In this document: in pieces, positions 1 through 64,000 of the stretch
Layout: every line of letters begins with the position of its first letter
How positions within the stretch are numbered: the stretch's first letter is position 1
The notes under the pieces: model-generated
Database searches by the model: none
Seen by the model: only the letters and a program-made list of their open reading frames with translations
Told to the model about the DNA's origin: nothing
Source: Asaia siamensis
Lineage (GTDB): Bacteria > Pseudomonadota > Alphaproteobacteria > Acetobacterales > Acetobacteraceae
Reading direction: 5' to 3'
NCBI RefSeq assembly: GCF_014635085.1
Contig: NZ_BMCH01000001.1
Coordinates: 1-64,000, forward strand
DNA length: 64,000 nt
Made by a program: the position numbers and the translations under genes

Positions 1-177
1 GGAAACATTGCCCTGCATCTGCTGGGCAATGCCGTAGGCAGCGGCGTTGTCAGCGGCGCTCGAGACCTTCAGGCCGGTCGAGATGGTGTTTTCTGCACTG
101 CTCAGGGCGGACTGCGTGGCGTTCAGCGTCTGAACGGCAACCATCGCCGAGGCATTGGTGTTGATCGAAAGGCTCAT
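1..177 (-). CDS. fliC: Flagellin, N-terminal part (cut by window edge)
   Basis: The first 59 codons of a flagellin, the filament subunit exported through the flagellar type III apparatus. The start MSLSINTNASAMVAVQ, followed by a TGLKVSSAADNAAAYGI stretch, is the conserved D0/D1 coiled-coil N-terminus of bacterial flagellins. An AGGAG Shine-Dalgarno lies about 7 nt before the ATG. The gene runs off the left edge, so its length, variable domain and C-terminus are unknown. It is transcribed divergently from the motE-like gene across about 380 bp. Identity as flagellin is very secure; which flagellin copy this is cannot be told. Confidence 0.95.
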   Translation of the reverse strand, partial: MSLSINTNASAMVAVQTLNATQSALSSAENTISTGLKVSSAADNAAAYGIAQQMQGNVS

Positions 178-555
178 CGAATTTCTCCTGGTGCTTGCCC
201 AGATATCGGGCCACGCAAACACCATAAATCCCGAAATGGATAAGAGAAGATTACCAAAAACGCCTTCCCGAAAAATGCTTTGTGCTACGTAACAAGGCGT
301 GGCGAACTGGGCACAGGCCGAGGCAAAGTGACAAGCCGCAGCGCCGTTTCCATGTCGCCTCTGAAAAGGTGCTTGCCAAATTCCAGCTGGATAACTATTA
401 CGTGAGCAATATCTTATCGGTATATTCATGCCTTTGCAGCATAGTCGTCGCTTAATATGCGTATGAATTTTTCTTGTGCAAATTTTCAGTAATTTGCTGA
501 TTTTTTGTTATCTTTTCCATTAATTATTGCGTTTGTTTTTCAGTGATTGGGTTGA
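178..555. promoter_or_regulatory. Divergent flagellin / motE-like intergenic region
   Basis: 378 bp without a convincing gene, AT-rich towards the motE-like side. On the minus strand, 420 to 413 reads ACCGATAA, 7 of 8 bases of the sigma-28 -10 consensus GCCGATAA. A CAAAG lies upstream of it, but about 4 bp closer than the ideal -35, so this is only a candidate flagellin promoter; it would give a leader of more than 200 nt. At 478-497 a perfect 7-bp inverted repeat (GCAAATT, 6-nt loop, AATTTGC) is followed by a T-rich run, about 60 bp before the motE-like ATG; its role is unknown. Confidence 0.3.
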
Positions 556-1458
556 ATGGCAATGCCAAGACTTCCCCTGGGGCGACTGCTCCACATCTCG
601 ACTATCCTCATGACGCTTTCGCTTGCGATGAATGTTCATGCACTTGCGAAGCATATGGGGCAGGATGATCGTAGCACTCCTGCTGATGGGCGTGGCGATA
701 CGGCTTTGCCTGCAAATAGTCCCAAATCCGAAGCCTCTGCCGAGCAAGGTACCGTACCCCGTCGCGAACAGGAGACAACGAGCCGCGGGGGCTGGCGGTC
801 TGTGCCCGGCCTGAGTGAGGCAGTGGAATCGGGTTCTTCAGTGGCACCCGTCGAGGCGGCCTTTCTCAAAAGCGACGGTCATGCGGCCCCATGTGGGATC
901 GGGCCCTGCCTGAGCGATAAAGGGGCGACACCGGGAGATCTGACATCCACCGATCAGGCGCAGAAGGAAATCGTAGATCATCTGCTTGCCAAGCAGGGGA
1001 GCGTTGACGAGGAACAGAAAAAACTCGAGGAACAGAAGCGCGTCCTGGATGCGGCTCGCATCGTTCTGGAGGAACGTATGCGGGCCATCGATAACTCGAT
1101 GGCCGAACTTGCGGAAAAGCAGGCTCGTCACCGTGAGACGATGGCGGCCGAGACTTCGAGACTCGTCAAGATCTACGAGGAAATGCCTCCGCGTGAGGCC
1201 GCAGCAGTTTTCAATATCATGGATATCCACGTGCTGGTCTCTATCGCGAACAACATGAATCCCAGAAAGATTTCAGCGATCATGGGGTATATGTTCCCTG
1301 AGAGGGTCAATACTGTTTCGCAATATCTGGCTGGCGTGCGCAACTTCCATAGTCAAGGTGGCACTCCCGATGGGTCTTCACGCCGTTCAACGTCAGCCGG
1401 CGTTCTCTCCTGGCTGCCGCACACGGATTCTGACAAAGGGCCGTCCTTGCGGGAGTGA
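556..1458 (+). CDS. motE: MotE-like periplasmic flagellar chaperone
   Basis: A 300-residue exported protein. Residues 1-30 form a signal peptide (basic start, then hydrophobic ISTILMTLSLAM), residues 30-140 are a low-complexity linker, residues about 142-205 are a charged coiled coil (QKKLEEQKRVLDAARIV), and residues about 210-260 are an MgtE-N-like helical domain (AAAVFNIMDIHVLVSIANNM). This architecture is that of the MotE family; rhizobial MotE is a periplasmic chaperone that stabilises MotC for stator function. A second in-frame ATG lies two codons in. It sits beside flaF and opposite flagellin, but far from motA/motB (25.2-27.3 kb), and no motC is seen nearby. The family call is good; the partner here is uncertain. 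Confidence 0.75.
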   Translation: MAMPRLPLGRLLHISTILMTLSLAMNVHALAKHMGQDDRSTPADGRGDTALPANSPKSEASAEQGTVPRREQETTSRGGWRSVPGLSEAVESGSSVAPVEAAFLKSDGHAAPCGIGPCLSDKGATPGDLTSTDQAQKEIVDHLLAKQGSVDEEQKKLEEQKRVLDAARIVLEERMRAIDNSMAELAEKQARHRETMAAETSRLVKIYEEMPPREAAAVFNIMDIHVLVSIANNMNPRKISAIMGYMFPERVNTVSQYLAGVRNFHSQGGTPDGSSRRSTSAGVLSWLPHTDSDKGPSLRE

Positions 1459-1569
1459 TGCTTTTAGCGCTGATACTGCCCCGATTTTCAACTCCGGCCA
1501 ATTAAGTTAGTGTCTCCGTCGCGTCACCTGACTGTGACGCATCAATCGATTTGAAACGGTGAAGTCAGA

Positions 1570-1917
1570 ATGCATCCTGCTTTAAGGGCCTATCAGGCCG
1601 TTGCAGAAACGTCGCTTTCAGGCCGCGAAGCGGAGGCAGCTTGTTTCACAATGATGATCAACGAGCTGACTGCCGCCGAGCAGGACCACGCATTGCGGTT
1701 CAAGGCGCTGGATCGGCACCAGAAACTCTGGTCGCTCATCATGAAAGCCAATATCGTCGATAGCGGACAGAACCCATCGGATGATCGTGTCCTGATCGTA
1801 AACCTGGCCGACAAAGCTCAGCGCTACGGCATACAGGCTATTCTTGATTCGGCTCTTTCGCTCCAGCCTTTGATAGATATCGCTCAGGATGTTCTAGACG
1901 GGCTGCTCGCGCAATAG
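1570..1917 (+). CDS. flaF: FlaF family flagellin synthesis regulator
   Basis: A 115-residue soluble helical protein. The segment RFKALDRHQKLWSLIM matches the conserved centre of the alphaproteobacterial FlaF family (typically ALxYNxxLWxxF), and the length is right. In Caulobacter FlaF is needed for flagellin translation and secretion and acts together with FlbT, which binds flagellin mRNA leaders. The location next to the flagellin gene supports this role. FlbT was not found in the window. The gene may be co-transcribed with the motE-like gene 111 bp upstream. It converges on cheT; the 133 bp between them holds only a weak 5-bp hairpin over the flaF stop (1908-1921). Confidence 0.82.
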   Translation: MHPALRAYQAVAETSLSGREAEAACFTMMINELTAAEQDHALRFKALDRHQKLWSLIMKANIVDSGQNPSDDRVLIVNLADKAQRYGIQAILDSALSLQPLIDIAQDVLDGLLAQ

Positions 1918-2050
1918 CGCGCGGTAGAGCTGGCAGGGGGCATCGCGCGCATGTGCCGCGGTGTTGGCAGATGTGAGTGTTAGCTACGTCTGATGCCTGA
2001 AAGGTTGCGGTGTTGCGCTCCTGATCTGGGCGTCCAGCTGCTGATTTTTG

Positions 2051-2398
2051 TCAGAAAAAATCCATCTCTCCGGCAGGACTATGCGGCTCTTTTTCTTTTC
2101 CTAAGAAGAGCCCGTGTATGCTCCCCAAGCATACATCGTTCAGCACCTCATCCAGAGTAATTGCGACATTTTCGTCCCAAAGAGAAAGTGTCATCAGATT
2201 GCGCAGGATCGTCGTAATCGCGTCAACAAATTGTGTGGCGTGATCGAGCTTCTGTAAATTGGCAATCTCACTTTCATGGAATGCATTGCCAAGAGCAGAC
2301 CGTTCGACCGCAGCCTGAACAGATAGCAGGTCACCATGAGTGATGATCAACTGTTGAACAATATTCGATAGAACTTCATGGGGATTCGTGTTCAACAA
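2051..2398 (-). CDS. cheT: CheT-like chemotaxis protein, putative CheY-P phosphatase
   Basis: A 115-residue helical protein, last in the che operon, directly after cheD. Position, size and order match cheT (orf10) of the Sinorhizobium meliloti che operon. From memory of the literature, CheT is a remote CheZ relative that dephosphorylates CheY through a DxxxQ motif. That motif is present: D52-H-A-T-Q56 in the helix KLDHATQFVDAITTIL. The tail ends GEMDFF, an acidic-aromatic end that may recall the CheY-binding C-terminal peptide of CheZ. The start is TTG at 2398 with AGGAG about 8 nt upstream; no early in-frame ATG exists. The function is inferred from synteny plus the motif, because overall similarity in this family is low. 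Confidence 0.65.
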   Translation of the reverse strand: MLNTNPHEVLSNIVQQLIITHGDLLSVQAAVERSALGNAFHESEIANLQKLDHATQFVDAITTILRNLMTLSLWDENVAITLDEVLNDVCLGSIHGLFLGKEKEPHSPAGEMDFF

Positions 2399-2442
2399 TT
2401 TGGCTCCTGTAGGGGAAGGGCGGCAAGCACTTGTGGCGAATT

Positions 2443-3003
2443 TTAAAATAGCTCGACGCTAGAAGCGTTCGTTTTCTTCCATTTTGTTTCGAAGTCAGCT
2501 TCTTTCTTATTGAAGATCTGTTCCTGTATCCCGATGGCCTGGCTATCATCGACAAGATTCTGCTGCGCTCTGCCCGTCGTTGGCCAAAATCTGATCCGTC
2601 GCGCCTGCGTGCCTCCAAGGCTTTGCGCGATACAGGTGATCCGTTCTTCCTCGAGATAGCGCCTCACGAACGTGCTGTTTTCCTGTCCGATATGCCCAAG
2701 CGAGGGAATGATCGCAGCTCCCCCGAAGGCCTTGCAAAGCAAGCGGTCACGTCGTCCGCCACCGCTGAGAATGCCGTTTACGAGTTTTTCCATAGCGTTT
2801 ACGCCAAAGCGCAGGGCGGTGTTATTGTCGCAGCCCTCACCGTTTGGAAGCAGGAAATGGTTGATCCCCCCGATGCCGGCGAGAGGATCATACATGCATA
2901 CCGATATGCACGAGCCAAGAAGAGTTGTCAGGAGCACGTCGGCGTTATCGGAGATAACGACGTCTCCCTGAATAACGGTGTGAGTCTTCGTTGGCATCTG
3001 CAT
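2443..3003 (-). CDS. cheD: Chemoreceptor glutamine deamidase CheD
   Basis: 186 residues. CheD deamidates receptor glutamines and, in many bacteria, binds CheY-P. The catalytic cysteine lies in LLGSCISVCMYDP (Cys32), followed by the histidine of GGINHFLLP; FGVNAME and CKAFGGAAII are further family signatures. The protein ends SVELF, like many CheD proteins. The start ATG overlaps the cheY2 stop by one base (TGATG), which points to translational coupling. The C-terminal 25 residues are lysine-rich and longer than the core fold needs. The call is secure. Confidence 0.92.
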   Translation of the reverse strand: MQMPTKTHTVIQGDVVISDNADVLLTTLLGSCISVCMYDPLAGIGGINHFLLPNGEGCDNNTALRFGVNAMEKLVNGILSGGGRRDRLLCKAFGGAAIIPSLGHIGQENSTFVRRYLEEERITCIAQSLGGTQARRIRFWPTTGRAQQNLVDDSQAIGIQEQIFNKKEADFETKWKKTNASSVELF

Positions 3004-3392
3004 CAGGTTATAGGCCCGAAAACCTTCTCCAGAACTTCCCGGAGTTTGGCGACCGTGTAGGGTTTTGCCAGAAAATTATTAACGCCGGCCTTGATGGCCT
3101 CCTGCACCAGATCGCGGCTGGTCTCACTGGTCAGGATGACAAAGGCGGTCTTTTGTGTTTTCGGGTTTTCCCGCACGGCGCGCAGCAGCGCCAGGCCATC
3201 CATTACGGGCATGTTGAAGTCGGAAATAACCAGATGGGTCGGATTTTGCCCGAGATAATCGAGTGCTTCCTTACCATCCTTGCGCTGAGCGACCTGGGTA
3301 AAGCCAAGCTGTGCCAGATTGTTGGCGAGTACCTGACGTATGGAGGCCTGATCATCGACGATCAAAGCTCTGATTTGAGAGGCTGCAGGCAT
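3003..3392 (-). CDS. cheY2: Chemotaxis response regulator CheY (second copy)
   Basis: A 129-residue single receiver domain. The acidic pair is VDDQ (residues 13-14), the phosphoacceptor Asp lies in LVISDFNMPVMDG, the switch threonine in ILTSE and the invariant lysine in FLAKPY. Being downstream of cheB and upstream of cheD it corresponds to cheY2 of the S. meliloti operon, the CheY that binds FliM and controls the motor; cheY1 there acts as a phosphate sink. All active-site residues are intact. Which of the two CheYs drives the motor here is inferred from position alone. Confidence 0.92.
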   Translation of the reverse strand: MPAASQIRALIVDDQASIRQVLANNLAQLGFTQVAQRKDGKEALDYLGQNPTHLVISDFNMPVMDGLALLRAVRENPKTQKTAFVILTSETSRDLVQEAIKAGVNNFLAKPYTVAKLREVLEKVFGPIT

Positions 3393-3457
3393 TTCCGGTC
3401 CTTAAGACTTCACAATGGTCGAGAATTTGAGGCGGTGTGTCACGGTTGGAACCTGTT

Positions 3458-4510
3458 TCACGCTTGAGTCTGGCGCGTGCACGCGCTCATGGCTGCTGCA
3501 CTGATCTGATTGAGAGAAACGATCTGACAAGCCGCCCCGATTTCGGCCGCGACTCTGGGCATTCCATAAACGACTGACGAGGCCTTGTCCTGCGCGATCG
3601 TCCAGGCACCACTTCGTTTGATCGCCAGAAGACCCTCGGCCCCGTCCTGCCCCATACCTGTCAGGATGATGCCCATGGAGCGGGCGCCACACTGCTCGGC
3701 AACGCTGTCAAACAGGACATCGACGGAAGGGACGTGATTATTAACCGGGGGGCCTTGGACCAGACGCGTCATAACGCCTTGCGCAGTATGGACCACAGTC
3801 ATGTGCTGCGTACCGCCCGGAGCAATACGCACCTGTCCCGGCGACAGCACTTCCCTGTCACGGGCCTCGGTGATCGACAGATGCGCGAGCTTCTTATCCA
3901 GTCTGGCAGCGAAGCTCGCGGTGAAAAAGGCCGGCATGTGCTGGCAGATCACGATAGGAGGGCTTACGGATGGAAAACCGCTGAGGACTTCCTCAATGGC
4001 CTCAACGCCCCCCGTCGATGAGCCGATGGCGATCAGATCATGAGGCTGCTTCCATGATTTCCTATCGGTGGCCAAGACGGGCGAAGGTGTCGAAGGCGTT
4101 TTGACGACAGGCTTGGACCGGGCAGCCTGACGCACGATGCGCGGCAGGCCTGCATAGGCATTCATACCGGGCACTGTCGCGGTCGTTTTAGGGAAGCAGT
4201 CAAAGGCGCCCATTTGAAGGGCAGTCAGCGCTATTTCTGCGTTCCGTTCTGTCAGACTCGAGACCATGACAACCGGTATCGGTCGGAGGCGCATGATTTT
4301 CTCAAGAAACTGAAGGCCGTTGATGTTGGGCATCTCGATGTCGAGCGTGATCACATCAGGCTGGTCCTTGATGATCATGTCTCTGGCTTCGAGCGGATTG
4401 GCAGCCTCTCCGGTGATGACAAGATCCGGATGGCTCTGAAAGGCGTGGCGGATCATGGCGCGCGCCGTGCGGGAATCATCAACTACGAGCACCTTGACGG
4501 GTGATGTCAT
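3458..4510 (-). CDS. cheB: Chemotaxis methylesterase CheB
   Basis: 350 residues: receiver domain (about 1-125; acidic pair VDDS, phosphoacceptor in VITLDIEMPNING) joined by a proline/threonine-rich linker to the methylesterase domain (about 155-345). The catalytic triad is visible: Ser in IGSSTGGVEAI, His in CQHMPAFF, Asp in GMGQDGAEGL. CheB-P removes receptor methyl groups and deamidates glutamines, opposing CheR. It follows cheR with a 3-bp gap. Family identity is secure. The tethering pentapeptide on the operon's own receptor (GWEDF) is a possible docking site for CheR and CheB. Confidence 0.95.
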   Translation of the reverse strand: MTSPVKVLVVDDSRTARAMIRHAFQSHPDLVITGEAANPLEARDMIIKDQPDVITLDIEMPNINGLQFLEKIMRLRPIPVVMVSSLTERNAEIALTALQMGAFDCFPKTTATVPGMNAYAGLPRIVRQAARSKPVVKTPSTPSPVLATDRKSWKQPHDLIAIGSSTGGVEAIEEVLSGFPSVSPPIVICQHMPAFFTASFAARLDKKLAHLSITEARDREVLSPGQVRIAPGGTQHMTVVHTAQGVMTRLVQGPPVNNHVPSVDVLFDSVAEQCGARSMGIILTGMGQDGAEGLLAIKRSGAWTIAQDKASSVVYGMPRVAAEIGAACQIVSLNQISAAAMSACTRQTQA

Positions 4511-4513
4511 CGC

Positions 4514-5353
4514 TCAGGCTTCCTTCTGATAAATTGTCGGCGCGATGCTCACCAGTCCGCACAGTTTCGCATTGGCCACACGTTCTGAATGGCCGACATA
4601 GAGAAAGCCTCCCGGTTCGATTCTTTCGGCGAGGCGCTTCCAGAGGGCCTCGCGGGTCTCGTCATCAAAATAGATGACGACATTCCGGCAGAAAATCACT
4701 GAAAAAGAGCCGTGAAACGGCCAGGCTGCGTTGAGATTCAATACCTTGAAGACGGGGAGGCGCTGAAGCGTTTCCGAAAAGCGATAGGCACCGTCATAAA
4801 GCTTGAGAAAGGAGGTTCTGTCCTTCTCCGGGATCCCTTCCAATTCGTCCGGCGCATAGGTGGCACTGGCTGCCCGCGCTACGACATCACTGTTGATATC
4901 CGTTGCCAGAATGCGGAAATCATAATTGCCGATTTCCGGAAAGCTGCCGGCAACAGTCATGGCAATGCTCCAGGGCTCCTGCCCTGTCGAGCAGGCCGCC
5001 GACCAGATGCGCCCGCGTTTGCCCTTGCGCAGCGCAGGTGCCAGCTCGGGCATGACAACAGTCCTGAGATGGTCGAAGTGGTTCACCTCACGGAAAAACC
5101 CGGTAACATTGGTCGTCAGGGCGCAGATCAGCTTCTCCATTTCAACCGTCCCGGCGGGGCTGGTCGTAAAGGCGAGATACTCCCTGAAGGAGCTGAGCTG
5201 CATCTCCCTTACCCGGCGGGAAACGCGCGAATAGACGAGCGCCTTTTTCGTCGCTGGCAGGCAGATACCGGCCTGGGTGCGCGCGATCGACTGCAACAAC
5301 TGGAAGTCGGCGTCGGTATAGTCAGGGGCGGAGAGCGTGATGCTGTTGGTCAT
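4514..5353 (-). CDS. cheR: Chemoreceptor methyltransferase CheR
   Basis: 279 residues. An N-terminal helical domain (about 1-85, containing GICLPATKKALVYSRVSRRV) precedes the SAM-dependent methyltransferase fold. The SAM site is AACSTGQEPWSIAM, with ILATDINSDVVARA after it, and the fold ends with SVIFCRNVVIYFDDET. CheR methylates receptor glutamates using SAM. The start ATG overlaps the cheW stop (ATGA). Secure call. Confidence 0.95.
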   Translation of the reverse strand: MTNSITLSAPDYTDADFQLLQSIARTQAGICLPATKKALVYSRVSRRVREMQLSSFREYLAFTTSPAGTVEMEKLICALTTNVTGFFREVNHFDHLRTVVMPELAPALRKGKRGRIWSAACSTGQEPWSIAMTVAGSFPEIGNYDFRILATDINSDVVARAASATYAPDELEGIPEKDRTSFLKLYDGAYRFSETLQRLPVFKVLNLNAAWPFHGSFSVIFCRNVVIYFDDETREALWKRLAERIEPGGFLYVGHSERVANAKLCGLVSIAPTIYQKEA

Positions 5354-5820
5354 TCTTTGCTGGATTCACCGACGAGATGTTTGACGACCGTATCGAGTTT
5401 GAGAATGCCGATCATGCGGTTTTCGATCAGGACGAGACCGTGGAGGCAGGCGCCCTCATCAGAGGTCGGCTGGATATCGCCGGTGCTGATATCGGCCAGG
5501 TCGATCACGCGATCGACCAGCAGACCATAGACAACACCCGCGCGTGATTCGACGATGATGACGACACGTCTGGAGTTTTCCAGCTCGGGAGGAATGTTGA
5601 GATAGGCCGCCAGGTCGATGACGGTCAGGATGATCCCACGAAGATTGATGGCACCGCAGACATAGGCTGGCGCGAAGGGGAGGGTCGTCGTTTTTTCGAA
5701 CCCGCGTATTTCACGCACGCTGAGGATCGGAATGCAATATTCCTGAGCGCCGACGGCAAACACGATCATCTTGACCGAGGCCGTGTCGGCCCCTTCACGG
5801 GTGGTCAACTGTTCGGACAT
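5350..5820 (-). CDS. cheW: Chemotaxis coupling protein CheW
   Basis: A CheW-fold coupling protein linking receptors to CheA. Typical segments are YCIPILSVREIRGFEKTTTLPFAPAYVCGAINLRG, here split between the receptor-binding strands, and VYGLLVDRVIDLADI. I place the start at the ATG at 5820 (MSEQLTT), which has AGGAAA shortly upstream. In-frame ATGs at 5853 and 5847 would add 11 or 9 residues and start 7-13 bp after the cheA stop, but lack a clear ribosome-binding site. Secure family call; the start is uncertain. Confidence 0.93.
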   Translation of the reverse strand: MSEQLTTREGADTASVKMIVFAVGAQEYCIPILSVREIRGFEKTTTLPFAPAYVCGAINLRGIILTVIDLAAYLNIPPELENSRRVVIIVESRAGVVYGLLVDRVIDLADISTGDIQPTSDEGACLHGLVLIENRMIGILKLDTVVKHLVGESSKE

Positions 5821-5859
5821 CTTCGTTTCCTGATTGATGCTGAGCATGGTCATGTTGGC

Positions 5860-8145
5860 CTAGTTTACGAGCTCGGAGACGCCGAGCGCTGCTTTGTTTT
5901 CCGTCTGGCTGAGAGCGGCGGCGATCAGCGCAGACACATCCAGAATGAGAGCGACACTGCCATCGCCCAGAATCGTCGCGGCCGAGACCCCGAAGATATG
6001 GCGGTAATTGCGCTCCATGCTTTTGATGACCACCTGCATCTGGCCGCAGATTTCATCGACGATCAGGGCGGCGCGGCTGCCGGACTCGTTCTCCACGACG
6101 AGAACCACAGCGCCCTCGAGAGTATCCCTCACGCGCGCGCCAGCCAGCCCGAGGGTTACCCCGAGCGGTAGCAGCGGTATGCACTCACCGCGCTTCGAGA
6201 TGATCCTTGTGCCATCGGGAAGGGAATAGACGTCACTCTGGCTGACGATAATGGCCTCGGAAACCGCAGAGATCGGAATGACCATCGTTGTTTCATCGGC
6301 CGAGATCAGCATGCCATCGAGAATGGCCAGAGTGAGAGGCAGGCTGAGGCTGAACGTGCTGCCCTTGCCTGCAACGCTGCTGATCACGATGCGTCCACCC
6401 AGGCTCATGATCGCCTGCTTGACCACATCCATACCGACACCACGCCCGGAAAGATCGGATACTTCGGATGCGGTCGAGAAGCCGGGGGTGAAAATGAGGT
6501 TGTTGATCTCGTCTTCGCTTAGCGTCGCATCGGGAGCGATGATCCCGCGTTTCACGGCTGTTTCGAAGACGCGTTTGTGATTCACGCCGGCGCCATCATC
6601 CTTGATGGTGATCAGAATGCGCCCTGAACGGTGCTCGGCAGAAAGCGTGATGCATCCTTCGGGCGACTTGCCCGCTGCAATCCGGTCCTCCGTCTTTTCG
6701 ATACCGTGATCGACCGCATTTCTCAGCATGTGCGTGAGCGGGGCGGCGAGCTTTTCGATCAGGGTGCGATCAACTTCCGTGTCTTCGCCTTCGAGTACAA
6801 GCTTGACTGCTTTCTGCGTCATTGAGCTTGCTTCACGCACGACACGCTGCATACGCTGGAACACGCTCCGCACAGGCTGTGCCCGCACGGACATGACGGC
6901 GTCCTGAATGTCGCGGGTGAGGGTCTGCATGCCCTCAATGCCCTGCATCAGCTCGTGATGGCCGGAGGTGCCTGCCTTCTGGCACAGCGACTGCACGGCA
7001 GCCTGGGCGATCACGAGTTCGCCGACCAGATCCATGAGGTCGTCGACGCGAGAGAGATCGACACGAATCGAGGCAGCCTCGGCCTTGCGCGCGACGGTTG
7101 CGCCGGTCAGGGCGATGGGTTCTTCATCGCGCTGTATCGTGGCTGGCGGGGCGAGGTCGTCCAGAAATGCCTCCGCCGTGAGGCGTCTGTCCGTTGTGGG
7201 CAGACTGGCCCCACGAGAGAGGGCCTGCCCCGCACTCTGCGCCACCATTGCCTGGATGGTATCTTCGGATATGCTCGCAGGCGCATCGAAAAACGCATCC
7301 GCTTCGTCGCTCGCATCGGAGTTTGTCGTTTCGGTAACGGCCCTGTCCGATTCGAGCGTAAAATCGCAGCTATCGACTACCCAGTCGAAGGCATCCCGGA
7401 TTTCGCTCTCGGCAACGCTGTCTGGCAGGGCGACGCGCCAGGTGAGATAGGAAGACGCCGGCAGGAGATCGTGAAACGCAGGGAGCGCTTCTGTCAGGCA
7501 TTCTACCTGGGCGGTATCGCCCTTGTCGTGAGCGAGGGCAGTCAGGGCAACGAGGATGTTACGCGCGTCGTCGCCGCAGCCATACATGGCGTCATGCGGA
7601 TGAAAGGTGACGATCTTTCGCGCCGATGCAGGTTCCGCAAAATCGTCACCGAAATCGAAGGCGACGGGCTCGAACTCGAAAGGAACCGGGCTGAACGCTT
7701 CAGCCTCGCTCTCTGCAGGGTCGAAACTGGCGGCCGGGCTGGAAGTGGCGGCAGGCGCCTCACCACTCACGACCTTCAGTTCGGTCAAGCTCTCATCTAC
7801 ACGCTGTGCGTCGACGGAGGCGCCGCCGCGTGCCTCGACCACGAGATCGCTGAGAACATCCATGCTTTTGAGGAAGACGGCGATGATCTCTTTTGTCGGC
7901 TGGATACGATCGGAGCGCACTCCGTCGAGAGAATTCTCGTAAACATGGGAGAAGCGGACGAGATTCTGCAGTCCGAAGGAAGCCGCGCCCCCCTTGATGG
8001 AATGTACGGCCCTGAATACCGCATTGACCGTATCATCCTCGGCACGATCGGCAGCAAGAGCCGCCAGACCCGTTTCGAGCTCCTGCAGCTGCTCGTCGCA
8101 TTCCTGGAAAAAAATCTCCAGGATTTCGTCCATGTCTGAGCTCAT
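5860..8145 (-). CDS. cheA: Chemotaxis histidine kinase CheA
   Basis: 761 residues. The P1 Hpt domain carries the phosphorylated His48 in FRAVHSIKGGAASFGL. A long, acidic, Ala/Pro-rich middle (about 130-340) occupies the P2 and linker region. P3 dimerisation starts near ASIRVDLSRVDDLMDLVGE. P4 shows the N box (LTHMLRNAVDHGIE), G1 (IKDDGAGVN) and G2 (GRGVGMDVVK), followed by the CheW-like P5. An alternative ATG is four codons in (MDEILEIF). CheA phosphorylates CheY1, CheY2 and CheB in receptor arrays. Complete and apparently active. Confidence 0.96.
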   Translation of the reverse strand: MSSDMDEILEIFFQECDEQLQELETGLAALAADRAEDDTVNAVFRAVHSIKGGAASFGLQNLVRFSHVYENSLDGVRSDRIQPTKEIIAVFLKSMDVLSDLVVEARGGASVDAQRVDESLTELKVVSGEAPAATSSPAASFDPAESEAEAFSPVPFEFEPVAFDFGDDFAEPASARKIVTFHPHDAMYGCGDDARNILVALTALAHDKGDTAQVECLTEALPAFHDLLPASSYLTWRVALPDSVAESEIRDAFDWVVDSCDFTLESDRAVTETTNSDASDEADAFFDAPASISEDTIQAMVAQSAGQALSRGASLPTTDRRLTAEAFLDDLAPPATIQRDEEPIALTGATVARKAEAASIRVDLSRVDDLMDLVGELVIAQAAVQSLCQKAGTSGHHELMQGIEGMQTLTRDIQDAVMSVRAQPVRSVFQRMQRVVREASSMTQKAVKLVLEGEDTEVDRTLIEKLAAPLTHMLRNAVDHGIEKTEDRIAAGKSPEGCITLSAEHRSGRILITIKDDGAGVNHKRVFETAVKRGIIAPDATLSEDEINNLIFTPGFSTASEVSDLSGRGVGMDVVKQAIMSLGGRIVISSVAGKGSTFSLSLPLTLAILDGMLISADETTMVIPISAVSEAIIVSQSDVYSLPDGTRIISKRGECIPLLPLGVTLGLAGARVRDTLEGAVVLVVENESGSRAALIVDEICGQMQVVIKSMERNYRHIFGVSAATILGDGSVALILDVSALIAAALSQTENKAALGVSELVN

Positions 8146-8162
8146 ACTGTCCCTGCTTTCTC

Positions 8163-8546
8163 TTACTGAGTGACGCGCCGGATGGCTGAGACCAGACTGT
8201 CGGAATTGAAAGGCTTGATGATCCAGCCGGTAGCTCCCGCAGCCCGCGCGCGCGCCTTCTTTTCCTGATCGCTCTCTGTGGTCAGGACGATAACGGGGAG
8301 ATGCCGGAAGCGGTCCATCTTGCGGACAGCCTCGATCACGCCAAAGCCGTCGAGCCGAGGCATGTTGATGTCCGTGATGATGACAGCTGGGGGCGGGGTG
8401 GCAGCCTCCAGAACGTCGATACCCTCGACGCCATCATTCCCTTGGATAACCTCGTAGCCTGCGCCTTCGAGCGCGTTCCGCAGCATGCTCTGCATGGTTC
8501 TGGAATCATCGATCGTGAGGACGCGCAAAGTGGGGGTTTCTGTCAT
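8163..8546 (-). CDS. cheY1: Chemotaxis response regulator CheY (first copy)
   Basis: A 127-residue single receiver domain: acidic pair TIDDSRTMQ, phosphoacceptor in IITDINMPRLDGFG, threonine in VLTTESD and lysine in WIIKPFNSD. I place the start at the ATG at 8546 (MTETPTLRV), one base before the cheS stop; the open frame continues upstream only because of overlap with cheS. The PYLxKPF-like end is closer to the CheY-like proteins placed before cheA. By position it matches S. meliloti cheY1, which acts as a phosphate sink. The role is an inference; the receiver call is secure. Confidence 0.9.
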   Translation of the reverse strand: MTETPTLRVLTIDDSRTMQSMLRNALEGAGYEVIQGNDGVEGIDVLEAATPPPAVIITDINMPRLDGFGVIEAVRKMDRFRHLPVIVLTTESDQEKKARARAAGATGWIIKPFNSDSLVSAIRRVTQ

Positions 8547-8547
8547 A

Positions 8548-8832
8548 TCAAGGGCTCTCTGACATTGAGGCAGTTTTCTGCAGGACTGAGGTTGCACCGA
8601 ATAGGATAAGGGCCTCGGACAATTTGTCTGAAGCGTTGATGACCGGACGCTCGCTGGCCAGGATGACCTGGAGGCAAAGCCCCCCGAGATAGGTGACCTC
8701 CGACCCGTCAAGCGCACTCTCCGGCGAAAGAGTGAGCATATCCTTGAGGCCGGGAGCTGCACCTGAATCAAGGCGGGACGGCATCATGATTGCGGGAAGG
8801 TCCACGCCTGCGTTGATGGGAATCTGATCCAT
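8548..8832 (-). CDS. cheS: STAS-domain protein, CheS-like
   Basis: A 94-residue STAS-fold protein. The core DGSEVTYLGGLCLQVILASE matches the STAS strand-loop-helix that carries the phosphorylatable Ser/Thr in SpoIIAA-like proteins; here the candidates are the Ser and Thr of SEVT. In S. meliloti the gene at this place, cheS, encodes a protein that binds CheA and speeds CheY1 dephosphorylation. The ATG at 8832 shares one base with the mcp stop (TGATG) and has GGGAGGAT 5 nt upstream, so the upstream in-frame start at 8847 is unlikely. The fold is well supported; the CheS role rests on synteny. Confidence 0.75.
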   Translation of the reverse strand: MDQIPINAGVDLPAIMMPSRLDSGAAPGLKDMLTLSPESALDGSEVTYLGGLCLQVILASERPVINASDKLSEALILFGATSVLQKTASMSESP

Positions 8833-10391
8833 CAGAAATCCTCCCAACCCTGGTCGGAGGACGTTACCTGCAGGGCCGGTTTGGCCGGAGCCTTGGGCGC
8901 AGGGCGGACAGGCGTCGGACTTTTTGTCTCGAGCGCCTGAGTGGATGCCGTCGCAGCTCTGGTCGGCTGTGGTTGCCGGACGACCGGCTTAGCCGGGGGG
9001 GCGGCTGGCTTGCGGGCCATTGGAGCTGCCTCAGCCTTTTTGCCCAGTCCGAAACCATTGAGTGTCTGGGTGAGGGAGCGCGTCTCGGTCGTGAGGTTAT
9101 GGCTTGCCGCTGTCGCTTCTTCGACCATCGCAGCGTTCTGTTGGGTCACCTGATCCATGTCATTGATCGAACTGGTGACCTCTGCCAGACGCAGGGCCTG
9201 CTCGCGTGTCGTCTTGGTCAGATCTTCGATGCGATGCGCAATGCTCGAAATGCTTTCGGAGAAATCGCCGAGATACTGGCTGGTGCGGTGTACGAGGCCC
9301 ACGCCCTTATCGACCTGCTCGGCAGAGACAGAGATCAGGCGTTTGATCTCATTCGCTGATTTTGCCGATTTTTCGGCCAGCGACCGAACTTCCTGCGCAA
9401 CGACAGCAAAGCCTCTGCCTGCATCGCCTGCGCGAGCCGCCTCGACGCCGGCATTCAGGGCAAGAACATTGGTCTGGAATGTGATCCCATCGATTACGGA
9501 GATGATTTCCCCGATGGCGCTGGATGATTTCTGGATACCGCTCATGGCGGTATTGGCCTCATCCATGACCTCTGTGGCGAGCTTGACCTGATCGAGCGTC
9601 TTTTTTGTGTCGACGCTGGACTCCGAGCAGACATCGGCCGTTGCCTTGATGCCTTCGCTGATTGTTCTGACAGAGCTGGCAGCCTTGCCTAGATTTTCTG
9701 CCTGAATTTCGGTGCGACGCGCCAGATCGTCAGACGCCATGGAAATTTCCGCTGCGCCCGTCGTGATAAATTCCGAGCTGCGCGCCATGTTGATGAGAAC
9801 GGTTCTCCAGTTCTGGCAGGCCTCGTTGAAGCTGATGGCTATTTTTGCAAGATCACCGTTGAGAATGTCGCCCGTAATGGTCTGATCCAGATTGCCCTTG
9901 GCGACAGCGGACATGGCTGTCTCGATCGTAGCCACTGCGGCCTTGATTTCCGCGACCTTTGCAGCTGCGCCGGATTTCAGCCCGTCCACCTCCTTGCTCA
10001 GAGCCTCGATCTGCGCCTTGTCTTCACTCTTGTCCGAGCGGGCTTCATGCAGGCGAGACAGAAGAGCGATCAGACGACCGCTCTCATCTCGTGTGTCGGA
10101 AAAGCGCGTGCGTCCGCGTGCATCGCCACGAATCAGACCTTCGCCGTAAGTCAGAATTGTCTCGACCGGCTCGGCAACAGCCTGAATCAGGGCGAGGCGG
10201 AAGAACAGGCTCGAGGCAAGCAGGATGAGAGTGAGCGCCAGCAGCGTGTAGAAAGCGCCTGATGAGAAGGCGTTATCATAGAAGAAGCCGAATGCGCATA
10301 TGAGCTGAACGACTAGGAGTAATTGAATACATAACATCGTCGTACTGATCTTGGACCGGTACGATGCTTCTTGATACAGCCAGGTCTTCAT
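8832..10391 (-). CDS. Chemoreceptor heading the che operon, with GWEDF C-terminal pentapeptide
   Basis: 519 residues. Two transmembrane helices (about 19-38 and 46-68) are separated by a very short loop, so there is no periplasmic sensor domain. A HAMP-like segment and a second HAMP-like helix (about 160-200) lead into the signalling hairpin, with the standard tip [20 protein letters not shown]. After an Ala/Pro-rich flexible linker the protein ends GWEDF, which fits the xWxxF/W pentapeptide that tethers CheR/CheB (NWETF in E. coli). First gene of the che operon, as icpA is in S. meliloti, but unlike IcpA it has membrane anchors. It probably senses an internal or membrane-linked cue. Confidence 0.92.
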
Positions 10392-10776
10392 CGTGCTCTA
10401 CTTCGCAATCATGAGTAAGTGCTGGTAAGTCCAGAAACCGTATTGCCAATTAGTGTTATAAAAAAGTTAAGAATGTAAGTCGGTATGCCCACTGGAGATA
10501 CATGGGCGATGCTTTAAACCGTTACATGAAGGCATTAAGAACAAGTTAAGCACTCGACTTGTATTTCCGGGCTTCAGGTCGGTCGTACGGCGTTCCTTAT
10601 GGGCGCCCCTCGGGCGCTTTTGATGGGTTTCATATGTGGTCTGCAATGAGAGGGCGCGGTCTCCATGCTCGTCGGTGAGCCGCTTGCGGAAGCCCAAGAG
10701 GATGATATTTTTATGAAATCGGGGCGAAATCACGCTTTGTCCCGATCGCCCTATGGGGTGAGGCAGGGAGACGAAT
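10392..10776. other. Intergenic region between fliP and the che operon
   Basis: 385 bp without a convincing gene, AT-rich near the che side; it should hold the che operon promoter on the minus strand. The clearest element is a GC hairpin at 10603-10617 (GCGCCC, CTC loop, GGGCGC) followed on the plus strand by TTTT. It therefore looks like a terminator for plus-strand transcription, although no plus-strand gene is seen here. It may be a bidirectional stop for the fliP operon, or chance. No consensus promoter was recognised. Confidence 0.3.
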
Positions 10777-11622
10777 TCAGGACCCGAAGCTGCGCACCAG
10801 CCCGCCTGCAACCATCTGCCAGCCGTCGATCATCACAAAAAAAATGAGTTTGAAAGGAAGGGAGATGGTCGCTGGCGGAAGCATCATCATGCCAAGACTC
10901 ATCAGGACACTGGACGTGACGATATCGATGATCAGAAAGGGTAGATAAAGAAGGAAACCCATCTCGAAGCCGCGGCTCAACTCTCCAACCATGAAGGCTG
11001 GCATGAGCACGCGCCAAGGCGCGACAGTTGCCTGTGGTGAAGGGGTCAGATTGGCGAGATGATAAAACGTCGCGAGGTCTGACGGCCTCGCATGGGCCTG
11101 CATGAAGTGACGAAAGGGCTCTGCTGCAGCGGTCAGTCCATCGACCTCTGACATTGTACCGTTGATCATGGGGGCTATGCCCTGACTCCACGATTGCTCA
11201 AAGGTTGGCTGCATGACGAAAAAGGTCAGAAAAAGTGAAAGCCCGATAATCACCGGGTTGGGCGGGGTACCTTGAGCGCCGATAGCCCCCCTCAGAAGCG
11301 ACAGAACAATGATGATGCGTGTGAACGCGGTCACCATGACCAGCAGACTGGGCGCCAGAGAAAGCAGTGTGATCAGCGCAGTGAGCTGTATCAGCCTGCT
11401 TGTTGTGCCGCTGTTGCTACCATCATGACCGAGATCGAGCGTCAGGGACTGCGCGTGGGCTGATGAGGAGAAGCCCAGAAGTACGATCGCCAGCACAAAA
11501 GCCAGAGGCAGCAGGCAGCCCTGTTTTTTCACGGGGCTCAGTTCCGGCAGTCTGTCAGCAGAAAAAAGAGACGGTACAAGCATTCGTGCCGACAGAGGCC
11601 AATAGGAGGGGGCAGCGATCAC
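10777..11622 (-). CDS. fliP: Flagellar export gate protein FliP
   Basis: 281 residues, an inner-membrane component of the type III export gate. A cleavable signal-like segment (about 37-58, LLPLAFVLAIVLLGFSSSAHAQ) precedes the first family helix. TAFTRIIIVLSLLRGAIG, TPPNPVIIGLSLFLTFF and the closing LPFKLIFFVMIDGWQMV are family signatures. The N-terminus has about 35 extra residues compared with common FliP. The start is GTG at 11622, sharing one base with the fliO stop (TAGTG); a later start nearer the signal peptide is possible. fliQ and fliR, usual neighbours, are not present downstream. Confidence 0.93.
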   Translation of the reverse strand: MIAAPSYWPLSARMLVPSLFSADRLPELSPVKKQGCLLPLAFVLAIVLLGFSSSAHAQSLTLDLGHDGSNSGTTSRLIQLTALITLLSLAPSLLVMVTAFTRIIIVLSLLRGAIGAQGTPPNPVIIGLSLFLTFFVMQPTFEQSWSQGIAPMINGTMSEVDGLTAAAEPFRHFMQAHARPSDLATFYHLANLTPSPQATVAPWRVLMPAFMVGELSRGFEMGFLLYLPFLIIDIVTSSVLMSLGMMMLPPATISLPFKLIFFVMIDGWQMVAGGLVRSFGS

Positions 11623-11939
11623 TATCGGGTCTCCGGCAGCGTTGCGGTAACCGGAAACGATGTTTCAGGTTGGGTCGTATCGGTCTCAGGCGCGACCCAG
11701 CCCAGAAAAAGATCCGTCTCACCGCCGGTGAGAATGAGGCCGGTCCGATCCTGACATCTGAAGAGCGACAGTCTGCGTTTGGAATCGAGAGAGAGAGACT
11801 CGATAAGGCCGAGTTGAGCGGATTGATGGCGGCGGCCAAGGCGTGGCTGCAGATAGACAATGGCAAAGCGCAAGAGAAAGATAAGCGCGATGACCGTGAT
11901 GAAGGACGCCGCGTAATCGATCCAGGAATGCAGCGTCAT
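11622..11939 (-). CDS. fliO: FliO family export apparatus assembly protein
   Basis: 105 residues with one transmembrane helix (about 10-30, YAASFITVIALIFLLRFAIVYL) and a short cytoplasmic domain containing LGLIESLSLDSKRRLSLFRC and LILTGGETDLFLGW, the beta-rich FliO signature (roughly LDxKRRLxLVRxDxxEHLLLxGG). FliO assists assembly of the FliP ring. It lies between fliN and fliP and overlaps fliP by one base. Sequence conservation in FliO is low, but fold features and context agree. Confidence 0.82.
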   Translation of the reverse strand: MTLHSWIDYAASFITVIALIFLLRFAIVYLQPRLGRRHQSAQLGLIESLSLDSKRRLSLFRCQDRTGLILTGGETDLFLGWVAPETDTTQPETSFPVTATLPETR

Positions 11940-11996
11940 CTGGGCGGCAGTAAGTGAGGCATGGGCCGGAATCCTGTTCGACCAGGGAGAAGGGTA

Positions 11997-12359
11997 TTAT
12001 TTGCTGGCTGCGCCCGAGGACGATGAGAGGATTTCGGTCATTGTCACGCCGATATTGTTGTCATCCACGACCACCAGTTCGCCACGTGCGATCAGGCGGT
12101 TATTGGCGTAGATATCAACCGCTTCTCCAAGCTTCTTGTTCAGTTCAACGACAGCGCCGCGTCCAAGGCGCAGCAACTGGCTGACAGGCATCGTGGCTGT
12201 GCCGATCACGGCAGTGATCTTGACCGGAATGTCATAAACCGCGTCGGACCGGCCAGTGCTGGCTTCCTGTGAAGCAGCTGCCTCAGATGAGGCATCCTGG
12301 GGAGCGAAAGGTTCGGATGTGAAATCTTCGAGTGAGACCATTTCGTTTTTATCATCCAT
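11997..12359 (-). CDS. fliN: Flagellar motor switch protein FliN
   Basis: 120 residues. The acidic, Ala/Ser-rich N-terminus (1-40) is variable. The SpoA/FliN domain (about 42-110) is typical: YDIPVKITAVIGTATMPVSQLLRLGRGAVVELNK followed, after a break, by GELVVVDDNNIGVTMTEI. FliN forms the lower C ring with FliM and docks FliH. It starts 3 bp after the fliH stop. Secure call. Confidence 0.94.
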   Translation of the reverse strand: MDDKNEMVSLEDFTSEPFAPQDASSEAAASQEASTGRSDAVYDIPVKITAVIGTATMPVSQLLRLGRGAVVELNKKLGEAVDIYANNRLIARGELVVVDDNNIGVTMTEILSSSSGAASK

Positions 12360-12362
12360 GGT

Positions 12363-13148
12363 TCAGTGCCTGTCCATCGTTGTGGAGGCGAGAATTTCCC
12401 GGTCAATCGACGCACTGACAGAAGTCATGATTCTGTCGATGGCGCTCTGGCGCCATTTGGTGGGATCGATGAGAATCGAGCGTGTTCCAGAGTCGATTCT
12501 GATAGTGGATGCCATAGGCTTCGCACAAGGCTCAAAGCGGGCTTTGCTGTCTGTTCCCAGAAGAGGCTTCAGGCGGGCCTCATCCTTTGGGTCGCAGTAA
12601 ATAACGACGTCTTCTTCGCAGAGCTCAACCAGATCAGCAGCATCCTGAAGAAGGTCACGTTCGACGCCCTTCAGGGCCTCTGCCGGGAGATGGGTGAGCG
12701 TCACGAGCAAATCGATGACGGTCTGGACATAAACCTGCCCCGCCTCGCGGGCTGATTGTGCCCGATATCGCCTCTCCGACTGGAAAGCCTCGGCAATTGC
12801 CGAGAGCTTTTCGGTAAACTCCGCCTCCAGAGCAGCCGTGGCCGCAGTACGCCCCTCTTCACGCCCGGCATCGAAGGCTGCACGGCGAAGGTCATCAAGC
12901 TCATCCTGGGAAAGGGAGATGAGGGGAGGGGCGGTGTCAGGTTGGGGTTCTTCTGGCGCGATCTCTTCTGCGATGGAGGGCTTGATCGTCTGAGGGGGCG
13001 CGACGCTGAAATCCGTCAGGCGACGTGCGAGACCGCTCTTGTCGGACGTATCGCGCGCAATGCCCTGGCCATCCTGCAATGGCCTCGTCGTGTTGGCCGT
13101 CCTGGGATCGTGCAAGCGGTGCTGGAAGGGGACGAAGCCAGAGGTCAC
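12363..13148 (-). CDS. fliH: FliH-like export ATPase regulator
   Basis: 261 residues. A disordered N-terminus (1-80) is followed by a helical GxxxG-like part (AAFDAGREEGRTAATAAL, about 90-107) and a C-terminal domain (about 140-255) ending in SILIDPTKWRQSAIDRI. FliH binds and restrains the FliI ATPase and links it to FliN. Identification is by this pattern and by its place between fliG and fliN; the family is poorly conserved in sequence. The start ATG overlaps the fliG stop (4 bp). Confidence 0.8.
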   Translation of the reverse strand: MTSGFVPFQHRLHDPRTANTTRPLQDGQGIARDTSDKSGLARRLTDFSVAPPQTIKPSIAEEIAPEEPQPDTAPPLISLSQDELDDLRRAAFDAGREEGRTAATAALEAEFTEKLSAIAEAFQSERRYRAQSAREAGQVYVQTVIDLLVTLTHLPAEALKGVERDLLQDAADLVELCEEDVVIYCDPKDEARLKPLLGTDSKARFEPCAKPMASTIRIDSGTRSILIDPTKWRQSAIDRIMTSVSASIDREILASTTMDRH

Positions 13149-14197
13149 GAAATGAATTCCTCGCCGTCCGAAGCAGTATTCATGTCGATTTCACCGGAAT
13201 TGACCAGATTTTTGATGGTCAAAACGATCTCTGCCTGCGCGGCCTCGACATCTCGGACGCGTACCGCACCGAGCGAGGCGATTTCCTCGAGAAGAATATT
13301 GCCGGCGCGTTTGGACATGCATTGCAGGAACAGCTTTCTTTCGCTGTCAGAGGCACCCTTGAGGGCGACTGGAAGACGGTCGCGGTCGATTTCGTTGACG
13401 ACGCGCATAAGGGCCTCCTGCGAGAGGCGGTTGATATCCTCGAAGGTGAACATCAACGCCTTCACCTTTTCCATATCCTCGTGGCTCTCCTGGTCCATAA
13501 GCTCGGCAAAACGCGTTTCCGTCTTGCGATCGAAATTATTGAAGACTTCGGCGAGCAATTCGTAGCTGTCGCGCTTCGAAGCGCGGCCGAGCGAAGAAAT
13601 GAATTCGGAGCGCAGGGTTGCCTCCACACTTTCGATGACCTCGCGTTGTACGGTTTCCATATGCAGTATGCGCATCATGACATCCGTAGCGTAGTCTTCC
13701 GGCAGGAGTGCCAGGACGCGCGCAGCGTGGGCGGGTTGCAGGCGGCTCACGATGACGGCGGCAGTCTGCGGGTATTCGCTTCGCAGATAATTCGCCAGAA
13801 TCGATTCCTGGACGTTGCCGAGTTTATCCCACATGTTCCGTCCGGCCGGACCACGGATCTCGTCCATGATCTTCTCGACCTGATCGGCATTGAGCGTCTT
13901 GCGCAGGAAGGCCTCGGTCGTCTCGAAAGTGCCAACGAGTCCGTCGGCACTCTCGAAGTTTTCGACGAATTCGCGACACACGCTTTCAACCATCTCGGCT
14001 CTGATGACACCGAGGCCGGCCATGGCACTGGAGATTTCACGAATCTCGTCTTCATGCAGTGCCTGCATCAGGCTGGCGCTGCGTTCGCGACCGATGGTCA
14101 TGAACAGAACGGCGGCTTTCTGCTTTCCGGTCAGATGGGTTGCACTCATGGTTTTCTTTCCCTCAGCCGGATTTTGCGCGCTTTCAGTCTCGCTCAC
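13145..14197 (-). CDS. fliG: Flagellar motor switch protein FliG
   Basis: 350 residues of the rotor-side torque protein. FliG-N begins at TGKQKAAVLFMTIGRERSAS. The EHPQR-like motif appears as SEYPQTAAVIVSRL. FliG-C carries FEDINRLSQEALMRVVNEID and the torque helix FLQCMSKRAGNILLEEI with the charged residues that face MotA. I use the GTG at 14197, which overlaps the fliF stop and has GGGAGG upstream. A second candidate is the ATG at 14149, also with a purine-rich leader. Secure call. Confidence 0.95.
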   Translation of the reverse strand: MSETESAQNPAEGKKTMSATHLTGKQKAAVLFMTIGRERSASLMQALHEDEIREISSAMAGLGVIRAEMVESVCREFVENFESADGLVGTFETTEAFLRKTLNADQVEKIMDEIRGPAGRNMWDKLGNVQESILANYLRSEYPQTAAVIVSRLQPAHAARVLALLPEDYATDVMMRILHMETVQREVIESVEATLRSEFISSLGRASKRDSYELLAEVFNNFDRKTETRFAELMDQESHEDMEKVKALMFTFEDINRLSQEALMRVVNEIDRDRLPVALKGASDSERKLFLQCMSKRAGNILLEEIASLGAVRVRDVEAAQAEIVLTIKNLVNSGEIDMNTASDGEEFIS

Positions 14198-15858
14198 GAG
14201 GCGCCTCCCTGCTTTGGATCAGGGCTTTCGAGCCAGTTGCGGATGACGCTCAAGCTGCCTTCGGGGCTCTGATCGATACGATCGGCAACCTTGGCGATAA
14301 TGCCCGCTCTCGCCTGACCTTCCACGCCATCGATCGCCACCGTTTCGTGCCCTTCATGCAGGGCAAGGCTGTTGGCGCTTCCGCCTTCGAGGCTGTTCAT
14401 GCCTGTCCCGGTGGTGCCCAGACCGTCACGATTGAGGGCTTCGAGTGCCATGGGGCCAGAGCCGCCTGCGAGAGCCGGCAGACCGCCGCGGCCACGACGA
14501 AGCAAGGGACGCAGGGCAAAGAAGCCGGCCCCGAGGGCGAGCAGAATAGGTACGACCCATTCTGCGAGATAGAGGAGATTGTCTTTCGAGAAGAACCCCG
14601 GAGCCGCAGGCAGGGGCTCGATGCCGCCATCGGGCATGAAGCGCATCGAGACGACTTCGACCTGATCGCCTCGCGCCTTGTCATAACCGACTGCAGTTTT
14701 GACTAGGGTGGTGATGCGGTCGATCTCGGCCTGATCCAGAGGCTTCCAGGTCGCATTCCCCTTCTTGTCCTGCACATAGGACCCATCGACCATCACGGCC
14801 ATGCTGATCCTCGCGACGCGGGGATGAATTTGCGAGACCACGCGCACGCGTTTGCCGATCTCGTAGTTATTGGTCTCTTCGTCGCGTGTGTCGCTTGATC
14901 CGGTTCTGTTGGCCTGCCCGGCATTGGCGTTGGGCAGGTTGTTTGCAACGGAGGTATTGGGCGAGGCTTCGGTGTTGACGCTTTTGTCGGAGCTGGTCTG
15001 CTGCGAGCGCAGGACCTGCTGGTTCGGGTCGAAACTCTCTTCGGTCTCATGCACCTCGTCATTGTTGATGACGACAGCGGCCCGTGCGCGGATATGGGCT
15101 GTCCCGAGTGTCGGGATGAGCATTTCCTCAACAGCCTGGGAAAGGCGCGTCTCCTCGGAATGGCGGAATTTCTCGAAAATCGCTTCCTGACCGTCCTCGC
15201 TGTTGGGCTCGCCGGGCTTGGCCAGCACGTCGCCTCTCGTGTCGACAATGGAAATCGACTGGGGCCGAAGCCCCGGGACAGCCGCAGCAACAAGATTCTG
15301 GATCGCTTGGATACCGTCGGGAGCTATGCGGCCCGCGCGCCCGATATCGATGACCACGCTCGCTTGGGACGGGTTAGTCTGGACAGAGAATAGATCTCTG
15401 TGAGGCAAGACGAGATGAACGCGGACATTGCGAACGCCCTGGAGCAGACGAATTGAACGCTCGAGCTCTCCCTCCAGCGCACGCGTCTCGTTGATATTCT
15501 GCTCAAACTGAGTGCTGGTGAGCGTTGCGCTCTTGTCGAAAAGCTCATAGCCGACGCTTCCCCCGTTCGGCAGGCCGTCCTTGGCAAGCAGCAGGCGCGC
15601 CTTGGCGACCTCGTCTGGCGCGACGTAGAGGCTTCCCCCATCTGGCGAGGTCGATGCGGTGATATGATTCTTGTCGAGATCTTCCACCATTCTGGCAGCT
15701 TCGCTCAGATCGAGATTGCCATAGAGCAAGGCCGTGGGCTTCTGGGCTTTGCCAAGGATCACGAAGCCAAGGAAAGCCAGAAGAGTCACGCCCGCAGCGC
15801 CCAGGGCGATCAGCCTCGTACGACCCAGCCCTCTGAGTGATGACAGCAGATTGTTCAT
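14194..15858 (-). CDS. fliF: Flagellar MS-ring protein FliF
   Basis: 554 residues. Transmembrane helix 1 (about 16-35, LIALGAAGVTLLAFLGFVIL) and helix 2 (about 437-457, LAEWVVPILLALGAGFFAL) frame the periplasmic ring-building motifs (GGSVGYELFDKSATLTSTQFEQNINETRALEGELERSI, here across several repeats). The cytoplasmic tail (500-554) binds FliG. The 160 bp upstream (15859-16018) are very AT-rich, with a pair of AATATT boxes; they could carry an internal promoter. Secure call. Confidence 0.96.
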   Translation of the reverse strand: MNNLLSSLRGLGRTRLIALGAAGVTLLAFLGFVILGKAQKPTALLYGNLDLSEAARMVEDLDKNHITASTSPDGGSLYVAPDEVAKARLLLAKDGLPNGGSVGYELFDKSATLTSTQFEQNINETRALEGELERSIRLLQGVRNVRVHLVLPHRDLFSVQTNPSQASVVIDIGRAGRIAPDGIQAIQNLVAAAVPGLRPQSISIVDTRGDVLAKPGEPNSEDGQEAIFEKFRHSEETRLSQAVEEMLIPTLGTAHIRARAAVVINNDEVHETEESFDPNQQVLRSQQTSSDKSVNTEASPNTSVANNLPNANAGQANRTGSSDTRDEETNNYEIGKRVRVVSQIHPRVARISMAVMVDGSYVQDKKGNATWKPLDQAEIDRITTLVKTAVGYDKARGDQVEVVSMRFMPDGGIEPLPAAPGFFSKDNLLYLAEWVVPILLALGAGFFALRPLLRRGRGGLPALAGGSGPMALEALNRDGLGTTGTGMNSLEGGSANSLALHEGHETVAIDGVEGQARAGIIAKVADRIDQSPEGSLSVIRNWLESPDPKQGGAS

Positions 15859-16018
15859 TTATGGCGGATCGTCAGGCCTGAGCCATGAGGTAATAGGACT
15901 GCATCAGGGGGCTCCTGGTTGAAAAATAAAATAAATCTGATACGACATTTTTAAATCAGGAAATAATATTAGCTATTTTCTGATTAATATTTGTTGGATG
16001 CGAGATGTCTTCGCAGGG

Positions 16019-16396
16019 TCAGGGTAGATACGCGTTTGTGGGAGGGGTTTGCTTCAGAGGAAGATTGAGGCGGTTTGCATTCTGATCCTGAGTCAGTCCA
16101 GTAGGACCCTGTGCTACCTGCCTTGCAACATTGGGCATGAGGTCAGGCCTGCTCCAGCAATCGACCCCGTTCCAGCTTTGCGTGCAATAGGGTTGAGGGG
16201 CCGGGGGGCGTTCAGCCGGAGCGCACCAATCTTCACCTTGCTGTATATAGCCAGCATTGCACTCACGTCCGGTCAAATGCCGTGCCACGTCATCCGCCGC
16301 ACAACCGTTGAGTATCGTGACAAGAGGCACAAGGCCCGCCAAACGCGGTTTTGATAGATGAAGCATAAGCGAACGGATGCCGGTCGAAACGCTCAA
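16019..16396 (-). CDS. Small putative lipoprotein in the basal-body operon
   Basis: About 125 residues. A hydrophobic N-terminus (LAGLVPLVTILNGC) ends in a lipobox-like Cys, then a mature part rich in Cys, Pro, Asn and Gln (YCTQSWNGVDCWSRPD; five further Cys). I do not recognise a named family. The most upstream start is TTG at 16396, overlapping the flgF stop (TTGA) with GGAG 8 nt upstream; an ATG at 16366 would leave a shorter, cleaner signal peptide. Its placement between flgF and fliF suggests an envelope role connected with the basal body. Confidence 0.6.
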   Translation of the reverse strand: MSVSTGIRSLMLHLSKPRLAGLVPLVTILNGCAADDVARHLTGRECNAGYIQQGEDWCAPAERPPAPQPYCTQSWNGVDCWSRPDLMPNVARQVAQGPTGLTQDQNANRLNLPLKQTPPTNAYLP

Positions 16397-17136
16397 GTCG
16401 TTGGCTCCGCAGTGATCTTGTCGATGGCGTTCTGATTCCGGGTCGATTCTGTCTGGATCAACTGGAAGGTAAGGTCGTAATCCCGCTGTATCTCAACGAG
16501 ATGCGTTGTCTCTGAAACCGCGTTGACATTGCTCCCCTCAAGCATGGCCTGATGCAGCTCCGGCATCGCTACGGGCTGAGTGGGGGTTGTCGGCTTAAGG
16601 AGATATTGTCCCTCGGCAACTAGTGTCTGCGGGTTTTTCACCGTGACAACGCCGAGCATGCCCAATGCCCCATCGTTTGTGGAGATGGTGCCATCCTTTG
16701 CAATCGTGAAATCTTCATTTTCCTGACGCAGTACGAGATTGCGGCCGTTGCGATCAAGGACCGGATTGCCGGATCCGTCTGTTATCGTACCGTCGAGTCT
16801 GCGCGTAAACTGACCGTTACGTGTCAGGCGGACACCCTGCGTGGTGCGTACGGCAAAATAGCCTTCGCCGTTGATCGCGACATCAGTCGCGTTGCCGGTA
16901 CTGCGCAAAGGCCCCTGAATAAAGTCGCGAAACGTCGCTTTGTCCTGAGCATAGACCTGATCTGTTTCGCCATTGATGTGCCCCGGGCCTTTTTGATGCA
17001 CGAGATACTGCGAAAACATCTGGCGGGACGTTTTGAAGCCATCTGTGTTTTCGTTTGCAAGATTATTCGCAGTGATTTCAAGGCCGCGCTTCAGGACGTC
17101 AATGCGCGAGAGCGCGATATAGGCGGTGCTATCCAT
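16393..17136 (-). CDS. flgF: Flagellar proximal rod protein FlgF
   Basis: 247 residues of the FlgG/FlgF/FlgE family. The N-terminal Flg_bb_rod segment is ALSRIDVLKRGLEITANNLANENTDGFK; the central part has VAINGEGYFAVRTTQGVRLTRNGQF; the C-terminal helix LVEIQRDYDLTFQLIQTE is the conserved D0 end. Its length and its place after flgB and flgC fit FlgF better than FlgG (a separate flgG is at 50803). The ATG lies 75 bp after the flgC stop. Confidence 0.9.
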   Translation of the reverse strand: MDSTAYIALSRIDVLKRGLEITANNLANENTDGFKTSRQMFSQYLVHQKGPGHINGETDQVYAQDKATFRDFIQGPLRSTGNATDVAINGEGYFAVRTTQGVRLTRNGQFTRRLDGTITDGSGNPVLDRNGRNLVLRQENEDFTIAKDGTISTNDGALGMLGVVTVKNPQTLVAEGQYLLKPTTPTQPVAMPELHQAMLEGSNVNAVSETTHLVEIQRDYDLTFQLIQTESTRNQNAIDKITAEPTT

Positions 17137-17211
17137 GGTGATCCAACTCGACTTTGATCGTGATGTCGGAAAAACAGATATTGATCTCTGACAAAGGGAG
17201 GGCTGCCGTCG

Positions 17212-17619
17212 TCATTTCATCAGATTGATTGTGCGGGTCAGCATCGAGCGCGTTATCTGCATCGTATTGAGGTTGGCTTCGTATGAGTGTTGTGCCTCAT
17301 GCGTGTCGAGGATCTCGGTCATCGTGTCGACATTGGGCATCTTGACCATGCCCTTCGTATCGGCAGCCGGGTGAGACGGATCATAACGCATCTCGAAATC
17401 GGATTGATCTTCGCCAATGTCGCGAACAGCTACCGTAGAAACGCCCGTACTGCGATCAAGCATTTCCTTGAAGGTAATCGTTTTGCGACGATAGGCATCG
17501 GAACCCGGCGACGTTCCTGTCGTTTCAGCGTTAGCGATATTCTCAGCTGCCACTTGAAGTCGTTTGGACTGTACCTGCATACCAGCGGCTGAAATGCCGA
17601 TCGTATCTGAAAAATTCAT
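17212..17619 (-). CDS. flgC: Flagellar proximal rod protein FlgC
   Basis: 135 residues. SAAGMQVQSKRLQVAAENIANAETT is the rod D0 start; YDPSHPAADTKGMVKMPNVD is the FlgC hallmark; EAQHSYEANLNTMQITRSMLTRTINLM is the C-terminal helix. Directly follows flgB by 23 bp. fliE, commonly next to flgC in alphaproteobacteria, is not found here. Secure call. Confidence 0.94.
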   Translation of the reverse strand: MNFSDTIGISAAGMQVQSKRLQVAAENIANAETTGTSPGSDAYRRKTITFKEMLDRSTGVSTVAVRDIGEDQSDFEMRYDPSHPAADTKGMVKMPNVDTMTEILDTHEAQHSYEANLNTMQITRSMLTRTINLMK

Positions 17620-17642
17620 AACCTACCTCTGTTCGGTCAGTA

Positions 17643-18053
17643 TTATGACGAGCCAAGCGCAATAGAGAACATTGACATATAAGTACTATAGGCGTTTGTA
17701 GCTAGGCGCTGCTGATCATCGGTGGCCGTAATTTTCTCGAGCTCCGTTTCCAGATCGACCTGATTGCCATCGATCGAACTGCTGCCGATATCCTTTTTTA
17801 TACTGCTCTGAGACGTTGAGCCTGCAAGGTGACCAGCATCAGTGCGCGCAAGGGAAACGGAAAGATGGTCTTTCAGAACGCCCGCGAATTGCGGCAAGTC
17901 ACGCGCCACGTAACCGGGCGTATTGGCATTGGCAACGTTGCCGGCCAGGACAGACTCACGGGACTGGAGCCAGTGCATCCGTTGTGTTGCGAGATCGAGC
18001 ACATCTGTGCCCGAAGTCGAAGCGGTCAGTTGCGCAGAGGCAGCTTGCAGCAT
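17643..18053 (-). CDS. flgB: Flagellar proximal rod protein FlgB
   Basis: 136 residues. DLATQRMHWLQSRESVLAGNVANANTPGYVARDLP is the FlgB D0 region with its conserved N-A-N-T-P-G-Y. The C-terminus (TATDDQQRLATNAYSTYMSMF) is the matching helix. Located between the large helical-repeat gene upstream and flgC downstream. The 132 bp before it contain a weak GGGG-AA-CCCC hairpin with T6 (18124-18140), oriented to stop plus-strand transcription. Confidence 0.92.
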   Translation of the reverse strand: MLQAASAQLTASTSGTDVLDLATQRMHWLQSRESVLAGNVANANTPGYVARDLPQFAGVLKDHLSVSLARTDAGHLAGSTSQSSIKKDIGSSSIDGNQVDLETELEKITATDDQQRLATNAYSTYMSMFSIALGSS

Positions 18054-18185
18054 GGTTATCTCGCCATTCCGTTAGCGGCATCATGATGACCGCAAGATTT
18101 TTCTGAATATGTGAAGAGTTTAGTGGGGAACCCCTTTTTTGGGAAGCATGTCGCGGGGCTGTAACAAAAAATTTCCGAACTCATA

Positions 18186-20786
18186 TCACGGAGAGGTTTC
18201 ATCTTCATGAAGGCTTTTGTCGTTCGCAGGACTCTCTCGTAGCACGGCAAACAGGCGTGCATGAGATTCATCGAGAGTGCGGGCGCCGATCCGCTCCGAT
18301 ATCCAGCGTGAAGAAGCGTTATCTCCCGCTCGAGAGGCATCCGAGGCGAGCCGCAACGCAAGGTCCTGTTGGTCTTTTGTCAGGCTCCCTTCGGACGGGA
18401 TTTCTTCCTTGGCGAGGGAGCGCAGCTCCGTCGTCGCGGACTGCCATTCTCCTTGGCTTTCGTGCGATTGCGCGCTCAGAAGGCGGGCATCTTTACCGGG
18501 AATGGTCCTGAGCATGTCGAGGCCCTTGGCGCGGTCGCCTGTCGCAATCACAATCCGTGCCTTGAGGATATTTCGTCGGGTCTGCAGCGGTTCAGGCAGG
18601 TTGGGACTTTCTGTCTCGTTCAGTGCAGCGAGCGCATCGGAAGGCTTCTGATTGGCAAGAGTGGCTTGCGCGAGAGAGGCGCCTGCGGCCGCTCGTGCCT
18701 CTGGTGTAACAAGGGAGGGGATGGCTTGCGAAAGCGCGCTGGTTGCCTCATCCGACAGGCCGAGCGCGAGCATGGTTTCACCATAAGCTGCGAGGAGAGC
18801 CGCGCGCTCCTCCCCCGGGGGCAGAGCGGGAATATGGGCCTTGAGCAGGGCCGCATTACGCAGCTGTTGAGTCTTGCTCTGCGCGAGGCTGTCCTCACCG
18901 GCAATGCCAGTCAGAGCCTGAAGCAGTAAGGCGTGCCTCAGCGTACTGTAATGAGAAGGATCGCTTTGTGGCACACCCAGATCGATAATCTCAGCGACCT
19001 TTTGCCATTGCTTGTCTCGGGCGTAGGCCTCAGCTTGTCTGAGGCGAAGCTGTTTTTCTCTGCCTGCCAGACGCGCGTCGAGGATGAGTTCGTCAAGCGC
19101 CTTGACTTGCTGCTCAGTCGTCAGGGCGCCGCGTTCATGATCCAGTGCTATTTTCTCTTCCGTGGCCTTTTCCGCAACCGAGATATTTCGATCGGCCGCG
19201 AGCGCCGCGAATGCGGTGTAGGCACGGTCTTTCTGTCCCTGGCGCTCTGCCGCTATTGCCTTTGCCAGCCGGAATGCCGGCTGGTCAGGCAACGTGTCGA
19301 GCACGGCGAAGTCGCCAGGTGCGCCGCGACGTGCAATTGCTTCCGCCGCGATGGGAAGCAAGACGTCGCGAAGATTTTGCGGGTAGGCGCGCAATCTGTT
19401 CATGTCGAGTGCCAGACGATGAAGGCTACGCGTGTCGCTTTGGTCGGTGACCTCGAGATAAAGTGCACGCCATAGTTGCAGTGCGCGCCGTTGCTGTTCT
19501 GGCCATGGGCCGTTCAGCGCGCTCGCATTGGCAGGAGAGCCGGTAAGCAACTCTGTTGCAGCCGCCAGGAACCTGACTTCCGGACGGCCGATTTCTTCCG
19601 GATCGTCACGAAGGGCGACAGCGAGAATACCGCGCGCTTCCTTGAATGCGCCCATGCTGATGGCAGCGCGTGCCAGATCCAGACGTGCCGCGAAGCGATC
19701 GGCAGGCTGAGAATCGGCTGCCTTCAGTAGGCGTTCATGGTACCGTTTTAGAAGAAGCTGGTCGGGGAAATCCTGCAGATCGAGCCATTTAAGATCGACA
19801 TCATTGGCGTACACGGCCTGACCGTCATCCTCAAATTTCTGGCCGTCCCTGTTGAGGAGCAGGCCTGAGGGAACGGCGATCAAAGAAATATCAGGATCGC
19901 GCGCGGCGATCACGACGCCTTCGAGTGTCGGCCAGACATCGTATCCCTCTGCTCGACGCATGGCCAGGATACCGCCTTCATCAAGGAGGGAGGTGCCGAC
20001 AAGAAGGCGGTCACCCGATGCCGGGTCAGCGATGGTCAGAACACGTCCGCTGCGGCGCATCGGATAGAGAATGCCGTCAGTCACCGGTAGGGGATTGATG
20101 ACATGGTTGTCTTGTGTAGAGGCGCTCGAGGGCGGCTTATCGCTGAGCACCCAGCCTTCTGATCGCTGAGATAGGTATAGGCGTCGCGTATCGGGGCGGC
20201 GCAGCTGAATCAGCGTTGCATCAGGCAGTAGGCTGACAGTCAGAGAGGAGAAAAAGCCGGTTCCATGGATGGCCTGCGTTTCCATGGGAAAGGCGTTATC
20301 AACAACGATAATAAAGTGGTCGCCGCTCTCGAAGGCGGCGATGCCGATCTGCGGCGGGATGGGAAGCAGGATATGGTCCACTTGACCCGACACGGCATTC
20401 GACGCGTCGGATGAGGACGGCGGAGCGCTCTCTGTGGGAGGGCGTGGCCCTGGGGTGATAAGAGGCTTTGTTGCCTTTGACGTGAGCGGCACAGTTGAAC
20501 TCGCCTGGCGCGCGGGGGCATCCAGCAGTTCCGCGCGCCAGGAGGCGGGTAACCCCTTGGCCAGATCCGCTTGGCTAAGATGCGATTCATCCTGGCCTGT
20601 TACACTTGGCGGAATAACAGGCTGGGGTGTGACGGCCCGCGCATCGTGGGACGGAGCATGTCTGTGGGTGTTACTTTGAGGTCGCGCGATGGCGTTTGGA
20701 TGACCGGCTAACATAAAGCCGACCCCAGCCATGCCGTAGCCAAGGCCGCGCGAGAACGGCGTCGTTTTTTTTGCCCGCAGGAACAC
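18186..20786 (-). CDS. Large exported helical-repeat (TPR-like) protein
   Basis: 866 residues. A basic then hydrophobic N-terminus (about 1-36) looks like a signal peptide or anchor. Residues 37-135 are Pro/Ser-rich, about 138-330 are beta-rich (HILLPIPPQIGIAAFESGDHF onwards), and about 345-850 form an alpha-helical solenoid with TPR-like Ala/Leu spacing (ARAAISMGAFKEARGILAVAL). Similar long TPR proteins of unknown function occur in flagellar clusters of other alphaproteobacteria. It directly precedes flgB. The start is GTG at 20786 without a clear ribosome-binding site; an ATG at 20732 is an alternative. Probably an envelope scaffold for motor assembly, which is inference only. Confidence 0.8.
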   Translation of the reverse strand: MFLRAKKTTPFSRGLGYGMAGVGFMLAGHPNAIARPQSNTHRHAPSHDARAVTPQPVIPPSVTGQDESHLSQADLAKGLPASWRAELLDAPARQASSTVPLTSKATKPLITPGPRPPTESAPPSSSDASNAVSGQVDHILLPIPPQIGIAAFESGDHFIIVVDNAFPMETQAIHGTGFFSSLTVSLLPDATLIQLRRPDTRRLYLSQRSEGWVLSDKPPSSASTQDNHVINPLPVTDGILYPMRRSGRVLTIADPASGDRLLVGTSLLDEGGILAMRRAEGYDVWPTLEGVVIAARDPDISLIAVPSGLLLNRDGQKFEDDGQAVYANDVDLKWLDLQDFPDQLLLKRYHERLLKAADSQPADRFAARLDLARAAISMGAFKEARGILAVALRDDPEEIGRPEVRFLAAATELLTGSPANASALNGPWPEQQRRALQLWRALYLEVTDQSDTRSLHRLALDMNRLRAYPQNLRDVLLPIAAEAIARRGAPGDFAVLDTLPDQPAFRLAKAIAAERQGQKDRAYTAFAALAADRNISVAEKATEEKIALDHERGALTTEQQVKALDELILDARLAGREKQLRLRQAEAYARDKQWQKVAEIIDLGVPQSDPSHYSTLRHALLLQALTGIAGEDSLAQSKTQQLRNAALLKAHIPALPPGEERAALLAAYGETMLALGLSDEATSALSQAIPSLVTPEARAAAGASLAQATLANQKPSDALAALNETESPNLPEPLQTRRNILKARIVIATGDRAKGLDMLRTIPGKDARLLSAQSHESQGEWQSATTELRSLAKEEIPSEGSLTKDQQDLALRLASDASRAGDNASSRWISERIGARTLDESHARLFAVLRESPANDKSLHEDETSP

Positions 20787-20881
20787 TATTTTTTGTTACC
20801 AGTCGAGATCGAAACTAATGCGATTTATTGGCAGGATAATATTTTTTCGTGCCGATGCATGAGGTCGTGCAAGGAAGGTCG

Positions 20882-21109
20882 TCAGGCAAGAAAATTGACG
20901 ACCTGCTTGAGCGGGGAGGTGTTCCTTGCGCTCGTATCCGAACCAAGAAAACTGCCGTCAGAAGAAAAGGCGCTTGCGGACGTATTTTCCGTATGGGTGT
21001 CAGGGCGTGTATGCCCGGTTCTGGCTGCGCTGTAAGACTCGTGCGAAGTGTTGACAGAAGCTTGACGAAACGCTGCCGAGACCGCCGATGCTGCCGTAAT
21101 ATCCGTCAT
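20882..21109 (-). CDS. Small Ser/Thr-rich hypothetical protein
   Basis: A possible 75-residue gene upstream of the large helical-repeat gene. It begins MTDITAASAVSAAFRQ and ends PLKQVVNFLA; the middle is rich in Ser, Thr, Ala and His with no hydrophobic segment. An AAAGGG lies 9 nt before the ATG. The composition would suit a secreted or unstructured protein exported with the flagellum, but no family was recognised, and the frame could be open by chance in this GC-rich DNA. Confidence 0.35.
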   Translation of the reverse strand: MTDITAASAVSAAFRQASVNTSHESYSAARTGHTRPDTHTENTSASAFSSDGSFLGSDTSARNTSPLKQVVNFLA

Positions 21110-21639
21110 TTGGTTAGGCCCTTTGAAAATCGCAATTCGCTAAAATCGATCGGAAACAGACTTTAAATCCATAGAGATGGACCAAGGATTAATTAGATTG
21201 AAAACCTTCAGACCCTATTAAAGCGTCTCCACGCCGGCTGGCATCAGCAAAACGGCTAAATTTTGCAACGATAACGCTCATGAGTGCGCTTTGATATCGC
21301 CGTGATTAGCATGGAAAAGGCCAACGAGATATATTTTTTTTCAGAATATGTCATGGCTGGCTTTTGTCACACTTCTGTCATGCATTGACCCGGATTGACG
21401 GTGCGGGCGGCAGTTTCGAGCACTTTGCGAAAAATTTGCAGCATTTCGCAACAAAGAGGTGGTGCTCATAATGTGAGTGATGTAAGCCTCAAATATGTTT
21501 CGGGCATCCTGAGCGGCTGAAGCATCGATTCAATGTAACACAAGTTGCAGAGGGTTGTGAGAAAATAACGATATTATATATTTGTTCAATAATCGAAGAT
21601 AAAAATAATTCATTCGTATGATGTCGGGCGGTAAGTACA
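21110..21639. other. Intergenic region upstream of the CtrA-like regulator
   Basis: 530 bp between the minus-strand flgB group and the plus-strand regulator, with no convincing gene. It is AT-rich at both ends and should carry divergent promoters. The most notable element is the inverted repeat at 21425-21451 (separate entry). The last 100 bp before the regulator contain long AT runs (21560-21620). No clear sigma-28, sigma-54 or TTAA-N7-TTAA CtrA site was seen by eye. Confidence 0.4.
21425..21451. promoter_or_regulatory. Operator-like inverted repeat
   Basis: Two perfect 8-bp arms, TTGCGAAA (21425-21432) and TTTCGCAA (21444-21451), are separated by 11 bp. The arms are about 19 bp apart centre to centre, close to two helical turns, and the repeat extends on each side to CTT/AAG with one bulged base. 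There is no T-tract, so it does not look like a terminator. It lies about 190 bp before the CtrA-like gene, in a divergent control region. A dimeric regulator binding site is the simplest reading; the binder is unknown. Confidence 0.5.
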
Positions 21640-22437
21640 ATGCGCGTATTGTGTGTTGGTGAAAATTCGATTTATGGACGACCCAGTGAAGGGCTGTCCA
21701 GAGCCGCAGTAGCGGGCTCTCTTTCTCTAGCCACCGGCGAGGCTTCAGGCGTGGTGGAAACGCTGCGGCGGTCGCATTATGATATTATCGTCGTGCAGCA
21801 GGCGGCTTCAGATGTGCGGATTATCCGACAGATCCGCAAAGGGAAAATATCCTCTCCCATAGTGGTCATACGCAAGGTGGGCACACCCGAGGGGGAGGTG
21901 AATCTCTTCTCGGCAGGGGCCGATGACTGCATTGCCGAGGATGTCGATCACAATGTGCTGCTCGCGCGGCTGCGCGCGGTTATTCGCCGCGCGGGGGGGC
22001 ATGACAGTCCTACTTTGCATATTGGGCGTATGAGTGTCGGCATCGATCGGCGGGAAGTGCATATCGACAATGCCGTCGTGCCGTTGACCAGAAAAGAATA
22101 TGATCTGCTCGTTCTTCTGGCGATGCGAAAGACGCAGGTGCTGAGCAAGGAAGTGCTGCTCGACAGTCTTTACAGCGGTGAGGACGAGCCTTTCGGCAAG
22201 GTCATTGATGTGATGATCTGCAAAATCAGAAAAAAGATACGGGCGTTCGGTATCCAGGAGCCGTTTACCACGCAATGGGGCATCGGTTATCGTCTGAACG
22301 AGGCTGCGTTCAATCCGGTAACTGTTTCGCTATCCAAAGAAGACTATCGCCTTAGACCATCTGCGCGGGAAAACTGTATCCCTGTTCTCTCAGGCATAAA
22401 CATGCTCGAAATATCTACTTCGGCAGAGCGTCTCTGA
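21640..22437 (+). CDS. CtrA/FtcR-like transcription regulator with degenerate receiver
   Basis: 265 residues. Residues 1-115 follow the CtrA receiver along its length, but the active site is gone: the acidic pair region is VGENS instead of IEDDS, the phosphoacceptor Asp51 of CtrA aligns with Gln53 (DIIVVQQ), and the conserved Lys is in CIAEDVD. Residues about 125-232 are an intact OmpR-type winged helix very close to CtrA (LTRKEYDLLVLL, then IDVMICKIRKKIR). A 30-residue tail is unique. It probably regulates flagellar genes without phosphorylation, as FtcR does in Brucella. CtrA-like paralogue is certain; target genes are inferred. Confidence 0.82.
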   Translation: MRVLCVGENSIYGRPSEGLSRAAVAGSLSLATGEASGVVETLRRSHYDIIVVQQAASDVRIIRQIRKGKISSPIVVIRKVGTPEGEVNLFSAGADDCIAEDVDHNVLLARLRAVIRRAGGHDSPTLHIGRMSVGIDRREVHIDNAVVPLTRKEYDLLVLLAMRKTQVLSKEVLLDSLYSGEDEPFGKVIDVMICKIRKKIRAFGIQEPFTTQWGIGYRLNEAAFNPVTVSLSKEDYRLRPSARENCIPVLSGINMLEISTSAERL

Positions 22438-22527
22438 TCGGGGCAGACAGTCGTATCTTTGAGGCTCTGGAATATTCTTGGCCCTGCGATATGCCAGAAA
22501 ATGATTTCTGCGTTCGAAAGTGCAATA

Positions 22528-22558
22528 AAAACCCGCGACAATTTCTGTCGCGGGTTTT
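22528..22558. terminator. Bidirectional rho-independent terminator
   Basis: Perfect 13-bp stem: AAAACCCGCGACA (22528-22540), 5-nt loop, TGTCGCGGGTTTT (22546-22558), then TCTTTTG. It has U-tracts in both directions and lies between the convergent CtrA-like gene and flgD, so it can stop both transcripts. Confidence 0.93.
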
Positions 22559-22568
22559 CTTTTGTTGT

Positions 22569-23339
22569 TCAGCTCTCCGCGGTGGCTGATCCGCCGTTGC
22601 TTGATCCTGAAGTCGTGGCTGCGCTGAAATTGGTGATGCTGGACAGCGGAATGGATGCGCGTCCCATTTCCACCTCGAGCTCGGAGCTTCCCTTGTGCAC
22701 ACCGGTCACGGTGCCCTTGATCGTGAAAGGCAAATCGGATGTCGCGCCAGTCGAATCGATCGTCTTCACTGATACGCTGTACGCGCCGTCCGCCAGCTGG
22801 TTACCAGAATTATCGGTGCCATCCCACGTCCAGGTGTTGGTACTCGACGCAGCAGCACCGCTCTGGGTCTTGACGATCTTGCCGCTCGAATCGCTGATGG
22901 CGATCGCGACGTCCTGACCCTGTGTGGCAGAGAAGGTCAGAGAGGCCTTGCTGTTCTGCAAGGGCAAAGTCGTCGATGTTGCTGTGGCGGTCTGGCCAAT
23001 CCACTGGCTGCCGGAACTCAGCTGGCTGCTCTCATTCAATGAGATCAGCGATGAGAGTTTGGCATTTGTCTGAACCTGCTGCTCTGTCCCGGCGAACTGC
23101 ACCAGCTCTGACGTAAAGGAATCCGAACTCATCGGGCTGCTCGGGTCCTGGTGCTGAAGTTGGGTCGTGAGCAGGGTGAGAAATGTTGTGTAATTATTCG
23201 CCAGAGACGAGAGGCCAAGGCTTGCAGTTGAGGTCGAATCCGACGTGCTGCCTGAACTTGACGAGTTGGCCGAGGCTTTTGCAGTCGCCTCGGCCGCCTG
23301 GAGAAGCTTCGTGTCATTGCTGATGGTCGACGTATCCAT
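22569..23339 (-). CDS. flgD: Hook assembly scaffold FlgD
   Basis: 256 residues. A Ser/Ala-rich N-terminus precedes the FlgD signature YTTFLTLLTTQLQHQDPSSPMSSDSFTSELVQF, here seen as two adjoining parts. The C-terminal half has the FLG-type Ig-like fold (SGKIVKTQSG, then TWTWDGTDNSGNQLADGAY). FlgD caps the growing hook. Last gene of the fliK-flgD end of the operon, followed by the bidirectional terminator. Secure call. Confidence 0.94.
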   Translation of the reverse strand: MDTSTISNDTKLLQAAEATAKASANSSSSGSTSDSTSTASLGLSSLANNYTTFLTLLTTQLQHQDPSSPMSSDSFTSELVQFAGTEQQVQTNAKLSSLISLNESSQLSSGSQWIGQTATATSTTLPLQNSKASLTFSATQGQDVAIAISDSSGKIVKTQSGAAASSTNTWTWDGTDNSGNQLADGAYSVSVKTIDSTGATSDLPFTIKGTVTGVHKGSSELEVEMGRASIPLSSITNFSAATTSGSSNGGSATAES

Positions 23340-23372
23340 GGGGTCTGTACCTTTGCTGAGCGTTGACGGTGA

Positions 23373-25184
23373 TCAGGCCGTGATGTTGATGCGACCCGCC
23401 GGCGACTGCGCCTCTTTCGGCGGGTGTGAAATGGCAGGGCTCGGCTCATTAATTTGCGAGGCCGGCGCCTGGGGCGATAAGCGAGAGTTGGCGCTATTGC
23501 CTTGCTGATTTTGCTGCGGGTTGCTGCCCATAAAGCCTCCGGAGAGGTCGGCTCTTCCGGTATTGTCTTGCTGCGGGCTTCCCTGATGGGAATCGCCGGT
23601 ATTTGTCGCAGGCGTCACGATGTCGAGCCTCATGGCGCTGGTATCGACCCCGGCGGAGTTTAAGGCCGCGAGGAGCTCTTTTCTGTTTCCTGCTAGATGC
23701 TGGGTTGTCAGATCGTCGTCGCTTTGAAGAATGACGCGCGTTGCCAAGCCGCCCTCTCCTTCGAAAATGAGATGCACAGGAGTATTATCCTCTGTCTGCA
23801 CAGTCATTGAGAGTGTGCTCGGTATGTCGGTGCTTGGGGTGCCGACCGCAGACAGGTCCGCCATCTGGCTCGGGGCCTGCAGGTTGGCGGTATTTCCCTG
23901 TGCAAGGACATGATGAGCTTCTACGCCAATCGATGATGGTTTCGCTGCCACGAGAGACTGAAATTCAGAAAGACCATGGATCGCGCTTGCCAGTTCGGTG
24001 ACGGTCGTCTTTTCCTGGCTTGTGGTTTCGGGCTGCTTTTCGTCGGGCGAAGAGGAGCCATCCTCAGCCGCAGCATCTCCGGTCGAATTTAGGACAACAG
24101 CCCCGTTTGCCGGCGAGGTGGCTTGGGACGTTGGGGTGAGCGGAGCAGAGTTTGCGGGCTGATCAGCCTCGCGTGACGGGCTCGCTCCGGTGTTTCCTGG
24201 GACGTTCTGGATGAGGGCGCTTTGCATAGCGGTTGACATCGGGGTCGGTGGTACGGGCGTCGCCATGGGTACGTTAGCTGTGTCATAAAACGTGGACACC
24301 GGAGCAACCTGAACGCCCGCCTCATGGAGGGAACTCCAGTCAGTCTGGTAGACAGGATCGGTCGATACCTGGGCGCCCCTGGTGAGAGAGACGTCGGTGA
24401 TGGTCGCGCCATGGGGAGCCATAAGCCCTGTAATAGGGGGCTTCGAGATCGCGCTGACTTGAGCCGAAGCAGGCTGCTGCGTCGATAGCAATTGTGCTGA
24501 TGCTGATGCTGCCGAGCCGGATCTGGCGGAAAGGGGGGGAGAGGGGAGAGACGTCGAGAAAAACCCAGAGACCGTCGTGCTCTGTGCCTGGGCTGCTACC
24601 GATCCGGAAACAACTGCCAAGACAGGCTGCAGAGTGATCGTGTTACTCAGGGAAGCGCCGGAAGCAACAGTGCTGGTCGAGCCTGAAGCCGTTGCCGAAA
24701 TTAACGAGGATTGCGTCTGAAGAGAGGCGCCGAAAAATAGGTTCGTCATGGCGAGTGTCTCGGCAAAAGGCGTGACGGTAGAAAGGTTGACCGACGCGCT
24801 GATGCTATCGGTGTCGTCGTGGCCACCGGACGAGATCGGGGTTTTCAAGGCTGGGACGGCATCGCTGGAAGAAGGCGCCGCAATTTGCGCCGAGTTGTCA
24901 GAGATGATGCTGTCTCCGCCATTATCCGAGTTATCCGGATGGGCGGCATTTGCGGCGGATACGGTCGCATCATTCTCGCGGCTCTTATTCTCGCTTTTCT
25001 CCTGCGGCATTTGCGCGGCAGTGAGCTGAGCGCCAAATGATTTTACATGCTTTGGGTCAACGCGTGCCTGATTTGTTTTGACGGCGCCACTTGGTGTGGC
25101 TGAGACCCTGTCTCCGCTCGTACTGCGATTCTTGATGCCTTTGACGATATCGTCGGAGAGCGAAAGATTGACAGGAACTCTCAT
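23373..25184 (-). CDS. fliK: Flagellar hook-length control protein FliK
   Basis: 603 residues, mostly low-complexity Ser/Thr/Ala/Pro/Gln, as is normal for a molecular ruler. The conserved C-terminal FliK domain (about 455-540) has LSMTVQTEDNTPVHLIFE, followed by TRVILQSDDDLTTQHLAG and ELLAALNSAGVDTSAMRLDIV; it would contact FlhB for the substrate-specificity switch. The ATG at 25184 has AAAGG shortly upstream. It is longer than the E. coli protein (405), which could relate to the long hook subunit here. Position between motA and flgD supports the call. Confidence 0.88.
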   Translation of the reverse strand: MRVPVNLSLSDDIVKGIKNRSTSGDRVSATPSGAVKTNQARVDPKHVKSFGAQLTAAQMPQEKSENKSRENDATVSAANAAHPDNSDNGGDSIISDNSAQIAAPSSSDAVPALKTPISSGGHDDTDSISASVNLSTVTPFAETLAMTNLFFGASLQTQSSLISATASGSTSTVASGASLSNTITLQPVLAVVSGSVAAQAQSTTVSGFFSTSLPSPPLSARSGSAASASAQLLSTQQPASAQVSAISKPPITGLMAPHGATITDVSLTRGAQVSTDPVYQTDWSSLHEAGVQVAPVSTFYDTANVPMATPVPPTPMSTAMQSALIQNVPGNTGASPSREADQPANSAPLTPTSQATSPANGAVVLNSTGDAAAEDGSSSPDEKQPETTSQEKTTVTELASAIHGLSEFQSLVAAKPSSIGVEAHHVLAQGNTANLQAPSQMADLSAVGTPSTDIPSTLSMTVQTEDNTPVHLIFEGEGGLATRVILQSDDDLTTQHLAGNRKELLAALNSAGVDTSAMRLDIVTPATNTGDSHQGSPQQDNTGRADLSGGFMGSNPQQNQQGNSANSRLSPQAPASQINEPSPAISHPPKEAQSPAGRINITA

Positions 25185-25218
25185 CGACGACCTTTAATGT
25201 TGTATTTCCGGTTCATGA

Positions 25219-26088
25219 TCAGGTGGCAGCCTGCGCTTCGGATAGTGCCACATCCAGTTCGAAAAATGTCGGCATAAAATGAGGCGGAATATCCTTCCGG
25301 CCGATTTCCGCGCTGACCTGTGGCGGATTTCCCTGCAGATGAGCGACCAGAACGGTTTTGATGATCCCCTGGTAACATCCGTCCTGCACGATCACTGCTT
25401 TCAGCCGTGATGCAAGAGGTGAGACAACGCCGTATGCGAGCAATACGCCCAGAAAGGTGCCGACCAGTGCGCCTGAAATCATTTCTCCGAGGATTGCCGG
25501 GGGCTTGCTGATGGAAGCCATGGTTTTGATGACGCCCAGAACGGCCGCGACGATTCCCAAGGCCGGAAGGGCATCGGCGATACTCGTCAGGCTTTCCGAA
25601 ATATGCAGCTTGTCCGTCTCATTCTTGCTGAGTTCGCGACCCATGACCTCGTCCAACTGGTAGGCATCTTCGAGATTGAGGCTGACTAGACGGAGGTAGT
25701 CGCAGATCAGGTTGCGTGTTTCTTCATCGTCCCGAACCTGGGGAGACAGGGCGAAGATTGAACTCTCTTGCGGATTTTCCACATGCTCTTCCAAGGCCAT
25801 CGGACCCTTGGAGCTGGCAAGCCGGGTCAGTCGAAACAGAATCACGAGAAGGCCAATGTATGAGGCCTTGTCATGCTGCGGCCCTTTCAGAACCAACCTG
25901 AAATTGTGGGGTAGTTCCTTAAGGGCTGAGAGAGAGTTCGACATGACGAAGATGCCAAGTGCAGAGCCCAGAATGGTCAGTAATTCGAAAGGCATCGAGG
26001 CAAGAAGCGGCCCAAGGACCCCGCCAGATGCAGCGAAAGATCCGAAGACGCAAAGCAGGGAAAAGAGGAGCCCTCCGAGGAAAAGCAT
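25219..26088 (-). CDS. motA: Flagellar stator protein MotA
   Basis: 289 residues with the four-helix MotA layout: two helices in the first 55 residues (SLLCVFGSFAASGGVLG; LLTILGSALGIFVMS), a cytoplasmic loop containing LRLVSLNLEDAYQLDEVMGRE, then two helices with the proton-channel prolines (ALPALGIVAAVLGVIKTM; GALVGTFLGVLLAYGVVSP). MotA and MotB form the stator that turns ion flow into torque. It follows motB with a 130-bp gap, a reversed order from enterics. Secure call. Confidence 0.95.
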   Translation of the reverse strand: MLFLGGLLFSLLCVFGSFAASGGVLGPLLASMPFELLTILGSALGIFVMSNSLSALKELPHNFRLVLKGPQHDKASYIGLLVILFRLTRLASSKGPMALEEHVENPQESSIFALSPQVRDDEETRNLICDYLRLVSLNLEDAYQLDEVMGRELSKNETDKLHISESLTSIADALPALGIVAAVLGVIKTMASISKPPAILGEMISGALVGTFLGVLLAYGVVSPLASRLKAVIVQDGCYQGIIKTVLVAHLQGNPPQVSAEIGRKDIPPHFMPTFFELDVALSEAQAAT

Positions 26089-26218
26089 CTGACAGTATCC
26101 GTTTCTATTTCAAATGACGTGTCGTGGTCGGTGGGGCTGCTGTACGAGCAGCGGCAGTTCGTGTGAGAATAGGTGCCCGGAGAGACGCCTCGGTCGTTAT
26201 CACGGTAATCTGGCTGTT

Positions 26219-27280
26219 TTAATGGACTGTAACAGGTTTGACCGTCGTGGCGGTTTTTGGGGTGGGGGCGGACCCCTGCATTACCGATGCTGGATGGTCT
26301 GTAAACGGATAAAGTCTGTGCATCACGATAACGACCCGTCGGTTGGCAGCAGAGGCGGGATTGGCCTCGTCTGCCAGAGATCGGTCGGCGCCACCTGAAA
26401 CCTCAAGAATTTGCGTGTCAGGATACCCGCTTTTGACCAGCGCTTCACGTGCGCGATCTGCTCGCAGAGCCGAAAGCGTCCAGTTGGACATCACATTCGT
26501 AGTCTTTCCCTTGTAGGGAGCCGCGTCGGTATAGCCGATAATCGAGATACGCTCGGGCATCGGTGAAAGCCATTTGGCAATTTCACTAAGCATGGCGAGG
26601 CCAGCCTTGTTCGGCGTCGAGGAGCCCAGATCGAACATTGGTATGTTGTCTGTATCGCGCAACTCGATGCGGATCTCGTTGCGGCCAAAAGAGACATTCA
26701 GGTTGGCGCTCTGCGCCGCAAGCAAAGGATCGGATTTGACGGCATTGGTAATATTGCCAGCCATGTTTCGCACGGCGCTTTGTTCTGTCGCTGTGGCGTC
26801 TGTACCGATGATGCCGTTTTCTGCGGGTGTAGCGCCGTTTGCCGCGCCGATAGGGACTATCGTGGCGATCGCACTATGTTGCGTCACCCGTTTATATTGA
26901 TGGGTTATCGGTACGCTGTCGATAGGAGAAGACGAACCGCGATGCGAATCGGGTATCGGCACCGGACCGGTCGTGTCGGAGAGATCATCGTCATCGATAC
27001 GGTCAAAGCGGGTGCCCGATGTCGATGGAGCCGGTGGATTATCGATTGGCTTGGTCGGTGGGACGGAAGATTTTTCTTCGGCTAGCGGATTGAAGTATGA
27101 GGCGATTCCCAATCGTTGCTCATCGGTTGTCGCATTGAGGAGCCACATGACAAGAAAAAACGCCATCATAGCCGTCATGAAATCCGCATAGGCGATCTTC
27201 CAGGCGCCACCATGATGGGCCGCGTGATCGCCGCCAGTCTGGCGACGGATAATGACTGATGGTCGGTTTTTCTTCGCCAT
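26219..27280 (-). CDS. motB: Flagellar stator protein MotB
   Basis: 353 residues. The N-terminal helix AYADFMTAMMAFFLVMWLL carries the channel Asp33, essential for ion flow. The OmpA-like peptidoglycan-binding domain lies at about 225-335 (ISIIGYTDAAPYKGK and LSALRADRAREALVKSGY, NRRVVIVM). Between them is a proline/serine-rich periplasmic linker. Starts 18 bp after the glycosyltransferase stop. Complete; the ion used (H+ or Na+) cannot be told by eye. Confidence 0.95.
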   Translation of the reverse strand: MAKKNRPSVIIRRQTGGDHAAHHGGAWKIAYADFMTAMMAFFLVMWLLNATTDEQRLGIASYFNPLAEEKSSVPPTKPIDNPPAPSTSGTRFDRIDDDDLSDTTGPVPIPDSHRGSSSPIDSVPITHQYKRVTQHSAIATIVPIGAANGATPAENGIIGTDATATEQSAVRNMAGNITNAVKSDPLLAAQSANLNVSFGRNEIRIELRDTDNIPMFDLGSSTPNKAGLAMLSEIAKWLSPMPERISIIGYTDAAPYKGKTTNVMSNWTLSALRADRAREALVKSGYPDTQILEVSGGADRSLADEANPASAANRRVVIVMHRLYPFTDHPASVMQGSAPTPKTATTVKPVTVH

Positions 27281-27298
27281 GTACTCTTACCGCGCCTG

Positions 27299-28063
27299 TC
27301 AGGCGCCTTTGAGATGCATCATACCAAGACGCGAGGCGGGTGTGCCGCTGAAAGAAGCACGGCCGGCATGGGTGAGGGCTATCGAGGTGTCGAGCCAGAC
27401 CTCGCCACCCAGATCGCGCCAACGCTTGCAGAAGGTGAAGTCCTCGCTCAGATAGGTACCCGTCTCCTGATCGATGCTCCCATCGAAGAGAGCATGACAC
27501 TCGCCACCCTGATCACCATTGGCGGCGTCAATGCGACGATACGCAGTTTCGGGATAATGCTTGATCATGGCAGTAACAGCCTGGCGGCTGATCATCATGA
27601 AGCCAGTTCCAGCGTAATGCGTCCTGAAAAGCGGCCCTTTTTCCCAGCTGGAATGCATTGCATCCGTTTCACCTACGTAGCGAAGCGAGGCGGTTTCCAT
27701 CGCTTCCCCGCGGTTCAGGTTCTCTTGCGTGCCCTTGTCCCAGAAGCGGTCCTTGATCGGGTAAAGGCCAGCGATCACGTCCTTGTCTGCAGCCAGAAGC
27801 CTGGCAGGCGCTTCGGCAGGGAAGCCGATATCGGCGTCGACGAAAAGCAGATGCGTCGCGTCAGAGCGAGTGTAGAACTGATGTACGAGCGTGTTGCGTG
27901 CCCGGCTGATCATCGCGTCATCGCCCAGCAGCGAGAGCGTCATCGGGATGCGAATGATGCTCGTGCAGGCAATAATGGATTCCATATATTCCTGCGTGAC
28001 CATGCCGCCAAAGCAGGGAGTGGCGATGAATATTTTCGCAGGCTGGTTTTCTGTCGGCTGCAT
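27299..28063 (-). CDS. GT-A-like glycosyltransferase in the motor operon
   Basis: 254 residues. IFIATPCFGGMV starts a nucleotide-sugar-binding fold; HLLFVDADIGF holds the DxD metal motif; MMISRQAV and LSEDFTFCKRWRDLGGEVWLD match the second half of small GT-A (GT2-like) enzymes, with a Glu-Asp that could be catalytic. No signal peptide or membrane helix. The ATG has AGGAAG upstream. It lies between fliJ and motB in the same direction, so it is likely co-expressed with the flagellum and may glycosylate flagellin or another flagellar protein; the target and sugar are unknown. Confidence 0.75.
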   Translation of the reverse strand: MQPTENQPAKIFIATPCFGGMVTQEYMESIIACTSIIRIPMTLSLLGDDAMISRARNTLVHQFYTRSDATHLLFVDADIGFPAEAPARLLAADKDVIAGLYPIKDRFWDKGTQENLNRGEAMETASLRYVGETDAMHSSWEKGPLFRTHYAGTGFMMISRQAVTAMIKHYPETAYRRIDAANGDQGGECHALFDGSIDQETGTYLSEDFTFCKRWRDLGGEVWLDTSIALTHAGRASFSGTPASRLGMMHLKGA

Positions 28064-28169
28064 GATCTTCCTGATCGCTTATAAGATACGGAATATCCGC
28101 AAAAACTGCGGAAAATCGAAAAGACCCGGTAGAGTGGGCTGATTTGCAAGGCTTACGAATTTAATAGGT

Positions 28170-28604
28170 TCAAGACGTAAATGAATCGTTGCGCCACTCG
28201 CGGCGAGCAAGTTCGTCAAGCTCGGCGCATTCTCGACGTAGCAGCAAATCATTACGCTCTTTTGCTCGACGCTGAAAGACATCTTGCGTGGCTTTGTGGG
28301 TGACCGCCGCATGCAGAGCGGCGACACGCGCATTTTCGGCGCCAAGACGCGCCTGCTCGTGCGTTTCACGTGCCTGACCGATCGCATTGAGGCCGGTTGG
28401 AAACCAGGCACGGAAATCGTCAAGTTCGCTGCGTCCGATCTCGGCGATCTGCCGCTCCTCCGCCATCGTCTGTTCCGTTTGCTGAAGCTCGACAAGCGCA
28501 CGCTGTTCGGCTTCACGTATGGTCAGGAGGGTTCTTGCGGCGTTCGTCTTTTCGGTCTCCTGTATCTTGATCAGAGTGAGAAGGGCACGTGTTCGCCGGG
28601 TCAT
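28170..28604 (-). CDS. fliJ: FliJ-like export chaperone
   Basis: 144 residues, almost entirely a charged coiled coil (KIQETEKTNAARTLLTIREAEQRALVELQQTEQTMAEE, in several heptads), as in FliJ. It begins at the stop codon of fliI (shared base), the usual fliI-fliJ order. FliJ forms the central stalk of the FliI hexamer and handles export chaperones. Sequence is poorly conserved in this family, so context carries much of the call. Confidence 0.8.
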   Translation of the reverse strand: MTRRTRALLTLIKIQETEKTNAARTLLTIREAEQRALVELQQTEQTMAEERQIAEIGRSELDDFRAWFPTGLNAIGQARETHEQARLGAENARVAALHAAVTHKATQDVFQRRAKERNDLLLRRECAELDELARREWRNDSFTS

Positions 28605-30079
28605 CAGAGAGCCCCCTGTGATGCAAGAATATTACGCAGCGCCAGAAAACTGTCTTCCAGCGTTCGGTCTTCAGACCGTGCCTGACGCAGCAATATGTCC
28701 AGTTGTGGCGCTATACGCAGTGCCATGTCGGATCGGGCATCGTTACCCTCACGGTAGGCTCCCAACTGCACGACATCCTGAATATCCTCCCAGACCGCCA
28801 GAATGGCACGTGCTTCCTGGATCAGATGGTTTTCCTCCACCGAATTGCAGCCGGAAGCGGTTCTCGAGAGAGAGCGCAAGACGTTGATGGCCGGATATCG
28901 GCCAGCCTCGGCGATCCGCCTGTCCATCACGACATGACCGTCGAGTATGCCGCGCACGGCATCGGCCACAGGTTCGTTGTGGTCGTCGCCCTCAACCAGC
29001 ACCGAGTAAATGGCTGTAATCTGTCCTGCAGGCTTGTCTTTGAGCGGAAGGCCGGGCCCCGCTCTTTCAAGAAGGCGCGGGAGTTCTGCGAACACACTCG
29101 GGGGATAACCGCGCGTTGCCGGGGGCTCGCCAGAAGACAGGCCGATCTCCCGCAGCGCGTGACAAAAGCGCGTTACGCTATCCATCAGGATCAGGACAGA
29201 CTTGCCCTGATCGCGAAAATATTCGGCAATCGTTGTTGCGGTGTAGGCTGCTTCTCGCCGCATGAGCGGCGGAGAGTCGGAGGTGGCGACGACCACAATG
29301 GCTTTTGCGAGCCCCTCCGGGCCGAGATCATCCTCAAGAAATTCGCGCACTTCGCGCCCACGTTCGCCAACCAGGGCAATGACGGCGACGTCGCAGTCAC
29401 TGTTGCGGGCAAGCATACCCATCAGGGTCGATTTTCCGACGCCCGATCCGGCAAAAAGACCAAGTCTCTGGCCTTCGCGGCATGTGGCAAAAAGATCGAG
29501 TGCGCTCACGCCCAGCGTCAGGCGCGGTCCAAGCCGGGCGCGTAGAGCGGCCTCTGGCGGTTTGGCTCTCAGATTGCAGTCGACGCCCTTGGGCGAAACT
29601 GGCGCCTTTCCATCGATCGGACGGCCCATAGGGTCGATGACGCGGCCTATCAGCCCATCATTGAGGGTGAGTGTAGCGCCGGTTTTCAGCTGCCTGTGAT
29701 TGGTTGCATGGATATGAAACAACGCACGGCATCCAGCACCAAGCCCGTCGAGCGGACCGAAAGGCATTGCTATTGCGCGCTCACCACGAAAGCCGATGAT
29801 TTCCGCATCGGTACTTCTGCCATCCAGACCGAGGAGAGCGACCCGATCACCGATACCGGTGAAATGACTCATTCCCTCAAGCGTAACAGAAAGCCCGATG
29901 ACGCCTGCAATGCGCCCTTCGAGAGTCGCGATGGGGAGATCTTCGAGCGAGACATGCGTGCCGTCGGTAATGGCGCGGAGTTCCGCCATCATGTCGGCGA
30001 AAAAGCCCCCCTCGGGCGCATGGGGGTCAAGGGGTGACATCATATCGAGAGAGGCTGTGCCGTTCTGGGGGGATATCAA
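28604..30079 (-). CDS. fliI: Flagellar export ATPase FliI
   Basis: 491 residues of the F1-like type III ATPase. Walker A is GLFAGSGVGKSTLMG, Walker B region VLILMDSVTRF, with the family markers GERGREVREFLEDDLG and ATRGYPPSVFAELP. An N-terminal extension of about 35 residues precedes the barrel. The first in-frame start is TTG at 30079, overlapping the stop of the DUF1217 gene (TTGA) without a clear ribosome-binding site; an ATG at 30043 (MMSPLD) is equally possible. FliI powers export together with FliH and FliJ. Secure call. Confidence 0.96.
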   Translation of the reverse strand: MISPQNGTASLDMMSPLDPHAPEGGFFADMMAELRAITDGTHVSLEDLPIATLEGRIAGVIGLSVTLEGMSHFTGIGDRVALLGLDGRSTDAEIIGFRGERAIAMPFGPLDGLGAGCRALFHIHATNHRQLKTGATLTLNDGLIGRVIDPMGRPIDGKAPVSPKGVDCNLRAKPPEAALRARLGPRLTLGVSALDLFATCREGQRLGLFAGSGVGKSTLMGMLARNSDCDVAVIALVGERGREVREFLEDDLGPEGLAKAIVVVATSDSPPLMRREAAYTATTIAEYFRDQGKSVLILMDSVTRFCHALREIGLSSGEPPATRGYPPSVFAELPRLLERAGPGLPLKDKPAGQITAIYSVLVEGDDHNEPVADAVRGILDGHVVMDRRIAEAGRYPAINVLRSLSRTASGCNSVEENHLIQEARAILAVWEDIQDVVQLGAYREGNDARSDMALRIAPQLDILLRQARSEDRTLEDSFLALRNILASQGAL

Positions 30080-31824
30080 AACAGGGCCGAATAGACAGTT
30101 GCTGACGATGAGGAGGAATTGTCATCGAAGAGCGCCAGAATGCCCTGTTTCGACGTGTCGCCGCCAAAGAGATCGAGCATGTTCGACGGCGTATCGACTG
30201 GTTGTGGATTGATTTGCAGCATTGTGAGATATTGCTCAGCATATTTCTGGATCTGGGCAGGTGTTTTCAGTTTGGTGAAATCTACCTTGCTCGTGAGCAT
30301 GCGAAGCTGCTGATTGTAATCCAATGCCCCAAAGGTGGATGGATCGTATCCAGATACCGTCTCGACCACTTTCAATAATGTGCTGTCTGACATCAACTGG
30401 TTGATTGAGGTGACACTCGCCATTTTTCGCGTGAAGTAGAGCGCATTGCCGACGCCATTATCTGTGTTGTCGTCATTCGTCTCGAATTGCTGTTTCTCAT
30501 AATCCGAGACGATCTGGTCGACCGAAACGCCATTGACCGTGCTCTTGACCGTACTGTCTGTCGTCAGAACGGTTTGTGCCGGTTGACTGCTCGTGGAGAG
30601 CTGGGGAGGCTGGATTGAGACGGCATATTGTACGCCGTTGACCGTCGCTTTGAGCGTCGGGATGTCGTGCGAGTATTGGCCATTGACCTGAAGAAGATTG
30701 CCCGAATCGTCAAATCCCACAGAAATCAGTGTGCTGCTGACATTCGAACCGTAGGGGTCAATGATATAGGCGTTCCAGCTATCCGGTGAGGAAGGATCCT
30801 GAGCCCATTTCACAGAGAGATAGGTGCGACCGAGCGAGATATTATTGGCGTCGTTGGTCGACTGGGCAGGATCGAATGGCGCAGTGACATAGGTTTGTCC
30901 GGTCCCGCCGAGCGTGCCAAGCGTGGCGGATGGCATGGTCAGTGTCGTGATGGACGAATTGACGTTCTGCAAGCTGACGGCCTCACTGGTGCTGCTCGTC
31001 TGATAGCTGTTGCCTGCCATAGCGACGCCGCTCGCAGTGCCAACTGTCCCGATGGCAACCGAGACCGATTGGCCGCTTCCCTCGGCGTCATTCAGTGTGA
31101 TGGGAAGTGAGAGCCCACCCGAGGCGCTGGCGGCGATTGTCTTGCCGGTCAGCGTATTGGTAGCTGAGGCTAACGTGCCGTCACTGTTGAACGTGACCTG
31201 AAATGCATTGGCAGCGACGAGAGCATTACCGTCGGCATCGTAGGCGGACACACTCCAACTCAGAGGATCCGAGCTGCTTTGCAGCCATTTGAGGGCAACC
31301 TGATGCGGCGCAGAGAGATCGTCATAGGCCGTGACACTGGGCGACGTGTAGCTCTGCCCTTTTGCGTTGGCCGATGGGAGGGTCGCCGCCATCGTCAGTG
31401 TGTTTGTCGGTGTGTAGGTCGTGCTCAGCGCGGTAGAGCCACTTCCATTGATGAAAGTCGTCTGCGACGAACTGCCCTTGTTCTTTCCCCAGACCGCGAA
31501 CGCATCGGCGAAGGCAAGCCATGTCGCATTCTGCGACGTGCGCGCCAGAGAGGTGCTTGAGGTCGGGTCCTGGGTCAGAAGGTCCTTTATGAGTGCTGTG
31601 GCGTTGCTGTACTGACTCATTCCGAATGCGCCGAGAACGATCTGAAGGGACGAGTAATCTTTCAGAAGCGCATCGGCAGAGGTAATGCCGGAGGCTTTTT
31701 TCTCGAAGGCCGCCACAGCCTGCTTCGTTACGATATCGGTTTTCGCGTAGTTCGATGCGGCCAGGCTCTCATCCTTTATCGCGGAAAGATAGCTCGCGAC
31801 AGGAGAGACGTTCGTGATGGCCAT
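30076..31824 (-). CDS. DUF1217-type flagellar protein with two inserted hook-protein (FlgE D2-like) domains
   Basis: 582 residues. Residues 1-120 (ITSADALLKDYSSLQIVLGAFGMSQ, in part) and about 430-582 (FTRKMASVTSINQLMSD; LRMLTSKVDFTKL) look like the DUF1217 family of alphaproteobacterial flagellar clusters. Between them, residues about 138-410 repeat the middle of FlgE from this window: HQVALKWLQSSSDPLSWSVS versus HHVALTWQQSTTNPLVWTAS, then SAYDADG and VTFNSDGTLAS versus VTFNSNGTLAS. A second, weaker copy (YLSVKWAQDPSSPDSWNAY) parallels the second FlgE repeat. GAGGA precedes the ATG. It probably joins the hook, rod or hook cap; that role is inference. Confidence 0.82.
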   Translation of the reverse strand: MAITNVSPVASYLSAIKDESLAASNYAKTDIVTKQAVAAFEKKASGITSADALLKDYSSLQIVLGAFGMSQYSNATALIKDLLTQDPTSSTSLARTSQNATWLAFADAFAVWGKNKGSSSQTTFINGSGSTALSTTYTPTNTLTMAATLPSANAKGQSYTSPSVTAYDDLSAPHQVALKWLQSSSDPLSWSVSAYDADGNALVAANAFQVTFNSDGTLASATNTLTGKTIAASASGGLSLPITLNDAEGSGQSVSVAIGTVGTASGVAMAGNSYQTSSTSEAVSLQNVNSSITTLTMPSATLGTLGGTGQTYVTAPFDPAQSTNDANNISLGRTYLSVKWAQDPSSPDSWNAYIIDPYGSNVSSTLISVGFDDSGNLLQVNGQYSHDIPTLKATVNGVQYAVSIQPPQLSTSSQPAQTVLTTDSTVKSTVNGVSVDQIVSDYEKQQFETNDDNTDNGVGNALYFTRKMASVTSINQLMSDSTLLKVVETVSGYDPSTFGALDYNQQLRMLTSKVDFTKLKTPAQIQKYAEQYLTMLQINPQPVDTPSNMLDLFGGDTSKQGILALFDDNSSSSSATVYSALF

Positions 31825-32068
31825 TCGACTAATCCTCGAATTTCTGCCCGTTCAGGTGTGGCCGAGCGTTGGGGGATGCCTCATGCTTCCATCTCTGGAA
31901 AAGGACAACGCGTTTCTGTGTGGTGAGGGGTGCGGTGCCGCCTGTTGTGCAACCCATTGACGCATGCTGATCCCAAACAGGATTAAGGCAAGAAGGTTAC
32001 CAAGAGGTTTCCGGATAGGAAAAACTCCCCAGAGAATGCGCCCCTTGCGATCACGAGAAAGCTGCGGA

Positions 32069-34264
32069 TCAGGTGATGGTCTCGATCGTCTTGATGCGCG
32101 CGCGCGGATAGATTTCTGCCTGTGAAAGCACCGGCACGGTCGGACGTACGCGCTCGACAATGGACCGCATGGAGTCTCTTACCGTGGAGGAAACAACGAT
32201 GACCGGTACCTCGCCACTTGCCGACACGGCATTGAAGGCGTCGCGCAATTTGCCGACGAAACGGTTCAGCATCGATGGCGGCATGGCCAGACGTCTTTCA
32301 TCTCCCTGGCCTGCGATATGGGTCGCGAAATCGTTCTCCCATTCCGGTGAGAGGGTGATCATCGGAATGTAACCACCAGGTCCTTCAAGTCCGCTGCAGA
32401 TCTGTCGTGAGAGGCGTATACGGACATGACCGGTCAGTGCCTGTATGCCGCGCAGGCCCAGCCCGCTACCTTCCTGGATGCTTTCCAGAATGGTCGGCAG
32501 ATCGCGTATCGATACCCGTTCGGCCAGAAGCGACTGCAGCACACGCTGCAACGTGCTGAGCGTCACTTGCGAGGGGATCAGATCGCTTACCAGCTTCTGC
32601 TGGTCCCGGGGCAATTCATCGAGCAGAGCCTGTGTTGCCACATAGGTCAGCAAATCGGGCAGATTTTGCCTGACCAGTTCACTGAGGTGGGTGACGAGCA
32701 CGCTCGCCGGATCGACTACCGTGCATTTCATCGCCACGGCGCGTGGCTTGAGAGCGGGGGCGATCCAAACAGCGGGCAGACCGAAGGCCGGTTCGGTTGT
32801 GCGGTCACCCTCCAGATCCGGAATGCCGCCCGAGGGCGTCATGGCCATCAGGCGGCCCGGACGAACCTCACCGGAACCGATCGTGATCTCCTTAAGTTTG
32901 ATGACATAGCGCTCAGAGGGCAGAAGGATATTGTCCTGAATGCGGATCGGGGGCGTAATGAAGCCCATTTCGGAAGCTATGGTGCGTCTGAGGGCTTTGA
33001 TCTGTTCGGTGAGCTGTGCATTGTCGCCATTGGTCATGGGCAAGAGACCGAAGCCGAGCTCGAGGCGCAAAAGATCGAGCTTGAGCACTTCCGAAATCGG
33101 GGTTGCGCTCGGCGGCGGCGCATTTTCCGTGACATTGTCTTCAGAAGGGTCCTGCACGGGTACCTTCCAGCGCCACCACGCCGCTGCGCCCGCCAAGCCT
33201 GAAATCGCCAGGAATGGCAGCGCAGGCAAACCCGGCATCAGAGCGAAGCACCCTGAAAGTACGGCGGCCATCGCCATTGGCTTGGGATTGCCACCAAGCT
33301 GACGCACAAGAGTGACGTCGGCCGAGCCTGCCGTTCCACCCTTGGTGACGACGATGCCTGAGGCAGTCGAGACGAGAAGTGCCGGAATTTGGGAGACAAG
33401 CCCGTCACCGACAGTCAGGGTGGTGAAGGTGCTGGCCGCATCGCCAATCGGCATGCCGTGACGAAGTACGCCGATGGCAAGCCCGCCTACGATATTGATG
33501 GCCGTGATGATGAGGGCGGCAATGGCATCGCCTCTTACGAATTTGGCCGCGCCATCCATCGCGCCGTAAAATGAGCTTTCATCTTCAAGCTCCTTCCGGC
33601 GCAGGCGGGCCGTGCGATCATTGATGGCGCCGGAAGAAAGCTCGGCGTCGATTGCCATCTGCTTGCCAGGCATCGAGTCGAGAAAGAAGCGTGCTGCGAC
33701 TTCTGCAATACGGCCGGACCCTTTGGTGATGACCATGAAATTTACGACGAGGAGAATGCTGAAAACAATGCCGCCGATGACGACATCTCCGCCCATGAGG
33801 AAGCCGCCGAATGCGGCCACCACATGGCCTGCAGCGTAGGTGCCCTCGCTGCCATGGCTCAGAATAAGGCGCGTGGTGGCAATCTCCAGCGACAGGCGCA
33901 GCAGGGTCGTCAGAAGCAGAAGTGTCGGAAAAGAGGTGAATTCGATCGGGCGTTCCAGAAACAGCGACACCATCAGGACGAGTACGGATGAGGTGATCGA
34001 CAGGGACAGCCCGAGATCGAGAATGAATGTTGGAAGTGGAATGATCAGAATAGACAGCAGCAGCAACACGCCAATGGCCAGGCCCACATCGGTGCCAGGA
34101 ATGGCCGCACGCCATGAGGACTTGTAACTGCCGCTGCGCCAAGATTCCGAAGCGCGCGTGGCCTGACTGGAAAGAGCTGAAAAAAGCTTGGTCGTGACAG
34201 CTTTGCCGGGATATGGCTTGAGGGCGCCGGGTCCGGGGCCGGAAGAGCCTTTCGCGGTGTCCAA
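32069..34264 (-). CDS. flhA: Flagellar export gate protein FlhA
   Basis: 731 residues. About eight transmembrane helices fill residues 60-350, with the FHIPEP signature region LFLERPIEFTSFPTLLLLTTLLRLSLEIATT (two halves) and FVRGDAIAALIITAINIVGG. The cytoplasmic nonamer-forming domain follows (about 380-720; VWIAPALKPRA, ILESIQEGSGLGL). It has about 60 extra N-terminal residues. The start is TTG at 34264, since no ATG occurs before the first helix. First gene of the flhA to flgD series on this strand. Secure call. Confidence 0.95.
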   Translation of the reverse strand: MDTAKGSSGPGPGALKPYPGKAVTTKLFSALSSQATRASESWRSGSYKSSWRAAIPGTDVGLAIGVLLLLSILIIPLPTFILDLGLSLSITSSVLVLMVSLFLERPIEFTSFPTLLLLTTLLRLSLEIATTRLILSHGSEGTYAAGHVVAAFGGFLMGGDVVIGGIVFSILLVVNFMVITKGSGRIAEVAARFFLDSMPGKQMAIDAELSSGAINDRTARLRRKELEDESSFYGAMDGAAKFVRGDAIAALIITAINIVGGLAIGVLRHGMPIGDAASTFTTLTVGDGLVSQIPALLVSTASGIVVTKGGTAGSADVTLVRQLGGNPKPMAMAAVLSGCFALMPGLPALPFLAISGLAGAAAWWRWKVPVQDPSEDNVTENAPPPSATPISEVLKLDLLRLELGFGLLPMTNGDNAQLTEQIKALRRTIASEMGFITPPIRIQDNILLPSERYVIKLKEITIGSGEVRPGRLMAMTPSGGIPDLEGDRTTEPAFGLPAVWIAPALKPRAVAMKCTVVDPASVLVTHLSELVRQNLPDLLTYVATQALLDELPRDQQKLVSDLIPSQVTLSTLQRVLQSLLAERVSIRDLPTILESIQEGSGLGLRGIQALTGHVRIRLSRQICSGLEGPGGYIPMITLSPEWENDFATHIAGQGDERRLAMPPSMLNRFVGKLRDAFNAVSASGEVPVIVVSSTVRDSMRSIVERVRPTVPVLSQAEIYPRARIKTIETIT

Positions 34265-34472
34265 GATATCCGTTTCCCTTTCCTGGGTTGAGGGCGAATC
34301 TCAGGGGGCGATGAACGCGCGCAGCTGGATTATTTTATGTCTGGTAGGGCAGTGTGCGCCTTGGCCGGGACGCAAATTCAAAAAGAGAGGTATCCCGAGT
34401 TCCTGAGCGAAGCAAGATATTAAGCGTGCAACGCCTAATCATCTGCTTATAGGAATTCGGGTTTTTAGAGCG

Positions 34473-36086
34473 ATGGTTGATCCAATGAGACAGGACATGA
34501 ACAGCGTGAATGGGCATGAAATTCCATCGTCGCTTTCGGCTGCTGCCCCCCCGCCCGAAGAGGTGGGGTGGTGGAAAATTCCCGGCTCACCGCCTGACGC
34601 CGCAAGGTTTTCGCAGTCATGCGAAGAGCTGTTCCTTTCCAGGAACGGTGTTCTCGGGCTTCAGCGTATTCTTGAAACACTTGCCGTTCATCAGGATGAG
34701 GCGCTTTTGTCGCTTTCGGGGGCGATCCTCGTTCTGCGGCATTCTGTTCGTTACGATATCGTCGATCTTCTGCTGAAGAATGTGCTGCGTCTCCTGCCGG
34801 ATAATGTCGTTGCCCATTGCTTTACGGCGCATCTTTGTATCGTAAGGGGCGGTCTGGCTGAAGGTTGCGCGCATTTCGCCACGCTTATGAGCCGATATCC
34901 CGGACAGAGAATCGAGATTGGCGAATTTGTCTCGATGTCGCTGTTGGAGGTGGGTTATCCTGCCGAAGCGCTGAATGTCACAATGTCGCTCCTCCGGGCA
35001 GGAGACGTCAGTGTCTCGCTATTGAACAATGCCGGGTGCGCGCTGGAGCGGCTCAACCGGTCGACCGAGGCGCTGGCGCTTTATGAGCAGGCGCTCAAGA
35101 TCAATCCTCATTCGCAGGAGGTCGCTTTCGGCTATGCCTGTTCGCTGATTAAGGCAGGGCAGTTCGCACGCGGCTGGCCTGTGTATTTCAATCGTGCACT
35201 ACAGGTGAGCGCCTGGCAGGAAAGCCTGCGTGGGCGGCAACGGCTGAGGCCGGAAAGCGATCTGGCTGGGAAGCGAGTCCTGTTGTTTCAGGAGCAGGGG
35301 CTTGGCGACACGTTGCAGTTCATACGTCACGCATCGGTTCTGGTCGAGCGTGGGGCTGAGGTCAGTGTGCATGTGCCCGGCAGCATTTCCCGGCTGATAA
35401 GCCTGTCCTGCGACAACCTGACCGTTCTCGAGCCAAAGGTAATGCCCGATCTCGAAAGATTCGATTATGTCGCGCCGATCCCGGATCTCCCTTATCTGAC
35501 CGGCATGTGTGCAGTTCAGGATATCCCTGTCAATGTTCCCTATCTTCGCGCCAGCGGGGAGGACATTGCCCGTTTTGAGGCGTTTCTGCCGCCGGGCAGG
35601 CCGCGCATCGGTCTGGTCTGGGCTGGCGAGCGCCGGGGGCGCTCCGAATTTGCTCTGGCAGATATGCGGCGTTCGATCAGTTTCGATGATATGGTGGCCG
35701 CCCTGCTTCCAATCGAGGCCGATATTGTGAACCTTCAATTCGGTGCGGCGCGCGACGCTCTGAAAGACTGGAGGGGCCAGTCCATATCGGACCCAATGGG
35801 TGACGTGTCCGATATGGCCGATACGGCAGCCATCATGCAGAATCTCGACCTCGTAATATCGGTCGATACGTCGCCGGTCCATCTCGCAGGCGCGCTTGGG
35901 CGCCCTGTATGGCTCATCAGTCGCTGGGACGCATGCTGGCGCTGGGGAGATGAGGGGCAGGGAAGCCCCTGGTATCCGACGATGCGTATCTTCCGCTCTC
36001 AGGAGCGAAGCTTTGGGCCCGTTCTGCAGGAGGTTGGAAAGGCGCTGCGCCTTTGGGTGGCTACGTGGCGGCCCCGTAAAACCTAG
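34473..36086 (+). CDS. TPR-glycosyltransferase, FlmG-like (copy 1)
   Basis: 537 residues. An N-terminal helical/TPR half (about 45-240; LNRSTEALALYEQALKINPH) is joined to a GT-B-like half (about 265-530) related to ADP-heptose transferases: LLFQEQGLGDTLQFIRHA, RIGLVWAGERRGRSE, and DLVISVDTSPVHLAGALGRPVW ending in CWRWGDEGQGSPWYP, here given in parts. Caulobacter FlmG, which glycosylates flagellin, has the same TPR plus transferase layout. A paralogue lies at 49152. The gene diverges from flhA and converges on the transglycosylase, sharing the CTAG in which both genes end. Alternative ATGs lie at 34488 and 34497. Confidence 0.8.
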   Translation: MVDPMRQDMNSVNGHEIPSSLSAAAPPPEEVGWWKIPGSPPDAARFSQSCEELFLSRNGVLGLQRILETLAVHQDEALLSLSGAILVLRHSVRYDIVDLLLKNVLRLLPDNVVAHCFTAHLCIVRGGLAEGCAHFATLMSRYPGQRIEIGEFVSMSLLEVGYPAEALNVTMSLLRAGDVSVSLLNNAGCALERLNRSTEALALYEQALKINPHSQEVAFGYACSLIKAGQFARGWPVYFNRALQVSAWQESLRGRQRLRPESDLAGKRVLLFQEQGLGDTLQFIRHASVLVERGAEVSVHVPGSISRLISLSCDNLTVLEPKVMPDLERFDYVAPIPDLPYLTGMCAVQDIPVNVPYLRASGEDIARFEAFLPPGRPRIGLVWAGERRGRSEFALADMRRSISFDDMVAALLPIEADIVNLQFGAARDALKDWRGQSISDPMGDVSDMADTAAIMQNLDLVISVDTSPVHLAGALGRPVWLISRWDACWRWGDEGQGSPWYPTMRIFRSQERSFGPVLQEVGKALRLWVATWRPRKT

Positions 36087-36883
36087 CCCGTCGGGCGGGC
36101 GAGGGGCGTGGGCGCGCTTCGATAGGAAGCGAGGCTGCGTCCACGCATGCCTGTCATGCCTGAATGATGCGGCGCGGGCTGCGTGAAGTGAGAGAGACCC
36201 ATGAAGGGATGAAAATTCCTGACAGCAGGTGCCGCCGGGCTATAAGCAGCAATAAGGGTGTTGTCATCCGGTTTTTCGACCGGGGTTGAGATCGTTTTGG
36301 GGGGACTCCTGACGGGAGAAGGCGTTTTCACCTTTTCATCGTCGGGGATGGCCCAGGTTTCGAGCACTTTCCACTGATAGGGAGTTCCGATACCCGGTGT
36401 CTGTGAGTGATAGGCTGCTGCCGCACGGGGCCAGCTCCCCATCTTGTCGTGCATCTGGATGAGGAAGCGCCCGGCATAGAGGGCGTTGCTGACAGGGTCA
36501 AACGCCTGATCGAGCGATCCGAAAGCATCGGGATGCTGCTGCAGATTGACCTGCATGCAGCCGACATCGATCGAGGTAATTCCCTGATTTCTGAATTCCG
36601 TTGCGGCAATGATGGCTTCGGCCTTGCTTGCGTAATAATGCCCGGTACCATTGGCCATGATCGTCCACGGCCAGGCGGAAAGACGACCGTCAGGCTCTGT
36701 CTTGCCGCTTTCGACCCGGCTGATGGCGTAGAGAAAGCCATCCGGAATATGATAGGCGCGTTCGGCCTGACTGGCAGCGTCGCGGCAACGCTCGCTTTCC
36801 ACACCTTGAGCGTGGGCGTGGGAAAGAGATGGCTGTGCAACCAAAATCAGGCTCAGAAAGCGGTATTTAAAAAAAGATCGCAT
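36083..36883 (-). CDS. Lytic transglycosylase with signal peptide
   Basis: 266 residues. A signal peptide (about 1-25) precedes a goose-lysozyme-like SLT domain: PDGFLYAISRVESGK with the catalytic Glu, GITSIDVGCMQVNLQQHPDAF and YNxxPxxA-like SWPRAAAAYHSQTPG. The C-terminal 80 residues are Pro/Ser-rich. It would open peptidoglycan in the periplasm for rod passage. The FlgJ of this cluster (38399) has only the rod-binding domain and no muramidase, so this enzyme is the obvious partner. Its stop codon overlaps that of the convergent TPR-glycosyltransferase. Confidence 0.85.
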   Translation of the reverse strand: MRSFFKYRFLSLILVAQPSLSHAHAQGVESERCRDAASQAERAYHIPDGFLYAISRVESGKTEPDGRLSAWPWTIMANGTGHYYASKAEAIIAATEFRNQGITSIDVGCMQVNLQQHPDAFGSLDQAFDPVSNALYAGRFLIQMHDKMGSWPRAAAAYHSQTPGIGTPYQWKVLETWAIPDDEKVKTPSPVRSPPKTISTPVEKPDDNTLIAAYSPAAPAVRNFHPFMGLSHFTQPAPHHSGMTGMRGRSLASYRSAPTPLARPTG

Positions 36884-37260
36884 AATTCCGGCGATAATCA
36901 GAAATGGGATTCCGTGTTGCTACGGCTGAACTCGGAGAGCGCAAAATCGGTTTCCAGACGGCGTCTCGTGCCGACCCGGTGAAGATGCAATGCACCGTTA
37001 CAGGATCATGACGCGACCTGACAATCTGTATCGCATGTCGTGTGTAAAAAACGTATGAAATTATGGAACCCGCAGCAGGGCTCCCGTCTCGAAACTGTTG
37101 AAAGTTGCAAACACGTATCGTAGGTTCCGCCAACACGCGGCAAGGAAGCGCATTGCACCGAGGCGCTGCACATTATCCAATTGTATAGAATTAATTGTCA
37201 TAAGCAGCATTATCGTCCGGGTGCCCGTCCAGACGGTGCCAATTTCAAGAGATAATATGG
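36884..37260. other. Intergenic region between the transglycosylase and flgI
   Basis: 377 bp between divergent genes. A minus-strand open frame covers part of it (36867-37136) but lacks good coding features and overlaps the transglycosylase start, so I do not call it. The region should contain promoters for both directions; no strong consensus element or inverted repeat was seen. Confidence 0.3.
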
Positions 37261-38394
37261 ATGGGGGTCATTTTGGCTAAGCGCTGGCTCGGATTTGCGC
37301 TGTTTCTTGCAGTGGCAGTGCCCGTATTGGGTTACGCACCGGCCTCATGCGCAACATCGGTGCGTGTAAAAGATATTGTCGATTACGAAGGCGTCCGGGA
37401 CAACCAACTGGTCGGTTATGGCCTTGTGGTTGGCCTCAGAGGAACAGGCGACCGTCTGACAAATACCATTTTCACCCGTGAAACACTGATCAGCATGCTC
37501 AACCGTCTGGGCGTGAATATCCGTGATCGTGAGGTGCAGCTTCAGACGCATGACGTGGCCGCGGTCATGGTCACAGCAACGCTCCCTCCTTTTTCGCATG
37601 GAGGCGGGCGTATCGACGTGACCGTATCGGCCGTGGGTGATTCCCGCGATCTTGCAGGCGGCACGTTGCTGGTGACGCCCCTTCAGGCCGCCGATGGTGA
37701 GGTCTATGCCGTTGCACAGGGATCGCTGGTGACCAACGCCTTTGCGGTTGGTGGGGCTGCAGCTTCCGCGACCCGCAATATTCCGACGACCGGACATATC
37801 GCCAATGGCGCCGTGGTGGAACGCGAAGTGCCGGTTGTGCTGGGCAATGGTGGCATCATCCACCTGTCATTGCGTAATCCGAACTTCACCACAGCGAACC
37901 GGATCGTCAACGCCATCAACCGCTCGATCGGACGCGGCATGGCACGCATGGATGATCCGCGTACGATCGCCGTCAATATGGCAGGGCGTGATGCGCCCTC
38001 TCTGCTCTATCGCATAGGCGATCTGATGGTCGAACCGGACACCATGGCGAAAGTCATTGTGGACGAAGCAAGCGGAACGATCGTGATGGGAGACAATGTG
38101 CGGATCAGTACGGTAGCGATTGCCCAGGGCAATCTGACGATTCAGGTCACTGAGACGCCGCTCATCGCACAGCCTGCTCCTTTCTCGAACGGGACGACAG
38201 CCATCGTGCCGCGAACCCAGATCGACGCGAGCACAGACAGTTCTCACCGCCTGGGTATTCTGCGCGAGGGACCAACCCTCGCAAGTCTCGTTTCCGGGCT
38301 TAATGCGCTGGGTATGGGGCCACGTGATATGATCAGCATTCTGCAGGCAATCAAGGCCGATGGCGCGTTGCAGGCGGATCTGGAGGTTCGATAG
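37261..38394 (+). CDS. flgI: Flagellar P-ring protein FlgI
   Basis: 377 residues. A signal peptide (about 1-30, ending PASCATS) leads to the mature protein VRVKDIVDYEGVRDNQLVGYGLVVGLRGTGD, a clear FlgI signature when read through; IDVTVSAVGDSRDLAGGTLLVTPL is another. FlgI forms the periplasmic P ring around the rod. The ATG at 37261 has only a weak leader; a TTG four codons in, with GGGGG upstream, is an alternative. First gene of the flgI-flgJ-flgN-lipoprotein group. Secure call. Confidence 0.96.
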   Translation: MGVILAKRWLGFALFLAVAVPVLGYAPASCATSVRVKDIVDYEGVRDNQLVGYGLVVGLRGTGDRLTNTIFTRETLISMLNRLGVNIRDREVQLQTHDVAAVMVTATLPPFSHGGGRIDVTVSAVGDSRDLAGGTLLVTPLQAADGEVYAVAQGSLVTNAFAVGGAAASATRNIPTTGHIANGAVVEREVPVVLGNGGIIHLSLRNPNFTTANRIVNAINRSIGRGMARMDDPRTIAVNMAGRDAPSLLYRIGDLMVEPDTMAKVIVDEASGTIVMGDNVRISTVAIAQGNLTIQVTETPLIAQPAPFSNGTTAIVPRTQIDASTDSSHRLGILREGPTLASLVSGLNALGMGPRDMISILQAIKADGALQADLEVR

Positions 38395-38398
38395 AATT

Positions 38399-38731
38399 AT
38401 GAGCGTTTCAGTTTCGGCACTCGGCGCTGCCTCATCCAGTCGCGATATTGCCCAGAATGCCGCGCGACAGGCCGCCGATCAGGCGCGCCTGGACAAGGCA
38501 CGTGAAACCGCCGTCTCCTTCGAAGGTGTCACCCTGGGGGAATTGCTCCAGCCGATGTTCGACACGGCCGATACGTCTGACAGCGTATTTGGCGGTGGCG
38601 CTGCAGAAAAGCAGTATCGCTCGCTGCAGGTGCTTGAGATGGGCAAGGAGATCGCCAAAGGGGGCGGTGTCGGCATTGCTGACAGCGTCTATCGTCAGAT
38701 ACTTGCGATGCAGGAGAAGGCATCCTCATGA
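38399..38731 (+). CDS. flgJ: FlgJ rod-binding domain protein (single-domain)
   Basis: 110 residues matching only the N-terminal Rod-binding (FlgJ_N) domain: ETAVSFEGVTLGELLQPMF is the region of family A-x-x-F-E-x-x-x-L-x-x-M, and YRSLQVLEMGKEIAKGGGVGIADSVYRQIL fits the helical end of that domain. It lacks the muramidase half of enterobacterial FlgJ, as is normal in many alphaproteobacteria. ATG at 38399, GGAGG 13 nt upstream, 4 bp after the flgI stop. It caps rod assembly; a separate transglycosylase (36083) probably supplies the hydrolase activity. Confidence 0.85.
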   Translation: MSVSVSALGAASSSRDIAQNAARQAADQARLDKARETAVSFEGVTLGELLQPMFDTADTSDSVFGGGAAEKQYRSLQVLEMGKEIAKGGGVGIADSVYRQILAMQEKASS

Positions 38732-39135
38732 GTGCCGATCCAGAGAAGGAAGCCATTCGGTCGTTGCGTGCCGTCGCGAAACTGAAGGGGACGCTTGAAG
38801 CTGAGAATGCTGCATTGAAGGCGGGCAGGCCTGAGGCAGTTGCGGCGCTTCTGGCAGAGAAAGCCCGGAATATCGACGCCTTGGACGCGGCCCTGCTGCG
38901 CTTTGCAGAGGCAGGGGGAGACAGGAAACAGCTTGACGCGTCCATTGCCGAGTTCGGTCAACTGATCAACGAGAACCAGACTTTGCTTGAGTCTTCCGTA
39001 GAGGCCCAGACGCAGTTCATTCAGTTGATCTTCAGTAATGCCGATGACGAAGAGGCAAAGGGTTACGGCGCCACCGGGCGTTATGCGACGACTTCTTCGC
39101 AGGGAGGGGGGCTCACCCTCCAGAGCGATATATGA
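38728..39135 (+). CDS. flgN: FlgN-like export chaperone
   Basis: 135 residues, helical: AIRSLRAVAKLKGTLEAENAAL, LLAEKARNIDALDAALLRFA, then a second pair of helices ending LLESSVEAQTQFIQLI and a flexible Gly/Ser tail. This pattern fits FlgN, the chaperone for FlgK and FlgL. The start ATG overlaps the flgJ stop (ATGA), and the next gene again overlaps by ATGA. The family is divergent, so the name relies on helix pattern, length and place. Confidence 0.65.
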   Translation: MSADPEKEAIRSLRAVAKLKGTLEAENAALKAGRPEAVAALLAEKARNIDALDAALLRFAEAGGDRKQLDASIAEFGQLINENQTLLESSVEAQTQFIQLIFSNADDEEAKGYGATGRYATTSSQGGGLTLQSDI

Positions 39136-39590
39136 GTCGGCTGACGCGCTCCCTGGTTGCAGGGGTGTCCCTGATGATCCTTACCGCCTGCCAGTCGCCG
39201 GCAAAGCCCTATCTCGATATGGGGCGGCGTATTGCCGAGGCCGGGTTCATTGCGCATCCTGCGGACACGACGGCGCGTTACGCGATGATGAATACGTTGC
39301 CGCCGGGCGTGATGACGTATCGTGAGTCACCTTCGGGGCTGGTCTATCTTTATGCAGACCCTATTGGGTGCGGCTGCGTATATATGGGAACCGACGTCGC
39401 CTATGCCTATTTGATAAACTCGACGAAAGTAGTGAAGGGACGCCACAAACCGATCAGGAATGTTCCGCCTATCCCGGAAATGTCGGCGGAAAACAGACGC
39501 GACACAGCCTTATGGGATTGGAGCGCCTGGTCGCACAGGGCCGATCCTGGTGCGACTCAGCCCCGTTATGTCAGCGGAGCCTATTGGTAA
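39132..39590 (+). CDS. Putative lipoprotein of the flgI operon
   Basis: 152 residues. A clear lipoprotein signal: basic start, hydrophobic LVAGVSLMI, lipobox LTAC at residues 17-20. The mature part has GCGCVYMGTDVAYAYLI and an Arg/Trp-rich end (SAENRRDTALWDWSAWSHR). I recognise no family. It is translationally coupled to flgN (4-bp overlap), so it is probably made with the P ring and rod proteins, and may act in the outer membrane near the basal body. The facing minus-strand gene ends 8 bp away. Confidence 0.75.
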   Translation: MSRLTRSLVAGVSLMILTACQSPAKPYLDMGRRIAEAGFIAHPADTTARYAMMNTLPPGVMTYRESPSGLVYLYADPIGCGCVYMGTDVAYAYLINSTKVVKGRHKPIRNVPPIPEMSAENRRDTALWDWSAWSHRADPGATQPRYVSGAYW

Positions 39591-39597
39591 GGATCTC

Positions 39598-40224
39598 CTA
39601 GCGGGTCGGTCCTCCAAGGAAGGTATTCTCGAACCGTTGTTTCGGCTTGTTTAGAGGCCTGATCTCTTGAGCTGAAGGCTTGCGCTTAGTTTCATCGGTC
39701 GGATTTGACTTGGATGGCGCAGAAGGCTCCGCAGCTGCAGAAATCCCGGGTGAGGGCTCCTCTATCTCGGCGGAAAATGAAGCGGACTCTGCATCGTCGG
39801 TCGGTTCGTCGATAAGCGGCGATTCGATCTTGCGAAGAATGTCGAGCTTCAGATCTGCCGCATCGTCGAGAAGTTTTCCGAGCGCCTGCTCGCGTGTCGA
39901 GGCTTTTCCCGTCAGTTCGGTCAGTTTCTCAGCCTTTGAGTCGGCGCGATCAACCAGCGTGTCGAGCTCGGAGCTGACGATTTTTGCCTGTTCGATGGTG
40001 CGCGTCAGAGGGCGTCCGCTCACTTGTCCCGCAACACGTAGTTTTTCTACCCCGTCATGAGCATTTTTGATGCTCGTCTCAAGTTTTTCGATAAGCTTGA
40101 GCAGGCTGGCCCGGTCATTCTTCAGCGATGAGAGACTTTTGCTGATATGGAAATTGAAAGCGATGCCCAGCAAGAGAAGGGCAGAGAGAGCGATCTCTAT
40201 GAATATTTGTGCCTGCGCCAGCAT
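39598..40224 (-). CDS. DUF6468-type membrane protein downstream of fliM
   Basis: 208 residues. One N-terminal transmembrane helix (about 7-25, IFIEIALSALLLLGIAFN), a coiled coil (about 30-120; SLSSLKNDRASLLKLIEKLE, LTRTIEQAKIVSSELDTLV) and a disordered, Glu/Pro/Ser-rich tail. It fits the DUF6468 family that sits beside fliL/fliM in alphaproteobacteria. Function is unknown. It lies 61 bp after the fliM stop in the same direction, so probably one operon: fliL-fliM-DUF6468. The coiled coil could contact the switch complex from the membrane, which is inference. Confidence 0.75.
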   Translation of the reverse strand: MLAQAQIFIEIALSALLLLGIAFNFHISKSLSSLKNDRASLLKLIEKLETSIKNAHDGVEKLRVAGQVSGRPLTRTIEQAKIVSSELDTLVDRADSKAEKLTELTGKASTREQALGKLLDDAADLKLDILRKIESPLIDEPTDDAESASFSAEIEEPSPGISAAAEPSAPSKSNPTDETKRKPSAQEIRPLNKPKQRFENTFLGGPTR

Positions 40225-40285
40225 GGTGGGTCATCCTTCTTACGATCGGCCCTGAAACGGGCGGCATGATGCACTTTTCTGCCCT

Positions 40286-41407
40286 TCAATCATAGGGAGT
40301 TGGCTCGCTTGGGCTGTGGGTATGCGGGCTGTCATCCGGAACCAGTCTTTGATCGATCTTCACTGCGGCTCTTCCGCTTATCTGGCCGAGATGCCCCTCG
40401 AACAGGGAGGTCTGGTTGCATTGCAGGGTTACAGGAAACGAGCCCTTGGCCTTTTGCGGGAAAAGGATCTGCATGCCGGGCTTCATGTCGAGAAGCTGAG
40501 CAAGGGAAATCGACTGCTCTTCCAGAACAGCGAGGACTTCCGCATCTGTTTCCATGATCTCGGAAATCAGATGATCTTCCCATACGGAGTCACGACCGAA
40601 ACGCTCGCCCATGAATTGTTGGGAGAGGAGATCGCGTACCGGTTCAAGCGTTGCATAGGGAATGACGAGATCCATGTTCCCGGTTCTGTCTTCCATATCG
40701 ATATGCATCTTCGATGTGACCACCGCATTTGATGCGCGAGCGATGGCAGCGAAGCGGGAACTGACCTCCAGTCGCTCGAAGATCAGCTCGACCTCGCATA
40801 CAGGGCTGAAAGCAACGGAAAGCTCTTTCAGGGCGAGAGAAACCAGCTTTTCAATCAGCGCACGCTCTATGGCGGTATGCGGGCGCCCCTCGATCCCCGA
40901 ATGGCCCCTGCCACGCTGCCCGCCCATGAGGATATCGATGATCGAGTAAGCCAAGGCCGAATCGATGACGACAAGGCCGAAATTCTCCCATTGCACCGCC
41001 TTGAATACGGCAAATAGGGAAGAAGACGGAACACTGTTCACGTAGTCGCCGAAGCACATGGAGCGCGTGTACTCCATGGTTATTTCGACGTTGTCATTCG
41101 TGAAATTGCGCAGGCCCGTTGTCAGAAGGCGTACAAGCCGATCCAGAACGATTTCGAGCATGGGCATGCGCTCATAGGCGACAAATCCCGCCCTGATGAT
41201 GCGCTCCATACCCGATTCATGACGTTCCGGCAGATCACTGAAGGCGCCACCCAGAAGATTGTCGATCTCGGACTGATCGAGCATTTCGTGAAGGGTATCG
41301 CCCGTTGCAAACGCCTCGTCATTCTGGGCATCGTCATGTTCGGAACTAAGAAATTCCCGATCAAAATCCCCGTTCTCTCTGGAAAAAGGCGCGTTTTCTT
41401 TATTCAT
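40286..41407 (-). CDS. fliM: Flagellar motor switch protein FliM
   Basis: 373 residues. The CheY-P-binding segment LDQSEIDNLLGG lies at residues 43-54, preceded by an acidic 40-residue extension, whereas in most FliM proteins it begins within the first few residues. The middle CheC-like domain has MERIIRAGFVAYERMPMLE and YVNSVPSSSLFAVF; the C-terminal SpoA domain ends near SLFEGHLGQISGRAAVKI. A start at 41284 (MLDQSEID) would remove the extension, but neither candidate has a strong ribosome-binding site. C-ring component. Secure family call. Confidence 0.94.
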   Translation of the reverse strand: MNKENAPFSRENGDFDREFLSSEHDDAQNDEAFATGDTLHEMLDQSEIDNLLGGAFSDLPERHESGMERIIRAGFVAYERMPMLEIVLDRLVRLLTTGLRNFTNDNVEITMEYTRSMCFGDYVNSVPSSSLFAVFKAVQWENFGLVVIDSALAYSIIDILMGGQRGRGHSGIEGRPHTAIERALIEKLVSLALKELSVAFSPVCEVELIFERLEVSSRFAAIARASNAVVTSKMHIDMEDRTGNMDLVIPYATLEPVRDLLSQQFMGERFGRDSVWEDHLISEIMETDAEVLAVLEEQSISLAQLLDMKPGMQILFPQKAKGSFPVTLQCNQTSLFEGHLGQISGRAAVKIDQRLVPDDSPHTHSPSEPTPYD

Positions 41408-41457
41408 TATGTGACTCTGCCCAAATAGAAGTCCAAAATACCTCGGCCTAGATACGC

Positions 41458-41979
41458 CTACTGGATCAAAAACTCGGTGATATAGAAATTGGTGACCTTG
41501 AGGGGGGCGACCTGAACTCTCAGGCGACGCAGCAGAGTTTCACGTAGACGGTATATGCCATTTCCCCGAATTTCCTGAGGGCGGGTTTCGTGCAGATAGG
41601 TTTGGAAGATATCCTGGATTTCCGGGATGAAGCGCTTTAACGACGCTTCACTCTCTTTGCCTTCGATTTCCAGTTTCGTCGCCATTTTTACATAAACAGG
41701 GCGGCTGTCACCGTTGTCGAGGCTCGAAATAACCGCAGGTATTGTCAGAAAAGTCGTATGCTGCGGGGCAGTGGAAGCCGTCGTTGAGCTCGCAGATTTG
41801 TTCTGTCCAAAGATCCACCCTTTCTGGATACCCAGATAGGTGCTGCCCCCCAGAAGGCCGATGGCTAGAATTCCTGCAATAATTGCAAACCGTCTTTTTT
41901 TCGGGTGGGCAACCTTACCCAGTCGGTCGTCGTCGACAGGATTGATGTCGAGGGCGTCATCGAATTGGGATTCACTCAT
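41458..41979 (-). CDS. fliL: Flagellar basal body-associated protein FliL
   Basis: 173 residues. An N-terminal cytoplasmic part, one transmembrane helix (about 31-50, FAIIAGILAIGLLGGSTYL), and a periplasmic FliL domain: YVKMATKLEIEGKESEASL and IPEIQDIFQTYLHETRPQEIRG are typical, as is the end VAPLKVTNFYITEFLIQ. FliL rings surround the stator and support MotA/MotB function. Immediately upstream of fliM. Secure call. Confidence 0.9.
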   Translation of the reverse strand: MSESQFDDALDINPVDDDRLGKVAHPKKRRFAIIAGILAIGLLGGSTYLGIQKGWIFGQNKSASSTTASTAPQHTTFLTIPAVISSLDNGDSRPVYVKMATKLEIEGKESEASLKRFIPEIQDIFQTYLHETRPQEIRGNGIYRLRETLLRRLRVQVAPLKVTNFYITEFLIQ

Positions 41980-42143
41980 GGGATAGAAGCTCGAAAAAAG
42001 TTTGCCGAAGGAAGAATAAACTCTGGCAGCAGGAAAATCTGGGAGTTTTTCCAGTGAGATGGAGACATTTTTGCATTGGGAATATCAGGTTGATATCTGC
42101 CACAAGGCAAACTAGACCGCCCGGATTAACATCTTGTCAATGC

Positions 42144-42168
42144 AGCCGACTCTCCTAGAGAGCCGGCT
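42144..42168. terminator. Stem-loop after flgE, possible terminator
   Basis: An 11-bp stem with one mismatch (AGCCGACTCTC / GAGAGCCGGCT) and a 3-nt loop lies about 26 bp beyond the flgE stop and 165 bp before fliL. There is no U-tract on the minus strand, so termination is plausible but unproved; it could also protect the flgE mRNA end. Confidence 0.45.
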
Positions 42169-42193
42169 TGCGTAAGTTGTTTTGCTGGTCGGA

Positions 42194-43936
42194 TTATTGC
42201 TTCATGGCGATTGTGGTCTGCAACAGCGTGTCAGCTGTGGTAACGACCTTCGTATTGGCGGAATAGGCTTCCTGCGCAACGATAAGCGCTGACAGATCGC
42301 TCGTCAGGTTTGTCGTTGAAGATTCCGTATAGCCGACCGACAAAGTGCCCGTACCGTTTTCGCCAACGACACCGATTGTTGGATTCCCGGAGGCCGTGGT
42401 TGCCGTGTAGGCTTGGCCGTCAACGGCATTCAGGCCATTGACGTTGGCGAAATTGGCGAGGGCGATCTTACCGACGAGCTGCGATGCGCCATTGCCGAAT
42501 TGTGCCATGACCGATCCATCGCTCTGGATCTGAACACCTTCGTAGCTACCCGAATTGACGCTATCGGAGGTGAGGGCGGTCGTATCCAATCCAAGCGTGC
42601 TGGAAGTGGAAAGCAGGGGATTACTGCCATTTGTCAGAGAAGGGAGCGTGATGGTGTAGTCCGAGCCCGTGATCGACAAAGAGGTGGGGACGGGAGTCGA
42701 TGTCGCTACGCCTTGGGCGTTGAAAGTGACAGAGCTGACGCCGCTCAGGACTTCACCGGTTGAGGCATTTACAGCCGAGACATTCCAAGTAGGCGGAGAG
42801 GCAGAAGTTTGCGACCACAGCACCGAAACAGGGATGGTGGATGAGGCTGATCCAGCTGTCGTAGGTATAGCCACCGGCGACGTCATGTAGCTCTGGTTCG
42901 AGCCTGTCGTCGTGCCGATCTGGGCGCTGTTCTCGGTTGCGGTCTGATTGGTCGTGTTGAGGGTCAGGCTCGTTATGGCGCTTTTGCTCGCTGTGCCAGT
43001 CGAGGCCGCCATAATGGTGCCACTGGTCCCGCCGATGGTCCCAAGAGAGAGATTCATCGTCTGGGTAGTGTTGGTCCCATAGGATGCTGTGATTGGCAGG
43101 GTAACGGCAGCGCCGCTCGTGGTCGAGCCGACAGTGGCTCCGCTCGAGTTCGTAACGCTGGCCAGCGTGCCGTTGCTGTTGAACGTGACATTATAGGTGT
43201 TGCTGGCTTGGTCGATATCGCCTGTGCCATCGGCATCATAGGCGCTCGCGGTCCAGACCAAGGGATTGGTCGTGCTCTGTTGCCAGGTTAGGGCAACATG
43301 ATGCTCTGTCGCGTTGGTATCATACACCGTCACGGGCGCCGTCGTGTATGTTTGCGCATCTGACGCGGTATATTTCGAGGCATCTGCTGGCATGGTGCCA
43401 ACCGTGGCCGTCAGGCTGATCGTGTTTGTCTGGGGGGGGCGATAGCTGATATTATCGACGTTGATAGGACTGAGTGTCGTACCCAGCTGCCCTGTTGTGG
43501 GGTCGACCATGTAGCCGTTGAGGTAGTACCCGCTTGTATTGACCAGATAACCCTGGTTATTTTGGGAAAATTCCCCATTTCGTGTAAAATAGCTGCGGTT
43601 CTGGAACTGTGTTGTGCTGGTATTGCTGATGCCAGTCGGCTTCGATACAACAAACAGGCCATTGCCGGATATGGCTGAAGCAAGACTGTTGCTTGTGCTC
43701 GTCGGGGTGCCCTGATTGTCGACGTGCTGCACCGTCACTGCCGAGACGGAATCTGAAATATCTGCCGACGCTGTGCTGCCAATCAGGGAACCGGCGACAA
43801 AATTCTGGAATGAGGTTGTATCAGCCTTGTAACCGACGGTCTGGCTGTTCGCGATGTTGTTGCTCAAATTGGTGAAGGCTGTCGATTGCGCGTTAATGCC
43901 ACTGACAGCGGTCGTAAGGGCGTTGAAAACTGACAT
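42194..43936 (-). CDS. flgE: Flagellar hook protein FlgE with duplicated D2 domain
   Basis: 580 residues, far longer than E. coli FlgE (402). The N-terminal rod-type D0 is LTTAVSGINAQSTAFTNLSNNIANSQTVGYKADT (across 7-40); the C-terminal D0 is LSALIVAQEAYSANTKVVTTADTLLQ. The middle (about 165-435) holds two D2-like modules: one around HHVALTWQQSTTNPLVWTAS (212-231) and a second around VSVLWSQTSASPPTWNVS (370-387). The same pair of modules occurs inside the DUF1217 gene at 30076. GAGGAT precedes the ATG. It stands alone on this strand before fliL, separated by a stem-loop. Hook identity is secure; the role of the extra module is unknown. Confidence 0.95.
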   Translation of the reverse strand: MSVFNALTTAVSGINAQSTAFTNLSNNIANSQTVGYKADTTSFQNFVAGSLIGSTASADISDSVSAVTVQHVDNQGTPTSTSNSLASAISGNGLFVVSKPTGISNTSTTQFQNRSYFTRNGEFSQNNQGYLVNTSGYYLNGYMVDPTTGQLGTTLSPINVDNISYRPPQTNTISLTATVGTMPADASKYTASDAQTYTTAPVTVYDTNATEHHVALTWQQSTTNPLVWTASAYDADGTGDIDQASNTYNVTFNSNGTLASVTNSSGATVGSTTSGAAVTLPITASYGTNTTQTMNLSLGTIGGTSGTIMAASTGTASKSAITSLTLNTTNQTATENSAQIGTTTGSNQSYMTSPVAIPTTAGSASSTIPVSVLWSQTSASPPTWNVSAVNASTGEVLSGVSSVTFNAQGVATSTPVPTSLSITGSDYTITLPSLTNGSNPLLSTSSTLGLDTTALTSDSVNSGSYEGVQIQSDGSVMAQFGNGASQLVGKIALANFANVNGLNAVDGQAYTATTASGNPTIGVVGENGTGTLSVGYTESSTTNLTSDLSALIVAQEAYSANTKVVTTADTLLQTTIAMKQ

Positions 43937-44611
43937 CTGGTATCCTCGACTGGTGCGCCGCAGGGTGCTCCGCCTACCCGAAGGGGATAAAAATCGCGAA
44001 ACATCCGAAGATGAAATGAAGGGTTATCACTTATAAAATGCCCGCCCGCACGTGGGTCAGGATGGTAGTCAGTCTCTTCACCAAAGAGCTGATTAACGTT
44101 CCCTATGCGACATGAAGCCTGGCGAGACCTATGGGTAGCACGCATGGAGGGAAAAGCAAGCGTTGTTACGTTGTGGCGCGCGCGCCTCTGGTCAACCGGG
44201 TCCGTAGAGAGGCGCTAATATAACGTTAAATTACTACAATCTTTTTTTTCTAACTTTTAAAAAATAGACTTATGAAAACTTTCTGTTAATTAGTATTGGC
44301 TTCACATGAGATTGCGATTGACTTGAGGGGATTGACGCTCTGAGCCTTCGTTAAGGCGAGTGGGCGTTCGATTGTCGGTATCGTCATCGCGTGGTGAATG
44401 GCGAGGATGGAACGTTTGGTCTTCATCCAGCCGGGGGTATTTCGCTTGCTGGCACCGCCTGAAGGCGCGATTTTCCTTGGTTTTTTTTGTTTTCCTTACA
44501 AAATGAAAATGTTCAAGAGTGGGATCTTTTTTCGGCTTGTCCCGCTTATGCAAAACTTAAAGTGCCAGGCAGATCGCGGATCTGAACACTGGAATTTGGA
44601 GAATAAAGCAG
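43937..44611. other. Intergenic region between flgE and the PAS chemoreceptor
   Basis: 675 bp between divergent genes without a convincing coding frame; short frames at 44302-44553 and 44398-44718 lack gene-like features. At 44182-44215 an inverted repeat (GCGCCTCT, 18-nt spacer, AGAGGCGC) precedes a very AT-rich block (44218-44310) with TAACGTTAA and long T/A runs, a likely site for the flgE promoter and possible regulator binding. The specific sigma factor cannot be assigned by eye. Confidence 0.35.
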
Positions 44612-46294
44612 ATGCTGAAGTCGTGGCCTGGTGGCTGGGCGGATTCCAAGGCAAAACTTGGAGCGCTGGAGCGTGCGCTCGCCTTTATCGAATTCGATCT
44701 CAAGGGCCAGATTCTTGACGCCAACGAGAATTTTTGTGCGGCTATGGGTTATAGGCTGGACGAGATCGTTGGGCGGCACCATTCGCTTTTTGTCGATGAA
44801 AAATTCAGGATCACACGCGAATACGCCGATTTCTGGGTCAAGCTCTCGTCTGGAGAGGCTTACTCCCAGGAATGCATTAGGCTTACCAAAAATGGTAACG
44901 AAGTGTTGCTACAGGCGAGTTATAACCCGGTGCGCGACATAACTGGAAGAGTGTATAAAATCGTCAAGGTTGCGGCTGTGGTGACAGAGGCCGCTATGTT
45001 GCGTGCCGACACAAAGGGCAAGCTCGACGCCATTTCGCGCGCACAGGCGGTAATAGAATTTCTGCCGGATGGCACAATTTTGACGGCGAACGAAAATTTT
45101 CTTGAGGCGATGTCTTATACGCTCGAAGAAATCGTCGGAAAGAATCATAGAATCTTCATAGATCCGCCCATTGCGCTAAGCGCTGACTACGCGGCGTTCT
45201 GGGACAAACTCCGTGAAGGGGGCTACGTTCCCCTCGAATGCAAACGGCTGGATAAGAACGGTAATCATGTCTGGCTGCAGGCCTCTTATAATCCGATTTT
45301 CGACATGTATGGTCACGTCGTCAAAGTGGTTAAATATGCCACCGTTATTACAGGGCGTGTTCAGGCAATCGACAGTATAGGGAGAGGGTTGGCGAAGCTG
45401 GCCGACAATATCCTGAGCTTCAGGATGAATGGCGGTATCGACCCGACCTATGAGAAGCTGCGTGAGGATTTCAATCGGGCTATCGCCAGGCTGGATGTGA
45501 CGCTCGGCGGGGTCTGGGCGGCAGTCGGGACCGTGGCGAATGGCGCCAACGAGATTGTTGTCGCTTCCAATGACCTGGCTCAGCGCACGGAATTGCAGGC
45601 GGGCAACCTCGAGCGTACAGCGGCGACTCTAGATGACATTACGGCGCGTGTCGCTCGCAGCGCAGGAAGTGCCAAAAATGCCGCTCACTCTGCATCAATG
45701 GCCCGGGTCGATGCGCTCAAGGCCCATGATGTCGTTAATGAAGCCGTAGCGGCAATGGAGAAGATGAAAGAGGGTTCCAAGGCGATCTCGCAGATTACGG
45801 GCATGATCGAGCAGATCGCTTTTCAAACCAATCTTCTCGCTCTCAATGCGGCTGTCGAGGCAGCCCGTGCCGGTGAGGCTGGTCGCGGGTTTTCCGTCGT
45901 TGCAACTGAAGTGCGTGCGTTGGCTGAGCGCTCCGCAAAGGCCTCGAAGGAGATCCGTGTACTGATTGCTGAAGGGACGGCGCATTCAGATCGGGGCGCT
46001 CAGTTGATTGTCGATGCCGGAAGCGCATTATCCGGCATCGTCGGGCAGATTTCCGATATCGATACGGTTCTCTCCGAGATTGCTCATGGCTCGGTCGAGC
46101 AGGCCGAGGGTCTGGGCCGGGTCAATGAGGCAGTCGGCCAGTTGGACCGTGTGACACAGCAGAATGCGGCGATGGTGGAAGAGGCAACGGCGGCTGCGAA
46201 CAGCCTTGAAGGCGAAGCCGGGCGTCTCAGGGGGCTCGTAGGGGAATTCACTCTCTCCAATGAACTGATGTCCGCCGAGCTGTCATTGCATTAA
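44612..46294 (+). CDS. Soluble chemoreceptor with two PAS domains
   Basis: 560 residues, no transmembrane helix. PAS 1 (about 20-130; [21 protein letters not shown]) and PAS 2 (about 142-255; [21 protein letters not shown]) are recent-looking repeats sharing LQASYNP and VKV endings. A short linker precedes the methyl-accepting signalling domain with a standard tip ([20 protein letters not shown]). This layout, as in Aer/BdlA-type proteins, usually reads redox or energy state through heme or flavin; the cofactor here is not shown. It lacks a CheR-tether pentapeptide (ends AELSLH). Not part of a che operon; upstream of flgK. Confidence 0.9.
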
Positions 46295-46400
46295 AGGCGT
46301 GACGCCCTGCCGCATGGTGGCCTGAAAAAGGAGGGTACGACTCTCCCGAAGGGGGCCGCCAGCGAAACCTTTCCGAAACCATTTCACATTAGAGCCGATC

Positions 46401-46440
46401 GGTAAGCCTGCTTCATCCTGTTCGGTAAGGCAGGCCTACC
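46401..46440. promoter_or_regulatory. Inverted repeat upstream of flgK
   Basis: Arms GGTAAGCCTGC (46401-46411) and GCAGGCCTACC (46430-46440), 10 of 11 positions paired, with an 18-nt spacer. The spacer itself repeats GGTAAG, so direct and inverted copies overlap. There is no T-run to suggest a terminator. It lies 50 bp before flgK and could be an operator or an RNA leader structure. The 190 bp between the chemoreceptor and flgK hold nothing else obvious. Confidence 0.4.
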
Positions 46441-46488
46441 AGTCGATCTGGCCGTGCGCGGTCGTATTTTCATGCGGAACGGATAAAG

Positions 46489-48051
46489 ATGAACCTGCTG
46501 GCTTCTCTCTCCATAGCGTCTGGCAGCCTGAACGTTATCGAGGCGCAATACGCCGTCACGGCCAATAATGTCGCCAACGCCAGCACGACCGGTTATGTGA
46601 AAGAGACGGTTGCGACCCTCTCCTCCGTTGCGGGTGGGATCGGAGCCGGAGTGCGGCTGGGCGGCACTCAGCTCTCAATCAACCAGGCTCTTCAATCGTC
46701 GCTCTATCGACAGAATGCAGCGTCGTCTTCCTATACGACGATGAGCAACTCACTGGCGGCGCTCTCTGCGGTGCAGGGATCGACGTCGGCTGATTCGGGC
46801 AGCACCGCGACGCTCACTGATCAACTCGGCAATTTGCAGAGCGCCCTGATCTCGCTCACGTCTACGCCGTCGCAAAGTGCGTCGCAGACTGCGGTGGTGA
46901 ACAAGGCATCCGCTTTGACGGACACGATTCACACTCTCGCATCGACCTATGCCACACAGCGGCAGGGCGCTGCGGATAGCGTTGTTTCAACCGTCTCGTC
47001 TGTCAATTCGGATCTGACGCAGATCGGCGCACTTTCCCAGCAGATCATGAAATTCAAGGGGTTGGGGCAGAATACGGCTGACCTTGAGAATCAGCGTCTG
47101 GGCGTGATGGCAGATCTGTCCAGCAGTCTGGATGTCTCTTTCACCACCAGCAGCAATGGCGACATGGTTGTGCGCACAGCGAATGGCACCCAGTTGCCGA
47201 CGCGGCCCGATCAGATGGGGCTTGATAACAGCACACAGACCCTGCCAAGTGAAACTTGGCCTCTGACGACATCCAGTGTCACGCTCTCCAGCAGCTCCTA
47301 CTATAGCCCTCAGGACAGCAATACATCTATTCCGGCGATCACTCTTGCGGGGCAGGATATTACGGGAAGTCTGACGGGAGGTAATCTCGGCGCCAATATT
47401 GCACTGCGCGATACCGTTTATCCGCAGATGCAAGCGCAGCTCGACTCGTTATCGTACACAGTCATGAATCGTTTCAGCAGTGCCGGGCTCTCTCTTTTCA
47501 CGACCAGTGCGGGCGGGTCGAGCAATCTGCAGTCGTCCGATTTCACGAAGCCCGTCCCTGACGGGATCGTCGGTCTGTCATCGAGCCTGAGCGTAAGCGC
47601 CACATACAAGGCCACTCCGTCGCTTCTGACAACCACGACCAATAGTGACGGCACGACCAATTCGGGCGATACGAGTGTCATCAGCAATGTGCTTTCAGTC
47701 GGGTTCGGCTCAGACCCCGACGATGTGAGCGGAGCACTTTCGGCGCCATCGTCGGGTTTGGGTGCGAATGGCATGCTCTCTACGGGGTATACCGGTGGGC
47801 AGGGATTGCTGGCACTTTCCACGGCGCTGACGTCTAATCAGGGCGCGACGATCGCTGCCGCAAGTTCGGGAGTGACCTCGAGTTCCGCTGTGCTGACCCT
47901 GCTCCAGACAAAGGTTGCCGACGTGTCCGGGGTGAATGTCAATGACGAGATGGCCAAGACCGTAGCGCTTCAGAACGCTTACACGGCCAATGCAAAGGTC
48001 ATCTCGACTGTGCAGACCATGTTCAATGCGCTTCTGAGCGCGATTCAGTAA
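46489..48051 (+). CDS. flgK: Hook-filament junction protein FlgK (HAP1)
   Basis: 520 residues. SGSLNVIEAQYAVTANNVANASTTGYVKETV (in parts) is the FlgK D0 start; the C-terminus VSGVNVNDEMAKTVALQNAYTANAKVISTVQ is the HAP1 end. The centre is Ser/Thr-rich. FlgK joins hook to filament together with FlgL, encoded next. GGATAAAG precedes the ATG. Secure call. Confidence 0.92.
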   Translation: MNLLASLSIASGSLNVIEAQYAVTANNVANASTTGYVKETVATLSSVAGGIGAGVRLGGTQLSINQALQSSLYRQNAASSSYTTMSNSLAALSAVQGSTSADSGSTATLTDQLGNLQSALISLTSTPSQSASQTAVVNKASALTDTIHTLASTYATQRQGAADSVVSTVSSVNSDLTQIGALSQQIMKFKGLGQNTADLENQRLGVMADLSSSLDVSFTTSSNGDMVVRTANGTQLPTRPDQMGLDNSTQTLPSETWPLTTSSVTLSSSSYYSPQDSNTSIPAITLAGQDITGSLTGGNLGANIALRDTVYPQMQAQLDSLSYTVMNRFSSAGLSLFTTSAGGSSNLQSSDFTKPVPDGIVGLSSSLSVSATYKATPSLLTTTTNSDGTTNSGDTSVISNVLSVGFGSDPDDVSGALSAPSSGLGANGMLSTGYTGGQGLLALSTALTSNQGATIAAASSGVTSSSAVLTLLQTKVADVSGVNVNDEMAKTVALQNAYTANAKVISTVQTMFNALLSAIQ

Positions 48052-48069
48052 TTTCTCCCGGAGCGAGCG

Positions 48070-49155
48070 ATGAGCAACGCGATTAATCAATATGGTGGGT
48101 CCGCTCTCTCGCTCATTCTCGAAGCGGGTGTGAAGGAGTTGACCGCGCAGCAGGAAACGGCGACCTGGCAGAGCAGCACCGGGATCGTCGCGGCGACCTA
48201 TGCCGATCTTGGCTCGTCCCGGGCCACAGTTCTGGACCTCACGCCCAAGATCACCCAGGTGCAGTCCTGGCAGTCGAACATCTCGAATGCGCAGACAACG
48301 CTCTCTGTGACCGCCACGTCGCTGAACCAGCTGGTCTCCCAAGCTCAGACCCTGTCGACGAACCTGCTCGGGGTTTCGGGTACAGCGACCACGAGTCAGG
48401 TTGCTGCGGCGTCGGCTGCAGCGCAAGCTGCGCTGGCGAGCATGAAGACGCTTTTGAACACGAGCGATGGCACCAATTACGTGTTTGCTGGCACCGATTC
48501 GACGACTTCGCCCGTGAAAGGGCAGACGGCGCTTTCTGATACGTCCCTGGCTCAGCAGATTGCTGCCAGCGTCAAATCGGTGTCCAGCACAGGGGCGAGC
48601 AGCGTCCTCACGCAGATTACTGGCCTGGCGGCTTCAAACGATCCCTCAGTCTCGGTTTTCTCTTCTGCACTTTCTGTTTCGGCTTCTCAGGCTGTGAGCG
48701 GACAGCGTTCCATCATGACTGGCACAAACAGCTCGACGTCTATCGGGATTGTCGCCACGCAAGCGTCGACAACTTCGGCTGCGTCTTCCACCTCGACCGG
48801 CTCGCCCATACGCGATCTCATGCGTGACCTTATGGCGGTGTCTGCCATGAATGGAATGTCGTCCGAGACGCCTGGGTTTTCGGATCTTGCCAAACAGATT
48901 TATACGTCACTTGGCACGACCATCAGCCAATTGACCGAGCAGGAAGGCGCCGTTGGCGGTACGCAAAACAGCCTGACAGCCCAGACGACGTTGCTGAATG
49001 GGGTCAATACCATGCTTGAGACACAGCTTGGTAACGCGCGCAATGCCGATATGGCGACCGTTGCGACGAACGCATCGAATATCAAAACGAGCCTCAACGC
49101 CTCTTATATACTCATTTCGAACATGAAGGGCATGACGCTGGCGGATTACCTTTGA
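48070..49155 (+). CDS. flgL: Hook-filament junction protein FlgL (HAP3)
   Basis: 361 residues with a flagellin-like fold. N-terminal part: ELTAQQETATWQSSTGIVAAT; mid part LLNTSDGTNYVFAGTDSTT, the FlgL version of the flagellin loop; C-terminal helix region LGTTISQLTEQEGAVGGTQN to NASNIKTSLNASYIL. Starts 18 bp after flgK with GGAGCGAGCG upstream. Its stop overlaps the start of the TPR-glycosyltransferase (TTGA). Its length (361) is slightly longer than enteric FlgL (317). Secure by context and termini. Confidence 0.88.
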   Translation: MSNAINQYGGSALSLILEAGVKELTAQQETATWQSSTGIVAATYADLGSSRATVLDLTPKITQVQSWQSNISNAQTTLSVTATSLNQLVSQAQTLSTNLLGVSGTATTSQVAAASAAAQAALASMKTLLNTSDGTNYVFAGTDSTTSPVKGQTALSDTSLAQQIAASVKSVSSTGASSVLTQITGLAASNDPSVSVFSSALSVSASQAVSGQRSIMTGTNSSTSIGIVATQASTTSAASSTSTGSPIRDLMRDLMAVSAMNGMSSETPGFSDLAKQIYTSLGTTISQLTEQEGAVGGTQNSLTAQTTLLNGVNTMLETQLGNARNADMATVATNASNIKTSLNASYILISNMKGMTLADYL

Positions 49156-50558
49156 TCGTGCATCCGGAAGGAAGCGCTGAGTCCCTGCAACTAGCCGGTC
49201 GTCTGGACGAAGCACGGCACGCTTATGAAGCACGGTTAAAGGTCGATCCCAGCGATTCGAAAACCCTGTGCAATTATGGTGGTCTTCTGAATCTCCTGAA
49301 CCGTTTCAACGAGGCGATGGTCTTTCTGATACGAGCGGTTCAAAACGATCCGGCTCTTGCAGATGGCTGGTCGAATCTGGGTAACAGCTTTCTGCATCTC
49401 AGCCAGTATGAGAACGCGATTGCTTGCTACCGTAACAGCATCCAGCTTCACTCAACCCATGCTCTGGCGCTGAGCAATATGGGTGTTGCCCTTGATCACC
49501 GGGGAGATCACGCGCTGGCGTTGCAGTTTCATCGTCTTGCAATCGCCGCTGCGCCCGAAAATGCCTATAGCCGCACCAATCTTGCCGTATCTCTGTTGCA
49601 GAGCGGTCAGTATCTGGAAGGTTTCAGGGAATATGAGCATCGATGGACCGCACAGGATTACCTGAGCTTTGATCTGAAGAGACCTCGCTGGACCGGGTCA
49701 GTGGCGCCCGGGCAAACCTTGCTGATCTCCACCGAGGGTGGATTTGGTGACGTAATCCAGTTTTCGCGATTTGCCGACCAGGCGGCCCAGCGCGTGGGGC
49801 GTGTAATCCTGCGGGTACGGCCGGCATTGGTATCGCTTCTCCAGGATTCCTTTCCGGATCACGTGGTTTCGAGCGAAGACGACGCGATGCCGGCCCATGA
49901 TCTTGAGTGTCCTGTGCTCAGTCTTCCCATGGCTCTGGGGACGACACTCGAGACAATCCCCCTTGCCCAGGGCTATCTCGTTCTCGACCCAGTCAAGCGG
50001 GTATTCTGGAAGCAGAAGCTCGCTGACGATATGAAGCAGGGTGACGGCAAGTTTTTGCGCGTGGGGCTCGTCTGGGCTGGAGCGCCTCATCCGGAGATAC
50101 AGGCGGCCTTTCTGGCTGACGGAAGACGTTCGACCGATCTGTCGACCTTCGGGCCTTTGGCAGCGATACCGGGCGTCGCTTTCTATAGCCTTCAGATCGG
50201 CGAAAAGGCATTCCAGGCGAGTGTTCCGCCTGCTGGCATGCGCCTGATCGATCATACAAGCTTCCTGCATGATTTCAGCGATACTGCGGCGCTGGTCGGA
50301 GAGCTGGATCTGGTGATTGCCGTCGATACGTCGACCTGCCACGTCGCTGCTGCGCTCGGCAAGCCGACTTGGCTTCTTTCTCGCTATGATCAGTGCTGGC
50401 GATGGCTCTCGGGGCGTATAGGGTCACCTTGGTATGATTCGGTGAGGATCTTCCAGCAGAACGTTCCGCTCGACTGGAGCGGACCGGTTCTTGCAATGAA
50501 GGAAGCCCTGGCTATGTTCTGCCAGCAGCACACAGAGCGCCAAACAGAAGCTGTTTGA
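49152..50558 (+). CDS. TPR-glycosyltransferase, FlmG-like (copy 2)
   Basis: 468 residues. TPR repeats (about 8-155; NLGNSFLHLSQYENAIACYR, GDHALALQFHRLAI) precede a GT-B-like domain (about 180-455): LLISTEGGFGDVIQFSRFA, VGLVWAGAPHPE and DLVIAVDTSTCHVAAALGK, ending with WRWLSGRIGSPWYDSVRIF. It is a paralogue of 34473. Caulobacter FlmG has this layout and glycosylates flagellins bound through its TPRs. Starts TTG at 49152, overlapping the flgL stop, so made with FlgK and FlgL; a flagellin-modifying role is the best inference. The acceptor and sugar are unproved. Confidence 0.82.
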   Translation: MIVHPEGSAESLQLAGRLDEARHAYEARLKVDPSDSKTLCNYGGLLNLLNRFNEAMVFLIRAVQNDPALADGWSNLGNSFLHLSQYENAIACYRNSIQLHSTHALALSNMGVALDHRGDHALALQFHRLAIAAAPENAYSRTNLAVSLLQSGQYLEGFREYEHRWTAQDYLSFDLKRPRWTGSVAPGQTLLISTEGGFGDVIQFSRFADQAAQRVGRVILRVRPALVSLLQDSFPDHVVSSEDDAMPAHDLECPVLSLPMALGTTLETIPLAQGYLVLDPVKRVFWKQKLADDMKQGDGKFLRVGLVWAGAPHPEIQAAFLADGRRSTDLSTFGPLAAIPGVAFYSLQIGEKAFQASVPPAGMRLIDHTSFLHDFSDTAALVGELDLVIAVDTSTCHVAAALGKPTWLLSRYDQCWRWLSGRIGSPWYDSVRIFQQNVPLDWSGPVLAMKEALAMFCQQHTERQTEAV

Positions 50559-50802
50559 AAAAATCTGGAAAAGTTCCCGATACGATGCTCGCATTGCGCA
50601 ACGGAACGTTGTAGGCTGTAACCGGTCCGTGATCATACGAGGCGATGACAAAGCCTCCAGCCGATTTACGCTTCCAAAAGGAATTATCGCTACTGCTATT
50701 TTACACGATGCAGAACGCGCTCGCGATCTGCAGTGATTTCCGCGCTATTACACCATTCAAAAAGAGATGCTTTGATTTTGAGCATCAGGAGCACGTCTTA
50801 AA

Positions 50803-51591
50803 ATGATGCGATCGCTTGATATTGCGAATACGGGCATGCAGGCCCAGACGACGAATGTCGAGACGATCTCCAATAATATCGCCAATATGACGACCACCGG
50901 GTACAAGCGCCGTCGTGCAGAATTTCAGGATCTTATCTATCAGGATCTTCGTCGCGCCGGGACAATGAGTTCGGATACCGGTGACCTTGTGCCTGCAGGG
51001 GCGCAGGTCGGTCTTGGCGTTCGCACGGCAGGCATTTACCGTATCAATGAGCAGGGTACGCTGGAGCAGACGGGCAATTCGCTCGATCTGGCAATCGAGG
51101 GACGTGGTTATTTTCGCGTAACCCTCCCTTCCGGCGAGTATGCTTACACCCGCGACGGCACTTTCTCCCTTTCGCAGGACGGCACCATCGTCTCGGCCGA
51201 TGGCTACCCGCTTTCACCGAACATCTCGGTGCCGAATAATGCGGAAAACATAACGATCGATCAGTCCGGCCAGGTTCAGTATACGCTCTCCGGCCAGACC
51301 ACGGCCCAGGTGGCTGGGCAGCTGCAGCTGGCAACATTCCAGAACGAAAATGGTCTCGCTGCCATGGGGCAGAATCTCTTTACCGAGACGACCTCTTCAG
51401 GCACGGCCAATCTCAGCACGCCGCAAAGCGAGGGATATGGCTCCGTGCGTCAAGGATTTGTTGAGGAATCTTCTGTAAACGTCGTGACTGAAATCACGTC
51501 GCTGATTACGGCCCAGCGTGCTTATGAGATGAACAGCAAGGTCATTACAGCTTCCAACGAGATGCTTCAGACGCTCACCAATCTACGGTAA
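50803..51591 (+). CDS. flgG: Flagellar distal rod protein FlgG
   Basis: 262 residues. MRSLDIANTGMQAQTTNVETISNNIANMTTTGYKRRRAEFQDL (in parts) is the FlgG N-terminus; LDLAIEGRGYFRVTLPSG and the C-terminal NVVTEITSLITAQRAYEMNSK are diagnostic. The length is typical (about 260). AGGAG lies 11 nt before the first of two adjacent ATGs. Begins the flgG-flgA-flgH operon. The 244 bp upstream (50559-50802) contain only a short GAGGC/GCCTC hairpin near 50640. Secure call. Confidence 0.96.
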   Translation: MMRSLDIANTGMQAQTTNVETISNNIANMTTTGYKRRRAEFQDLIYQDLRRAGTMSSDTGDLVPAGAQVGLGVRTAGIYRINEQGTLEQTGNSLDLAIEGRGYFRVTLPSGEYAYTRDGTFSLSQDGTIVSADGYPLSPNISVPNNAENITIDQSGQVQYTLSGQTTAQVAGQLQLATFQNENGLAAMGQNLFTETTSSGTANLSTPQSEGYGSVRQGFVEESSVNVVTEITSLITAQRAYEMNSKVITASNEMLQTLTNLR

Positions 51592-51598
51592 TGTCCTT

Positions 51599-52597
51599 AT
51601 GCGCTGGCTCCTTCCGGCTCTTTCGACCGCGCTTGCACTGGTAGTCAGTTTGCTACCAGCAGGTGCAGCGACCTTGCGCCACGCCACGACGGTCTCTTCT
51701 GACAGCGTGCGTCTTTCCGATATCTTCTCGGGGCTGGAGCAGGGGCAGGATCGTATTCTTGGGCCGGGGCCTGCGCCTGGAGGGACGATCGAAGTCAGCG
51801 GACAGCAATTGATTGCCATTGCCGATCAATACGGCGTCGAATGGGAAGATCAATCAGCTTCCGCCTCCATAACGATAATGCGGGCTGGTCGTATTCTGGA
51901 TGAAGCCTATTTCGATGCCTTGATCCGGAAAAATCTGCCCGAACTTGGTGAAGGGCCTATTTCCATTGCCCTTCGCGATTTTCATCCGCTGACCGTTTCG
52001 ACCGATGAGCCTGAGCCGGTTGTTCTTTCCGATGTCAAATGGGATCAGCGCAGCGGCTGGTTTTCGTCGACTGTCTATCGCGCTCATCCAACCGGCGATC
52101 TGGCTTCCGATTCCTTCATGCTGACGGGCATTATTCATGCGACTCAGCGTGTTCTAGTTTACACGCGTGCGCTTCCGGCTGGCAGCGTGATCAGTGCCGC
52201 AGATGTGCGGATAGACGATTCCTATTCGGGCCATCTTCCTGCCAAGGCTGTCGTCAATGAGAGCGAAATCGATGGGTTGAGTGTCAGCCGTGGCGTTGTG
52301 GCGGGGGCTGCTGTCCTAGCGCAGGATCTTCAGCGCACGGTCGTCATGCATAAAGGCGATCCGGTGATGATAACCTATGAGGCTCCGGGGCTGAGGCTCA
52401 CTATTGCAGGGCGCGCGATGGAAGATGCTGGTATCAGGCAACAGGTCAGGGCGCTGAACGAGGCCAGCGGCATGATCGTGAGCGGTCGGGTGACGGATGG
52501 ATCCAATATCGCGGTAGAACTCAGCAGCCATCCGGTTCCTTCCGACCCCAATACGGCAAGACGTCTGGCTATGTCGACGCGTAGTACCATGCCATGA
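51599..52597 (+). CDS. flgA: P-ring assembly chaperone FlgA
   Basis: 332 residues. A signal peptide (1-23, LALVVSLLPAGA) and an N-terminal region are followed by the SAF domain: VYTRALPAGSVISAADVRIDD, LSVSRGVVAGAAVLAQDL and MITYEAPGLRLTIAGRAMEDAG are characteristic. FlgA assists FlgI polymerisation in the periplasm. It starts 7 bp after flgG and overlaps the next reading frame at its stop. Longer than the E. coli protein (219), as in other alphaproteobacteria. Good call. Confidence 0.9.
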   Translation: MRWLLPALSTALALVVSLLPAGAATLRHATTVSSDSVRLSDIFSGLEQGQDRILGPGPAPGGTIEVSGQQLIAIADQYGVEWEDQSASASITIMRAGRILDEAYFDALIRKNLPELGEGPISIALRDFHPLTVSTDEPEPVVLSDVKWDQRSGWFSSTVYRAHPTGDLASDSFMLTGIIHATQRVLVYTRALPAGSVISAADVRIDDSYSGHLPAKAVVNESEIDGLSVSRGVVAGAAVLAQDLQRTVVMHKGDPVMITYEAPGLRLTIAGRAMEDAGIRQQVRALNEASGMIVSGRVTDGSNIAVELSSHPVPSDPNTARRLAMSTRSTMP

Positions 52598-52626
52598 TCT
52601 GCTCTCGATCTACTTTAAAGGCCACG

Positions 52627-53352
52627 ATGATGAAGCGTCCTTTTCTGATCGGTTCTCTGGCCTTGCTGACGTCATTGAGTGCCTGTACCTCGCTTGCGGA
52701 TCTGACGGAAATGGGTCATCCACCACGGATGACACAGACGTCTGACCCGACTCAGGCTCCCGATTACCGACCCATCACTATGCCTATGCCTCCTCTTCAG
52801 CCGCCGCCGACGGAAGTCGGCAGCTTGTGGCGTCCGGGAAGCAGAGCCTTCTTCAAGGACCAGCGCGCCTCGCAGGTCGGCGATCTCATCACGATCAATG
52901 TCAATATTTCGGATAACGCCGCAGTCAACGACAATACGACGGTTGCTGGGAGTGGCTCGCAGACATTTGGAATACCGAGCTTCTTCGGTGCCCAAGGAAA
53001 AATACTATCAAGTTCGAGCGCGCTCGATACAAGCAGTGCGAGCGCGAATACCGGAAGCGGTGTTATACGCCGCAACGAGATCGTCACGCTTGCCCTTGCA
53101 GGAACGATTACCCAGGTACTTCCTAACGGTAATTTCGTGATCGTCGCCAGGCAGGAGGTGCGCGTGAATGGTGAATTGCGTCAGTTGATGGTCAGTGGTG
53201 TCGTACGCCCGCAGGATATCACCGAGGGCAATATCGTCACACATGATCGCATTGCCGAAGCGCGAATCTCGTATGGCGGTCGTGGTCAACTCACCAAAGT
53301 CCAATCTGCACGATACGGACAACAAATCATGGATAGTGTCCTTCCTTTTTGA
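52627..53352 (+). CDS. flgH: Flagellar L-ring lipoprotein FlgH
   Basis: About 242 residues. The lipoprotein signal peptide MMKRPFLIGSLALLTSLSAC ends in the lipobox Cys. PPPTEVGSLWRPGSRAFFKDQRA and VGDLITINVNISDNA are FlgH signatures, and NGNFVIVARQEVRVNGELRQL completes the ring domain. I use the ATG at 52627, with AAAGG upstream and a clean signal peptide; an in-frame ATG at 52594 overlaps the flgA stop (ATGA) and would add 11 residues. FlgH forms the outer-membrane L ring. Secure call. Confidence 0.94.
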   Translation: MMKRPFLIGSLALLTSLSACTSLADLTEMGHPPRMTQTSDPTQAPDYRPITMPMPPLQPPPTEVGSLWRPGSRAFFKDQRASQVGDLITINVNISDNAAVNDNTTVAGSGSQTFGIPSFFGAQGKILSSSSALDTSSASANTGSGVIRRNEIVTLALAGTITQVLPNGNFVIVARQEVRVNGELRQLMVSGVVRPQDITEGNIVTHDRIAEARISYGGRGQLTKVQSARYGQQIMDSVLPF

Positions 53353-53703
53353 GGCGTGGTTTGTTTTCTTGACCAAGGCGTTATGTAACATTTGGATCGA
53401 GGTCTGGTTTCTGCTTGGGATAAGACTAAGCCGTTATTTCAAGACATGTTTCATGCCGAAAAATTCGCGTATCCCCCTATAGTTTTTTAGATACGTTAGA
53501 GAACACGCGGCTTCCTTCAAGGAATGGGGAGGGAGGCACTTCGCTCGCGGGGTATTAATTCCCGTCGAATGACTCATCCTGAATTTTCAAGGACAAGGAA
53601 CAGGCCATTTTTCCGATATTTCGGTCAATGCCGGACGCAATGGCGAATTTTTTCTTAACGTTTGGTGCCTAGGCTCCGGGCTGATTTCGAAGCACTAGAC
53701 CGA
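53353..53703. other. Intergenic region after flgH
   Basis: About 350 bp with no convincing gene. A T-rich stretch follows flgH (53343-53372), and a short TTCCTT-C-AAGGAA palindrome lies near 53514-53526. CCGATATT near 53631 resembles part of a sigma-28 -10 box, without a matching -35. Nothing here is firm. Confidence 0.25.
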
Positions 53704-53961
53704 ATGGGTATAATGATAGCGAAAATAATGCTCGTGCTTGCACTTCTCGGCCTGATTGAGACGACATTCTCTCATGTCCTGTCTATGACAGGCGAGTGGT
53801 TGTCAGATCAGGGTTTTATATCGAGTGACTTTTCATTCGGTGCAGCCATATGCGACTTCGCAGCGATGATTTCGGTCTTCTTGCTCATGTGTGGCCTGAT
53901 GATCTATCTGATTTTGCGGATAAAACAGCAGATTGCCAGCCATCAGGATAAGTCTTCTTGA
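53704..53961 (+). CDS. Small two-helix membrane protein, unknown
   Basis: 85 residues from the ATG at 53704 (MGIMIAKIML). Two hydrophobic helices (about 3-22 and 44-70) flank a short loop. No family recognised. The frame stays open upstream to a TTG at 53662, giving 14 more residues, but the ATG start places the first helix at the N-terminus as expected. It lies between flgH and a chemoreceptor gene in the same direction. No clear ribosome-binding site was seen, so coding status is moderate. Confidence 0.5.
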   Translation: MGIMIAKIMLVLALLGLIETTFSHVLSMTGEWLSDQGFISSDFSFGAAICDFAAMISVFLLMCGLMIYLILRIKQQIASHQDKSS

Positions 53962-54167
53962 GGGTTTAACCCCGCACGTGGATCTTCTGTATGTTCCGAA
54001 GCAGGAGGAATAACGAATTTTTATAAGCTAAAATGTAACGACACTGTATCTGGGTTGGAGAGCGTATTTACCTTTTCCGGTCTCGTTGGCCGCGAGGACG
54101 CAGAGATGATTTTTTAATTTTTATCTCTGACTATTTGAGGACACCTTGAGATAAGGCTCTCCCCTCC

Positions 54168-55949
54168 ATGTTCAGTGTTCTCCGCTTCAAGACCAAGATT
54201 GCGCTTGTTGCAATCACTTTGACACTGGTGACGTTCATTGGCACTGCGTTTCTGGTTCAGAACCAGATCGCGACAGATGCCCGCTATCGTGCTTTCATCA
54301 ACCAGGATGATCATGGCACGATTATACTTGCGCGTATCTCCGACAAGTTGAATGCGCTTCTTTATGCCTCTCATCTTCTTACCGATCAGGCTCAGAGCCC
54401 GTTTGTGGGAGAGGTCGTCACACGCTTCCAGAAGGACATGCGCGGCACCCGCGATCTGTTCTCGGAGGCAAATCGGACAGATCCTCGTCTGGAGGCGATA
54501 CTGGCGTCGCTCCTGACACGATACGACAGGTTTGAGGGTCAGCTCAACGAAATACTGACCGCCCTGAACAAGGGTGACGTGCCGCACATGCGTACGATCA
54601 TGCAGGCATCTGATCAGGATGGTGTTCATTTGGCGATCGATATTGGCGCGATCACCGGTCAGAGAATCACCCATGTCGCGAACGCCGCAAAAAAGCAGGC
54701 CGATGCCGCCAATGCCTCGATACGCAACTGTGTCATCGGTTTGATCATCGTTCAGATCCTTATTCTCATTGCGACGCTGATCATGAGCCAGAGAACGATT
54801 GTGGCACCCCTGCTTTTGGTGCGCGATCGTATGCTGGGTATCGCAGAGGGGGTACTGGATGGCACCATTCCCTGCGTCGAGCGCGGCGATGAGGTGGGTG
54901 ATATGGCCAAGGCCCTCAGCACGATTCAGAGCGGTTTGCAGAAAGCACGTCTTCTGGAGGCGGAGCAGGCTGCTGAGCGCGAAGTGGTTGCCAAGGAACG
55001 TGCCGCCAATGCCGAGCGTGTTGCCCGGGAGTTGGAGGAGGAATCGCGCGCCGTCGAAGCCATTCGCAAAGGGCTCGCTGCAGCGTCGGATGGCAATCTT
55101 GTCTATCGTATCGAGGCGCAGCTACCGCAGCGTCTTCAGGTCATGAAGACGGATTTCAATGATTCTTTCGAACGCCTCAATCAGACTTTTGCCGTGATTC
55201 AGCAGAGTGTCATGGCGATTGGGTCAGGAACCGGCGAAATCTCGGTCGCTTCCAACGATATGTCACGCCGCACCGAACAGCAGGCGGCGAGTATCGAGCA
55301 ATCCTCGGCGGCTATTGAGCGCGTAGTGAGCATGTTGCGTGATTCGGCAGATAGTGCGCGCAAGGCGGCAACGGTGACCGATGAAACACGCACCGGTGCG
55401 GAAAAATCGGGGTCTATGGTGCATAAGGCGGTCAGCGCGATGAGCCAGATCGAGAGCAGCTTCTCCCAGATCAGTCAGGTTATTGGCCTCATTGATGAAA
55501 TCGCTTTCCAGACCAATCTGCTGGCACTGAATGCAGGGATTGAGGCGGCGCGTGCTGGAGATGCCGGCAGGGGGTTCGCCGTGGTGGCAACAGAGGTGCG
55601 CACCCTGGCCCAGCGCTCTACCGAAGGGGCGCGCCGCGTCAAGGAAATGGTGTCGAGTTCGAGCGATTATGTGACGGATGGTGTGCGTCTGGTGCGTGAG
55701 GCTGGCGGTGCTCTTGGTATCATCCTTGGGCAAGTCTCCGAAATCGATAAGCTCGTCGCTGAAATTGCTCAGTCGGCCACAGGGCAGTTCTCGGCAATTC
55801 AGGAAATCAATCTCGCGGTTGGTGAAATGACCAAATCGACGCAACAGAACGCGGCAATGGTTGAAGAAAATACCGCAGCGATTGCCTCTCTCGACAAGGC
55901 GGCCTCCGTTCTCAGGGAACGTGTCGCTTTGTTCAAACTAGAGCACTGA
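54168..55949 (+). CDS. Transmembrane chemoreceptor
   Basis: 593 residues. Transmembrane helix 1 (about 10-30) and helix 2 (about 186-206, [16 protein letters not shown]) enclose a helical periplasmic domain of about 155 residues with the look of a four-helix-bundle ligand domain. HAMP follows, then a long charged coiled coil, a second HAMP-like unit (about 300-345) and the signalling domain with the standard tip [20 protein letters not shown]. Ends FKLEH, with no CheR-tether pentapeptide. Ligand unknown. A stem-loop follows directly. Confidence 0.93.
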
Positions 55950-55955
55950 CATCTT

Positions 55956-55986
55956 TCCCCTGACCGCACGATAGTCGGTCAGGGGA
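55956..55986. terminator. Stem-loop after the chemoreceptor gene
   Basis: Perfect 11-bp stem (TCCCCTGACCG / CGGTCAGGGGA) with a 9-nt loop, starting 7 bp after the chemoreceptor stop. No T-run follows, so it may terminate weakly or stabilise the mRNA end. Confidence 0.6.
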
Positions 55987-56172
55987 GAACACATCGCCGC
56001 ATGTCGACTGCCTGGAAGCACCTGCGATCGTACGTGACCGAAGATTTAATGAACGCTTTATCCCGAAGCGCTTGAGGCGGTTACAACAACGGCATAGTCT
56101 CTTTTAGATAGATGATCCTATTTTTTACGCTTTGTGTAATAAAAATGTCATATTATCAGAGGCTATTCACTG

Positions 56173-57447
56173 ATGGCAGCAGTCGAGATCGCAGAAATCC
56201 GTGAGGACTGTTTGCAGGATATTCATGAGAATATTCCTGTGATCATGGAAGATATTGCAGACACGATCCCAAGCCTTTTGCCCCATGATGTAGGGGCAAG
56301 TGTCCACGAGCTCTTCTCGCGTGATGCGAACATCATGATGATTGCGATCGTCGATGAGCAGCAGCGGCCCCAGGGCCTCGTAGACAGGCAGTTCTTTTTC
56401 GGCCTGATGGCCGGGCGGTTCGGGCGTGCGCTCTATACCAGACGCCCCGTCCGGCTGCTGATCCAGCAGGCTCCGATCATTGTTCCCCATGATATGCTGA
56501 TTGCTGATTTCACGCAGAACATTCTCAGCAGGGACACGAATGATCTCTATCGCGGTTTTCTGATTACCCGTGACGGTCGCTATATCGGCGCCGGGTCGAC
56601 ATTGTCTCTCGTGCGGGCAGCGCGGCAGCAGAGCGAGGCCGCGGCGCAGCAGGCTCACAAGACGACCGAAAATCTCAAAAAGGTCATTTCGGAAATCTCG
56701 TCGAATGTTGATGCTGTCTGCCAGGTTTCAGCAACGATCCGGGACGGAAGCATTGCCCTCTCTGGCAGAACCCAGGCGCAGGCGCGCGATATCGTCGAGG
56801 CCGCGGCAAGCGTGGAGGAGATCAACACTGCCGTCTCTGACACGGCAAAGAATGTAGAACGGGCCAGAGATCTCGTTGCGGAAGTCAATGAAGACGCCAA
56901 CAGCTTCAAACTCGTCGTCACGAGCACAGTCGAAGCCATTTCGGGTATTGTTTCGAGCTATCAGGAAATGGTCGAGAGCCTTGGCGTGATTCAGGATATC
57001 AGCCTTCAGACGCGGCTTCTCTCCTTCAACGCGGCTGTTGAAGCCGCCCATGCGGGGCAGGAGGGGAAAGGCTTCGGGGTGGTGGCTGACGAGATACGGT
57101 CTCTGGCGGTGCGTTCGTCAGAGGCTGCGAAAATCATCGGCAATCTGGTCACTGAGTCCAGTGTGTCGATGAAACGAGGAGTCCAGCTGGTTGAGGACGT
57201 CGAGGGCGGTCTGGAGAAAATTGCCAGTCAGGTCAGCGCTGTAGACAGTCTGATCACCCGGATTCATTCCACGACCAGAAAGCAGGTCGACCATATTGAT
57301 GATATCAACCGGACGATCTCATCAATCAACAAAGTAGCGGGCGACAATATGGCCATGACGGAGGACGTAAACGCGACCTGTTATGACCTCGATACCAAGA
57401 TCCTGTCCCTCGACGAATTTGTGAAGGTGTACGACCGGGAAGGATAA
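56173..57447 (+). CDS. Soluble chemoreceptor with CBS-like N-terminal domain and atypical tip
   Basis: 424 residues, no transmembrane helix. Residues about 30-150 look like a CBS pair: MIAIVDEQQRPQGLVDRQFF, then ALYTRRPVRLLIQQAP and GFLITRDGRYIGAGS. A coiled coil leads to the signalling domain at about 240-420. Its tip reads ISLQTRLLSFNAAVEAAHAG instead of [20 protein letters not shown]: the Asn of QTN is Arg281, ALN is SFN, and the trimer-contact Arg (R388 in E. coli Tsr) is His293. CBS domains usually bind adenine nucleotides. It may read energy charge, or serve a non-standard array. No pentapeptide at the end. Confidence 0.82.
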   Translation: MAAVEIAEIREDCLQDIHENIPVIMEDIADTIPSLLPHDVGASVHELFSRDANIMMIAIVDEQQRPQGLVDRQFFFGLMAGRFGRALYTRRPVRLLIQQAPIIVPHDMLIADFTQNILSRDTNDLYRGFLITRDGRYIGAGSTLSLVRAARQQSEAAAQQAHKTTENLKKVISEISSNVDAVCQVSATIRDGSIALSGRTQAQARDIVEAAASVEEINTAVSDTAKNVERARDLVAEVNEDANSFKLVVTSTVEAISGIVSSYQEMVESLGVIQDISLQTRLLSFNAAVEAAHAGQEGKGFGVVADEIRSLAVRSSEAAKIIGNLVTESSVSMKRGVQLVEDVEGGLEKIASQVSAVDSLITRIHSTTRKQVDHIDDINRTISSINKVAGDNMAMTEDVNATCYDLDTKILSLDEFVKVYDREG

Positions 57448-57652
57448 TCCGTTTCGTCTTTCCCGATTTTGGGGATGTTCGGCGTCCGTCACTCCTTAGC
57501 GACCGTCAGACCAGAAGTTGTCACTCCTACTCATGAATTTCCGGCATAGGTTCATATGCAACTGAGCGGCTAATCCTGATGCGCTGCCCCGGTATGATGG
57601 ATGTTCGGGTTTGCTTTGCCCGTTAACACCTGATTCAATAAGGGGCATTTCA

Positions 57653-58486
57653 ATGGTTTCTGAAGTCATTGTTGTTATAGGGGCCGGAGGGATAGGTCAG
57701 GCCATCGCCCGCCGTCAGGGGATCGGGAAAACCATTCTGCTGGCGGATTATAACGATAAAACAATGAACGAAGCGGCGGCGACGCTGCGTGCGGCCAGCT
57801 ATACGGTCGAGACACGGCATGTCGACGTTGCCTCGCGTGCCTCGGTTCAGGCGCTGGCCGAGGCGGCGCTCGCTTTGGGGCCGGTCATGCAACTGGTCAA
57901 TACGGCTGGCGTGTCACCCAACATGGCCCCGGTCGAGAAAGTTCTCGAGATCGATCTCTACGGTTCCGCAGTAGTATTCGAGGTGTTTCGTCATGTCATG
58001 GCGCGGGGCGGCTCTGGTCTGCTCGTGTCCAGCATGGCCGGTCACATGATGCGTCCCCTGCCGGAGGAAGATGAGCGCCAGTTGGCCCTGTTGCCAGCAG
58101 ACGCGCTTCTGGCGTTGCCCTGTCTGCAAAGAGAGGCGGTGGGTGACCCGATGGTGGCCTATATGGTTTCCAAGCGCGCCAATATCCTGCGCGTACAGAC
58201 CGAAGCGGTTCACTGGGGGGCACGCGGTGCGCGTGTGAACGCGATCAGCCCAGGCATCATCGTTACCCCTCTGGCCGCGCACGAGCTTGCCTCGCCTACC
58301 GGCGATATCTATCGCGCCATGGTGGCTGCCTCGCCTTCAGGGCGCATGGCCCCACCAGATGAAATCGCCATTGCGGCGAGCTTTCTTCTTGGGCCCGATG
58401 CCGGATTCATCACCGGTAGCGATCTGCTGATCGATGGCGGGGTTATCGCTGCGGTGCGTGCCGGCAAGCTGCCATCACCCGGCTGA
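57653..58486 (+). CDS. Short-chain dehydrogenase/reductase (SDR)
   Basis: 277 residues. The NAD(P)-binding motif is VVIGAGGIGQAIA near residue 10; the acidic residue of LLADYND after strand 2 suggests NAD(H). The catalytic Ser is in LVSSMAG and the Tyr-Lys pair in AYMVSKRAN; NAISPGIIVTPL and TGSDLLIDGG are classical-SDR ends. AAGGGG lies 8 nt before the ATG at 57653. Substrate unknown. It stands outside the flagellar genes, the first gene of a different functional region, 205 bp after the chemoreceptor. Confidence 0.9.
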   Translation: MVSEVIVVIGAGGIGQAIARRQGIGKTILLADYNDKTMNEAAATLRAASYTVETRHVDVASRASVQALAEAALALGPVMQLVNTAGVSPNMAPVEKVLEIDLYGSAVVFEVFRHVMARGGSGLLVSSMAGHMMRPLPEEDERQLALLPADALLALPCLQREAVGDPMVAYMVSKRANILRVQTEAVHWGARGARVNAISPGIIVTPLAAHELASPTGDIYRAMVAASPSGRMAPPDEIAIAASFLLGPDAGFITGSDLLIDGGVIAAVRAGKLPSPG

Positions 58487-58556
58487 CAATCGCCAGACGA
58501 CAGGGGCACGTAACGGCGAGGTAACTCTTTGTCCGAACTTGCCATGACTTCTAGGT

Positions 58557-59369
58557 ATGACCCCGGAAGAAGAGGTAAGATCACGGCGCTGCCCTGTCTG
58601 GTTTTGTCCTGTACTGGCAGCTTGTTGTTATCGAGTGAGTGAAGCCTTGTCTCAGCCCCCCTGCGCATCGTCTCTCCAAGGTGCCTCTCCTGTAAGACGT
58701 GTCCTGTTTGCCGAGGATGACAGGGCTCTGGCCATCTATGCCAGTGAGGCCATGGCAGGCTGGGGGCTGCAGGTGACCTGCGCTGAAGAGGGGCTTAGAG
58801 GCAAGGCGCTGGCGCTCGAAGGCGGGTGGGATTGCATCGTGCTCGATCGGCGCCTTCCCGGGGTCGACGGTCTGTCCATTCTGAAAGAGATCAGGCTGTC
58901 AGGGCTCGAGTGTCCGGTCCTGTTTCTCACCACCATGGATGGGGTGAGAGACAGGGTCGAAGGCCTGCGCAGCGGGGCCGATGACTATCTGGTCAAGCCT
59001 TTCGCCCTTCCCGAACTCAAAGCTCGCATAGAGACCCTGCTGCGTCGTGCCGAGCAGCCGCTCAATACGGCGCGGCTCGTTTTTGCCGATCTGGAGCTGG
59101 ATCTGGTCAGGCGCGAGGTCTTCCGTCGTGGTGTGAAGCTCTACATCCAGTCACAGGAGCTGAGGCTTCTGGAATATTTCATGCGGCATCCCCTGATCGT
59201 CATCTCCCGTGCCATGCTGTTGCAGCATGTCTGGGGCATTGATTTCCCAGTGCATACCAATCTCGTCGAGACTCATGTCAGCCGGCTGCGTGAACGACTG
59301 GGGCGTGAGGCGCCCGCATTGCTTCATACGGTGAAAGGGCAGGGTTATGTCCTGCGCGGGCATGGCTGA
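58557..59369 (+). CDS. OmpR-family response regulator
   Basis: Up to 270 residues. Receiver: RRVLFAEDDRALA, phosphoacceptor Asp in CIVLDRRLPGVDGLS, switch threonine in LFLTTMD and lysine in DYLVKPFALPEL. The winged helix follows (VKLYIQSQELRLLEYFM, then THVSRLRERLGRE, and HTVKGQGYVLRG). About 45 residues before the receiver do not resemble the family, so the true start is probably later (for example GTG at 58635); I report the longest frame. It overlaps the downstream histidine kinase gene. QseB/PmrA-like pair by layout. Confidence 0.9.
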   Translation: MTPEEEVRSRRCPVWFCPVLAACCYRVSEALSQPPCASSLQGASPVRRVLFAEDDRALAIYASEAMAGWGLQVTCAEEGLRGKALALEGGWDCIVLDRRLPGVDGLSILKEIRLSGLECPVLFLTTMDGVRDRVEGLRSGADDYLVKPFALPELKARIETLLRRAEQPLNTARLVFADLELDLVRREVFRRGVKLYIQSQELRLLEYFMRHPLIVISRAMLLQHVWGIDFPVHTNLVETHVSRLRERLGREAPALLHTVKGQGYVLRGHG

Positions 59370-60753
59370 ACCCGGCAAGCCCGAGCCGGGGCACAGGCCG
59401 CTTTCGGTTCTGAAAAGCTCGTCCTTTCGTATCATCGCCTCCTTTGCCGGGTGCCTGGTTGTCTGCGGTCTCGCCGGGGTGATCTGGTCGGGCACGCGTG
59501 GCATCAGCCAACTAGACCGGCAGATGCGAGAGACCGTGATAAACGAGCGTAACGAGGCGCTGGCCGATGCCAAGCATCAGGATGTGCCGCATCTCGTGCC
59601 GGTCATGCGTGATTTCGTGCAAAGCGAGCCGGGGTTCTATTACCTTCTTCAGGATGCGAAGCAGGTCGTGGCTGTAGGGAACATGTTCCATCTGCGGCCG
59701 CATCCGGGGTGGCGCATGCTCTCATGGACGCACCGTACCTCGCCCCCCGATCGCCGCCCTGTGCTTGGCTACGGCACCTTGCTCGACGATGGCGGCTATC
59801 TTTTTGTCGGGATGGAGGGCACACCGCTTCAGACCCTTCGCCATGGGTTTTTCATGACGCTGCTCTGGTGCGGCACCGGGTTTCTGGTCATCGGCGTGGC
59901 AGGCGGCTTTGCGATGAGCCGCTTGCTGCTGCGACGGATCGACCTGATCAGCCACACGGCGCGCGAGATCATGCAGGGCGATCTTTCCCGGCGTCTTCCC
60001 CTGACCGAGATGGATGACGAATTCAATCATCTGTCAGCCAGTCTCAATGCGATGCTCGACCGCAACGAGGCCCTCGTAACGCGTGTGAGACAGGTGACGG
60101 ATGACATCGCGCATGACATGCGCCGTCCTCTGGCGCATCTGGGACGTCATCTCGACGTGGCGGAAGCGGCGGTGACGGTGCCGGAAGCAGGGGCAGCGCT
60201 CGATCTGGCCCGTGCCAGCCTCAATGAGGCGCTGGAGATTTTCGCGTCACTGCTCAAACTGGCGCAGCTCGAGGCTTACAGACAGATCCCTGATGGACAG
60301 TTGGTTGACCTGGCGCAGGTCCTTCACATGCTTGCCGCGCTTTATGGCCCGACAATCGAGCAAAACGGCCAGATCTGGCGTTATTCCTCGGCCGACCGGC
60401 CGATGGTGGTTCATGGCAATAGGGTGTTGCTGACGCAGATGGTCTCCAATCTGCTCGAAAATGCCATGCTGCATGTGCCGGTTGGAAGCTGCATCACGCT
60501 CTCAGCGGCTCCGGAGGGCGGTGAGGCCGTTATTCTGGTCAGCGATACGGGGCCGGGCATTGCACCAGAAGATCGAGAGCGTGTTTTCGAAAAAATGCTG
60601 CGTCTCGATGCCAGTCGGCATGTGCCCGGTAACGGGATCGGTCTTAGTCTCGTGCGTGCGGTGGCGCAACTTCATGGCGGGGCAATCACGCTGGAGGATA
60701 ATGGCCCCGGTCTGCGATGCGTGGTGCGTCTGCCGCTGCAGCCTACATCCTGA
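59347..60753 (+). CDS. Sensor histidine kinase
   Basis: 468 residues. Transmembrane helix 1 (about 28-48) and helix 2 (about 168-190) flank a periplasmic domain of about 115 residues. HAMP follows (LLLRRIDLISHTAREIMQG). The H box is VTDDIAHDMRRPLAHLGRH with the phosphorylated His; N box MVSNLLENAMLHVP; G1 VSDTGPGIAPED; G2 GNGIGLSLVRAVA. ATG at 59347 (with AGGG upstream) overlaps the regulator by 23 bp; an ATG at 59362 is also possible. Cognate of the regulator at 58557. Its stop overlaps the convergent TonB receptor gene. Confidence 0.93.
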   Translation: MSCAGMAEPGKPEPGHRPLSVLKSSSFRIIASFAGCLVVCGLAGVIWSGTRGISQLDRQMRETVINERNEALADAKHQDVPHLVPVMRDFVQSEPGFYYLLQDAKQVVAVGNMFHLRPHPGWRMLSWTHRTSPPDRRPVLGYGTLLDDGGYLFVGMEGTPLQTLRHGFFMTLLWCGTGFLVIGVAGGFAMSRLLLRRIDLISHTAREIMQGDLSRRLPLTEMDDEFNHLSASLNAMLDRNEALVTRVRQVTDDIAHDMRRPLAHLGRHLDVAEAAVTVPEAGAALDLARASLNEALEIFASLLKLAQLEAYRQIPDGQLVDLAQVLHMLAALYGPTIEQNGQIWRYSSADRPMVVHGNRVLLTQMVSNLLENAMLHVPVGSCITLSAAPEGGEAVILVSDTGPGIAPEDRERVFEKMLRLDASRHVPGNGIGLSLVRAVAQLHGGAITLEDNGPGLRCVVRLPLQPTS

Positions 60754-63031
60754 GGGTCAACTGGCAGGTCACGGCGCGACCGGCCGCAATACGTGAGTAA
60801 TTTACATATACACGGTCGTAATAGCGTTTATTGGTCAGGTTCTGCAGATTTGCCTGCAGATCGAGTGCTCGCGTGATCTGGTAATCGGCCACCATGTCGA
60901 GCCGGACATAGCCAGGCACCCAGGTCTGGTTGTTCACATTGGTGTAGCGCTTGCTCATATAGGTCAGGCCGCCGCCTGCCTTGAGACGTGGCAGGATCTT
61001 GTAAGTGCTCCACAACGCAATTGAATTGCCCGGTGTATAGGGAAAGCGCTTGCCGACATTGGCCTTGGTCGGGCCGCCATGGATGACGGTGCTGTCGAGA
61101 TAGGTCCAGCCACCGAACATCTCCCATTTCGGGGTAATACTGCCCGCAACGTTGATTTCAGCACCACGAACACGCTGCGTTCCAGCATCGATCTGGTTGC
61201 CATAGCCATCCGACACCTGCGCATTGGTCATCTTGCCGTCGAACAGAGAACTAGTGATGGAAAAGCGCCCGTTGAACAGATCGGCCTTGGCGCCCACCTC
61301 GATATTCTTGCCGTTCTGCGGGGCGAGTTTGTTGTTTGCGGTCGAGAGCGCGATCTGGCCATCGGCCCCGGCATCCACCCCGACGGGATTGGAGGCTGTG
61401 GCATAGGAAAAATACAGGCTGACCGGCTTGATCGGCTTATAGACCGCGCCCGCCTGATAATTGATGAAGCTCTGGTTATTGCTGAGCCCGACATTACCCT
61501 GAACCGCAGAGGTCATGAAACGGTCGAAGCGCACGCCGCCATTGATGAGCAGGTGGTCGCGCAACATGCTCATCGTGTCAAAGGCATAGGCCGAGCCGGT
61601 GGTGACGTTCGTGTTCAGCGGCGCGATGCCCGGCTCACCGAGCGTATAGGAGCCGAGCCAGGGGTTATGGGCGCTCCAGCTGCCGAGATTGGTGGCTGAG
61701 ATACAATTATAGGCGATGGTGCAGGGGCCGCCATTACGCAGATTATGACCGCCTGAATCGACCACATAATATTCATTGCGTGTGAGACGTTCGCGCGAGA
61801 GTTCAATGCCGGTATTGATGGCATGATGGATCGGCCCCGTGTCGAATGTCCCTGAGACCATGGCCTGTTCCTGAAAATTATCCGTATGGAACTTGCCGGA
61901 TTTGGCTTCGAGAAGGATGGTCTGGTTGTTGACGGCCGTGCTCTGCCATTGCGGGTTGGTGGCGATATAATCGTATTGCGTGCTGGTCCATTGCAGCGTG
62001 TTCCTGAACATGAAGTCCTTGAACAGGTCGCGCTCGAGGATGATCTGGCCGAGATCGGTGGTGCTGCGCTCAAAATCGCGATCTTCCAGCCCGAGAACAG
62101 TGCTGCGAGGGATTTTCAGCGGCTCATGGGTGATCTTGCTATAGGGCGCGGAATAGTCCGGCATGTCGAAAGAATAGAGATGGTAATAGCCAAGTGTCAG
62201 GCGCGTCTTCGTGCCAAGGCCGAAAGCGAGTGAGGGGGAAACGCCCCATCTATGCCCGCCGATCGGCGCACGTCCTGCCGTGTCACCATCGGCCCCCATC
62301 GCATTGAGACGAAACGCGGTCGATGAACCGATCTGGCGGTTGATATCGATCGTGCCACGCTTGTAGGCGGCTGTGCCGAAGCCGATCTGGCCAGAGGTCA
62401 GATTGCCAAGCTGGGCTTTCTTGCTGGTGATATTGATCTGCCCACCCAGACCGCCGCGACCGCCATAGACTGAGCCCGGTCCCTTGAGCACCTCCATCTC
62501 TTCAACGTCGAAGACTTCACGCTGGCTCACGCCACTATCGCGCAGCCCGTCGATAAACATGTTGCTGTATGAGCCAAAGCCGCGAATGACAGGGTAATTG
62601 CCGCCCGGAATGGCATAGGCATCGCCGCCACGAAAACTGACCCCTGGCACGGTGCGCATGGCGTCTTCGAATGAGGTCGCATTGACCAGCTTCATCTGCT
62701 CTTTGGTCACAACCGAAACCGAGCTGGGTGTGTCGAGCAGCGAGGCCGTGAATTTTCGGTTTGGGGAAGGCCCTGTGAGGAGGGGATGCGATTTCCCGAT
62801 GACGGTAAGATGTTCCTGACCGGCTTTTTCTTTCCCGGCCTCGTAATTGGCAGCCTTCGCGCCTTGCGAGGCTTTCGGTACGCCCCCGTCTTTCGTCTCG
62901 CTCGCAGGCTGAGAGGTCGTGTCTGCCAATGCGGCCGCGGCATGGACTGACGGCGAAAGCGCCGTCGTGATCAGACAAAGCGCGACGAAGGATCGGGTGG
63001 CGGAAAATATCGGACGGGAAACGGATAGCAT
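60743..63031 (-). CDS. TonB-dependent siderophore receptor (catecholate/Fiu-like)
   Basis: 762 residues. Signal peptide (about 1-32, ending VHAAAA), a TonB-box-like HLTVIG (about 74-79), then the plug domain: DTPSSVSVVTKEQM, DAMRTVPGVSFRGG and PVIRGFGSYSNMFIDGLRD. The remainder is a 22-strand barrel with alternating aromatic residues (NIEVGAKADLFNGRFSITSSLF). FIDGLRDxG is common in siderophore receptors of the Fiu/FhuE type. The last residues are QLTLRM, not the usual aromatic end. Imports ferric siderophores in exchange with TonB. No Fur box was recognised upstream. Confidence 0.92.
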   Translation of the reverse strand: MLSVSRPIFSATRSFVALCLITTALSPSVHAAAALADTTSQPASETKDGGVPKASQGAKAANYEAGKEKAGQEHLTVIGKSHPLLTGPSPNRKFTASLLDTPSSVSVVTKEQMKLVNATSFEDAMRTVPGVSFRGGDAYAIPGGNYPVIRGFGSYSNMFIDGLRDSGVSQREVFDVEEMEVLKGPGSVYGGRGGLGGQINITSKKAQLGNLTSGQIGFGTAAYKRGTIDINRQIGSSTAFRLNAMGADGDTAGRAPIGGHRWGVSPSLAFGLGTKTRLTLGYYHLYSFDMPDYSAPYSKITHEPLKIPRSTVLGLEDRDFERSTTDLGQIILERDLFKDFMFRNTLQWTSTQYDYIATNPQWQSTAVNNQTILLEAKSGKFHTDNFQEQAMVSGTFDTGPIHHAINTGIELSRERLTRNEYYVVDSGGHNLRNGGPCTIAYNCISATNLGSWSAHNPWLGSYTLGEPGIAPLNTNVTTGSAYAFDTMSMLRDHLLINGGVRFDRFMTSAVQGNVGLSNNQSFINYQAGAVYKPIKPVSLYFSYATASNPVGVDAGADGQIALSTANNKLAPQNGKNIEVGAKADLFNGRFSITSSLFDGKMTNAQVSDGYGNQIDAGTQRVRGAEINVAGSITPKWEMFGGWTYLDSTVIHGGPTKANVGKRFPYTPGNSIALWSTYKILPRLKAGGGLTYMSKRYTNVNNQTWVPGYVRLDMVADYQITRALDLQANLQNLTNKRYYDRVYVNYSRIAAGRAVTCQLTLRM

Positions 63032-63356
63032 GGCAACCTACATGATGAGAACGCGACGCAATTGCTATGTGTCTTTCTGTTTCCGGGTAAATGATTAGGA
63101 CCAAGATTGGGAAAGCTTAATTTGAACTGAAGGAGGAGGAGTGTTTTTGCGCACTCTGCGCGGTAAAAAATCTTGCGCAGGCGAAAGAGAAGAGCATTTT
63201 TCCGGTAGTAGAATCCTGTTTCCGGAAAGCTTCTTATTTGGGAATCGTCCGATACCACGCCTGTATGCTATAGGCATGGCCCCCGGGATTGCGACGGTTC
63301 GATAAGCGTGCCGACTTTCTGCCGTGGTGCGACGCTACAGTTTCGTGAGGATGAGA
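63032..63356. other. Intergenic region upstream of the TonB receptor
   Basis: 325 bp between two minus-strand genes; it should carry the promoter of the receptor gene. It contains TTCCGGAA-type short palindromes near 63198-63230 and AT-rich parts, but no convincing Fur box or terminator was found by eye. Short open frames here look like shadows. Confidence 0.3.
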
Positions 63357-64000
63357 TCAGGGATGTCTGGCGCCGCTGTTCTGACTGATGACGCATGAGG
63401 CAGCCTGCTCGGTCCGGTATCCTGTCCAGAGAAGGGCAGAGTCGAAAAGGCAGAGGCCTTGGGGTGAGAGCGCGGTGAAAGTCGCGTTATCGAGAAAGAC
63501 CATGGTTCGTCGCGCTGGCGCGAGGGATTCATAATTCATGGTTGCCCCTTTTTCATAGCCGAAAATCGCGGCTTTTTCAGGCTGTCCATAGACCGTAGCG
63601 ATAATGGTTGCGCCGAGCCCCGGCTTGCCCCAGCTCATCGGGTTCTGCTTTGCATAGACATTCGCAATGCCGGGCGGAAGGCCGCCGCTCATGGGGTGAG
63701 GGGCGTTGACGAGCCAGAGATAGCGTTCTTTTTCCGTTTCGCCGAAATCGACATCATGACGTTTGCCAGTCATGGCAAGGTCATCGAGACTGTCGTTCTC
63801 CCAGGTCAGAAGTGGTTTGGGGGCAAAGCGCCAGGCAGGACTGACGTTCTTGCCCGAAACAGTTGAGGAAAGAACGACCATATCCTCTTTTACCTCTTCC
63901 GGTCGGGTCGCCTCTCCGAGCGTATGGACGCTATAATCAAGGCTGGTGATATGGGCGATGGCGGCATCATCGACCGCGCGATTGGGCCCTTCCAGCTTGC
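63357..64000 (-). CDS. C-terminal part of an unrecognised protein (cut by window edge)
   Basis: The frame is open to the window edge, so the gene starts beyond 64000; at least 214 residues are visible. The segment VDDAAIAHITSLDYSV, followed by DMVVLSSTVSGKNVSPAWRF, PLLTWENDSLDDLAMTG, and the C-terminal ARRTMVFLDNATFTALSPQG, resembles a flavodoxin-like or ThuA-like alpha/beta domain found at the end of some secreted polysaccharide-active proteins in other bacteria. The ATG at 63881 is internal to this frame and is unlikely to be the start. Function is unknown. Confidence 0.6.
   Translation of the reverse strand, partial: KLEGPNRAVDDAAIAHITSLDYSVHTLGEATRPEEVKEDMVVLSSTVSGKNVSPAWRFAPKPLLTWENDSLDDLAMTGKRHDVDFGETEKERYLWLVNAPHPMSGGLPPGIANVYAKQNPMSWGKPGLGATIIATVYGQPEKAAIFGYEKGATMNYESLAPARRTMVFLDNATFTALSPQGLCLFDSALLWTGYRTEQAASCVISQNSGARHP

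Follow-up and report, generated by a model that had tools for sequence, protein, structure and literature searches.

A flagellar DUF1217 protein with two inserted FlgE D2 modules in Asaia siamensis and its possible part in filament assembly

The stretch of Asaia siamensis DNA analysed here (64,000 nucleotides, referred to as the window) encodes a 582-residue protein in which two consecutive D2 modules of a hook protein, FlgE, sit between the two halves of a DUF1217 protein. Tentatively, we read the whole as an exported filament-assembly factor, perhaps a stand-in for FliD, with the D2 modules forming an exposed head. The open reading frame was found at the position given in the original prediction, which had left out the strand; it is the minus strand. 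The relevant features are as follows:

30076..31824, minus strand: DUF1217 gene with two FlgE D2 modules, 582 residues, no cysteine
31441..31824, minus strand: N-terminal part of DUF1217, residues 1-128 (Pfam PF06748; alignment with uninserted relatives)
30967..31416, minus strand: FlgE D2 module 1, about residues 137-286 (Pfam PF07559; BLASTP against the own FlgE; tree)
30535..30966, minus strand: FlgE D2 module 2, about residues 287-430 (profile search, hhalign, tree)
30079..30534, minus strand: C-terminal part of DUF1217, residues 431-582 (Pfam PF06748 at 427-524; phmmer to 2o8s)
28604..30079, minus strand: fliI, which shares 4 bases with the end of the DUF1217 gene
32069..34264, minus strand: flhA, upstream of the DUF1217 gene (PF00771, 802 bits)
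42194..43936, minus strand: flgE of the long two-module type, 580 residues, a relative of the donor
22569-23339: flgD, a separate gene identified outside the 582-residue protein

Architecture and gene neighbourhood

The ends of the protein had been assigned to DUF1217, and PF06748 indeed matches in two stretches covering both halves with 128 bits (gathering score 22.9). Both halves also match the solved family member 2o8s, to which the body profile aligns over residues 55-292 of that chain (E=6e-24). The N-terminal part (residues 1-128) and the C-terminal part (residues 431-582) are separated by the insert. In Acetobacteraceae, DUF1217 proteins mostly comprise about 260-300 residues and have a short linker where the Asaia protein carries about 300 extra residues, whereas frames elsewhere in the class are often longer (15 of 46 above 600 residues). 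A descent of the N and C halves from an internal duplication was not supported by hhalign.

FlgE_D2 (PF07559) is detected by Pfam in a single stretch, residues 156-280, with 29.7 bits against a cut-off of 22.7. The predicted resemblance of the middle part to the FlgE of the window is borne out by BLASTP (35% identity, 56% positives, 327 aligned positions, E=1e-36), and the motif pairs quoted for it, such as VTFNSDGTLAS / VTFNSNGTLAS, both lie in this alignment. The block had been placed at about residues 138-410; it extends slightly beyond that, to about residue 430 (about 30535-31416). Its second module has no separate Pfam match. A profile was built from the 47 first modules among 77 modules, leaving 30 second modules as targets; it recovered 30 of 30 at E<1e-3 and none of 600 shuffled sequences. 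The second modules of the window scored 6e-9 (DUF1217 protein) and 5e-7 (FlgE), and hhalign related the first-module to the second-module profile at 98.7%. Both proteins thus contain a second D2 module in the same order, as had been proposed, and the two second modules share 30% identity. While the order of the modules is identical to that in FlgE, the 582-residue protein lacks Flg_bb_rod, FlgE/F/G D1 and Flg_bbr_C in Pfam searches at E up to 1. At this threshold Pfam returned DUF1217 and FlgE_D2 and nothing else, no FliD family either, and none of the NCBIfam models matched; FlgD, FlgD_ig and tudor domains were likewise absent according to Pfam. The Asaia genome encodes two FlgE_D2 proteins, FlgE and the DUF1217 protein described here.

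Judging from the overlap, fliI and the DUF1217 gene are probably co-translated. A further gene of the window, 49152-50558, had been considered as a flagellin gene but encodes a TPR protein according to Pfam, and the same is true for the matching neighbours of DUF1217 in loci L172 and L173. The true flagellin of L173 is encoded at 10592-11737, and the order in this locus is flagellin-FlaF-DUF1217.

Origin of the D2 block and variability of the loop

A domain transfer from flgE into the DUF1217 gene had been suggested. Both D2 modules, in order, do come from a FlgE, but the organism's own flgE is not supported as the donor. We compared FlgE from 30 genomes, the one of the window and 29 of those behind 79 loci, and the window FlgE ranked only 9th (module a) and 14th (module b) in nearness. 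For either module the DUF1217 proteins fall into a single clade (a, 100/92; b, 100/100), and the module-a clade groups with long FlgEs at 92/85. This clustering fits a single event, and taken together with the low ranks it makes one old transfer of the two-module block, in an ancestor that Asaia has in common with other acetic acid bacteria, the most likely origin. Recent gene conversion with the own flgE was discarded, as in no compared species is the own FlgE nearest and the DUF1217 modules make up one clade; multiple independent transfers within the acetic acid bacteria are not needed, each module being of one origin. According to the proposed course of events, the two-D2 block of a long two-module FlgE would have entered the loop between the DUF1217 halves a single time, in an ancestor from which Asaia and some members of Gluconacetobacter and Acetobacter descend, and would have been under purifying selection from then on. 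In a body tree calculated by a quick method, the D2 state requires three changes, which makes losses or allele exchange after the single gain likely.

Both modules are under purifying selection, with dN/dS values of 0.07-0.32 in the D2 modules for those pairs with computable dS. In genome G194, which belongs to another family, FlgE_D2 repeats precede a DUF1217 C half. This does no more than hint at a second, independent transfer, because the frame leaves the contig, a search for a second copy in the 75% complete genome returned none and NCBIfam showed nothing.

The same loop accommodates very different material in relatives, namely up to five D2 modules (70.2 bits for FlgE_D2 in 5 stretches in a G. 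takamatsuzukensis relative), repeats of the DUF1217 N half or unrelated inserts. One of the inserts comprises 345 residues and was not found outside DUF1217 in its five genomes or in one congener. With the D2 insert, the DUF1217 family has taken up outer domains from a different flagellar protein at a single fixed loop, suggesting that this loop is surface-exposed.

Occurrence, operon context and export

DUF1217 co-occurs with flagella. In a family sample of 150 genomes, 108 contained DUF1217 together with FlhA, 9 DUF1217 only, 10 FlhA only and 23 neither. FliD_C was found in none of 15 Acetobacteraceae searched. Among the 221 of 385 genomes in a class sample that encode FlhA, two contained both DUF1217 and FliD, 40 DUF1217 only, 77 FliD only and 102 neither, counted with the profile models used and ignoring kinship. 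DUF1217 and FliD are thus largely exclusive and rarely reside in one genome; the 102 genomes with neither indicate that a swap between the two is not the whole story. C. sphaeroides carries fliD within its Fla1 gene set; its DUF1217 gene lies next to the flagellin genes of Fla2. In A. brasilense Sp7, fliD is found with a polar flagellin, and in another strain DUF1217 lies beside a different flagellin. Some flagellated Alphaproteobacteria lack FliD. Flagellated Rhizobiaceae without FliD are described in the accessible part of the literature (PMC6913195), as is Phaeobacter inhibens, likewise flagellated and without FliD.

The gene order flagellin-flaF-flbT-DUF1217 is present in C. sphaeroides, Salipiger and Paracoccus, flaF-flbT-DUF1217 in Sulfitobacter and flagellin-flaF-flbT-flaG-DUF1217 in Azospirillum, while in Acetobacteraceae and Phyllobacterium the gene is accompanied by fliI, flhA, motA or flgF. 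FlaF was recognised near DUF1217 in only three of ten class-sample loci examined.

The DUF1217 protein is probably exported. A hydrophobic stretch at the N terminus is absent from the Asaia protein, as is cysteine; MotB, FliL and FlgN have no cysteine either. Two cysteines occur in 21,724 residues of 80 DUF1217 bodies, compared with seven in 15,550 residues of 30 FlgEs, and eight of eight further homologues are devoid of cysteine. Besides FlgE, the proteins catalogued as released by A. bogorensis include, under both conditions, one described as a "FlgE D2 domain-containing protein" (UniProt A0AAN4R0D8). Matched by description rather than by sequence, it is likely an orthologue of the Asaia protein; since EF-Tu, ribosomal proteins and other proteins of the cytoplasm appear in the same catalogue, being released does not establish export.

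A role in filament assembly and competing explanations

By replicon and gene order, not by accession, the DUF1217 protein of the C. sphaeroides Fla2 system matches CP1 (PGA1_c23640) of Phaeobacter inhibens, known from a published screen. The body is homologous (profile match with the C. sphaeroides protein, E=4e-23) and the gene is a late flagellar one, but in C. sphaeroides the protein is free of an insert and its gene adjoins flbT where that of Asaia adjoins fliI. According to the accessible text of the CP1 study (PMC11974857), hook, junction and flagellin proteins are still exported in the absence of CP1, with export near normal, while no flagella were seen. In the same text, few wild-type cells carried flagella, and the missing flagella of the mutant therefore weigh less. 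If the match is correct, it links DUF1217 to a known gene whose mutant phenotype fits. With these data on a homologue, we regard a late role in filament assembly as rather probable. The DUF1217 body would be secreted via the export gate of the flagellum, in line with the lack of a hydrophobic N terminus and of cysteine, and would act late, aiding flagellin polymerisation at the distal end in FliD-less lineages. That it is a true cap at the filament tip is conceivable but doubtful. The D2 pair could then be a head pointing outwards, similar to the FliD head domains.

The original prediction saw in the protein a hook, rod or hook-cap component, and the D2 pair, consisting after all of outer domains of the hook protein, could pack against or continue the hook surface. 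The neighbouring fliI and flhA, and flgF and rod genes in Phyllobacterium, would agree with this. However, FlgD is already present, the phylogeny of the insert does not follow the own FlgE, and four of 13 named insert-bearing genomes have a short FlgE with a single D2, whereas six sampled genomes with long FlgE have no insert. Taken together with the flaF-flbT operons, mostly containing flagellin, and with the export of hook, junction and flagellin proteins by CP1 mutants, this renders such a component possible but unlikely. We also give little credence to a chaperone or regulator of export that stays in the cytoplasm and serves flagellin or hook subunits, with D2 as a decoy or a contact to the export machinery. 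Such a protein would suit the overlap with fliI and the operons with flaF and flbT, and a chaperone role has been put forward for CP1 by its authors, whose accessible text also reports CP1 as missing from the P. inhibens exoproteome (PMC11974857). Domains of an extracellular hook protein, the near absence of cysteine and a D2 protein distinct from FlgE among those released by A. bogorensis, in a catalogue that also holds cytoplasmic proteins, point in the other direction. Finally, nearly any insertion may be tolerated in the loop, and the D2 modules may add no function to that of the DUF1217 body: many close relatives have no insert at all, and others carry inserts at this single site that differ in size and are of several kinds unrelated to one another. 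The purifying selection on both modules and the retention of the D2 insert in three genera make this quite improbable.

Conserved bases with freely exchangeable exposed heads are familiar from FliD and flagellin. An exported filament-assembly factor would resemble FliD in its proposed job and in the placement of the head, since in the accessible literature the FliD heads also lie between the terminal regions; the 582-residue protein has no FliD-family match, and the comparison is one of sequence. In its widest form, which we judge rather unlikely, DUF1217 would be the filament cap long missing from a large share of the Alphaproteobacteria, unrelated to the FliD that it replaced, with a conserved base and an exchangeable head that the acetic acid bacteria took from a hook protein. 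The filament tip of these bacteria would then carry hook-type domains.

From gene order, CP4 was also weighed as the DUF1217 protein and was abandoned when CP1 fitted. The authors of the CP1 study, in the text available, report CP1-4 only from Rhodobacterales (PMC11974857). In the accessible literature on DUF1217, no function is given beyond "unknown" and "similar to FlgF", and the available part of a near-saturating motility screen in Agrobacterium fabrum names no DUF1217 gene among its hits. SMc03023, presumably the DUF1217 gene of S. meliloti, has been listed with motility-related genes of unknown function.

Architecture of the 582-residue protein

The gene under study lies between fliI and flhA:

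28604-30079, fliI, overlapping the DUF1217 gene by four bases
30076-31824, minus strand, open reading frame for a 582-residue protein with Pfam matches to DUF1217 and FlgE_D2
32069-34264, flhA, on the other side of the DUF1217 gene from fliI

Pfam places FlgE_D2 (PF07559) centrally and DUF1217 (PF06748) as two stretches, and BLASTP aligns the protein with the FlgE of the window over 327 positions (35% identity, E=1e-36), which bears out the predicted combination of DUF1217 ends with a FlgE-like D2 middle. The second, weaker module (module b) predicted for both proteins was likewise recovered. As the profile of the first module (module a) finds 30 of 30 second modules and none of 600 shuffles at E<1e-3, and hhalign between the two module profiles gives 98.7%, module b is, judged by its sequence, a true D2 copy. 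The architecture of DUF1217 with two FlgE D2 modules is certain. FlgE and the DUF1217 protein are the only two FlgE_D2 proteins in the window genome. Among the matches listed, the closest named records are those from A. prunellae, A. astilbis and Asaia sp. W19 (82, 81 and 77% best-segment identity, respectively).

Elsewhere in the flagellar cluster, two TPR proteins (34473-36086 and 49152-50558) show a weak match to glycosyltransferase family 9 and may be candidates for flagellin glycosylation. Regions 23373-25184 and 27299-28063 have no Pfam match and, by position, probably encode FliK and FliH.

Spread and history of the inserts

PF06748 is present in 117 of the 150 Acetobacteraceae genomes of the family sample; 11 of these 117 have a split or partial match within a frame exceeding 500 residues. 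The original prediction had proposed searching this family for the combined architecture, and a scan of a named collection (at least 79 DUF1217 loci, close relatives, best matches listed) found it in three genera, in 13 of the 79 loci listed (4 Asaia, 7 Gluconacetobacter and 2 Acetobacter). Among the same 79, 58 have no insert in DUF1217, one (L118) has a duplicated DUF1217 body, and in seven the N half of DUF1217 is repeated four more times at the same insert site. Gluconacetobacter takamatsuzukensis carries five D2 modules, four a-type and one b-type; a congener (L072) has DUF1217 without insert. Five other genomes possess an insert of about 345 residues at the same site, with repeated GxVxSVDxxGxVTL-like stretches and no detectable similarity to D2; it was not found outside DUF1217 in these five genomes. 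In one genome, reading of the sequence shows that the second DUF1217 copy has an insert of yet another kind, with threefold repeats.

Unusual DUF1217 genes among the fetched loci
L064, L066, L067, L068, L071, L073, L074: Acetobacter syzygii group, repeats of the own N half, about 716 residues in all
L063:8657-11701, also L031:7692-10736: G. takamatsuzukensis, 1014 residues
L034:7754-9718; L032, L033, L035, L040: insert of about 345 residues

In the class sample (385 Alphaproteobacteria), 15 of 46 DUF1217 genomes, one of them from Acetobacteraceae, have an open frame of more than 600 residues (e.g. L166, L167, L168, L169, L170). Many of the long frames are near 800-980 residues, and most of those inspected have no recognised flagellar gene alongside. 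In another alphaproteobacterial family, L041:2614-4557 encodes several D2-like repeats followed by the DUF1217 C half, and the frame leaves the contig before reaching the N terminus.

The origin of the D2 insert was addressed with a tree of 77 modules (E<1e-10) from 14 DUF1217 and 30 FlgE proteins. First and second modules of DUF1217 each form one clade (support 100/92 and 100/100), and the own FlgE is never the top match of either module (in the window it ranks 9 for a and 14 for b). Most likely, therefore, the a+b block moved into DUF1217 once and later aged in place. The clade of first modules groups with the long FlgEs, i.e. those with two D2 modules, at 92/85, which is under the starred level with the bootstrap not fully settled. 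The proposed domain transfer from FlgE to DUF1217 is thereby upheld, while the ranks speak against the organism's own flgE as the source. Three changes of D2 state are required on the DUF1217 body tree, so that loss or exchange probably followed the transfer. Purifying selection acts on the modules, with dN/dS of 0.07-0.32 for pairs with computable dS; most Asaia pairs are saturated. The insert does not track the type of hook protein, since 4 of the 13 named genomes bearing it, among the loci listed, have a short FlgE with one D2 module and six sampled genomes with long FlgE lack it. In the Asaia astilbis assembly, the flgE reading frame (L134) is broken near its 3' end, which is either real or an assembly error.

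Probable export and a possible role at the filament

In the family sample, DUF1217 occurs together with FlhA in 108 genomes and alone in 9, FlhA alone in 10 and neither in 23. DUF1217 bodies contain 2 cysteines in 21,724 residues (80 proteins) compared with 7 in 15,550 residues of FlgE (30 proteins). Cysteine-free proteins of the window include FlgD, FlgE, FlgK, FlgL, FlgG and the presumed FliK, as well as MotB, FliL and FlgN; FliI has six cysteines. A hydrophobic N-terminal stretch is absent from the 582-residue protein. Among the proteins that Asaia bogorensis releases, a published catalogue records, for both growth conditions, a 'Flagellar hook protein FlgE D2 domain-containing protein' (A0AAN4R0D8), together with FlgE, flagellin and hook-associated protein 1, and also cytoplasmic proteins such as EF-Tu; the authors' software assigned A0AAN4R0D8 to type II secretion (PMC12502724). 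Judged by this name, A0AAN4R0D8 is most likely the orthologue of our protein, because the window genome has two FlgE_D2 proteins, of which FlgE is the other. Export of the DUF1217 protein is likely.

In C. sphaeroides 2.4.1, the 124-kb plasmid has the gene order flagellin-flaF-flbT-DUF1217. A study on Phaeobacter inhibens assigns fliC-flaF-flbT-CP1 of C. sphaeroides to a 124-kb plasmid (PMC11974857), and CP1, a flagellar gene from that mutant screen, in all likelihood encodes a DUF1217 protein, as gene order and replicon size agree. The cluster is termed fla1-type in that study and Fla2 in a C. sphaeroides review, which places fliD among the Fla1 genes and Fla2 flaA, flaF and flbT on plasmid A (PMC7277832), where DUF1217 adjoins them. 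The CP1 mutant is non-motile and complementable and exports most proteins that were detected for the wild type and a motB mutant, including flagellin; flagella were not detected on it, some cells bore an undefined polar structure, and few wild-type cells had flagella (PMC11974857). A figure legend marks FliD, the filament cap, as absent in P. inhibens (PMC11974857). The phenotype is what one would expect of a mutant lacking its filament cap. The authors propose chaperone-like roles and detected no CP outside the cell (PMC11974857); the published version agrees (PMC12363192).

DUF1217 also directly follows flbT in Salipiger, Paracoccus and Sulfitobacter, and flaG on an Azospirillum brasilense plasmid; these four proteins and that of C. 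sphaeroides match the acetic-acid-bacterial DUF1217 profile at E 2e-16 to 2e-26. Of ten class-sample loci, three (L173, L174, L175) have a recognised FlaF next to DUF1217, one of them also flagellin; in the other seven no FlaF was recognised there. Several arrangements argue against a link with the filament: fliI was recognised beside DUF1217 in 39 of the 79 loci listed, as in the window, while the fetched flank of the other 40 held no flagellar gene of the window; in Gluconobacter oxydans (L124) and Acetobacter estunensis (L077) DUF1217 lies away from the flagellar cluster, on its own close to cobT and a decarboxylase gene; and in Phyllobacterium it is upstream of flgF and fliI. The available text of an A. 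fabrum motility screen, which names no DUF1217 gene, likewise counts against it.

Among the 221 of 385 class-sample genomes with FlhA, 2 have both DUF1217 and FliD, 40 only DUF1217, 77 only FliD and 102 neither (Fisher p=5e-7 for mutual exclusion, kinship not accounted for). FliD was counted at E<=0.001, with 83 of 86 also scoring over the cut-off. Of the excluded FlhA-negative genomes, 4 carry DUF1217 and 7 carry FliD; both occur in one of them. FliD_C was absent from all 15 Acetobacteraceae searched and matched in the positive controls E. coli, B. subtilis and T. maritima. The 102 genomes with FlhA but neither protein, like the control Caulobacter vibrioides (FlhA present, DUF1217 and FliD_C absent), mean either a third solution or members missed by both models. 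The literature is at odds on one point, with Rhizobiaceae described as lacking FliD (PMC6913195) and Brucella, in a review, as carrying its gene (PMC8781033). In A. brasilense Sp7, fliD is clustered with a polar flagellin (PMC12826043). The best reading is a late role of DUF1217 in filament assembly, and the boldest one would make it a cap that replaces FliD and bears a borrowed hook-type head.

A DUF1217 protein on plasmid CP010860.1 is annotated as FlgF, and a paper on Liberibacter calls another 'similar to FlgF'; such naming probably reflects gene neighbourhood.
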